Below, one piece after another: positions 1 to 33,624 of a stretch of DNA of 33,624 bases (position 1 is the stretch's first letter; each line of letters begins with the position of its first letter). The position numbers and the translations under genes are program-made. Source of the stretch: an uncultured Azospirillum sp. (lineage in GTDB: Bacteria > Pseudomonadota > Alphaproteobacteria > RF32 > CAG-239); the NCBI GenBank assembly GCA_947383875.1, contig CANDEX010000011.1:1-33624 (forward strand). Direction: 5' to 3'. Below the pieces are notes generated by a model, which was not told the origin of the DNA, searched no databases, and saw only the letters and a list, made by a program, of their open reading frames with translations.

Positions 1-485
1 GCTTTGTATGCCCCGGTAAAGCCTTTGAGGGAATATGTATCTTTGGTCTTCGTCCCTTTGGAAGAAATACCGTCGACAATCATCCGCTGCCCGCGCCTCA
101 TTGCCGCCACCAGTTCTTTATCAGCTTTATCATCAATCGCCCAGGCTTTGTCACCGTCGGTAAACAAGCGGGAGAAACTATCTTTGCCGATTTTAACCAC
201 CACCGGCGCACCGTTTTTATATGTATAGCCGGCCACAAAATTAACCACATCATAGCTTTTTTCTGCCGGACGATGCGTAATAATCACATATATATCGCCG
301 CGCTTGGTGTATTTGCCTTCATCCTTTTTCGGCGTAGATGCCATATAGCAAATCGTGCCTTTTCCGTCTTTAACAGAATAGGCGGCCCAATCATCATATT
401 CGCCGATAAGCTGTGGAGCTGCCGCAGAAGCCGCCCCCGAAGCCACAAAACTGCCAAACAAAACTGCCGCTAAAAACTTTTTCAT
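1..485 (-). CDS. Invasion-associated locus B (IalB) family secreted protein, C-terminus cut by window edge
   Basis: The gene starts at the ATG complementary to 483-485 and runs off the left edge after 161 visible codons. The product begins MKKFLAAVLFGSFVASG and has an AASA-type cleavage site near residue 21, so it is a Sec-exported periplasmic protein. The mature part carries the family pattern: a W-A-A-Y segment, CYMAS, ITHRP, a GYTYKNG stretch, an LFTDGDKAW segment, and near the end RGQRMIVDG followed by GTKTKDTYSLKGFTGA. IalB-like proteins are common small periplasmic proteins of alphaproteobacteria whose exact role is unsettled; the name comes from a Bartonella invasion locus. It is divergent from cca across a 105-bp gap. 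The family call rests on pattern recognition; the missing C-terminus is only a few residues to tens of residues. Confidence 0.8.
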   Translation of the reverse strand, partial: MKKFLAAVLFGSFVASGAASAAAPQLIGEYDDWAAYSVKDGKGTICYMASTPKKDEGKYTKRGDIYVIITHRPAEKSYDVVNFVAGYTYKNGAPVVVKIGKDSFSRLFTDGDKAWAIDDKADKELVAAMRRGQRMIVDGISSKGTKTKDTYSLKGFTGAYK

Positions 486-590
486 ACCTATCTACCCACA
501 ATGTTATCAAAATTTGCTATAATATACTGGAAAAAGTTATAAAAACTGTTAACAATAGGCCATAATTTAAAATATGGAATATGGCATAAA

Positions 591-1832
591 ATGTTCAAAG
601 ACCAATACCTCAATATCGACAATCTCATCAGCAACCCTAATGTGCTGAAGCTATTCCGGGTGGTTGAAGCCCACGGCGGGGTGCTGCGCTTTGTTGGCGG
701 CGCTGTCCGTGATGCAATTGCCGGCATCAAAGGGTTTGACCTGGACCTGGCAACGGATTTATCTCCGGACGAACTGGTCGAAGCCTGTGAGGAAAACGGA
801 CTGCGCACCATTCCTATCGGCATCAAATTCGGAACTGTCGGCGTGCTGATAGACAATCAGGTGCTTGAAGTGACCTCCTTGCGCAAAGATGTCAAAACCG
901 ATGGCCGCCACGCCGAAGTCGTCTTTACTTCTGACTGGAACGAAGATGCCTCCCGCCGCGACCTGACAATCAACGCCGTCTACGCCGATGAAAAAGGCAA
1001 TGTCTTTGACTACTATAACGGCGTAGATGACTTGGAAAAAGGCATCGTCCGTTTTATTGGCAGCGCCAACCAGCGGATTAAAGAAGACTACCTGCGCATA
1101 TTGCGTTTTTTCCGTTTTTATTCGATTTTCGGCAAAGCCCCCATTGACCGCAAAGCTTTGGAAGCCTGCAAGGAAAACCGCGACGGTTTGAAACAATTGT
1201 CTATGGAACGTATTCGTGACGAATTATTTAAATTGTTTCTGACCCCCAAAGTGGTCGAAACCCTGCAAATAATGTATGACAATGAAATTCTGAGCTATGT
1301 TTTCCCGGACACACATTATCTGGAGGAATTAGATTTCCTGGTAAATACCATTGATGTCAAAGACCTACCCAACGCCCCACTGCGCCGGTTGTTTATCCTT
1401 TATAACCCCAACACCTCCTTGGCTGAAAATCTGGCGGCACGCCTCCGAATGAGCAACAAACAACGCGAAGATTTTGTCAGCTGGGCAAAACATCATCCGT
1501 TTTTTGAAGAATTGCTTGAGGAAAAATCTTTGCGCCGTCTGACCTATCTCCATGGCAACGACTTCTGCCGGGACAAATTAATTTTACTCAGCGCCTTAAA
1601 CCACCGGGTGCTCCCGGATTTGAAACAACGTCTGGCACATATTGCCCAAATATCCATACCCGAATTTTCCGTGAAAGGGCGAGATGTCATTGCCGCCGGC
1701 ATTAAAGACAATCGCAAAATAGGCGAAGTGCTGAACGAATTGGAACAAATCTGGATAGACAGCGACTTCAGTCTCAGCCACGGAGAGCTTCTGGCACGTT
1801 TGCCCGAACTGATTATGCAAAAATCAGCCTAA
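591..1832 (+). CDS. cca: CCA tRNA nucleotidyltransferase / poly(A) polymerase family protein
   Basis: This 413-aa enzyme adds or repairs the 3'-terminal CCA of tRNAs using CTP and ATP. It is a class II nucleotidyltransferase. The head domain shows LRFVGGAVRD (residues 32-41) and the metal-binding DLDLATD (D50, D52). The nucleotide-recognition block RRDLTINA and a DYYNGVDDLEKG segment follow, then the RIKEDYLRILRFFRF helix typical of the PcnB/Cca neck. The C-terminal third is the helical body and tail. Its length fits alphaproteobacterial Cca. Upstream ATGs at 574 and 581 are out of frame, so 591 is chosen although no strong ribosome-binding site is seen. The gene ends convergently with the next one, overlapping by 4 bp. 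The alternative annotation, poly(A) polymerase, is less likely in this lineage. Confidence 0.92.
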   Translation: MFKDQYLNIDNLISNPNVLKLFRVVEAHGGVLRFVGGAVRDAIAGIKGFDLDLATDLSPDELVEACEENGLRTIPIGIKFGTVGVLIDNQVLEVTSLRKDVKTDGRHAEVVFTSDWNEDASRRDLTINAVYADEKGNVFDYYNGVDDLEKGIVRFIGSANQRIKEDYLRILRFFRFYSIFGKAPIDRKALEACKENRDGLKQLSMERIRDELFKLFLTPKVVETLQIMYDNEILSYVFPDTHYLEELDFLVNTIDVKDLPNAPLRRLFILYNPNTSLAENLAARLRMSNKQREDFVSWAKHHPFFEELLEEKSLRRLTYLHGNDFCRDKLILLSALNHRVLPDLKQRLAHIAQISIPEFSVKGRDVIAAGIKDNRKIGEVLNELEQIWIDSDFSLSHGELLARLPELIMQKSA

Positions 1833-2527
1833 CCATTATTTTTATAAAACTCTTTACGAGCTTTGCGCTGCATTGACCACAAATTGCCAATGCCGTTAAT
1901 TGGCTGCACCGGATAAGCAGATTTAAAGTTAAAATCCCTTGATAAAAACAATGACGTTGTTTTGGTATAGCAATTCATCGGGCAAAAACCGTAAAAATCA
2001 ACCTGAATCAGCCCGGCCTCCTGCAAACAGCCCGCCGCTTTCACATATTCTTGACTGGTATTGATGCGGTCACTGTCATCTAAAATAATAACCCCGCCCG
2101 CAGCCAAAGCTTTTGTCGCGGCAGCAGCGCATTCGGCCCTGCGTTTACCGTCCACCACAATCACATCATATTTGAGGCCATCTTCAAAAATCGCTTTTTC
2201 ATAGATTTCCCCTTCATCCCGCCAACGGACATCCAAGCGCGGATGATGAAATTCCTGCTGCCATTTTTCAAACCACTTGGGATTATCCTCTATGCTGGTG
2301 ACCGAAGCAGCGCGCTCCGCCCAAAACAAAGATGAATTTCCGCAGCCAAATTCAAACACTTTCTTCTGGGTATAGTCAAATTGCGACAGATATTCTATTG
2401 CCGGATAAGTATACCACGGCAACGGTTTGCCATCGCGGTCAACGCATATTTTCTCGTCAATTGTCCGCTCTATGGCAAAATCTTTCTGCCACATTTCTAT
2501 AAACTTTTGAAACTTTTCACTATACAT
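1829..2527 (-). CDS. Class I SAM-dependent methyltransferase, substrate unknown
   Basis: The 232-aa product has a Rossmann-type SAM-binding core. Motif I is KKVFEFGCGNSSLFWA (around residues 55-70), followed by an acidic motif II in VTSIEDNPKW and a motif IV-like strand YDVIVVDGKRR. Then comes GGVIILDDSDR, the usual post-motif strand in small-molecule and FkbM/TylF-like methyltransferases. There is no signal peptide or membrane segment, so it is cytosolic. The C-terminal third contains FYGFCPMNCYTKTTSLFLS, which probably shapes the acceptor pocket. The gene stands alone between cca (convergent) and the DUF378 gene (divergent), so context does not suggest a substrate. The family call is good; the function is unknown. 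Confidence 0.75.
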   Translation of the reverse strand: MYSEKFQKFIEMWQKDFAIERTIDEKICVDRDGKPLPWYTYPAIEYLSQFDYTQKKVFEFGCGNSSLFWAERAASVTSIEDNPKWFEKWQQEFHHPRLDVRWRDEGEIYEKAIFEDGLKYDVIVVDGKRRAECAAAATKALAAGGVIILDDSDRINTSQEYVKAAGCLQEAGLIQVDFYGFCPMNCYTKTTSLFLSRDFNFKSAYPVQPINGIGNLWSMQRKARKEFYKNNG

Positions 2528-2608
2528 TCAGTCTATCCCCGTTGAAAGCTTTTCTGGCATAGCTATATCATACTCGTACAAAATATAAAACCTTTTTAGG
2601 AGAGTGTC

Positions 2609-2824
2609 ATGGAATTAATTAAAAAAATTTCTTTCGTTTTGACCATTATCGGTGGTTTGAACTGGGGTTTAATCGGCCTGTTGGGCGTTGATTTCTTGTC
2701 TATGATGTTTGGCCCGATGACAATTTTGACCCGTTTGTGCTATGTCTTGGTCGGTTTGTCTTCTTTGTATCTGATTTTCGACCACTCTTGCGAAGTCCGC
2801 GAAGTTGTCAAAACCCGTATCTAA
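2609..2824 (+). CDS. DUF378 family small membrane protein
   Basis: A 71-aa protein with two hydrophobic segments (about residues 7-31 and 38-59). It carries the DUF378 signature: ISFVLTIIGGLNWGLIGL, then a short polar turn and a second helix with LVGLSSLYLIF. Members are tiny inner-membrane proteins of unknown function, common in bacteria. An AGGAGAG ribosome-binding site lies about 6 bases before the ATG. A strong hairpin terminator follows 14 bases after the stop, so it appears to be a monocistronic, well-expressed gene. The C-terminal tail, with HSCEVREVVKTRI, is hydrophilic. Confidence 0.85.
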   Translation: MELIKKISFVLTIIGGLNWGLIGLLGVDFLSMMFGPMTILTRLCYVLVGLSSLYLIFDHSCEVREVVKTRI

Positions 2825-2838
2825 CCGATACTTCAGAA

Positions 2839-2866
2839 AAGGCGCTGGACATCCAGCGCCTTTTTT
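2839..2866. terminator. Bidirectional rho-independent terminator between DUF378 gene and holA
   Basis: GGCGCTGG and CCAGCGCC form an 8-bp stem around an ACAT loop (2841-2860), followed on the plus strand by six T. On the minus strand the same hairpin is followed by TTTTCTG, so it can also stop holA-operon transcripts. The T tract overlaps the holA stop codon. Confidence 0.85.
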
Positions 2867-3902
2867 AATACCCCCGGCGGCTGAGTTTTGCCGCAGCAGA
2901 AGCAATCTGCATCAAAGTAAAACTGACCAATTCAACAACCGGCATATTCGTCGTTTTGCAATCTCTTTCACACTTATACAACAGCTCCAAAACGCTAAAC
3001 AAACGGTCTTTCGGCCATAACGAAACCTGTCCCTTAAAACTTGCCTTGCGGAAAAAGATAATTGGCGGAGTCATGCGCACAAGGGCTTTGTCAATGGTTT
3101 CCCCTTGCTCCATCATCCCCATACAGGAAAGAATTTTGCTAAAGTGATAAGTCACATTACGGATGATTGAAATCGGCTCAGAACCTTCATTCAACAATTT
3201 ATTAAACGCCGCCAAAGCTTTCTCCGTCTGCCCGCCAGCCACAAAATAGCAGACATCATCTGCCGTCGATGCCGAATTATCGCTGATAATCGCCACCACG
3301 TCATCACTGGTGATGTTTTTTCTGTCCCCCATATAGGTCATCAGCTTGTCTATCTCGCCCATAGAACTCTTACGGTCATTAGACAAACGGGCGCAAAGGA
3401 GCTGTAAAGCCTCATTTCCGATAGTATACCCGCCCTCGACAAACTTCGCGCGGGCTGCTCCGTAAATATCCTCATCACGGTCTTCATAACAAGGGATAAC
3501 CGCAATATCCTCGCTGTCCTCACCCAACTTAACCAATGATGATTTTTTATTCAAACTACCGGAAGATATAATCAGCAGTGTATCAGACTTTGCCGTATCA
3601 AATAATGACTTCAGATGCTTAGTCAGATTATTATCCGCATCTTTCACCACAATCACCCGCCGACCGCCCATCAGCGACTGGCTGCCATATTCACCAAACA
3701 GCACTCCCGGATCGCCGTTAACATCCGCTCCGTTGAGATAGGCCACCCGAAACGGGTCATTCACATCCGGACAAATCGCCTTGGTAAAGCTCTTGACATA
3801 TTCCGACATCAGCCCTTCGTTAGAACCGTAAACCAACACCGCCCGCAGGCTGTTGTCGGGACGTTTGAGAAACTTGTCGATTTGCACCTGCTTATAAATC
3901 AC
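2865..3902 (-). CDS. holA: DNA polymerase III subunit delta
   Basis: HolA is the clamp-loader subunit that opens the beta sliding clamp. The 345-aa product begins MIYKQVQIDKFLKR and shows LRAVLVYGSNEGLMSEYVKSF, the degenerate P-loop region of alphaproteobacterial delta. Next come RRVIVVKDADN and a C-terminal helical collar with PISIIRNVTYHFSKI, the classic end-domain pattern. I place the start at the GTG complementary to 3900-3902. It overlaps the last 11 bases of lptE and has AAGGG upstream; extending the frame to 3971 would add 23 residues without family similarity. The resulting length matches the 343-aa E. coli subunit. It is the last gene of the DUF3576-leuS-lptE-holA operon. Confidence 0.93.
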   Translation of the reverse strand: MIYKQVQIDKFLKRPDNSLRAVLVYGSNEGLMSEYVKSFTKAICPDVNDPFRVAYLNGADVNGDPGVLFGEYGSQSLMGGRRVIVVKDADNNLTKHLKSLFDTAKSDTLLIISSGSLNKKSSLVKLGEDSEDIAVIPCYEDRDEDIYGAARAKFVEGGYTIGNEALQLLCARLSNDRKSSMGEIDKLMTYMGDRKNITSDDVVAIISDNSASTADDVCYFVAGGQTEKALAAFNKLLNEGSEPISIIRNVTYHFSKILSCMGMMEQGETIDKALVRMTPPIIFFRKASFKGQVSLWPKDRLFSVLELLYKCERDCKTTNMPVVELVSFTLMQIASAAAKLSRRGY

Positions 3903-4443
3903 TGGTCGACCCTTTTTTGGTGATTCGCGAATGAAAGTAAGCCCCAATGCGCAAGCTGATGTCATTGGCAATAATCTGCGCGGAATCTTTCATCACCTTT
4001 TTCTGGGCAATCGTCATCGAATAAGGATTCGCCAGAATATCATAACTGCCATAAGCTACCGAATTGCCTTTGACAATTTCTTTCCCATCCTCATACATCG
4101 TATAAGCTACTGTATATTCCACGCGCTTGCGGGTCGCGGTAATATCATTACGCAAAGCTTGGTCATAAACAGCCTCGCGCTGCGGATCAATCATCAGCCG
4201 GTACTTCGGACGTTTGGGCTGCCCCAAAGGTGTCAGCATATCCAGCAGATCATTGCGGATAAGCTGCCCAAACCGCTCACCGCTGGCAACAATTTTAATC
4301 TGTGCCATCTCAGAACTGATAGAGCGGTCAAATTCCCCTCCGAAAAACCACAAATTATCATGCTTTTTCTGAACATACAAAGGCTCAAACCCGCAAGCCG
4401 CGAGAAACAAAAACATCAATAACGCAATAAGTTTCTTTTTCAT
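3892..4443 (-). CDS. lptE: LPS-assembly lipoprotein LptE
   Basis: LptE plugs the LptD barrel in the outer membrane and helps deliver lipopolysaccharide to the surface. The 183-aa product has a lipoprotein signal, MKKKLIALLMFLFLAACGFEP, with lipobox LAAC (modified Cys around residue 17) and the G-F-x-P-L-Y start typical of LptE. The mature protein includes a GERFGQLIRNDLLDML helix and the alternating strands of the LptE fold, for instance KRPKYRLMIDPQRE and KRVEYTVAYTMYEDGKE. The conserved position between leuS and holA strongly supports the call. A GGAAG ribosome-binding site precedes the ATG. The 117-bp gap to leuS contains no clear terminator, so readthrough from leuS is likely. Confidence 0.9.
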   Translation of the reverse strand: MKKKLIALLMFLFLAACGFEPLYVQKKHDNLWFFGGEFDRSISSEMAQIKIVASGERFGQLIRNDLLDMLTPLGQPKRPKYRLMIDPQREAVYDQALRNDITATRKRVEYTVAYTMYEDGKEIVKGNSVAYGSYDILANPYSMTIAQKKVMKDSAQIIANDISLRIGAYFHSRITKKGSTSDL

Positions 4444-4560
4444 GTGTCTTCCTTGTTTGAACCTGTAAAACCGCGCAATTACCTCTGGTTACCCTCTCCT
4501 TCCAATTGAGTTATAAAGAGGGAAATAGAGTAATTTTCTGACTGTGTGAAATTGCTCTAG

Positions 4561-7053
4561 TTACCCTTTTATAACAATATTGATAAGGCGGTTGGGAACC
4601 ACAATCACCTTAACAATTTCCTTGCCCTCAAGCTGGCGTTTGACATTTTCCAAAGCCATAGCCTGAGCTTGAATTTCCTCTTTGGAGGCATCTTTCGGCA
4701 TATCAATTGTGCCGCGCATTTTGCCGCAAATCTGAACAGCATAAGTCACCACTTGGTCTTCCGCCAGTTTGGCATCACCCTGCGGCCAACTCTCGGCAAC
4801 CACCAAAGTGGTATTGCCCAAACGCGCCCACATTTCTTCTGCCAAATGCGGCGTAAACGGCGATAACAGTTTAATTAAGTTGCTGTATAATTCCGGCGCA
4901 ATTTTCGTTTTGGCGCTCAGATAATTGACATAAGTCATCATCGAAGAAACCGCCGTATTAAACTTCATTTGGTCGATTCGCTCAGTCACTTCCAAAATAC
5001 ATTTGTGCATCGCCCGCAAATCATCGGCAGACGCTTTTTCTGCAGCATCAACTTTGGCAAACAAAGCATAGACCTTGCTGACAAAACGATAAACGCCCAT
5101 CAGGCTTTCATCCGACCACATGGCAACTTGGTCAAACGGCCCGATAAACATTTCATACAAACGAAAAGTATCCGCGCCGTAAGAAGCGATAATATCATCC
5201 GGATTAATCACATTGCCGCGGGATTTTGACATTTTTTCGCCGTTCTCCGCCAAAATCATACCATGGGAGGTACGGCGCTGATACGGTTCTTTGTTGGGCA
5301 CTAATCCCAAATCATAGAGGAATTTGTGCCAAAAACGGGAATACAGCAAGTGCAAAGTCGTATGCTCCATACCGCCGTTATACCAGTCAACATTCATCCA
5401 GTAATCTAAAGCTTCTTTGGAGGCAAAAGCCTGATCATTATGCGGATCACAATAACGCAGGAAATACCAGGAAGACCCGGCCCAATTCGGCATGGTGTCG
5501 GTTTCACGCCGCGCTTTGCCGCCGCATTTCGGACACTTGGTGTACAACCATTCATCCCCGGCTTTAGATAACGGCGATTCGCCCTCATCATTCGGATGAT
5601 AATCGGGAACAGGCGGCAAAGTCAGCGGAAGCTCGGATTCGGATATCGGCTGCCAGCCGCAGTGTTCACAGTAAACCATCGGAATCGGTTCACCCCAGTA
5701 GCGCTGGCGGGAGAAGACCCAGTCACGCAGTTTGTAATTGATTTTGGACTTGCCGAAACCGTTTTTAACCGCGTAATCAATTGCCGCACGCATACCTTCT
5801 TCTTTATTCATCCCATCCAAGAAGCCGGAGTTAATATGCGCACCGTCTTCCTCGTGGGCTTTAACCGTAATATCGCCGCCAGCTAAAACCTGAACAATCG
5901 GCAGATTAAACGCTTTGGCAAAATCATAGTCGCGCTGGTCATGCGCCGGCACCGCCATAATTGCGCCTGTTCCATACCCCATTAAAACATAGTCGGAAAT
6001 AAATACCGGAATCAACTTGCCGTTATACGGATTCTTCGCTTTAATTCCTTTAAGTTCCACACCGGTTTTGCTCTCATCCATTGAGCGCTGCAAGTCTGAT
6101 TTCTTGGCTGTTTCTGCCACATAAGCCTGAACTTCCTCAGGGTTTTCAAAACGGCTCATCAATTCCGCCACATAAGGATGCTCCGGCGCTAAAACCATAT
6201 AGGTTACGCCGAAAGCCGTATCCGGACGGGTTGTAAAGACGGTCAGTTTTTTGCCGGACAATTCAGCACCGCTGTTATCTGCCAATCCGAAATCAAGCTC
6301 AGCCCCTTCCGAACGGCCAATCCAGTTCACCTGCTGCGATTTCACGCGGTCAATAAAATCCAAATCATCCAAATCATCAATCAAACGGTCGGCATATTTA
6401 GTAATTGCCACCATCCATTGCTCTTTGTTTTTGCGCACCACTTGCGCGCCGCAGCGTTCGCAACAGCCGTTGACAACTTCTTCATTCGCCAAACCGACTT
6501 TGCAACTCGGGCACCAGTTAATTGCCATTTTGTCTTTATACGCCAAACCTTTTTCAAACAGCTTGATAAACATCCACTGTGTCCACTTATAATATTCAGG
6601 ATCACAAGTTGAAATACATCTGTCCCAGTCAAAACTGAAACCGATAGATTTCATTTGCTTGGTAAAATTGGCAATATTGGCCGCCGTTGAAACCGCCGGA
6701 TGAACGCCGGTTTTAATGGCATAATTTTCCGCCGGCAAACCGAAAGCGTCAAACCCCATCGGATACAGCACATTAAAACCTTGCATTCTCTTCTTGCGGG
6801 AAATAACATCCAGCGCCGTATAAGACCGCGGGTGTCCGACGTGCAGCCCCGCCCCTGACGGATAAGGAAACTCGACCAGAGCATAAAATTTTTCTTTATT
6901 CTTATCGATTTCTACTTTATAGGCTTTTTCATCATCCCAAATTTTCTGCCATTTTTCTTCAATGGTATGAAAATTGTAGCGTTCTTCCAAAGCCCATTCT
7001 TTTTTCCACTCGTCAAAACTGGCTTTTCCGTTATATCTGGCGTTGTTAGTCAT
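4561..7053 (-). CDS. leuS: Leucyl-tRNA synthetase
   Basis: This 830-aa class Ia enzyme charges tRNA-Leu with leucine. The class I signature HVGH is at residues 71-74 and KMSKS at about 606-610. The segment between contains a zinc-ribbon module (CPSC then CCERC) and the CP1 editing domain. Editing residues are visible as the threonine-rich TTRPDTAFG strand and the conserved aspartate in MAVPAHDQRDYDFA. The tRNA-binding anticodon domain and the LeuRS C-terminal domain follow, ending KVIVVPNRLINIVIKG. Length is slightly below the 860-aa E. coli enzyme. GGAGAGG lies 12 bases before the ATG, just inside the upstream DUF3576 stop, so the two genes are co-transcribed. Confidence 0.98.
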   Translation of the reverse strand: MTNNARYNGKASFDEWKKEWALEERYNFHTIEEKWQKIWDDEKAYKVEIDKNKEKFYALVEFPYPSGAGLHVGHPRSYTALDVISRKKRMQGFNVLYPMGFDAFGLPAENYAIKTGVHPAVSTAANIANFTKQMKSIGFSFDWDRCISTCDPEYYKWTQWMFIKLFEKGLAYKDKMAINWCPSCKVGLANEEVVNGCCERCGAQVVRKNKEQWMVAITKYADRLIDDLDDLDFIDRVKSQQVNWIGRSEGAELDFGLADNSGAELSGKKLTVFTTRPDTAFGVTYMVLAPEHPYVAELMSRFENPEEVQAYVAETAKKSDLQRSMDESKTGVELKGIKAKNPYNGKLIPVFISDYVLMGYGTGAIMAVPAHDQRDYDFAKAFNLPIVQVLAGGDITVKAHEEDGAHINSGFLDGMNKEEGMRAAIDYAVKNGFGKSKINYKLRDWVFSRQRYWGEPIPMVYCEHCGWQPISESELPLTLPPVPDYHPNDEGESPLSKAGDEWLYTKCPKCGGKARRETDTMPNWAGSSWYFLRYCDPHNDQAFASKEALDYWMNVDWYNGGMEHTTLHLLYSRFWHKFLYDLGLVPNKEPYQRRTSHGMILAENGEKMSKSRGNVINPDDIIASYGADTFRLYEMFIGPFDQVAMWSDESLMGVYRFVSKVYALFAKVDAAEKASADDLRAMHKCILEVTERIDQMKFNTAVSSMMTYVNYLSAKTKIAPELYSNLIKLLSPFTPHLAEEMWARLGNTTLVVAESWPQGDAKLAEDQVVTYAVQICGKMRGTIDMPKDASKEEIQAQAMALENVKRQLEGKEIVKVIVVPNRLINIVIKG

Positions 7054-7059
7054 TCTAAT

Positions 7060-7515
7060 TTATTCCTCTCCTGCCGCAACAGCGCTGCGGTATAATACAC
7101 TAGCTTGGTTTAAGATAATTCTTTCAATTTCACCGGCCAAACGGCGGTCTGGCACAGTCTGCACCCATTTTCCGTTGATACGGTTCATTTTAGAAACCGT
7201 AACCTTCAAACCGTCAGCCCGCAGCTCTCCGCAGGTAATCCGCACGGCAATTTGAAACTTCTCATCCGGCACACCGTTAACCACCATCCAATCACTGACA
7301 ATCACGCCGCTGTACAAATCGCTGCGTTGCAATGGCATCTTTGACATTTTTTGCATAGCCGCCTGCCACAAATAACGGTTCACGCTCTGCGGTACGGCAA
7401 CTTCAGTTTCCTCTGCCGCCGGAACATCATCCGCCCACGGGTTCAGCGCCGTCATCCAAGAACAGCCCGGCAAGAGCAATGCCGCGGCCAATAAGCTTGC
7501 AAGTCGTTTATTCAT
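7060..7515 (-). CDS. DUF3576 domain lipoprotein
   Basis: The 151-aa product starts MNKRLASLLAAALLLPGCSW, a lipoprotein signal peptide with LPGC as lipobox. I chose the ATG complementary to 7513-7515 because AAGGAAAATAAA precedes it; the longer frame to 7575 would add a 20-residue polar tail before the signal. The mature protein carries the DUF3576 pattern: VNRYLWQAAMQKMSKMPLQ, a VIVSDWMV strand, FQIAVRITCGELRADGLKV, and a C-terminal helix with AGEIERIILNQASVLYR. The function of the family is unknown; it is nearly always found upstream of leuS in alphaproteobacteria, as here, and is presumably anchored in the outer or inner membrane. Confidence 0.85.
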   Translation of the reverse strand: MNKRLASLLAAALLLPGCSWMTALNPWADDVPAAEETEVAVPQSVNRYLWQAAMQKMSKMPLQRSDLYSGVIVSDWMVVNGVPDEKFQIAVRITCGELRADGLKVTVSKMNRINGKWVQTVPDRRLAGEIERIILNQASVLYRSAVAAGEE

Positions 7516-7655
7516 TTTATTTTCCTTGTCAGTCAAAATTGTTAAAAAGTTATATGATTTTTCCTGACTTGACAAGAGTCATAACGCATTTTCTCACTTG
7601 TAATTCGCCAAATATCGCGTAAAATATGTTTTCACAACCAACCGGGAAATAAAAT

Positions 7656-8921
7656 ATGTCCGATAATCGCGAAATTGCCGTCCGAATTCTTACCCAGACT
7701 TTCCGTCAAAGAAGCTTTCTGGATTTCAGCCTTATGAACCAATCCGCAGACGCAGACCGCGGTTTTATCAAAATGCTGGTTATGACAACCACCCGCCGCT
7801 ATGAATTTATCCGCAAAGCACTGCGCCAGTTCATCCGCAAAAAGCTCCCAGCCAAAGCGGCTTTTGCCGAATTTGCGCTTGCCGCCGGCGCTTGCGAACT
7901 GCTGTTTATGAATACGCCGGACTACGCGGTCATCAACTCTTATGTCAATTTGGTAAAAAAACACTGCGACAAATATTTGGCTGGATTCGCCAATGCCGTC
8001 CTGCGCAAAGTCGCCGCAGAAAAAGACCTCATCAAAACCAAGGACAAAGGCGAATTCTTCAGCGCCCCGTTTTTTGAACTGCTCAACAACGATTACCCTG
8101 CCGGACAGATTCGCCTGATTCAGCAAGCCGGCCTTTCTGAGCCGCCACTGGCAATCAGCGTCAAAACATCACCTGAACTTTGGGCTCAAAAATTAAACGG
8201 CAAACAATTGGACGGCAACACCATAATCCTGCCCGACAGCAGCAACATCAGCAGCTTGACCGGCTACGATACCGGTGACTGGTGGGTGCAAGACTATGCC
8301 GCCTCACTGGCTGCCAGCAGTTTGGAAAACCTTGCCGGCAAACGCGTTCTTGACCTCTGCGCCGCCCCCGGCGGCAAAACCGCCCAGCTGTTAAGCCGCG
8401 GCGCTGTCGTTACCTCATTGGACAATTCGCAACAGCGCCTGAATACCCTGCGCGAAAACATGACGCGCCTCCGACTGCAACCGGAAAAAATCATTTGCGC
8501 AGATGCCTTGTCCTATCTGCAAAATTTCAACGACAAACCGTTTGACGCCATTCTGCTGGATGCTCCCTGCTCCGGCACGGGCGTCTTTCGCCGGCACCCG
8601 GAATTGGTGCATATCAAAAATTCTCAAGATGTCGCCCGGCAAGCAGATCTCCAGAAGCAAATTCTCTCTCTTGCTACCAAAGCCTTAAAATCCGGCGGCG
8701 AATTGGTATACTGCACCTGTTCGATAGCCAAAGCCGAGGGCGAAGAACAAATAAAAGCCTTTTTGACGGAGAACGGCGGATTCGAACTGACACCTTTGTC
8801 ATCTTCCCGCTTTCCTGAAATTATCACCCCTGAAGGCTTCATCCGCACTCTGCCGATTCATCTGGCCGAATTCGGTGGCTGTGACGCTTTCTTCATTGCC
8901 AAACTGACAAAGGTGGCCTAA
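7656..8921 (+). CDS. rsmB: 16S rRNA (cytosine(967)-C(5))-methyltransferase (RsmB/Sun family)
   Basis: RsmB adds a methyl group to C5 of a 16S rRNA cytosine using SAM. The 421-aa product has an N-terminal NusB-like RNA-binding domain (residues 1-135) and a C-terminal NOL1/NOP2/sun methyltransferase domain. SAM motif I is VLDLCAAPGGKTAQL (231-245). The two cysteines of the m5C mechanism are C305 in LDAPCSGTG and C355 in CTCS; their 50-residue spacing equals that of E. coli RsmB (C325/C375). The C-terminus ends FGGCDAFFIAKL, also typical. The next gene begins immediately after the stop (TAA then ATG), showing translational coupling. The gene could be named rsmB or sun/fmu. Confidence 0.92.
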   Translation: MSDNREIAVRILTQTFRQRSFLDFSLMNQSADADRGFIKMLVMTTTRRYEFIRKALRQFIRKKLPAKAAFAEFALAAGACELLFMNTPDYAVINSYVNLVKKHCDKYLAGFANAVLRKVAAEKDLIKTKDKGEFFSAPFFELLNNDYPAGQIRLIQQAGLSEPPLAISVKTSPELWAQKLNGKQLDGNTIILPDSSNISSLTGYDTGDWWVQDYAASLAASSLENLAGKRVLDLCAAPGGKTAQLLSRGAVVTSLDNSQQRLNTLRENMTRLRLQPEKIICADALSYLQNFNDKPFDAILLDAPCSGTGVFRRHPELVHIKNSQDVARQADLQKQILSLATKALKSGGELVYCTCSIAKAEGEEQIKAFLTENGGFELTPLSSSRFPEIITPEGFIRTLPIHLAEFGGCDAFFIAKLTKVA

Positions 8922-9896
8922 ATGCTGTTTCGTAAATTTACCCTTTCCGCCGATAACAAAACAGAAACGCCTGAAGCTCCGGCTTTGCCTGCATTAAGCG
9001 GCAAACCTATATACATCCTGGGCGATACCGCATTGGCTTATTTTCTTGCCGTAAAACTGATTGCCGCGGGACACAAAGTAACCGTCATGGCCGGACAAGC
9101 TGAAAACACCAGCCTTGCAACAAACGGCATAACCGTCAAAGAAGACTACCAGCTGCAAAAACTTCATTACAAGCTGGAAACGACCCTCTGGCTGCAAGAA
9201 GAGCCGCAAATGCTGATAATTGCCGCCCGCTCATCCAAAATCAAAGCCATGCTGACCGGCATATCCAAAAATAAAATCAAAAACTGCCCGGTCATTTCAT
9301 TTACCCGGCTTAAAGACCAGACTTTCATCTCCGATATTTTGGGCATTCCCGTTGTTTCCGCCTATTTTGACGGCTGGCTGAATTACCGCAGCCAACAAGT
9401 TACGGCCTATGGGCGCAACCCCGAAATAACCTTATGTGCCGAAACCTCTTCCGAGGCATTTCAACTATTGGCATCCTTGCTCGCCAACACCCGGATTTCC
9501 CTGCGCAACAGCAGCCTGCCGCAACAGGCTTTTTGGAGTTACTTCTGCCTCTATGCCCCTTGTTCGCTTTTAACCGCAGCCACCGGAAAAACTATTTTTG
9601 ACATTACCAAAAACAAACCCCTGCGGGAAGAATTGCAAACCCTGCTGCAGGAAATCGTCACTTTGCGGCCTTCTTCTTTGCCCCCGTTATCACCCGAAGA
9701 TTTGTTAAAGCAGATCTTCAACATCCCTTCAAATTATGTTTTTCCGTTAGCGGAACAAGTGAGGCTGCACCAAACCGGAGATTATGATTTTATCAGCTCC
9801 GTCATCCGTGATGCCGCACTCCTCAACAAATGTACGCTTCCGGCACTCAACCGCCTGCTTAAAACCCTCTGCGAACAAATTATCACTCAAAAATAA
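8922..9896 (+). CDS. Ketopantoate reductase-like protein with degenerate dinucleotide-binding motif
   Basis: The 324-aa protein has an N-terminal Rossmann-like start, PIYILGDTALAYFLAVKL, then AAGHKVTVMAG, which aligns with the NAD(P)-binding region of the ApbA/PanE family. The usual GxGAxG is replaced by GDTALA, so cofactor binding is doubtful. The middle has LIIAARSSKIKAML and CPVISFTRLKDQ, matching the family's strand with the conserved N/Q-rich turn. A helical C-terminal domain spans about residues 180-320. It is coupled to rsmB with no gap. In this lineage such genes may be reductases of unknown substrate or inactive relatives. I would not assign panE or pantothenate synthesis on this evidence. 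Confidence 0.55.
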   Translation: MLFRKFTLSADNKTETPEAPALPALSGKPIYILGDTALAYFLAVKLIAAGHKVTVMAGQAENTSLATNGITVKEDYQLQKLHYKLETTLWLQEEPQMLIIAARSSKIKAMLTGISKNKIKNCPVISFTRLKDQTFISDILGIPVVSAYFDGWLNYRSQQVTAYGRNPEITLCAETSSEAFQLLASLLANTRISLRNSSLPQQAFWSYFCLYAPCSLLTAATGKTIFDITKNKPLREELQTLLQEIVTLRPSSLPPLSPEDLLKQIFNIPSNYVFPLAEQVRLHQTGDYDFISSVIRDAALLNKCTLPALNRLLKTLCEQIITQK

Positions 9897-9994
9897 CCTT
9901 TATGCGCTGAACAACCGAACTTCTAGGTTGAAGAAAAGGTTTAAACAGATTATAAGATTAAAGAGATGAAAGTATTCAGACAAAGGATTTACTG

Positions 9995-11074
9995 ATGGAC
10001 AATTCATTTTTCATTATTGCCGCAACATTTCTTGGCTGCTTTTTAATCACATATGCTTGGTTCTCGTTCATCACGCGCAAACTATCATCGGAAAGCTTTA
10101 CTTTCCCGTTGGGCAGAGATATCTTCCTGCCGCTTTTTATTATGACATACAGCGGCATCACTTTCCTTTATTTCTTTCTTCCCGAGCAACATGATCAGCT
10201 GTTTGACTTATCCTATCTGAACATCGCCGTCATTTTCTTATCAACCCTTTTCATTTACCTGATTTCTCTCTGGCCGCGGACCGCTAAAGCCAATTGGCTG
10301 TTTTTCCTCGCCGCCGCAACAGCTGGGACAGTTTTTCTCCCGTCAGACTTTTTACTCTTTGAGGGAACGATTCCTTTTTGGGCAGACCGCTTATCTCTTG
10401 TCCTGCTGTGGGCAACCTTTGCTTGGGGATATAAATATCTCAATGGCATTGACGGGCTGGTCGCCACACAAAACTCTCTTTCAATGGCCGGTTTAGCCGC
10501 CTTGGCCTTTTTAGGCGCACTGCCGATGCTAACCGGAAGCTTCGCCGGCATTTTGTTGGCTGCAGTTGCCGCTTTTGCCGTTTATAACTGGTATCCGGCA
10601 GAATTATCCCTAAACAGCGCCGGCTGCCAGGCTTTGGGCTTTTTAACCGGATGGCTGTTTACCATAGCCGCCGTTGAGGGCGATGCTTCCTGCTGCCTCA
10701 TCCTCTCCCTTTATTACCTCGTCGAATTTGTTTGGGCGGCCACCCTTAAGCTCTCCCGCAAACCTCAACATCAGATAATGGAAAACAACACATTCTACTA
10801 TCAAACCAATCTTTCCGGTTTGTCACCAGCCTCCATTTGTGAAAATATTTTCAAAGTAAATGCTTTGCTGGTCATCTTTGCCGGCTTTCAGATTTATGCC
10901 CCCAACAACTATTCTCTGCCGGCTTTAGGGCTTATTCTGACCCTGTGGTTTATTTCTCACCTCCGCAACTGGCAAGAACCTGTCCGCAGCTTTAAAGAGC
11001 TTAACCAGGAAACCCTCAGAGATATTAAAGACAACATTGAAGACTTTAAAAAGAATATTAACAAGGACAACTAA
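9995..11074 (+). CDS. Polytopic PNPT (MraY/WecA)-like membrane protein, probably degenerate
   Basis: This 359-aa protein has about ten hydrophobic segments. It contains YKYLNGIDGLVATQ (around residues 146-159), resembling the NxxDGxDGLA motif of polyprenyl-phosphate N-acetylhexosamine-1-phosphate transferases, and YNWYPAELSLNSAG, resembling the later FNxxPAxxFLGDSGS motif. Key residues are missing: the first Asp of DGIDG is Asn150, the GDSGS aspartate is absent, and no DDxxD motif is seen where WecA/MraY have it (the region reads SLWPRTAKANW). The polar C-terminal tail (from about 320) is coiled-coil-like. It is 6 bases upstream of the TPR gene and likely co-transcribed. It could be an inactive transferase relative or scaffold; catalytic activity is doubtful. 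Confidence 0.55.
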   Translation: MDNSFFIIAATFLGCFLITYAWFSFITRKLSSESFTFPLGRDIFLPLFIMTYSGITFLYFFLPEQHDQLFDLSYLNIAVIFLSTLFIYLISLWPRTAKANWLFFLAAATAGTVFLPSDFLLFEGTIPFWADRLSLVLLWATFAWGYKYLNGIDGLVATQNSLSMAGLAALAFLGALPMLTGSFAGILLAAVAAFAVYNWYPAELSLNSAGCQALGFLTGWLFTIAAVEGDASCCLILSLYYLVEFVWAATLKLSRKPQHQIMENNTFYYQTNLSGLSPASICENIFKVNALLVIFAGFQIYAPNNYSLPALGLILTLWFISHLRNWQEPVRSFKELNQETLRDIKDNIEDFKKNINKDN

Positions 11075-11079
11075 CCTGA

Positions 11080-12438
11080 ATGACTATTCTTGACCGCCTA
11101 AAAAAACTTGTTGCCCCGGCAGCCGCATCTCAAGCCGAAATGCAGGCGGTTTATTCTGCGGCGCAGTTTAAAGTCGTCGTTATTGATTTTCTGGACAATG
11201 TCGAAAGCAGCTGCGGCGAAAATCTGGCGCGCCTGTTAAGTTCACGCGAAGGCCTGTCCCTGTCATTCTTTGATGAAAACTTTTCTAAAAACTTTCTCAA
11301 TCTGGAAAGCCGCAGCCTGTTTGATTTAATTGACCGCGGACAAACGATTATCGACCGCACCGATGCCGATGTCATCATTTGGGGCTACCGTGAAAACGAT
11401 CGTATCCGCCTTAATTTTCAAACACAGCAGCAATATGAAAAAGAAAACAGCGCTTACATATCCCTGCTCGACAGCCTGTACTTTCCGGCCATCTTTTTTG
11501 AACATCCGCAGCAATTTCCCCAAGCTATCTTAAACCTGATTTACGGTGCAGTCATCAGCTCGTTAAACAAAACGGATAACATTTCCAAAATTCAAAAAAG
11601 ATACCTTCTGAAAAAAATCATCAGCCAGTTGTCACAAGATAATTCGGCCAAAGCGGTTACGGTGGAATATATGCCTTACATTATGAATTTTTTGGGCATT
11701 ATCTATCTAAACTATGCTTATGATACGCAGGATGAAAAAGATTTCAAAATCACCAAAAATCTCTTTGAAACGGCGATTAAACATCAAGACCTAATAACTT
11801 CACCGCTTCACTTAGGTTGTATTTATTACCACCTCGGGCAACTATATGACTGTGCCACCCAACATATGGGAAACAGACCCGCCGCTTACTTCAAAGGTGC
11901 TATTGAATACTACCGCCAGGCTCAGCGCTATTTAGGAAAATACACATACCCATACGACTACGGTTATATATCCTACCGCTTATCCCATCTGTTTTTCAGT
12001 TACTGGCGGCAAAAGGAAGATTTACAGGCGCTGCGTGATGCTGTTTTTCAAATGCGCGAAGCCGAAAAAATTTATACCTACGCCTTGTTTCCTGACTTCT
12101 GGGCAGTCATTCAGGGAGAATTAGGACAAATGCTCGGGCTTCTGGGCAGCCTGACTAAAAGCGAAGATATTTCCGAACTGGCCGTCACCTGTTACCGCAA
12201 TCAGCAAAAAGTAATTACCGAACGGCGCAATCCCGTGACTTGGGCACAAGCTCAAGAAAATATCGGTGAAATTTATTACCGTATCGGTAAAAACAATTTA
12301 GATCGCTCTCGCCTGGAAGAAGCACTCGAATGCTACCATGATGCTCTGTATATTTTTGAAAATGCCGGAAATGAAGAAAAAATCAAAAACATCATGACGG
12401 ACATTGCCCGCACTAATCAGGCTTTGAACATGGTCTAA
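11080..12438 (+). CDS. TPR-repeat protein, function unknown
   Basis: The 452-aa product has an N-terminal alpha/beta region (1-150) with FKVVVIDFLDNVESS and the strand DADVIIWGYREND, and a C-terminal half of helix pairs that read as tetratricopeptide repeats. Examples are LHLGCIYYHLGQLYDCA, FKGAIEYYRQAQRYLG, AQAQENIGEIYYRIG and LEEALECYHDALYIFENAG. No signal peptide or membrane segment is seen, so it is probably a cytosolic scaffold. The N-terminal strand pattern resembles the region that precedes TPRs in some alphaproteobacterial proteins annotated only as tetratricopeptide-repeat. It follows the PNPT-like gene by 5 bases, suggesting a joint envelope-related role, but this is inference only. 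Confidence 0.65.
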   Translation: MTILDRLKKLVAPAAASQAEMQAVYSAAQFKVVVIDFLDNVESSCGENLARLLSSREGLSLSFFDENFSKNFLNLESRSLFDLIDRGQTIIDRTDADVIIWGYRENDRIRLNFQTQQQYEKENSAYISLLDSLYFPAIFFEHPQQFPQAILNLIYGAVISSLNKTDNISKIQKRYLLKKIISQLSQDNSAKAVTVEYMPYIMNFLGIIYLNYAYDTQDEKDFKITKNLFETAIKHQDLITSPLHLGCIYYHLGQLYDCATQHMGNRPAAYFKGAIEYYRQAQRYLGKYTYPYDYGYISYRLSHLFFSYWRQKEDLQALRDAVFQMREAEKIYTYALFPDFWAVIQGELGQMLGLLGSLTKSEDISELAVTCYRNQQKVITERRNPVTWAQAQENIGEIYYRIGKNNLDRSRLEEALECYHDALYIFENAGNEEKIKNIMTDIARTNQALNMV

Positions 12439-12468
12439 CCCAATTGCCTATTCTTCTGCCATGCGAAA

Positions 12469-12939
12469 TTAAGAAACCTGCTCCAGCTCTAAATCTTTCA
12501 ATTCAGAGGGATAATAATCCGCATCACAAAGATAAACCATCCAGCTTTTCCGCGACGCAACCGCCCGAAACCCATACTTCGTCAAAACAGCAATAGATGC
12601 ATCATTGCCCGGATTAATACAAGCGCTCTTCTTGACTCCTGCGGCATAATCAAATTGCAATTTTACAAGATATTTAGCATAACCTTGTCCGCGAAACTTC
12701 GGAAATGTACAATACTCCAGAAAATGAATCCCCTCAGGATTATATTTATGAAAATATGAATCAACAAAACAACACCCAATCCACTCCTTATCCGGTGTCA
12801 TGAGAATCCAACCTTTGATTTTGCGCCACTTATTACGTAAATAACTTGCAGAACAAAAGTCCTCTTCCAAAAATTCAGATTTAGCCAACTCTTCCCATTT
12901 CGCTAAATCTTCTTTGCGCATTTCCCGATAGCAAAGCAT
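12469..12939 (-). CDS. GNAT family N-acetyltransferase
   Basis: The 156-aa protein fits a single GNAT domain. Acetyl-CoA-binding motif A is visible as FLEYCTFPKFRGQGYAKYL, where R-G-Q-G-Y-A matches the Q/RxxGxG/A pyrophosphate-binding loop. Motif B follows as ACINPGNDASIAVLTKYGFRAV, with the usual N-x-x-S/A-x-x-x-Y/L-x-K-x-G-F pattern. The substrate cannot be inferred. A strong GGGAGGTGAG ribosome-binding site precedes the ATG. It converges with the TPR gene and its base composition fits the chromosomal side. It is the last recognisable gene before the left island repeat. Confidence 0.85.
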   Translation of the reverse strand: MLCYREMRKEDLAKWEELAKSEFLEEDFCSASYLRNKWRKIKGWILMTPDKEWIGCCFVDSYFHKYNPEGIHFLEYCTFPKFRGQGYAKYLVKLQFDYAAGVKKSACINPGNDASIAVLTKYGFRAVASRKSWMVYLCDADYYPSELKDLELEQVS

Positions 12940-13115
12940 TATCTTCTCACCTCCCGCGATAACCTCTCAGTAACTACCATAATTCTTAAAAGAAATGGTT
13001 AACAACCATTCAATGCGACCAAACCAGACATCTAAACTTTAACCAAGCTCATAACATGATACAATGCCTAACAACACCGCCCCCAACATGAGAGCCGTCC
13101 GTAAGACATCAATAC

Positions 13116-13167
13116 AAAAAAGACGCTGCAAACCAGCGTCTTTTTAATTAAAATGGCGGTATAGTAA
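13116..13167. repeat. Left 52-bp direct repeat of the island
   Basis: It aligns without gaps to 30375-30426, with 45 of 52 bases identical. The shared core is a GACGCTG-type terminator hairpin, a T run, then AAAATGGCGG, three variable bases and AGTAA. Read on the minus strand it is TTACT-nnn-CCGCCATTTT followed by the terminator, like the 3' end of a tRNA gene with encoded CCA. Confidence 0.6.
13117..13145. terminator. Bidirectional hairpin terminator at left island end
   Basis: AAAAAGACGCTG (13117-13128) pairs perfectly with CAGCGTCTTTTT (13134-13145) around the loop CAAAC. The A and T runs make it usable in both directions. The homologous hairpin at 30376-30404 has a different loop. Confidence 0.8.
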
Positions 13168-13203
13168 ACCTCAACGGTATTGGGCATACGAAAGATGAAT
13201 TTC

Positions 13204-13560
13204 TTATTTAAATATAGAAATTATTGTAACGACCATGGAAATAAAAGCTATAGCTAGAGTACATATAGAAATAGTCAAAGATTTTTTCAAAATAAGATCA
13301 TTTGTTCTTCGTGAAAGCTCATTTTTCCCTATGCTGATTAGATGTTCAACATCTTCAATCTTCGAAACTATTCCGTTTTGATACTCTCCCTTATTAATAT
13401 AAAGAGTTAGATTCGTAGCTCTATAAATTTCATTATAATTTATTTCCAATTTTTGGATGCTAGCTAATAAATCTTTATCAGACATTGAAAACGGATATTC
13501 ATAGGGAACTTTTATTTGGTATCCGCCTCCGTCTATTGCAGGTAAAAAGTCATTATTCAA
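13204..13560 (-). CDS. Small protein with C-terminal membrane anchor, downstream of the retron
   Basis: I do not recognise a family. The 118-aa frame starts at a TTG (complement of 13558-13560) with no clear ribosome-binding site; the next internal ATG is residue 26. It has a soluble, mostly helical part (SDKDLLASIQKLEINYNEIYR, with coiled-coil character) and one hydrophobic segment at about residues 96-117 (LTISICTLAIAFISMVVTIIS). It lies 81 bases after the reverse transcriptase stop, on the same strand and in exactly the same reading frame. Two in-frame TAG codons separate the frames, with an open 20-codon stretch between them. It may be an accessory membrane-linked partner of the retron or a broken C-terminal extension. 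The start is uncertain. Confidence 0.5.
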   Translation of the reverse strand: MNNDFLPAIDGGGYQIKVPYEYPFSMSDKDLLASIQKLEINYNEIYRATNLTLYINKGEYQNGIVSKIEDVEHLISIGKNELSRRTNDLILKKSLTISICTLAIAFISMVVTIISIFK

Positions 13561-13641
13561 ATTTTTTTTTGAAGATTTCTAAAAAATTTTATCAAACATT
13601 AGAAGTTCTCTTTCAAACACATCTTTTATTTTCCTAACACC

Positions 13642-15273
13642 CTATACAGACGTACTTTTATAATTATCTAACAATTCACCTATTTCATTAACAATAGAAG
13701 GATCTGCTGCATCTGCCCAGCCTAGAACCTGTATTTTATTGTTTAATATTGGGCCACCACTATTGCCATGGCGTATATCAGCCGTAATTTCAAACTTTTT
13801 CACAGCATGCTCAGTTTTCTTTGCAACAATTTGCCCTGTTTCTTTGCGAATTTGATGCCCAAGTTCAAAGGATGGATATCCGCATAACATAATTTCAGTA
13901 CCAGTTTGAATTTTACAACAGCTTTCCAACTCAAAGTAGTCTTTATTAATAGATAGATCGTTTGCATCTTTTAGACTTAAGACAGCCCAATCCCGATTCC
14001 TATCCAGATTAACCAATTGTACATTAATACGATGGCTCGGATTTGTTGGGTTAAGAATATAAAAATTAGTCATAGGAGACTGATTAAAATCCACATCAAA
14101 TTCATTTGCAGCATTTTTTTTATTTGGAAATAAAACATGTGCAGCGGTCACAATACCGATATTTTTAAGAAAGAAACAAGTACCTTGGCTCATTCTTTCA
14201 ATCGGACTGTCATTTTTTTCTGCATTCACAGTATTCTCAATAACCCACACCGCTTTCTGTATAATTTCTTCAGGTGTCGGTTTCAAAAGAAGTTTCATAT
14301 CCGGCGACAGTATATTAAACAATTTGGCCATTTGCTGATAATAATGATCTGTAACACCTCGAACACTTTTATAAAAATTTAATTTCCCATAAATAACTTG
14401 TTTAAAGCTTTTATGACCTCTAGAGAATTTGCTGAGATATTCCTTTTCTGCATTTTCATAACCAAATTTTTTCCAGGCATGAAGCATTGCTCGTATTTGA
14501 TCACGATAATTTCTTACCAAGTTAGGCTTATCATTGATAATAAGACCTGTAACCTCCATTCTCTGCGTTTTATTCCGATAACGAACTTTATCCTCATTAA
14601 TTTGAAAATCATTTCGGGTAATTATATCAACCAATTCTTCACAAAGAATAATTTTACTAGTAACAGGATTTTCTTTAAAAAGTTCTTTCATTGTTCGTAT
14701 GGAAGAAAAAGTTATATCATCAGCATAACGAGAGTAGCGAAGACCATATTTAACAGCAAATGATTTTAGGTCATTATCGAGTCTCCTGCAAACTAATGTT
14801 GAAATGATGGGAGAAAGAGGGGAACCTTGGGTTAAACTACCGTGATATGTTGCAATTTTAGCCAAGCAGGAAGACAATTTTTCAGGAAAATTAAATGGAT
14901 GTCCATGGAATACACCATAAACGCGATTAACTGTTATGGAATCAAAAAAATCTTTAAGATCTAAATTAAGAATGTGCTTACGTTTGAGGTGGTAATTTGC
15001 GTTTGTCTTTATATCTTTGCCACGTGCAAAACCATGAACACAGTTTTTTACGTCTATCTCATCATATATAAAGTTTGCTATTTGGCGCTGTATATATTTT
15101 AATGTCTTGCAAGGGGCTGCAATTTTGCGGTAATCACCACTTTTTTTGGGAATAATATAGGGAATATAATTTTGGTCATCGCTTCTTTTGTAAATAAGAT
15201 AAGTAAAATAGCTATAATCCATATTAAGTTTTGCTGCTAACTGGATATTTGCTTTCAGTTCTGTAAATTTCAT
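13642..15273 (-). CDS. Retron reverse transcriptase fused to trypsin-like serine protease
   Basis: The 543-aa protein has two parts. Residues 1-330 are a retron-type reverse transcriptase: NANYH (91-95) fits the retron NAxxH motif, the first catalytic Asp is D105 in LNLDLKDFFDS, LTQGSPLSP is the B-motif region, the active site is YADD (183-186), and VTG (241-243) is the retron thumb motif. Residues 360-520 are a trypsin-like protease with His379 (TAAHV), Asp428 (RDWAVL) and Ser505 (GNSGGP). Retrons make a hybrid RNA-DNA from an upstream ncRNA, and the RT-msDNA complex holds an effector in check until phage infection; here the protease is the natural effector. GAGGAT precedes the ATG. Fusions of this kind have been catalogued among retron RTs; the trigger and target are unknown. 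Confidence 0.92.
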   Translation of the reverse strand: MKFTELKANIQLAAKLNMDYSYFTYLIYKRSDDQNYIPYIIPKKSGDYRKIAAPCKTLKYIQRQIANFIYDEIDVKNCVHGFARGKDIKTNANYHLKRKHILNLDLKDFFDSITVNRVYGVFHGHPFNFPEKLSSCLAKIATYHGSLTQGSPLSPIISTLVCRRLDNDLKSFAVKYGLRYSRYADDITFSSIRTMKELFKENPVTSKIILCEELVDIITRNDFQINEDKVRYRNKTQRMEVTGLIINDKPNLVRNYRDQIRAMLHAWKKFGYENAEKEYLSKFSRGHKSFKQVIYGKLNFYKSVRGVTDHYYQQMAKLFNILSPDMKLLLKPTPEEIIQKAVWVIENTVNAEKNDSPIERMSQGTCFFLKNIGIVTAAHVLFPNKKNAANEFDVDFNQSPMTNFYILNPTNPSHRINVQLVNLDRNRDWAVLSLKDANDLSINKDYFELESCCKIQTGTEIMLCGYPSFELGHQIRKETGQIVAKKTEHAVKKFEITADIRHGNSGGPILNNKIQVLGWADAADPSIVNEIGELLDNYKSTSV

Positions 15274-15290
15274 CTTATCCTCAAAAAAGC

Positions 15291-15413
15291 AAAGACCAAA
15301 GTTTCACTACTTCCTTACTGCGGGTTTCCATGTTCCCCACTGCCTGAAGGTTTCTCAGATAACAAAAATAACAGATAACTGGATCAGCTATCCCAATTCA
15401 AACTATGGTCTTT
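15291..15413 (-). ncRNA. Predicted retron msr-msd ncRNA
   Basis: It lies just upstream of the reverse transcriptase on the same strand. Its ends are a 14-nt inverted repeat with one mismatch: a1 AAAGACCATAGTTT (complement of 15400-15413) and a2 AAACTTTGGTCTTT (complement of 15291-15304). This is the a1/a2 pairing that defines retron ncRNAs. Soon after a1 comes GGGATAGCTGATCC, whose AGC is a plausible branch-guanosine site. The 3' half contains a hairpin in which GTGGG pairs with CCCGC, enclosed by CCTT/AAGG; this would be the msd template. The element ends 17 bases before the RT start. The boundaries are supported directly; the branch point and msDNA ends are inferred. Confidence 0.78.
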
Positions 15414-15418
15414 AATAA

Positions 15419-15447
15419 AATATAAAATTTAAATTTTTATTGCGCAA
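15419..15447 (-). promoter_or_regulatory. Putative sigma70 promoter of the retron
   Basis: On the minus strand TTGCGC (complement of 15442-15447) and TATATT (complement of 15419-15424) are separated by 17 bases. The predicted start, about 6-7 bases downstream, falls at the first bases of the a1 repeat, which is where a retron transcript should start. Confidence 0.55.
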
Positions 15448-15602
15448 GAAAAAATAGCAAGCGATACGGTATTACTTATTATCCCTTTTATTTTTTATCT
15501 AAACTATAAACAAACTTACAAATTTAATCATATGATAAATATTTGACCACAAATCTTTTCTATCCCCGAATCACAAATGCATTATTCCCATATACGACAA
15601 TA

Positions 15603-15734
15603 ACAGGGAAACTACAGGGAAATTTAATCAGATTCTATATGCGAAATTCAAGCAAATCTGCAGATTTGCTTAAATAGCTCCTATCAAGCCACAAATTTAT
15701 CAGGGGATTTTTATCAAAGAACAGGGATTTTATC
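15603..15734. repeat. Four CAGGGA-type direct repeats in the gap between retron and 156-aa gene
   Basis: The 15448-15755 stretch has no gene. It holds ACAGGGA at 15603-15609 and again 11 bases later (15614-15620), then CAGGGGATTTTTATC (15701-15715) and CAGGGATTTTATC (15722-15734). The last two are near-copies of one another. They could be protein-binding iterons or part of an old insertion; I cannot decide which. Confidence 0.4.
15650..15671. repeat. Perfect 22-bp palindrome
   Basis: AAGCAAATCTG (15650-15660) is followed directly by its reverse complement with no spacer, giving a perfect 22-bp palindrome around a PstI-like CTGCAG centre. It is not followed by a strong T run in either direction, so an operator or recombination site is more likely than a terminator. 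Confidence 0.6.
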
Positions 15735-15755
15735 TATTAATATCTCTAAAAATAA

Positions 15756-16226
15756 TTACTCATAATCCTCAAGATTGAATTCTGTACTTAAGGTGTAACT
15801 TTTAATACATGGTTTTTGATATTTTTTACGAACACAGTTGAATGATAAATAAGCGTCCTTATTTAATTGTTTTATGAAACACAATGTTTGTAAAAATCGA
15901 TCATTTACAGAGATGTGTGCATATTTTCCATCAAAAGCACCAGCTAACGGTGCATCATCGTATATTCTTTGTCTTTCAGAATATTTAAACTCAAAAACAC
16001 TTGGATCAGAAGGATTGGGATGTTCAAATTTTGTAAAAGCGTAAATAGGAACATAAGTTCCTTTGGGATAATTTTTTGCACTTGAAAAAACGATTTCACC
16101 TTTAAGTTCTAAAAATTCAGTTTGATCATCTCTATAGCCTTCAGGAAAACGTTGAAAACTTAGAGAAAGATCAAAATCTATAATTTTGATTACAAATATT
16201 ATCCCTATTTCATCCCATTTTATCAT
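15756..16226 (-). CDS. Unrecognised protein divergent from the methyltransferase operon
   Basis: I do not recognise a family. The frame from the ATG complementary to 16224-16226 gives 156 aa starting MIKWDEIGIIFVIKIIDFD; an upstream TTG at 16235 would add three residues. There is no signal peptide or lasting membrane segment. The sequence is rich in beta-type strands (LELKGEIVFSSAKNYPKG, TYVPIYAFTKFEHP) with charged loops, such as FEFKYSERQRIYDDAP. The C-terminal part has SFNCVRKKYQKPCIKSYTL with two cysteines. It faces away from the methyltransferase operon across a 117-bp gap that holds the operon promoter, so it may be regulated with that operon. It is as AT-rich as its neighbours. Confidence 0.5.
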   Translation of the reverse strand: MIKWDEIGIIFVIKIIDFDLSLSFQRFPEGYRDDQTEFLELKGEIVFSSAKNYPKGTYVPIYAFTKFEHPNPSDPSVFEFKYSERQRIYDDAPLAGAFDGKYAHISVNDRFLQTLCFIKQLNKDAYLSFNCVRKKYQKPCIKSYTLSTEFNLEDYE

Positions 16227-16286
16227 AAAAACCAATATTACCCATACTAAAAAATTAAAATTGTGTTAATAGAAGAGTTTTATTCC

Positions 16287-16340
16287 TGGACATTAAAAAT
16301 ATTTTACCCTATTTTAATAAATAGTAAATTAGAGTAAAAT
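16287..16340 (+). promoter_or_regulatory. Promoter and nested inverted repeats before the methyltransferase operon
   Basis: TGGACA (16287-16292) and TATTTT (16310-16315) are spaced by 17 bases. The palindrome CTATTT-TAAT-AAATAG (16309-16324) covers the -10 box. A larger inverted repeat with arms ATTTTACCCTA (16301-16311) and TAGAGTAAAAT (16330-16340) encloses it, matching at 10 of 11 positions. The arrangement suggests an operator or leader hairpin controlling the operon. Confidence 0.45.
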
Positions 16341-16343
16341 ATA

Positions 16344-17603
16344 ATGAATTGTAAACTAAAATTTATAGATTTATTTGCCGGTTGCGGCGGGCTCTCTTTA
16401 GGATTAATGAATGCCGGCCTAGAGGGGATCTTTGCTATTGAAAAAACAGAAGATGCCTTTAAAACTCTCATCCATAATTTAGACCACAAAAAAATAAAAA
16501 ATGGATATAAATGGCCAATATGGCTACCTAAAAAAAACATGACGACTCGAGATTTACTTGATAATTATCAATCTCAATTACAAGAATTAAAAGATAGAGT
16601 AGATTTAATTGCAGGAGGACCACCTTGCCAAGGTTTTTCTTTTGCTGGTTTAAGAAACCCTAATGATCCTCGCAATAGACTTACCGAAGAATATATTGAA
16701 ATAGTATCAATCATAAATCCTAAATTCTTACTCTTAGAGAATGTCAAAGGATTTCAAGCTGCTTTTAAAAAAAATGGCGCCTCAACGCAAGCATATTCAG
16801 AGTATGTTGTTGAGAAATTATCAAACCTAAATAAAGGTTATAAAGTTTTCAGCAAAGTTTTACCAGCCTCTTTATTTGGCGTTCCTCAACCACGCCCTCG
16901 ATTTATAATGATTGCAGTGAGAAATGACATTGCTCAAAAGATATCTTACACTACTTTAGGAAACGAAGAATTCTACCAAAAAATTCTTCAACAAGCTGAT
17001 AAATTTAAAAAAGAGAACAATTTATCAGAGATTACCATTCTGGGCGACGCAATTGGTGATCTAGAAATCAAAGGGAAAAATATTATTGAATGTATTGATA
17101 GCAAAAACTTTAAACAAATAAGTTATACAGAACCTAAAATCCTTAATCCTTATTTAAAGCTTATTCGACGCAATGTAAAAAAGGATTTTATGCCTGACAG
17201 TCTTCGAATTCCAAATCATAAAAAAGAAACCAAAAATAAATTTGAATATATATTGCTGAAATCAATCAAAGGACATACTCTTTCAAAAGAACTCCGAGAA
17301 GAATTGCATATAAAAAAACAATGCTTTACAGTATTATCATCAAAAGCATTATCTACAACAATAACGACTCTTCCCGATGATTGTATGCACTATTCTGAAC
17401 CAAGAGTTTTAACGGTTCGAGAAAATGCCCGAATACAATCTTTTCCGGATTGGTTTGAATTTAAAGGTAAATATACAACAGGTGGCGATAGACGTAAAAT
17501 AGAGTGTCCTAGATACACCCAAGTAGGTAATGCTGTTCCGCCTCTTATGGCTGAAATACTTGGACAGTCAATATTAGCTATAGAAAGATTAATCAATGAA
17601 TGA
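16344..17603 (+). CDS. DNA (cytosine-5)-methyltransferase, first gene of a four-gene operon
   Basis: The 419-aa enzyme transfers a methyl group from SAM to C5 of cytosine in a specific DNA site. Motif I is FIDLFAGCGGLSLG (8-20). Motif IV is GGPPCQGFSFAG with nucleophile Cys95. Motif VI is LENVKG (131-136), motif VIII is QPRPRFIMIAV, and motif X is TQVGNAVPPLMAE near the C-terminus. The long stretch between VIII and X holds the target-recognition domain, so its specificity cannot be read. No cognate endonuclease or Vsr gene lies next to it. The last 8 bases overlap the start of the GHKL kinase gene, so the two are translationally coupled. The methylase probably supplies the self-mark read by the downstream proteins (inference). 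Confidence 0.93.
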   Translation: MNCKLKFIDLFAGCGGLSLGLMNAGLEGIFAIEKTEDAFKTLIHNLDHKKIKNGYKWPIWLPKKNMTTRDLLDNYQSQLQELKDRVDLIAGGPPCQGFSFAGLRNPNDPRNRLTEEYIEIVSIINPKFLLLENVKGFQAAFKKNGASTQAYSEYVVEKLSNLNKGYKVFSKVLPASLFGVPQPRPRFIMIAVRNDIAQKISYTTLGNEEFYQKILQQADKFKKENNLSEITILGDAIGDLEIKGKNIIECIDSKNFKQISYTEPKILNPYLKLIRRNVKKDFMPDSLRIPNHKKETKNKFEYILLKSIKGHTLSKELREELHIKKQCFTVLSSKALSTTITTLPDDCMHYSEPRVLTVRENARIQSFPDWFEFKGKYTTGGDRRKIECPRYTQVGNAVPPLMAEILGQSILAIERLINE

Positions 17604-19980
17604 GCAACAAAAACTATTTTTTCAAGTAAATGCCGGAATTAAGAATATTGTAGGCAAAGAGCTTATTCATAGTGATAGCATTGCCATAATTGAACTTATC
17701 AAAAATTCAAAAGATGCAGATGCCACTAAAAGTATCATACGATTTATAAATGAACAAAAAAGTCAAGATTCATCTTTAATTATTTCTGATAATGGTAAAG
17801 GAATGACTTTAAATGATCTAAAAAACAAATGGTTAAATGTTGCATATTCTGAAAAAAAAGAAAATATACTTAATAAATTATATGCCGGCAATAAAGGAGT
17901 TGGCAGGTTTAGTTGTGATCGACTTGGAAAAAATCTTACATTATATACCAAAGCTCAAAAGGGAAATTACATAAAGCTCTCTATAAAGTGGGAAGATTTC
18001 GAAAATAAGGGAATAAATGATGAGATGTCTACAATTCCTGTCCTTGCACAAGAATTATCAAAAAACGATTTTTTACAGGAAATAAATGTTCAAAATTTTA
18101 CAACAGGAACAATTCTTAAAATTGAAAATCTAAGAGAGACATGGCCCGCAACGAAATTAAGAAAACTAATTGCTGAGCTAGAAAAATTTTCACCATCAAT
18201 TGATGATGATTTTAGCATCTTTTTATATTCAGATAATCAAGATAACACCATTGCAAATAAGCTTAATAAGCGTATCGAAAATAATATTTTAGAAAAAGTC
18301 TCTTTTAAAACTACACACATTGAATCTTCTATTGATGCTGAAGGAAAAAACATCCACACAACTCTTTACTATCAAAATAAAGAAGTATACCGCTATTCGG
18401 TAAGAAACCCTTTTCCAAAATTAAAAAATATAAAGACAGTAATCCATTACATCGATCCATTAGCCCGTTCTTATTTTACAAGGACTGTTGGTATTACCCC
18501 CGTAGAATATGGTTCAATTTTTTTGTTCTATAATAATTTTAGAATATCTCCTTATGGAAATGTAAAGAATGACTGGTTGGGACTAGATCAACGAAAAGCC
18601 CAAGGACGTGCTCGATATTTTGGAACTCGAGAACTTTTTGGGCGTATTGATATTATTGATAAAGATAATACTTTTGATGTTTTATCCAATCGTGAAGGAC
18701 TAGCTCAAAATCAAGCGTTTATAGATTTAGTTGCGTATGATAAAGAAGATAAGACTGTTATTCTAATTGATGAAGAAGATGAAGACAGAGAAAGCTATGG
18801 CTATATTACCAATATTATCAGACAATTAGAAAATTTCGTTGTAAATGGTTTAGAATGGAATAGATTATTTGACAAACAAAATCCTTCTTCAACAAAAGTT
18901 ATATCCGAGAATGATGTTTTAAAAAATCCTGACCGTTATACAATGCGCCAGATATCATCTGAAAAAGTTAAAACTGCTTGCGAAAAACTGCTAAAATCTA
19001 ACTGGAAAATATCCGACATTCAAATTAACGAAAATCTCATATCTCATATTTTTTCTGAAGCTCAACAAAAATATGAAGAATTTTTGAATGATTTTATTGA
19101 AAAAATAAAAGACAAATCATTTACAGAATTATCTGCTACTCAAAAAGGAAATGTTCGAAAAATAATTGAACGAGAACGTCAGGCAACTAAAATTGCAGAA
19201 AAAGATAGGGATATTGCTGAACAAAAAGTAAAACAAGCACAAACAACCATTGATACACAGCAACAAACCATTTTAGAAAAAGAGAAAACCATTGAACAAA
19301 TAAACAGCCAAAACGCATTTCTTAAAAAGACAAGCAGTCAGGATGTTGAAGACCTTATTATATCAATGCATGCTATACTAGTAAATACATCTACCATAAG
19401 AAATTGTTTATTAACTCTGCTTGAAGACCAAAATATTTCAAACGAAACAAAAGATAATTTAGCCCTTATTAGCGAGGCTAATCAAAAAAACTTTAATATT
19501 GCTAAATTTGCCACATTATATAATTTTTCAGATAAACAAAATATTATAAATGGCGAGCTAACGGTATTCATGCATGAATATTTAAAAGAGGCAAAAGAAT
19601 TTTCAGCTAATCGTCGTATCCAAATACACGACCAACTCAACACCAGTATTCTTTTAAATAAAGAATTTATTCCCCTTGAAATTATGATGTTATTAGAAAA
19701 TATCATCTCTAATTCAAAAAAAGCGAAAGCAAAAAATTTATTTATATCAAACACATTACTACAATCTGGTCAAATTAAATTTTCTTTTAAAGACGATGGT
19801 AATGGAATAACGGAAAAAAGATTTTTGGATAACATAAATTTAATATTTGAAAAAGGAGAAACCTCAACCAAGGGCTCAGGAATAGGTTTGTATCAAATAA
19901 ACAAAATAGTAAAAAAACTAAAAGGTAAAGTTGGAGTAAAAAATTACAATAATTGTTTTGAACTGGAGATTATTTTCTAA
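17596..19980 (+). CDS. Dual GHKL protein: MORC/Hsp90-like ATPase plus histidine kinase core
   Basis: This 794-aa protein has two separate GHKL ATPase modules. The N-terminal one is MORC/Hsp90-like: N-box IIELIKNSKDADA (E33, N37, D40), DNGKGM (65-70) and GNKGVGRFS (98-106), followed by an S5-like region to about 420. A charged coiled coil spans roughly 520-575. Then comes a dimerisation helix with candidate phospho-His592 (LIISMHAIL) and a histidine-kinase ATP domain: LENIISNSKKA (E701, N702, N706), DDGNGI (733-738) and KGSGIGLYQ (759-767). There is no membrane segment, so it senses inside the cell. Prokaryotic MORC-like ATPases are known beside restriction-modification genes. The stop overlaps the next gene's ATG by one base (TAATG), pairing it with the receiver protein. 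Confidence 0.85.
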   Translation: MNEQQKLFFQVNAGIKNIVGKELIHSDSIAIIELIKNSKDADATKSIIRFINEQKSQDSSLIISDNGKGMTLNDLKNKWLNVAYSEKKENILNKLYAGNKGVGRFSCDRLGKNLTLYTKAQKGNYIKLSIKWEDFENKGINDEMSTIPVLAQELSKNDFLQEINVQNFTTGTILKIENLRETWPATKLRKLIAELEKFSPSIDDDFSIFLYSDNQDNTIANKLNKRIENNILEKVSFKTTHIESSIDAEGKNIHTTLYYQNKEVYRYSVRNPFPKLKNIKTVIHYIDPLARSYFTRTVGITPVEYGSIFLFYNNFRISPYGNVKNDWLGLDQRKAQGRARYFGTRELFGRIDIIDKDNTFDVLSNREGLAQNQAFIDLVAYDKEDKTVILIDEEDEDRESYGYITNIIRQLENFVVNGLEWNRLFDKQNPSSTKVISENDVLKNPDRYTMRQISSEKVKTACEKLLKSNWKISDIQINENLISHIFSEAQQKYEEFLNDFIEKIKDKSFTELSATQKGNVRKIIERERQATKIAEKDRDIAEQKVKQAQTTIDTQQQTILEKEKTIEQINSQNAFLKKTSSQDVEDLIISMHAILVNTSTIRNCLLTLLEDQNISNETKDNLALISEANQKNFNIAKFATLYNFSDKQNIINGELTVFMHEYLKEAKEFSANRRIQIHDQLNTSILLNKEFIPLEIMMLLENIISNSKKAKAKNLFISNTLLQSGQIKFSFKDDGNGITEKRFLDNINLIFEKGETSTKGSGIGLYQINKIVKKLKGKVGVKNYNNCFELEIIF

Positions 19981-20864
19981 TGAAACTAGATTATAAAATA
20001 TTATGGATTGAAGATGATGAAAGTTTTAAAATATCAATAAAAAAAGATATTGAGCACCATATTTTAGATAAAGGATTTAATCCAATTATTGAAACACCGA
20101 ATAAACTATCTTCTGAAAACATTAAAACTGAAAATTTTAAAGATTATGATTTGATGTTAATAGATTTTACATTAAAATCACTGGCAGATCAATCAGGTGA
20201 TATTATTATTGAAAAAATAAGACGCAAAAGTATATTTACCAATATTGTATTTTATTCTAGTGATACAGAAAGATTAAAAAAAGAAATACATGAAAAACGT
20301 TTAAGTGGCGTTTATTTATATGACAGAACAGACTTTGAAAAAGATAATATTGATACTTTTTTTGAACTTGTAGATTTTTTTCTGGAAAAAGATATGGATA
20401 TAAACACCTTACGAGGAATCACCATGGCAGAGGTTGCTCAGTTTGATAAAATCATTTGGAACATTATCGAAAAAGAAAATTGTAAAGAAGAAGTTGCAGA
20501 TAAAATCAAAAAACAAAAGCAAGATTCTTTTAATAAAATTAAAGATTTATCTAATGATGATCTTTGGCTAAAAGCAAAAGATGAAGGAACAAAAATTTTT
20601 GACAGTTCTTGTCGAAAGGATGTATTACATAGTAAAATTTTAAAAGATAGGCATCATTGCAATGATTTTTGCAACAAATCAAAAAATTGTTACACAGACA
20701 TTATGAATAAATATACTACAAACGTACTTAAATATAGAAACGAATTAGCTCATCATATAACTCCCCAAATTACAAAAGAACAAAGTCTTGAATTAAGAAA
20801 AAACCTTATTAATTTTAGAAATATATTCAAAGAAATGGAAGAATGTTTATGTTCAAAGCCGTAA
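19980..20864 (+). CDS. Response-regulator receiver domain fused to HEPN-like RNase domain
   Basis: The 294-aa protein begins with a receiver fold: ILWIEDDESF (acidic E11, D12, D13), DYDLMLIDF with phospho-acceptor candidate Asp62, and IVFYSSD with Ser93/Ser94 at the switch position. The conserved receiver lysine is not clear; the region reads GVYLYDRTDF. The C-terminal half (about 142-290) is all-helical and contains KYRNELAHHI, where R253-N254...H258 fits the Rx4H motif of HEPN ribonucleases. It also carries a Cys/His-rich insert (HHCNDFCNKSKNC, 225-237). The natural reading is a kinase-controlled HEPN toxin: phosphotransfer from the upstream kinase would activate RNA cleavage. The HEPN call rests on the motif and helical context and needs profile support. 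The start overlaps the kinase stop. Confidence 0.75.
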   Translation: MKLDYKILWIEDDESFKISIKKDIEHHILDKGFNPIIETPNKLSSENIKTENFKDYDLMLIDFTLKSLADQSGDIIIEKIRRKSIFTNIVFYSSDTERLKKEIHEKRLSGVYLYDRTDFEKDNIDTFFELVDFFLEKDMDINTLRGITMAEVAQFDKIIWNIIEKENCKEEVADKIKKQKQDSFNKIKDLSNDDLWLKAKDEGTKIFDSSCRKDVLHSKILKDRHHCNDFCNKSKNCYTDIMNKYTTNVLKYRNELAHHITPQITKEQSLELRKNLINFRNIFKEMEECLCSKP

Positions 20865-21283
20865 TTTTTGATATAGATGGAACTCTTGCAGATAATTCAG
20901 AAAGACAAAAATATCTTTCTGAATTAAAGTGGGACATGTTTTTTAGTGAAATGGGAAACGATTACCCTGTTAAAGAGGTTTTAGAACTTTATAATCTAAT
21001 CAAAAATTCACAACAATATAAAATGATAATAGTTTCAGGACGTCCAGAAAAATATAAAAAGCTTACAGAGCAATGGCTTACATGGAATAATATTTATTAT
21101 GATGATCTTTACATGAGAAAAGACGGTGATCAGAGAAAAGATAATGTGATTAAACAAGAAATCCTTAAACATATAAAAGAAAAATATGAAATATTATTTG
21201 CTTTTGATGATAGAAAATCTGTCGTTGATATGTGGCGTGAAAATGGTGTATTTTGTTTTCAATGTCAAGATCATAATTACTAA
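20849..21283 (+). CDS. PNKP-type polynucleotide 3'-phosphatase-like HAD protein
   Basis: The 144-aa protein matches the HAD phosphatase domain of T4 polynucleotide kinase/phosphatase and bacterial Pnkp relatives, without the kinase half. It has the nucleophile motif FDIDGTLADN (D8, D10), IIVSGRPEKYKKLTEQWL (motif II Ser63), DDLYMRKDGDQRKDNVIKQEIL (the family's signature block, with the motif III region), and AFDDRKSVVDMWRENG (motif IV D120, D121). Such enzymes remove 3' phosphates from RNA or DNA ends. I prefer the second ATG at 20849: GGAAG lies 7 bases before it but only 1 base before the ATG at 20843. The gene overlaps the HEPN gene by 16 bases. It may heal ends left by the RNase, or process cyclic-phosphate products. 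Confidence 0.78.
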   Translation: MFKAVIFDIDGTLADNSERQKYLSELKWDMFFSEMGNDYPVKEVLELYNLIKNSQQYKMIIVSGRPEKYKKLTEQWLTWNNIYYDDLYMRKDGDQRKDNVIKQEILKHIKEKYEILFAFDDRKSVVDMWRENGVFCFQCQDHNY

Positions 21284-21404
21284 TCTTCTACACTGCGTTT
21301 CATATACCCCAACACGTTGACAAAGCTTTGATATCATTCAACATAATGCTCCGAGAGAGATTACCAAACGCTTTGATGCAATTTCCTGAACAGATTTCCC
21401 CTTG

Positions 21405-22364
21405 TTATTCACATAATGCAAAGCTTACAAAAAAATTATTAGCCACTGTGTTTTTGCTTATTGGGGGAACATATTCCCAAGTGAAGTTTTCTATAAGCTT
21501 ATCCATATTTTTCAGAACCGTAACATTAGCGCCGTCCTGACCGTTTTTGACAAATGTCATTTCTATTTCACCAGCAGACATTACTAAAGTTTTCGCATCT
21601 TTTTTGATAAATTTATAATTTTCAGCATCAGCCCAATCAGAATAGATGTTAGCGCCTTTCGTACTCATTGAATCTATTAGTAAAACAAGTGGACATGAAT
21701 TACTGTCTCCAAGCTTTGTTTTCATAAAATCAGGAGCGGCATATTTCAATTTTTTCAAAATTGGATTCGCATCGGCAGTTTTAATGAGTATATTAATTTT
21801 TTCATCAAAAGCAACTTTCTTTCGTAATTCGCTCAATGACAATTCCAGAGATGAAAGATCCGGAAGTTTATATCTAAAAACCATAATTTCTTGATAATTT
21901 TTAATAATTCTTTTGATTTCTTCAGGTGTAAAATACTGTGTGTTCTCACAAATAGAATATGCTCTTTCAAGATAACTAATATCATGATTATTATAAGGAT
22001 CATCGTAAAGTCTTATGTTTTCAGGAAGAACATTCTTAACGGCTAACTTGCTTGTCACCATACATTTATCAAATTCCTTATAATCTTTGATAATACTGTC
22101 TGTAAGAGAAAGCTTATCCTTACTTGTTTTTGCTTCATCTAAATTTTTAAGCTGATTAGAAATTCTTTGCCGATAGCTCTGCAGGCATTTTTGATTTGGT
22201 GCTGCATAAAATGTGTCAAATGATTCTATTCTTAATTGCTGACAGGAATGTATAGCAACTTCCTTCCTGGTATTCAGTTGATTTAAATATTCAAAATCAC
22301 TTGCTTCCCAATATGCGGCACAACCGGCTAAAAACAGACTTGTAACCAAATAAAATTTTTTCAT
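21405..22364 (-). CDS. Lipoprotein of unknown function (phage/island cargo)
   Basis: I do not recognise a family. The 319-aa product starts MKKFYLVTSLFLAGCAAYW, a clear lipoprotein signal with LAGC lipobox (Cys around residue 15). I use the ATG complementary to 22362-22364, with AAAAGGA upstream, rather than the longer frame. The mature part has several cysteines (CQQLRIESF, QKCLQSYRQ, EFDKCMV, SICENTQYF), mixed helices, and a C-terminal beta-rich stretch with GEIEMTFVKNGQDGANVTVL. It follows the EEP pseudogene by 16 bases and probably belongs to the same minus-strand transcript as the DUF6150 gene. Lipoprotein cargo genes are common in prophages, often altering the cell surface. Confidence 0.6.
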   Translation of the reverse strand: MKKFYLVTSLFLAGCAAYWEASDFEYLNQLNTRKEVAIHSCQQLRIESFDTFYAAPNQKCLQSYRQRISNQLKNLDEAKTSKDKLSLTDSIIKDYKEFDKCMVTSKLAVKNVLPENIRLYDDPYNNHDISYLERAYSICENTQYFTPEEIKRIIKNYQEIMVFRYKLPDLSSLELSLSELRKKVAFDEKINILIKTADANPILKKLKYAAPDFMKTKLGDSNSCPLVLLIDSMSTKGANIYSDWADAENYKFIKKDAKTLVMSAGEIEMTFVKNGQDGANVTVLKNMDKLIENFTWEYVPPISKNTVANNFFVSFALCE

Positions 22365-22380
22365 AAGATTAGTCCTTTTC

Positions 22381-23192
22381 TCATATCTCAAAGTCCGCAA
22401 TTATCGGGTAATGATCCGACAAGTCTTCAATCACCGCCGCATAATCAACATATGGATTTTGAACAGTAAATATCTGGCTGGCAAACATCAAATCAATCTG
22501 CTTATTGCCATTATGTTTAAAGGTTGTTTCATAATCACCGTCAGGAAAATGTCCTAAACAATCCTTAAGTTCGAAAGTTGTTAACCGCTCAAAAAAGTTA
22601 AAATTTTTGCGCGATTTACCCTTATCCCATTGCGGCCCGGCATTCCAATCGCCGGCAATAATAAATCTTGGGCAGAAGAAAAACCATCCAATAGCGGCGC
22701 GGTATCGGATAAACAGCGGTGTAGATTAGCCAGATACGAAAAAGCCGTTACTTTTTCATAATCGCAGACATTCTTACCATACATAGAAATAACGGCAATG
22801 TCCGTTCCTGCAATCTGGGCAACAGTCATACTTCCCGGATAGGTAGTGTTGTATTTTAGCTCAATCTTCTCTAAATTGACATTTTCTGCAGCTAATATCG
22901 CTGTCCCCCATTTAAAAGGGCTATTGTTATTTCGCGTATCGGCTGAAAAATCTATCGCGCCCCATATCCCGTGCCCCTCAGGATTATAAACAGGAATATC
23001 AGAATAAATCTGGTTAGGATAGAAACAGCGCAACTCTTCTGGGTCAAAAACTTCCTGAGCCAAAACAATATCCACATTATTTCCCCTCAGATATTCAAGA
23101 GCTTTTTGAACTTTCGTCTTGTTCCCCTTGCTGGGTGAACCAACAGAACCGTAGCCAAAGTTCCAAGTTGCCGCGCGTAATATCCTAACCAT
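22381..23192 (-). pseudogene. Endonuclease/exonuclease/phosphatase (EEP) family gene broken by a frameshift
   Basis: From the ATG complementary to 23190-23192 (AAGGATG upstream), the frame gives MVRILRAATWNFGYGS and NNVDIVLAQEVF, the two N-terminal metal-binding motifs of the DNase I-like fold. At about 22668-22690 the family match jumps to another frame. The rest reads PRFIIAGDWNAGPQWD, then NGNKQIDLMFAS and SDHYPIIADFEI, the catalytic GDxN and SDHxP motifs, ending at 22381. The span is 812 bases, one short of a whole number of codons, so a single base is missing. A run of five A at 22679-22683 is a likely slip site. Intact, it would be about 270 aa. It may be a true pseudogene or a sequencing error. 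Confidence 0.8.
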
Positions 23193-23204
23193 AACCTACA
23201 TCCT

Positions 23205-23453
23205 TTATTTCGACAGTTCTCTCAGCTTAAACATGGCTCTAACACCTCTATTGCCGATATAAGCAAAGAATGCTCCGAGAAAAAATGCTGACATATCAGC
23301 AATGTCTGGATTCATCCTAAAAGATAAAACAAAAATTATTTTAAGATAGCCCATAGTCATGATAAACACGAGAACCGCATAAATAAAAGCGATTAACGGT
23401 GGCAAGCCGGGCAGTCTTGTTTCTGAGGTTTCTTTTTTAACATCATCTGTCAT
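23205..23453 (-). CDS. Small two-helix membrane protein in phage cargo operon
   Basis: This 82-aa product has two hydrophobic segments (about residues 18-45 and 54-70) with a short polar loop containing RMNPDIADM, then a basic C-terminal end (RGVRAMFKLRELSK). The size, two helices and charged tail resemble phage holins, but no holin family is recognised and no endolysin gene is nearby. GGAG precedes the ATG by 7 bases. It lies between the DUF6150 gene (12 bases) and the EEP pseudogene (12 bases) on one minus-strand transcript. A role as holin-like or membrane accessory protein is only suggested by context. Confidence 0.55.
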   Translation of the reverse strand: MTDDVKKETSETRLPGLPPLIAFIYAVLVFIMTMGYLKIIFVLSFRMNPDIADMSAFFLGAFFAYIGNRGVRAMFKLRELSK

Positions 23454-23465
23454 TTTTAATCTCCT

Positions 23466-23753
23466 TTAATATTTTCCCAATCTCGTAATCAGAGGATGAC
23501 TTTTTTGCCACGCAGCTTGATATTCCTCTGTAACCCGAAAAACTTTCAGGTCTGCCTGATACTCATGTTCAACCCAATATATTTTAACGGTCGCTTTATA
23601 ATCTCTGTCTTCAAAACACCATTTCGCTTCTGTGTCTGCTCTATAGTCTTGATCAACTTCGAAAAAACATAGATCAGCTTGATAACTGTTTTCTACCGCA
23701 AATACCTTTATATCTGCCTGGTATTCATATTCTGTTACATAAACTAATGCCAT
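23466..23753 (-). CDS. DUF6150-like protein built of short beta repeats
   Basis: The 95-aa protein consists of about five near-repeats with an aromatic/acidic turn and a beta strand. Copies read VYVTEYEYQADIK, VFAVENSYQADL, FFEVDQDYRADT, WCFEDRDYKATVK, YWVEHEYQADLK and VFRVTEEYQAAW. The repeated core is V-x-x-x-(D/E)-Y-(Q/K/R)-A-(D/T). The pattern matches the DUF6150 family, which has no known function and is frequent in bacteria and phage islands. The repeats probably fold as a small beta structure. GGAA sits close to the ATG. It is the first gene of a minus-strand cargo operon and faces the XRE regulator across a region with paired inverted repeats. Confidence 0.75.
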   Translation of the reverse strand: MALVYVTEYEYQADIKVFAVENSYQADLCFFEVDQDYRADTEAKWCFEDRDYKATVKIYWVEHEYQADLKVFRVTEEYQAAWQKSHPLITRLGKY

Positions 23754-23824
23754 TTCCTTTATCCTTATATTGATTTATTATTGTCTATGCTGGCTTAATT
23801 GTTTTGCATGGCCAATAAAATTAT

Positions 23825-23876
23825 ATTGTTTATTCGCAATACTTTTATCAAAAAAGCTATTGTATCATCCCAATAG
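23825..23876. promoter_or_regulatory. Paired ATTG-N8-CAAT inverted repeats: putative operators of the XRE repressor
   Basis: Two copies of ATTG-N8-CAAT lie at 23825-23840 and 23859-23874, the second extended to CTATTG/CAATAG at 23857-23876. Their starts are 34 bases apart, close to three helical turns. They lie in the divergent gap between the DUF6150 gene and the XRE gene, where a phage-type repressor would bind. Confidence 0.5.
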
Positions 23877-23894
23877 ATTTTTAAGGGGTGAAAC

Positions 23895-24227
23895 ATGCTT
23901 AATGAAAAAGAATTTTTAAGACTTATTAGTGACTCTATTCGAAAAAAACGCTTAGCCAGTAAGATTTCTAGTGAAAAATTATCTGAATTGAGCGATATGG
24001 ATTATTCGTCTATCAACTTAATCGAGAATCAAAAACAAAATCCTCGTTCCTACTCATTATATAAATTGCTCTACGCTCTGGATATTGATATAACCAAAGA
24101 CTTAAAAGAAGATATATCTCAACAGGATGTTAAAGACAAAATTATCCGCAAGCTCAACCTTATGACCGATTCTCAAAAGGAATCCCTTTTAAAGCTAATC
24201 GATAATTTCGATATAATCGCCAAATAA
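23895..24227 (+). CDS. XRE-family HTH transcriptional regulator
   Basis: The 110-aa protein has an N-terminal helix-turn-helix of the Cro/C1 type (about residues 8-65): LISDSIRKKRLASKISSEKLSEL, then DYSSINLIENQKQNPRSYSLYKLLYAL, where S-x-I-N-x-I-E-N-x-K-x-N-P is the recognition-helix signature. The C-terminal 40 residues are helical and likely dimerise. It is a probable phage-type repressor controlling itself and the divergent DUF6150 operon through the inverted repeats in their shared gap. AGGGGTG precedes the ATG by 5 bases. It converges with the terminase gene with only 4 bases between. Confidence 0.88.
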   Translation: MLNEKEFLRLISDSIRKKRLASKISSEKLSELSDMDYSSINLIENQKQNPRSYSLYKLLYALDIDITKDLKEDISQQDVKDKIIRKLNLMTDSQKESLLKLIDNFDIIAK

Positions 24228-24231
24228 ACTC

Positions 24232-25797
24232 CTAAAAATTATAAGGACACCAATATTTCCCGCTATGAAAATCGGTCGGCACATTATTCATACGATAATG
24301 TTCTTCTATATCAAGGTTATAACCGCCTCTACTACAGATAGTGTTCGCGCGAGCTGCCAATGGTATATTTTGCGAGACATGGTTATACATTTCCAAACCG
24401 TAATTCAAGGCTTGACTCAAAGCATCACATTGATCTTTAAATAAAGATCTCGGAAAAGTTAAGAACTCATCTTCAAAATTTTTGAACCATGGCTCATATT
24501 TTCCCGGAAACAATAAATCTCCCTGTTCGGTTTTTAACGCGACAATATCAAAACGCTGTTCTTTAGAACCTTTGCAAGAAACAGATTTCAGACCTACTAT
24601 TTTACCTTTCAACGTTTGATATAAAGAAGTTCCGGAAGATGCATCTTCAATCAAAGTTGTCGTCCGCCCCTGCGCAATCCGTTCGTATTTATCAGACATT
24701 TCCTGAACTTTTCTTGTTAATTCAGGAAAATTAAGTCTGCCGCGAAATACCTCCAACAGATAATACTTCTGACCATTTTCATTTCCGATTCCAACAACCG
24801 CACAAGAAGAGTAAGCATTATTTTCCATAGTCTTGGCAGCGGTATCCCATGATAAAATAATTTTATTTAATCTTGATGGCTGTTCTTGATAATACTTCAT
24901 CCACTCTTCTCTTATTATTCCGCTGCCGATAGGTATTGGATTCTGCTGGTACTGCGCGGAAAATACAAAAGCGCTCATCGAATTGCGATAACTGTTTACA
25001 ACTTTTTCGCCTTCGCGTTCTGGATGCAGCAATTCGCCTTTTTTCCGCTCATATATCGCTGTCGTTTTGGTAATACGATTTTTTATTTGCCATTTTTCAT
25101 CTTTTTCAGCAATTAGCGGCAAGATGATGGGCTTAAAATCAGGATCGTTCTCAAGCAGGAAACCGGATAGATCATGCGCATGCAACCGTTGCATGACCAC
25201 AAGTATTCTCCCGGTATTTTTGTTATTAAGTCTGGAGCTTACGGTATTTCCATAGAGTTCATTAATCTTTTCCCTAACCACGTCTGAAAGAGCATCGGCC
25301 GGTTTTAGCGGATCATCTATAATAATCCAGTCTGCGCCGCGGCCGGTGACCGCTCCTGAAATTGTTGTTGCAAACCGCCCGCCGTGTTTGGTAGTCTCAA
25401 AATCCATAACAGATTTTTTATCTACACGGATACTTGTTTGAGGAAAAAGCTCTTTATACCAATCTGTTTCCATAATGGTTTTGCAACCCGCCGCTAATTT
25501 AGAAGCCAGTTCCTCGCCATAGCTGATACACATAATTTTGGCTGACGGATTATGTCCTAAAGTAAACGCTGGCAAAGCTATAGAACATATCACAGATTTT
25601 AAATATCTTGGAGGGAGATTGATGATCAATTTCTGATTCTCTCCCTCGATCATACTTTGAATATAATCGCATAATAAGTCTATATATGCGCCATTTATAA
25701 ACGTTTCCGATGGATTTAATTCATAAAAACACTTCTGTACAAAGGTTGAAAAACTTTGACGGAAGACTGCATTCTTCACCAAATTTTTATCAGTCAT
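24232..25797 (-). CDS. Phage terminase large subunit
   Basis: TerL is the ATPase and nuclease motor that cuts and packages phage DNA into capsids. The 521-aa product has a Walker A variant LPPRYLKS (61-68; K67, S68), a strand with KIMCISYGEELA, Walker B DWIIIDDP (156-163), the motif III-like segment GRILVVMQRLHAHD, and a C-terminal RNase H-type nuclease start IILSWDTAAKT, followed by LIEDASSGTSLYQ. All key parts appear intact. It overlaps the DUF5681 gene by 8 bases and is the last gene of the ParB-methyltransferase-DUF5681-TerL operon. A portal gene would normally follow; here the next gene is a convergent XRE regulator, so the packaging module is cut short. Confidence 0.92.
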   Translation of the reverse strand: MTDKNLVKNAVFRQSFSTFVQKCFYELNPSETFINGAYIDLLCDYIQSMIEGENQKLIINLPPRYLKSVICSIALPAFTLGHNPSAKIMCISYGEELASKLAAGCKTIMETDWYKELFPQTSIRVDKKSVMDFETTKHGGRFATTISGAVTGRGADWIIIDDPLKPADALSDVVREKINELYGNTVSSRLNNKNTGRILVVMQRLHAHDLSGFLLENDPDFKPIILPLIAEKDEKWQIKNRITKTTAIYERKKGELLHPEREGEKVVNSYRNSMSAFVFSAQYQQNPIPIGSGIIREEWMKYYQEQPSRLNKIILSWDTAAKTMENNAYSSCAVVGIGNENGQKYYLLEVFRGRLNFPELTRKVQEMSDKYERIAQGRTTTLIEDASSGTSLYQTLKGKIVGLKSVSCKGSKEQRFDIVALKTEQGDLLFPGKYEPWFKNFEDEFLTFPRSLFKDQCDALSQALNYGLEMYNHVSQNIPLAARANTICSRGGYNLDIEEHYRMNNVPTDFHSGKYWCPYNF

Positions 25798-26161
25798 TTC
25801 TATTCTCCTGTTTATTTTGTTCTAAAAACTGTTGTAAAATTTCTTCATCTCTTAAAGACAATTTGCTTGTTTCCAAGGATTGCTCCTCTTTCATATCTAA
25901 CTGCATCATGTATGGGAAAAGTGCCGCAATGGCCTTGATTTCACCTTTTACCGCAGCATTGACCAACTGCATCAGCATTGCCTGCTTTTTGGTAATGCTG
26001 ACGGTCTTACCCTCTTGCTGAATTTTGATTTTCTGTTCCAAAACTGCATCCAGAAGTTTGAGCGTATTTTTGCTTCCTTTTGGCCTCCCAGCCGGATTAC
26101 CTGAACACCCCTTCTGAAATCGCGAATGTTTGGGTGGATTTTTATAACCGCTTTCACTCAT
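25790..26161 (-). CDS. DUF5681 domain protein, probable small-terminase-like partner
   Basis: The 123-aa product begins MSESGYKNPPKHSRFQKG, then GNPAGRPKGSKN, the DUF5681 signature (F-x-K-G-x-S-G-N-P-x-G-R-P-x-G). The rest is helical: LKLLDAVLEQKIKIQQEGK, ITKKQAMLMQLVNAAVKGEIKA. The family is typically encoded directly before TerL in prophages, and is thought to include small-terminase or DNA-binding partners (established context, function not proven). The start is the ATG complementary to 26159-26161, which overlaps the methyltransferase stop (ATGAGTGA arrangement); the frame to 26197 would add an unsupported tail. It overlaps TerL at its other end. Confidence 0.85.
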   Translation of the reverse strand: MSESGYKNPPKHSRFQKGCSGNPAGRPKGSKNTLKLLDAVLEQKIKIQQEGKTVSITKKQAMLMQLVNAAVKGEIKAIAALFPYMMQLDMKEEQSLETSKLSLRDEEILQQFLEQNKQENRND

Positions 26162-27488
26162 TGACTTCCTCCAGTTTTTCTTGCAATAATTGCTCATATG
26201 ATTTTTGCGAATCTTGGTGAATTGCCCAAATTCCGGTCAATTCATGATACCGACGAATAATCGTATCAATATACAATGGCTCATATTCAATTCCATAACA
26301 AACGCGCCCGGCTTTTTCAGCCGCAATCAACGTTGTCCCGCTGCCTAGAAACGCGTCTAGAACAATATCGCCGCGTTTGGACGCATCCAGAATCGCGTCA
26401 CGTACTAATTCTACAGGTTTGACTGTCGGGTGTAATTTGAGATTTTTTTGCTCGGAGCCAAAACTATTCACTCCGGCATAATGCCAAACATTTGTTCGAT
26501 ATCGACCGTGTTTGCCTAATTCCACATTATTAAGGTGAGAACCTTTGCCATTTTGAAAAACAAAAATCAATTCATGCTGAGATCGGTAAAAACTACCCAT
26601 ACCGCCGTTTTTCTTACACCAAATCACTATATTCAGCATCTTGGGATAAATATCCCGAGATGCTGAAAGCAGTTCATAAATATGCCGCCAATCCATACAA
26701 ATATAATGAACGGAATTTTCAACAGAATATTTGGCTATATTTGCCATTGATGTTTTCAAAAACGAAATAAATTCAACCTCATTCATCTCACCGGAAGCAA
26801 AAGCAAACTCGTTATGCTTCGTCTGACCAGCACCGCATACATGTCCTTGAATTTTAACATTATATGGCGGATCAATAAAAACCATATTAGCTTTAATTTG
26901 TTCAAACAAACGCAGGTATGTTTCCTCTTGCAGCGAATCTCCGCAAATAATTTTGTGCTTTCCCAATAACCAAACATCACCGTGTTGGCTAACTATTTCA
27001 TTTTCCGGTACATACGGAACGAAATTAAGTTTTTCATCTGCTTTTTCGTTAGGTTTGTCTTCAGCCAGAAGAACGTCTATTTCCTTAAAATCAAATCCGG
27101 TAATATCCAAATTCAGTTCATCTTCAAGGTTCAGAGCCAATTTTTCAATTTCTGAAAATTCCAGCTTCAATAAATCCGTATCCCATCGGCCATTCTCCGA
27201 TAATTTATTATCCGCTATGCGATAAGCCCGTTTTTCCGTTTCAGAAAGATGTATAAGACGAACGATCGGAACTGTTTCCTGTTTCAACAGCTTTGCTGCC
27301 AACAGACGCCCATGACCGGCAATTACTTCTGATTTTTCATCAATCAAAATAGGATTGTTAAATCCAAAACGCTCAATCGATTTAGCGATTTGCTGAATTT
27401 GTTTTTCATCATGAACCTTAGGATTTCCTTTATAAGGGTTAAGATTTTCCAAGGCTGTATATTCAATTTTTATTTGCTTATTAAACAT
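26154..27488 (-). CDS. ParB-like nuclease domain fused to DNA N-methyltransferase
   Basis: This 444-aa phage-type protein has an N-terminal ParB/sulfiredoxin domain (1-100), with NPKVHDEKQIQQIAKSI and the GHGRLLAAK motif (58-66). The C-terminal methyltransferase holds DPPY (206-209), VHYICMDWRHIYELL, and the SAM-binding FLGSGTTLIAAEKAGR near residue 388. DPPY before FxGxG places it in the beta group of N6-adenine or N4-cytosine methyltransferases. Such fusions sit beside terminase genes in many alphaproteobacterial prophages, probably shielding the phage DNA from restriction. AAGGAG precedes the ATG. It heads the operon with DUF5681 and TerL. The target sequence cannot be read. Confidence 0.92.
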   Translation of the reverse strand: MFNKQIKIEYTALENLNPYKGNPKVHDEKQIQQIAKSIERFGFNNPILIDEKSEVIAGHGRLLAAKLLKQETVPIVRLIHLSETEKRAYRIADNKLSENGRWDTDLLKLEFSEIEKLALNLEDELNLDITGFDFKEIDVLLAEDKPNEKADEKLNFVPYVPENEIVSQHGDVWLLGKHKIICGDSLQEETYLRLFEQIKANMVFIDPPYNVKIQGHVCGAGQTKHNEFAFASGEMNEVEFISFLKTSMANIAKYSVENSVHYICMDWRHIYELLSASRDIYPKMLNIVIWCKKNGGMGSFYRSQHELIFVFQNGKGSHLNNVELGKHGRYRTNVWHYAGVNSFGSEQKNLKLHPTVKPVELVRDAILDASKRGDIVLDAFLGSGTTLIAAEKAGRVCYGIEYEPLYIDTIIRRYHELTGIWAIHQDSQKSYEQLLQEKLEEVNE

Positions 27489-27654
27489 GATTTACTCCTT
27501 TCTTTTTTGTCCAAACAAGAGTTTCCTTCTTCAGAAAAACGCGATATATAATATACAAAAAACTTTTTATTTATTTTCAATGTGTTATATGGTTATATCT
27601 TATACGAACCCCGCTTTTATATGCCTTATTTTTTGTCTAAGCCATCTAATAGAG

Positions 27655-27691
27655 TTGACTTCTTGTCCTATGTAAGCGTTACTGAGCTTAC
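27655..27691 (+). promoter_or_regulatory. Candidate promoter and inverted repeat before DUF2924 gene
   Basis: TTGACT (27655-27660) could be a -35 box; the -10 partner is weak. GTAAGC-N8-GCTTAC (27672-27691) is a perfect 6-bp inverted repeat just upstream of AAGGAG and the DUF2924 ATG, a possible operator controlling the recombinase unit. Positions 27489-27654 show nothing else recognisable. Confidence 0.35.
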
Positions 27692-27719
27692 AATATATGG
27701 AAAAACAAGGAGTTGACCG

Positions 27720-28172
27720 ATGAGAAAGAAAATTTATCTGCCGAGAAGCGCTGAAGAGCTTAAAAGCATGAACCACAAAAGTCAGGCTGAATTATGGGTG
27801 CGGTATCATAACAGTCCTTATGAACGGCAGTTTCGGGCATTATGGTATTATATCGCCTGTGAAAACGCCAATCTTAAAATTGAACGCAAACATCTGACTA
27901 AACTGGAAAAATATGCCGAAAACCCCGATGAGTGTATGGTTAAGGTTTATAAGACCAAATACAACCTGCATCCCGGCACCGAAATTATCAAAACCTATCA
28001 CGGCCGACAATATAAGGTTACCATCGCGGAAGCAAATGATTTTATCTACAACGGACAGCATTATAAAACCTTATCGGCCATCGCTAAAGAAATCTGCGGC
28101 ATAAAGGTCTCTGGCTATGACTTCTTCGGATTAAATAACAAACGGGTATTAAAGGAGGCGGCTCATGGTTAG
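27720..28172 (+). CDS. DUF2924 domain protein, partner of serine recombinase
   Basis: The 150-aa protein shows the DUF2924 features: an N-terminal helix LPRSAEELKSMNHKSQAELW, an internal stretch with YERQFRALWYYIAC, then a small beta domain reading HPGTEIIKTYHGRQYKVTIAE and NGQHYKTLSAIAKEICGIKVSGYDFFGL, the hallmark block of the family. DUF2924 genes almost always sit directly upstream of large serine recombinases in alphaproteobacterial prophages, and may be a directionality or accessory factor (inference). AAGGAG precedes the ATG by 6 bases. The recombinase start overlaps the last 8 bases, so the two are co-translated. Confidence 0.88.
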   Translation: MRKKIYLPRSAEELKSMNHKSQAELWVRYHNSPYERQFRALWYYIACENANLKIERKHLTKLEKYAENPDECMVKVYKTKYNLHPGTEIIKTYHGRQYKVTIAEANDFIYNGQHYKTLSAIAKEICGIKVSGYDFFGLNNKRVLKEAAHG

Positions 28173-29793
28173 AGTAAACTGTGCGGTCTATGTCCGCAAA
28201 TCTACCGAAAAAGGCTTAGAGCTTGAATTTAACTCCCTGCATAATCAGGAAGACGCCTGTCGCAGTTACATTATGTCTCAAGCCTTTAACAACTGGGAAT
28301 ATTTCAAAACCTATACCGATGGCGGTATTTCCGGCGGCACAATGGAACGCCCGGCTTTAAAACAAATGCTTGAAGACATCCGCCGAGGATTAGTTCAAAC
28401 GGTAGTGGTTTACAAAGTTGACCGATTATCACGCTCCATCATGGATTTCCACAACATGATGAAAGAGTTTGATAAATATGGCTGCAGCTTTGTTTCGATC
28501 ACACAGGCATTTGATACCTCAACCTCCATGGGCAAGCTGACGTTAAATATGCTGCTGTCCTTTGCCCAATTCGAGCGAGAGGTCTCCTCGGAACGTGTCC
28601 GTGATAAAATCCGCGCCAGTAAAGCCAAAGGCTTATGGACGGGCGGCGTCCCCAAACTTGGTTATGATATTCAAGACAAAAAACTGGTCATTAATCCCGT
28701 CGAAGCCGAACAGGTACGCAGCATTTTTGAAGGCTATTTACAATGCGGCTCTCTGGCCGAACTTGAGAAATTTGCTGAAATTAAAGGTTTCAAACATAAA
28801 AGCTGGATAACCAACAAGGGGGAACAGAGAGGCGGCAAACCTTTTAAAATATCCGCGCTCCACCGCTTGCTGCATGAAAAATTATACCTCGGCATGATTG
28901 AGAACAAACGCACCGGACAAGCATTTAAAGGACAGCATGAGGCTATCATATCAAAAGAATTATGGGAAAAGGTGCAAGCCAAGCTCAAAGAAAATGACAA
29001 CAGCTCTAATCATACAAGGAACAGAAACAATAATCTGCTGACCGGCAAGTTATTTGATGCCAATGGCACCATTTTTACCAATCAAGCTAACAGCAAAAAG
29101 AAAGCTACCAAACGACATTACTATTCTATTAAGGGCTTGTTCTTACCCACGGAGCAAATTGATAAGCTCGCTAAAGACGCCATAATTGAAATTCTTAACA
29201 GTAATCTTAATGGGCTGAACAAAGACAGCGCCGTAGCTCTAAAGCTGATAAATTTTACCGATATGGACTACTTCGGGCAACACAATTTTATCCGCAACTT
29301 CATTAACAAAATCATTTATCAGAAGGATCGCCTGACCTTCTTTTTTAATACCAATCCAGAAGTTCTCTCGGCCTACACCGCCGATTCGCTAAACCAAAAC
29401 GATACCTCGTTGGAGTTTATTACCGATAATGCCAACAACCAAATCATCTATGAAAAACAGGTGGTCATCAACCGCGGATTATCAAGCAATGTCTATAATG
29501 CCGGAAAGGTAGGACTGATGAGTATCAATGACAACAACCGCCTCATCGTCAGAGCCTTTGCCTATGCATGGAAATTTAAGAAACTATATGAAAAAGGCAT
29601 CCGGATGGAAGACATCATGAAACAAGAAAGAATGACCAAGCGTACAATTTACAAATATCTCAACCTTGCTTATCTCTCGCCAAGAATAGTAAACCAACTT
29701 CTCTCCGGAACTTTAACCGTCAACCTGCAAACCCTCTTTGAAGTAGCTTCTAAAAATCTAAGCTTCGAAGAACAGGAAAAAGAAATATTTTAG
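28165..29793 (+). CDS. Large serine recombinase (phage integrase)
   Basis: The 542-aa recombinase cuts and rejoins DNA to move the element. The N-terminal resolvase domain (1-150) has the nucleophile Ser13 in YVRKSTEKG, then DGGISGGTMERPALK, VVYKVDRLSRS and FAQFEREVSSERVRDK with the conserved arginines. The recombinase domain (about 170-280) contains VPKLGYDIQDKK and EKLYLGMIENKRTG. The usual zinc-ribbon cysteines are absent in the LLTGKLFDANG region, as in other alphaproteobacterial members. A helix-turn-helix-like end (EDIMKQERMTKRTIYKYLNLAYLSP) lies near the C-terminus. All parts look intact. It ends 4 bases past the stop of the convergent HEPN-like gene and lies near the right repeat, as expected for an integrase. 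Confidence 0.94.
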   Translation: MVRVNCAVYVRKSTEKGLELEFNSLHNQEDACRSYIMSQAFNNWEYFKTYTDGGISGGTMERPALKQMLEDIRRGLVQTVVVYKVDRLSRSIMDFHNMMKEFDKYGCSFVSITQAFDTSTSMGKLTLNMLLSFAQFEREVSSERVRDKIRASKAKGLWTGGVPKLGYDIQDKKLVINPVEAEQVRSIFEGYLQCGSLAELEKFAEIKGFKHKSWITNKGEQRGGKPFKISALHRLLHEKLYLGMIENKRTGQAFKGQHEAIISKELWEKVQAKLKENDNSSNHTRNRNNNLLTGKLFDANGTIFTNQANSKKKATKRHYYSIKGLFLPTEQIDKLAKDAIIEILNSNLNGLNKDSAVALKLINFTDMDYFGQHNFIRNFINKIIYQKDRLTFFFNTNPEVLSAYTADSLNQNDTSLEFITDNANNQIIYEKQVVINRGLSSNVYNAGKVGLMSINDNNRLIVRAFAYAWKFKKLYEKGIRMEDIMKQERMTKRTIYKYLNLAYLSPRIVNQLLSGTLTVNLQTLFEVASKNLSFEEQEKEIF

Positions 29794-30233
29794 TGGTTAA
29801 GTTTATACAAAACTATCTTATTTATAATATAAAAAATTTCCCAAGATAAATCATTATAAAGCATCAAAAGTGTGTCATTTTCGTAGAATGGATAAAAAAT
29901 ACCTTCTTTTTCAAATCCCAAAGAAAATACATCAGCATGCATCAATAAGTTTCTTATTTTTCTTACACTCAAATTTTCATTATTAAGAAAATCAAATTCC
30001 TTTCCATCTATAATATTTTGGGTAAACAATGTTTGTAGAACATTGTAAAACTTCATATCATAATTCTCAATAACTGATTTCGATACATTTTCAAATACAT
30101 TAAATAAAACATTTAAGCAAGCTATTCCTTGACCTTCTTTATACAGAATTTCACACGTTTGTAAAGATTGAGCGTAATAGTGAGAATATTGCCAAACATT
30201 ATCTATTATAGCATTTTTATCTATTCCTTGCAT
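29790..30233 (-). CDS. HEPN-like protein next to the recombinase
   Basis: The 147-aa all-helical protein contains VRKIRNLLMHADVFSLG; R94-N95...H99 fits the Rx4H motif of HEPN domains, and the preceding helices (QSLQTCEILYKEGQG, LNVLFNVFENVSKSVI) match the usual HEPN layout. HEPN proteins act as RNases or as antitoxin-bound toxins. No MNT-type nucleotidyltransferase partner is adjacent, so the partner, if any, is unknown. GAGAGG precedes the ATG. It converges with the recombinase with a 4-bp overlap, and its AT-rich composition resembles the cargo region. An inactive HEPN or unrelated helical protein remains possible. Confidence 0.6.
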   Translation of the reverse strand: MQGIDKNAIIDNVWQYSHYYAQSLQTCEILYKEGQGIACLNVLFNVFENVSKSVIENYDMKFYNVLQTLFTQNIIDGKEFDFLNNENLSVRKIRNLLMHADVFSLGFEKEGIFYPFYENDTLLMLYNDLSWEIFYIINKIVLYKLNH

Positions 30234-30244
30234 ATTTTCCTCTC

Positions 30245-30323
30245 AAGTGACTCTCCCAAAATCGGCATTGTATGTAAGAGCCATAATTTTTGCATTTTCC
30301 AACATAAAACGAGCTTACCATAG
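30245..30323. repeat. Intergenic copy B, related to the stretch beside tRNA-Ser
   Basis: AAGTGACT (30245-30252), an 18-base gap, TATGTAA (30271-30277), a CATAA..TGCAT block, and GCTTACCATAG (30313-30323) recur in the same order at 31849-31928. After both copies come a hairpin terminator and AATGGCGGA. The region 30324-30374 also has a CGAGCTTACC/GGTAAAGCTCG inverted repeat (30311-30356). Confidence 0.5.
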
Positions 30324-30374
30324 TCATTTCAGCGGAGTCAACCGCCGGTAAAGCTCGCATTTCCGCCGGATACG

Positions 30375-30426
30375 AAAAAAGACGCTGTAAATGAGCGTCT
30401 TTTTAATCAAAATGGCGGAGCAGTAA
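30375..30426. repeat. Right 52-bp direct repeat of the island
   Basis: It pairs with 13116-13167 (45 of 52 identical, no gaps) and contains the hairpin at 30376-30404 and AAAATGGCGG. Just beyond, 30411-30434 matches the 3' end of the intact tRNA-Ser at 32016-32039 in 20 of 24 positions, including CCA, discriminator and T-loop region on the minus strand. Confidence 0.6.
30376..30404. terminator. Bidirectional hairpin terminator at right island end
   Basis: AAAAAGACGCT (30376-30386) pairs with AGCGTCTTTTT (30394-30404) around loop GTAAATG. It is homologous to the left-end terminator but with a changed loop. Confidence 0.8.
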
Positions 30427-30434
30427 GGATTTGA
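30411..30434 (-). other. Remnant resembling a tRNA-Ser 3' end
   Basis: On the minus strand this reads as TCAAATCC, a short spacer, then TGCTCCG and CCA, like the T-arm, acceptor strand and CCA of a tRNA. No matching 5' part of a full tRNA is present upstream, so it is a fragment, as left by insertion at a tRNA end. Confidence 0.5.
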
Positions 30435-30682
30435 GAACTGAACACCTAGCGTAATACTCCTAACTTTTAGCCATTTTATGGCCGTTTTCTGCGCGATTGG
30501 TGCGAATATCCGTTTTTTACAGAACAATCTTCAAAACACAAGATTATCGCAGCACATTACATTTTATCTTTAACTTTCTTTCATAAAAAGTTAAACTTAG
30601 TGGATTATCATTAACTTTTGTTCTTGACTTGTTAAAATTAGAAGTTACCATATATTTATAAGCTTTATCAAAGAGAGGCTAT

Positions 30683-31840
30683 ATGCAAAGAGGTATCCAA
30701 GGCAAATTGATTAAATGCTCACTAAGCTCCGAAAGCTATCAGGCATATGTTCCGAATGCTCTACCACCCAAACCGGCTATCGATTTGGAAATCGTCTCTC
30801 CTTTGTTGGAAAAAGCCAATCAAGCAATCGGTTCTTTAAATGGGGTTATCTCAACCGTTCCTAATCCAGCGGTTATCAATTATATGTACGTCCGGAAAGA
30901 AGCTCTGTTGTCTTCTCAAATAGAAGGAACGCAATCTACCTTGGATGATTTATTAAAATATGAAGCGCAACAGACACAAGGAATCCCTGTAGCTGATACT
31001 TCAGAAGTATCATCATATGTTGCCGCTCTGAATTATGGTATTGAGAGGATTAACGCAGGTTTTCCTCTGGCTCTGCGATTAATTAAAGAAATCCACGCAA
31101 TATTACTCAAAAACTCTCGCGGTAAAACCAAACTACCGGGAGAGTTCCGTTCTTCACAAAACTGGATTGGCGGTACCAGACCAGGCAATGCGAGATTCAG
31201 TCCATGTCCGCCGGATAAATTGATGGAGATTTTAGGACAATTGGAAATCTTTATGAACAAAGATGATAATATCCCCACGTTGCTTAAAGCTGCCATGATA
31301 CATGTGCAGTTTGAAACCATCCACCCGTTTTTAGATGGTAATGGCCGATTAGGTCGTTTGCTGATTACATTCTTTTTATGCGTAAAAGAAGTTCTGAAAT
31401 CACCATTTCTTTATTTGAGTCTGTTCTTTAAGAAAAACCGCTCATTATATTACGAATATCTAAACAATGTTCGTTATAACGGCGACTGGGAAAGCTGGTT
31501 TAATTTCTTCTTAGAGGGGATTATTGAAACCTCTAACGATGCCAGAGAAACGATTCTCAAAATTCAGAAACTTTTTGCCGAAGATGAGAATAAGCTGCAG
31601 GATTTAGGGCGTGCTCAGCCTTCAGCTTTAGAAATATTGCAGCAATTTGAACAAAAACCGGTTTTAACCGTTGCTGAGATTGAAAAGAAAATTACGCTTG
31701 CCCGTCCGACGATTATCAGTTCAATCAACCGTCTCATTAAGCTAGGAATAATTACCAATACCTCCGAGAAAAAATGGGGACAGACTTACGCTTACACCAA
31801 CTATATTAATTTGCTTTCGCCTGAAAGCAACCCATTATAA
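30683..31840 (+). CDS. Fic family protein (class II, with winged-helix C-terminus)
   Basis: Fic proteins transfer AMP or related groups to target proteins. The 385-aa protein has the inhibitory helix motif SSQIEG (77-82) in its N-terminal part, which marks an auto-inhibited class II Fic. The catalytic motif is HPFLDGNGRLGR (214-225), with catalytic His214. The C-terminal 70 residues (ALEILQQFEQKPVLTVAEIEKKI, ARPTIISSINRLIKLGII) form a winged helix, suggesting DNA binding and autoregulation. AAGAGAGG precedes the ATG. A possible promoter is TTGACT (30624-30629) with TACCAT (30648-30653) 18 bases on. It lies outside the island repeat but between two related intergenic copies, so it may be a separate insertion. 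Confidence 0.92.
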   Translation: MQRGIQGKLIKCSLSSESYQAYVPNALPPKPAIDLEIVSPLLEKANQAIGSLNGVISTVPNPAVINYMYVRKEALLSSQIEGTQSTLDDLLKYEAQQTQGIPVADTSEVSSYVAALNYGIERINAGFPLALRLIKEIHAILLKNSRGKTKLPGEFRSSQNWIGGTRPGNARFSPCPPDKLMEILGQLEIFMNKDDNIPTLLKAAMIHVQFETIHPFLDGNGRLGRLLITFFLCVKEVLKSPFLYLSLFFKKNRSLYYEYLNNVRYNGDWESWFNFFLEGIIETSNDARETILKIQKLFAEDENKLQDLGRAQPSALEILQQFEQKPVLTVAEIEKKITLARPTIISSINRLIKLGIITNTSEKKWGQTYAYTNYINLLSPESNPL

Positions 31841-31848
31841 CCTCGCTG

Positions 31849-31928
31849 AAGTGACTTTGCTAATTTGAGCAAAGTATGTAAAGGCTGATAGAAACCATAA
31901 ATTATGCATAAACAACGGCTTACCATAG
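31849..31928. repeat. Intergenic copy A, related to the island right end
   Basis: It has the same ordered blocks as 30245-30323: AAGTGACT, 18 bases, TATGTAA, CCATAA..TGCAT, GCTTACCATAG. The downstream part includes GAGTTCAATCCCC, which resembles a tRNA T-arm. The tRNA-Ser terminator follows. Confidence 0.5.
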
Positions 31929-31988
31929 AGCGTTTCCAGAGTTCAATCCCCTGTGATCGGCTGTCCTCTAAGCACTTTAAAAACGCTA

Positions 31989-32011
31989 AAACCCTTGCTG
32001 AGCAAGGGTTT
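31989..32011 (-). terminator. Rho-independent terminator of tRNA-Ser
   Basis: On the minus strand AAACCCTTGC and GCAAGGGTTT form a 10-bp perfect stem around TCA, followed by TAGCGTTTTT. It lies 6 bases after the tRNA CCA end. Confidence 0.85.
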
Positions 32012-32017
32012 CGGCAA

Positions 32018-32109
32018 TGGCGGATGAGGAGGGATTTGAACCCCCGATACGGGTCACCCCGTATAAACGATTTCGAGTCGCTCGCATTCAGCCTCTCTGC
32101 CACTCATCC
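32018..32109 (-). tRNA. tRNA-Ser (anticodon CGA)
   Basis: The 92-nt minus-strand gene has a 7-bp acceptor stem, GGATGAG with CTCATCC, discriminator G and encoded CCA. The anticodon stem AGCGA/TCGTT holds the loop CTCGAAA, giving anticodon CGA for UCG codons. A long variable arm, ATACGGG-GTGA-CCCGTAT, is the type II hallmark of tRNA-Ser, and the T-arm is GGGGG-TTCAAAT-CCCTC. All stems pair. The 3' end is the likely origin of the tRNA-like remnant at 30411-30434. Confidence 0.93.
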
Positions 32110-32153
32110 GTAACCATCAATTTAATAATGATAATTTGCTCTTTTGGCAAGTA

Positions 32154-32753
32154 TTATTTAAACACTTTCACCCTTTTTTCGATAGGTTCAAACGTTTTTT
32201 CATCCGCCGGAAGCTCCTTGCTCCCCACCGGCATTTGGCTTATAAGTTTCCATGTCGGCGGCAAATTCCATTCCTTAATAACCGCATCATCAATCAACGG
32301 ATTATAATGCTGTAAACTAGCACCAGCCCCCTCGTTTTCCAAAGAAACCCAAACCATATACTGCAACATTCCGCTGGACTGCAACGACCATGGAGAAAAA
32401 TTGTCAGCATATAACGGAAACTTTTCTTCCAAATTTTTGACAACAGCTTGGTCTTCAAAAAACAATATTGTCGCATATCCGGCAGCAAAGCTGTCTATTT
32501 TCGCCGCTGTTGCCAGAAACTTATCAGCCGGAACAATTTTTTGCAGTTTCTCCTTAACAATTTCCCACAAAAGCAGATGATTGTCCCCCAACAAAATAAC
32601 AACGCGCCCGGCTTGAGAATTAAATGCCGACGGACAGTATTTTACAGCATATTCCACCACCGAAATAATCTTTTCCTTGGTCACTGCTTTATGACGCCCT
32701 AAATGATAAATTGAGCGCCTGCCCGCCATCGCTTCATATAAATTGTCTTTCAT
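32154..32753 (-). CDS. Nitroreductase family protein
   Basis: The 199-aa FMN-type protein begins MKDNLYEAMAGRRSIYHLG, with the R-R-S-I FMN-binding start of the family. It continues with CPSAFNSQAGRVVILLG (the FMN-contacting S-x-F-N-x-Q), a middle region SSGMLQYMVWVSLENEGAGASLQHYNP, and ends with LPPTWKLISQMPVGSKE. This pattern fits the small HBN1/YdgI-like subfamily rather than classical NfsB. GAGGA lies 8 bases before the ATG complementary to 32751-32753; the longer TTG frame to 32768 is not supported. It probably reduces nitro compounds or quinones in the cytosol; the physiological substrate is unknown. Confidence 0.87.
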   Translation of the reverse strand: MKDNLYEAMAGRRSIYHLGRHKAVTKEKIISVVEYAVKYCPSAFNSQAGRVVILLGDNHLLLWEIVKEKLQKIVPADKFLATAAKIDSFAAGYATILFFEDQAVVKNLEEKFPLYADNFSPWSLQSSGMLQYMVWVSLENEGAGASLQHYNPLIDDAVIKEWNLPPTWKLISQMPVGSKELPADEKTFEPIEKRVKVFK

Positions 32754-32907
32754 TGCTGTTTTCCTCAAAATTAAACCATATATTAAAGTATTAACGTTAA
32801 ACTAGGCTTTCAATAACTAACCTTAACCGTAAATGAAAAAAAATCTTGATTTTTAGACGAAAATAAGCTAATATTTGACAGATTTTCGAAACAGAGAAGT
32901 TAATGGT

Positions 32908-33468
32908 ATGATAAAAAAATTGATAATGCTTGGTTTGGCCACAGTTTTCTCAGCTTTTCCCCTAACCAAGTCCTACGCCTACAGCCAAGCATCCAAGATA
33001 TATATCGGAGCTGATTACGTTTATTCGGATATCAAATATAGAAATGATACCATTTACGAAATGGATGACCCTTACAGCAGTATATCTCCAGTTATTGGCT
33101 TCAATGCTTATGGCATAGGGCTGGAAGGATTTTATCAATTTTCCGATAAACAAATTAACAAATCAGGTTATGAATCAACCTTAAAAGCTTACGGTATTGA
33201 TCTGGTTGGGGAAGCCCCCTTGTCAGATAACTTTTCTGTCATTGTTTCTATCGGTTTAGCCAACTACAAATTTCAAATTAAACAACCCAACGGCTGGAAA
33301 TATGACCAAGATGCCAACGGCCCGCGATTCGGTATTGGCCTGCAATATGAAATCCTGCCGCACATTGCTTTGCGTACAATGTTCCATTACACCTCTCTTA
33401 ATGCCGGATCAACCGACTTTTATGATGCCGTCAGTGAAATTTCCGGTGGCGTACGCATTATGTTTTAG
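32908..33468 (+). CDS. Outer-membrane beta-barrel protein (porin-like)
   Basis: The 186-aa product starts MIKKLIMLGLATVFSAFP with a Sec signal peptide cleaved near SYAYS (around residue 24). The mature part reads as alternating beta strands with aromatic girdle residues: KIYIGADYVYSDIKYRN, YGIGLEGFYQFS, LKAYGIDLVGEAPL, FSVIVSIGLANYKFQI, PRFGIGLQYEILPHIALRTMF, ending EISGGVRIMF with the C-terminal Phe recognised by the BAM machinery. This fits an eight-stranded OmpA/OmpW-like barrel. The ATG at 32908 is chosen because GAGAAG precedes it; a TTG at 32875 would add a polar stretch before the signal. A terminator follows 22 bases after the stop. Confidence 0.85.
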   Translation: MIKKLIMLGLATVFSAFPLTKSYAYSQASKIYIGADYVYSDIKYRNDTIYEMDDPYSSISPVIGFNAYGIGLEGFYQFSDKQINKSGYESTLKAYGIDLVGEAPLSDNFSVIVSIGLANYKFQIKQPNGWKYDQDANGPRFGIGLQYEILPHIALRTMFHYTSLNAGSTDFYDAVSEISGGVRIMF

Positions 33469-33489
33469 CAATCCCCTCAAACAATCATT

Positions 33490-33515
33490 AGCCCCGAAAA
33501 ATTCGGGGCTTTTTA
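33490..33515 (+). terminator. Rho-independent terminator after the barrel protein gene
   Basis: AGCCCCGAA and TTCGGGGCT form a 9-bp stem around AAA, followed by TTTT. The remaining stretch to 33624 shows no gene I can support. Confidence 0.85.
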
Positions 33516-33624
33516 TTGCCTCATCATACATAAACCTTATCATACGAAGCAACAGGCTATTCTCACCTTCAGACAGGGATAAATCCCGTCCGTTGAAAGC
33601 AAGCCCTGCGCCGCTTGAAACGTC

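Follow-up and report, generated by a model that had tools for sequence, protein, structure and literature searches.

Cytosine methylases, GHKL ATPases and two-component signalling proteins have been described in one another's company before. Among the closest systems are the HEF_HK/Response_reg_2 loci, for which the accessible text of a 2021 study (PMC8011034) reports the linkage of a C5 methylase, a kinase with an N-terminal HATPase_c_3 and a C-terminal HATPase_c domain, and a response-regulator-like partner in one neighbourhood, the regulators coming from a 600-aa query without other known domain. The same text proposes two-component regulation of restriction-modification for this family. 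A GHKL ATPase also lies beside a cytosine methylase in the paraMORC and BbrUII/HgiDII restriction proteins, where the output, in the available part of PMC2292703 and in model NF050001, is a nuclease. HEPN RNases, too, are tied to restriction loci, as in PrrC, RloC and the R-M-linked HEPN toxins (accessible text of PMC3710099).

What, then, might the kinase of such a locus switch on? In the locus considered here a DNA methylase gene is linked to a relay kinase whose probable target for activation is a protein that cuts RNA or one that resembles a caspase, and the whole is likely to represent a bacterial alarm-and-suicide system.

Organisation of the locus

The operon lies within the window, a stretch of 33,624 nucleotides from an uncultured Azospirillum sp. 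(contig CANDEX010000011.1). Its features are:

16344..17603, + strand: C5-cytosine DNA methylase, 419 aa, with motifs DLFAGCGG, PPCQ (Cys95), ENV, QPRPR and GNAVPP
17596..19980, + strand: double-HATPase kinase, 794 aa
17680..18036, + strand: N-terminal GHKL ATPase of the kinase (residues 29-147, HATPase_c_3), the presumed sensor together with the residues after it
19216..19239, + strand: recombination seam in the kinase (residues about 541-548), where similarity to the sister locus L001 stops
19369..19371, + strand: codon of His592, the presumed phosphorylation site, invariant in 26/26 homologues
19678..19938, + strand: C-terminal kinase ATPase (residues 695-781, HATPase_c)
19980..20864, + strand: receiver-HEPN protein, 294 aa
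19980..20393, + strand: receiver domain (residues 1-138), with Asp62
20397..20861, + strand: HEPN domain (residues 140-294)
20736..20753, + strand: RNELAH (residues 253-258), the HEPN Rx4H motif
20843..21283, + strand: PNKP-type HAD 3'-phosphatase, 146 aa (144 aa from the ATG at 20849), an accessory gene

The first-pass annotation had named these four genes and placed them in one operon, and domain profiles and gene layout bear it out on both counts. Its view of the four as a single functional unit needs amending, in that the core comprises three genes, those for methylase, kinase and receiver, to which the phosphatase gene is accessory. The core genes are linked across phyla in a neighbourhood survey of relatives (the best 80 of 349 kept for analysis; 7997 candidates scored, 120 of 1112 listed), as the expected co-occurrence in other genomes had implied. 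In 87 of 92 loci the kinase has a methylase nearby, and at least one of the other five is interrupted by a contig end. The system is present in at least 2 of 398 Pseudomonadota and at least 6 of 247 Bacteroidota genomes, each count including the genome on which the draw was centred; these figures are rough lower bounds, because few candidates were scored per genome.

A type XI retron gene adjoins the operon, phage and recombinase genes lie to its right, and relatives are found on viral contigs or plasmids. PADLOC (2023 library) names only the methylase among the four proteins. Domain profile searches recognise neither a DNA nuclease domain, the absence of which had been claimed earlier, nor a DNA-binding output domain in the four operon proteins. 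A conventional (Type II) restriction-modification system is rejected, the unit being without a nuclease, as is a transcription-factor output, a domain of that kind being absent from the operon proteins.

Kinase, receiver-HEPN protein and phosphatase

The GHKL part of the kinase, for which BbrUII/HgiDII (NF050001) is the nearest model, has E33, N37, D65, G67 and G69 invariant among 26 aligned homologues. In its C-terminal half the protein has, by sequence, the core of a histidine kinase, with autophosphorylation and phosphoryl transfer predicted: H592, N702, N706, G737, G760, G762 and G764, representing the acceptor His and the N and G boxes, are invariant in the same 26 homologues, and residues ~562-782 match solved histidine kinases.

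In the protein that follows, a receiver fold is combined with a phospho-acceptor Asp and acidic residues. Asp62 is kept in 55/55 aligned proteins, and R116, at the presumed equivalent of the conserved receiver Lys after strand 5, in 46/55. The remainder of the protein is supported as a HEPN domain with candidate RNase activity. The R and N of its motif, and H258, are invariant (55/55 aligned proteins), and in the predicted model a helix at 237-258 is followed by another at 266-291, with the Rx4H motif ending the helix before last. This is the arrangement given in the accessible text of PMC3710099, where the Rx4-6H motif of the HEPN superfamily, in which R is followed by a polar residue, sits at the end of the penultimate helix. 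Profile matches are modest: HEPN_MAE_28990, the best HEPN profile for the window protein, scores 16.6 bits, below the Pfam cut-off of 26.8, HEPN_RiboL-PSP is matched by 10/40 relatives (best E 1e-6), and a profile of the HEPN domain gave no significant match against solved structures (best E 0.24). Foldseek and VIA-align searches with the whole receiver-HEPN model say nothing on the C-terminal fold, because receivers fill the match lists. At 53 of 84 loci the kinase has a recognisable receiver next to it, 47 of these receivers carrying R[NDEQ]xx[AS]H, three having G for A and three being incomplete sequences; for the DUF4145 relatives, a motif scan of 13 loci found the RN..AH helix comparable in L115 only. 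The receiver and HEPN assignments of the first-pass annotation are upheld by the receiver fold and the invariant residues.

The phosphatase matches HAD_PNKP (PF25109, 1.5e-38) and, among solved structures, Pnkp1 (4xrp, E 3.9e-21) and 1ltq (6.6e-17), with DxDGT, SGR and DDR motifs present; the fused 5'-kinase domain of full-length Pnk is absent from the 146-aa protein, which is the phosphatase part alone. 2',3'-Phosphates are substrates of lambda phosphatase and of bacterial Pnkp. The handling of RNA ends, suggested earlier for this gene, gains indirect support from 5 HEPN loci in which its place is taken by a second type of phosphatase, likewise with a match to bacterial Pnkp. The two unrelated types occur solely with HEPN loci (19/56 vs 0/29; Fisher p 1.8e-4), an association that is not significant in a kinship-aware test (4 independent pairs; tree of 84 rows, 79 with an effector label).

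Alternative effectors and exchange within the kinase

Some related loci pair a separate receiver with a caspase-fold protein in place of the receiver-HEPN protein. Its His and Cys pair is invariant (21/21), and the caspase fold containing this pair is found in the relatives with weak Foldseek E-values, none being <= 0.001. Both this alternative effector and the kinase seam are absent from the first-pass annotation.

Comparison of the window with L001 reveals that the kinase core and the receiver/effector have been exchanged together while the methylase and sensor were retained. The same joint exchange is seen in seven pairs of loci, and two-peaked identities occur in 113 pairs (77 rows), which share loci and are non-independent. 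HEPN and caspase-type loci have near-identical sensors in common at the level of sequence: L053 and L067, one of each type, share 83% identity over kinase residues 1-430 vs 26% between their kinase cores. Partial correlations across 47 loci, including the window, link the kinase core with the receiver (0.38) and with HEPN (0.42), and the methylase with the sensor (0.37; permutation p 0.001 in each case), vs 0.06 for methylase and kinase core (p 0.14). Against this pattern, a weak residual correlation of 0.20 (p 0.001) persists between receiver and sensor, and one of 0.11 (p 0.027) between methylase and receiver. Exchange of sensing and killing halves has taken place repeatedly in nature. Signalling from kinase to receiver-HEPN, as first suggested, gains indirect support from the joint inheritance of the kinase core with receiver/HEPN. 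The natural swaps also provide matched and mismatched kinase/receiver pairs, so that DNA reporting by restriction-locus GHKL ATPases could be tested by kinase assay.

Proposed mechanism and alternative explanations

On balance a restriction-like recognition module appears to act through a phosphorelay, with no DNA nuclease as its output. Judging from its family, the C5 methylase would mark host sites, and the GHKL half of the kinase together with the methylase, which probably does the sequence reading, would register unmodified or abnormal incoming DNA. The C-terminal core may then autophosphorylate on His592 and pass the phosphoryl group to Asp62 of its own receiver, a partnership to which co-inheritance points. 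Phosphorylation would free or dimerise the fused HEPN domain, leading to RNA cutting and stopping cell or phage; at other loci a like sensor would serve the separate receiver and caspase-fold protein. The phosphatase might strip 2'/3'-phosphates from HEPN-cut RNA ends, either allowing cell recovery or withholding the substrate of a phosphate-dependent ligase. Carried on mobile DNA, the locus likely serves in anti-phage defence, acting by abortive infection. The fuller scheme is put forward more tentatively, at a little under even chances: a restriction-type module (methylase plus GHKL ATPase) wired by phosphorelay to interchangeable suicide effectors (receiver-HEPN RNase or receiver plus caspase-fold protease), with a seam at a fixed position in the kinase where sensors are coupled to one killer or another, and with the RNase branch supplemented by RNA-end phosphatases.

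The same parts could serve an addiction module that mainly punishes loss of the mobile element: once the element is gone, methylation would decay and set off the kinase, and the cured cell would die by the action of the HEPN or caspase-like effector. The frequency of a methylase near the kinase and the mobile setting, with plasmid or viral relatives, favour such a role, but the adjoining retron gene suggests a defence island and the parts fit defence equally; addiction, which can coexist with defence, is given a minor share of the probability. Ordinary two-component control of a restriction-modification system, with HEPN as a non-catalytic RNA-binding or regulatory part, would fit the canonical layout of kinase and receiver. 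It is improbable, given that (i) no DNA-binding output domain was found, (ii) the HEPN active-site residues are invariant, (iii) the effector of alternative loci is a caspase-fold protein whose His/Cys pair is invariant, and (iv) most inspected loci are without a nuclease to regulate. Least credible, and very improbable indeed, is a disguised restriction system in which the GHKL part acts as in BbrUII/HgiDII-type enzymes with a DNA nuclease in trans. Although BbrUII/HgiDII is its nearest model, and an HNH gene comes next in L072 and in the plasmid relative L087, the match is confined to residues 29-210 vs a 659-position model (56.1 bits vs a cut-off of 550), and the C-terminal half of the protein is a kinase.

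Comparison with known systems

The abortive-defence phosphorelay favoured here had been thought a new combination. It is not wholly new, because PMC8011034 has the methylase, double-HATPase kinase and response-regulator linkage; HEPN or caspase output is not described in its accessible text and is present here. Membership of the HEF_HK/Response_reg_2 family is rejected, since Response_reg_2 (PF19192) has no match at E up to 1 in the window and is found in 0/6 genomes carrying the present system, with matches elsewhere in 8/299 Pseudomonadota genomes. HEF_HK (PF19191), a profile without a positive control, has no match to the kinase at E up to 1. Sampled PF19192 regulators occupy open frames of 567-817 aa beside kinases of 993-1078 aa, whereas the proteins here are of 294 aa and 794 aa. 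The literature searched, which covered few subscription journals and in part only accessible text, yielded no description of a C5 methylase accompanied by a receiver-HEPN or receiver-plus-caspase locus.

Other systems share single elements of the design. The paraMORC and BbrUII/HgiDII proteins differ in that a histidine kinase core here takes the place of the nuclease. In GHKL-Shedu VcSduA an N-terminal GHKL ATPase controls an anti-phage effector, but this is a fused nuclease, and neither methylase nor phosphorelay is described in the available part of PMC12137116. Detocs likewise employs two-component parts in abortive defence, yet its best-described effector is an ATP-cleaving PNP, with no methylase described in the accessible text of PMC11249213. 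In VapKSC and CapKS a GHKL kinase activates an RNase toxin or immune operon after DNA damage, through serine phosphorylation of a STAS protein rather than a His-to-Asp relay, and again no methylase is described (accessible text of PMC13373217). The fusions of HEPN (Ymh) described in the available portion of PMC3710099 are with paraMORC ATPases and not with receivers, whereas control here lies with receiver and kinase. The accessible part of DefensePredictor (PMC13092281) includes a legend of predicted systems with not-yet-validated domains that names HATPase and REC.

If the scheme is correct, self recognition by methylation would be channelled into a signalling cascade and not to a DNA nuclease, joining restriction to two-component signalling, and one phosphorylation switch would be common to HEPN and caspase-fold effectors. 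The scheme would, in addition, point to a function for the related 2021 family, whose output is left open in the accessible text of PMC8011034.

Operon organisation and genomic setting

The four genes of the operon lie on the forward strand at 16344-21283 and each overlaps the next, by 8, 1 and 22 bases in turn (the last being 16 if the second ATG is used). The first-pass annotation had taken them as one unit; the operon is supported, but as a core of three genes to which the phosphatase is accessory. In a Pfam search the first protein was identified as a C5 methylase, the second proved to carry two HATPase domains and the fourth fell among the PNKP-type HAD phosphatases, while the third, the receiver-HEPN, had no match; of the four, PADLOC recognised the methylase alone. 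The nearest NCBIfam model to the first GHKL domain of the kinase is that of the BbrUII/HgiDII restriction enzymes (E 2.4e-15, far under the model cut-off).

The GC content of the operon is 29.1%, set within a window that has 46.0% over positions 1-13000 and 38.1% to the right of the operon. The operon adjoins a type XI retron gene, which is also found in a sister locus, L001, that bears the title Azospirillum sp. CAG:239. The surrounding features are:

7656-8921 (+), ORF whose residues 204-377 match PADLOC mad2 (mads_2), E 1.5e-26
13642-15273 (-), reverse transcriptase-trypsin-like protease fusion, retron type XI (PADLOC RT-Protease_XI, 2.4e-154); 523/543 identical in L001
15756-16235 (-), protein of unknown family, 159 aa, separating the retron gene from the operon; 150/159 identical in L001
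24232-29793, putative prophage or island genes, including a terminase large subunit
26154-27488, ParB-like/DNA methyltransferase fusion
28165-29793, large serine-type recombinase/integrase

The mad2 match may reflect a coincidental shared domain, and the terminase, ParB-methylase and recombinase suggest a prophage or island. Both the nearest relative and a named kinase that is near-identical indicate an alphaproteobacterial origin.

Conserved neighbourhoods

The best 80 of 349 kinase relatives in GTDB genomes, supplemented by two sets of viral-contig loci (4 and 8), gave 92 loci, with origins that include Pseudomonadota, Verrucomicrobiota, Melainabacteria, Elusimicrobiota, Bacteroidota, Chloroflexota, Campylobacterota, Spirochaetota and one methanogen assembly. 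The kinase has a methylase nearby in 87/92 and directly upstream in 80/92. A receiver-type gene was found in 90 loci; in 89 it starts no more than 20 bp from where the kinase gene ends, and in 81 the two overlap. Co-occurrence of methylase, kinase and receiver gene in other genomes is thereby borne out. Seven additional genome regions were profile-matched, four with a receiver of the receiver-HEPN profile and three with a lone receiver and a caspase-like gene.

Individual loci vary. The archaeal assembly (L054:7944-11529, titled Methanosarcinaceae, possibly mis-binned) encodes the kinase and the receiver-HEPN protein downstream of a methylase. On the Stenotrophomonas rhizophila plasmid CP031730.1 (L085:7132-8462) a receiver and caspase-like ORF follow methylase and GHKL genes, both ORFs being absent from the PLSDB gene table, itself known to be incomplete. 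A distant relative on Campylobacter plasmids (L088:5007-9460) comprises a kinase, a response regulator with no RNxxAH motif in its C-terminus on inspection by eye, and a dcm gene in opposite orientation. The kinase of L104:7989-11972 is seemingly broken by an opposite-strand ORF, and the methylase match of L017:2843-4065 and the receiver of L014:10405-11384 are each divided over two ORFs. Lone receivers of the caspase branch (A4 family, e.g. L035:10610-11302) carry a conserved C-terminal tail with F211 invariant, to which the caspase-like protein may dock.

A recombination seam within the kinase

Comparison with L001 in 40-residue blocks reveals 92-100% identity throughout the methylase and up to kinase residue 520, then 70% at 521-560 and 20-38% beyond; the receiver protein is 7-40% identical and the phosphatase 85-100%. 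The DNA similarity (94.2%) correspondingly stops at 19239 and restarts (93.7%) at 20846. In seven discordant locus pairs, four of them non-independent as they come from the same four Campylobacterota loci (L028, L036, L055, L057), the drop falls in a 30-residue stretch from kinase residue 541, from 57-100% identity in six and 37% in one to 13-30% within it. L053 and L067, one a HEPN and one a caspase locus, have sensors 83% identical over residues 1-430 and kinase cores only 26% identical.

Where two kinases share 70% identity or more over residues 1-360, as they do in 113 pairs, core identity has two peaks (<35% in 43, >=60% in 64, intermediate in 6), a pattern not expected of a core that simply evolves faster. 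Distances compared over 47 rows by partial rank correlation link methylase to sensor (0.37, p 0.001), and receiver (0.38, p 0.001) and HEPN (0.42, p 0.001) to kinase core. The methylase-kinase core value is 0.06 (p 0.14), that for methylase-receiver 0.11 (p 0.027), and a weak residual link joins receiver and sensor (0.20, p 0.001).

Sequence recognition and accessory phosphatases

Of the 113 pairs, 13 fall under 40% identity over methylase segment 181-340, which we take to contain the target-recognition region; a single cluster (L030, L034, L041, L043, L044) accounts for 8 of the 12 lowest values. Among the pairs listed the sensor has no similarly variable stretch except one at ~361-400, which suggests that sequence reading may be supplied by the methylase.

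Of the 56 HEPN loci, 14 carry a PNKP-type phosphatase and 5 a calcineurin-type one, and neither type was found in the caspase loci (0/29); the association has a Fisher p of 1.8e-4 and no significance in a kinship-aware test. The calcineurin-type protein of L036 best matches ApaH-type models (4.9e-26); a further match, covering the phosphatase part, is to bacterial Pnkp (6.4e-18). From these matches we read both types as putative RNA-end processing enzymes tied to the RNase branch, which would repair or lock damage.

Relation to known systems

The system is real, conserved and modular, and its function is likely defence or addiction through suicide under phosphorelay control. Background on paraMORC and HEPN proteins is found in parts of PMC2292703 and PMC3710099, and a figure legend on predicted systems in PMC13092281 names HATPase and REC. 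PMC8011034 describes a response-regulator-like family linked to GHKL/HATPase kinases in 91.6%, often with C5 methylases upstream. Its PF19192 profile is found in 0/6 genomes bearing the present system and in 8/299 Pseudomonadota genomes, in open frames of 567-817 aa, where the eight regions have kinases of 993-1078 aa and a methylase match in seven; we therefore place the operon on its own branch of the design described there. No published description of the effectors, accessory phosphatases or seam was found in the literature searched. The system is a variant of a published design.
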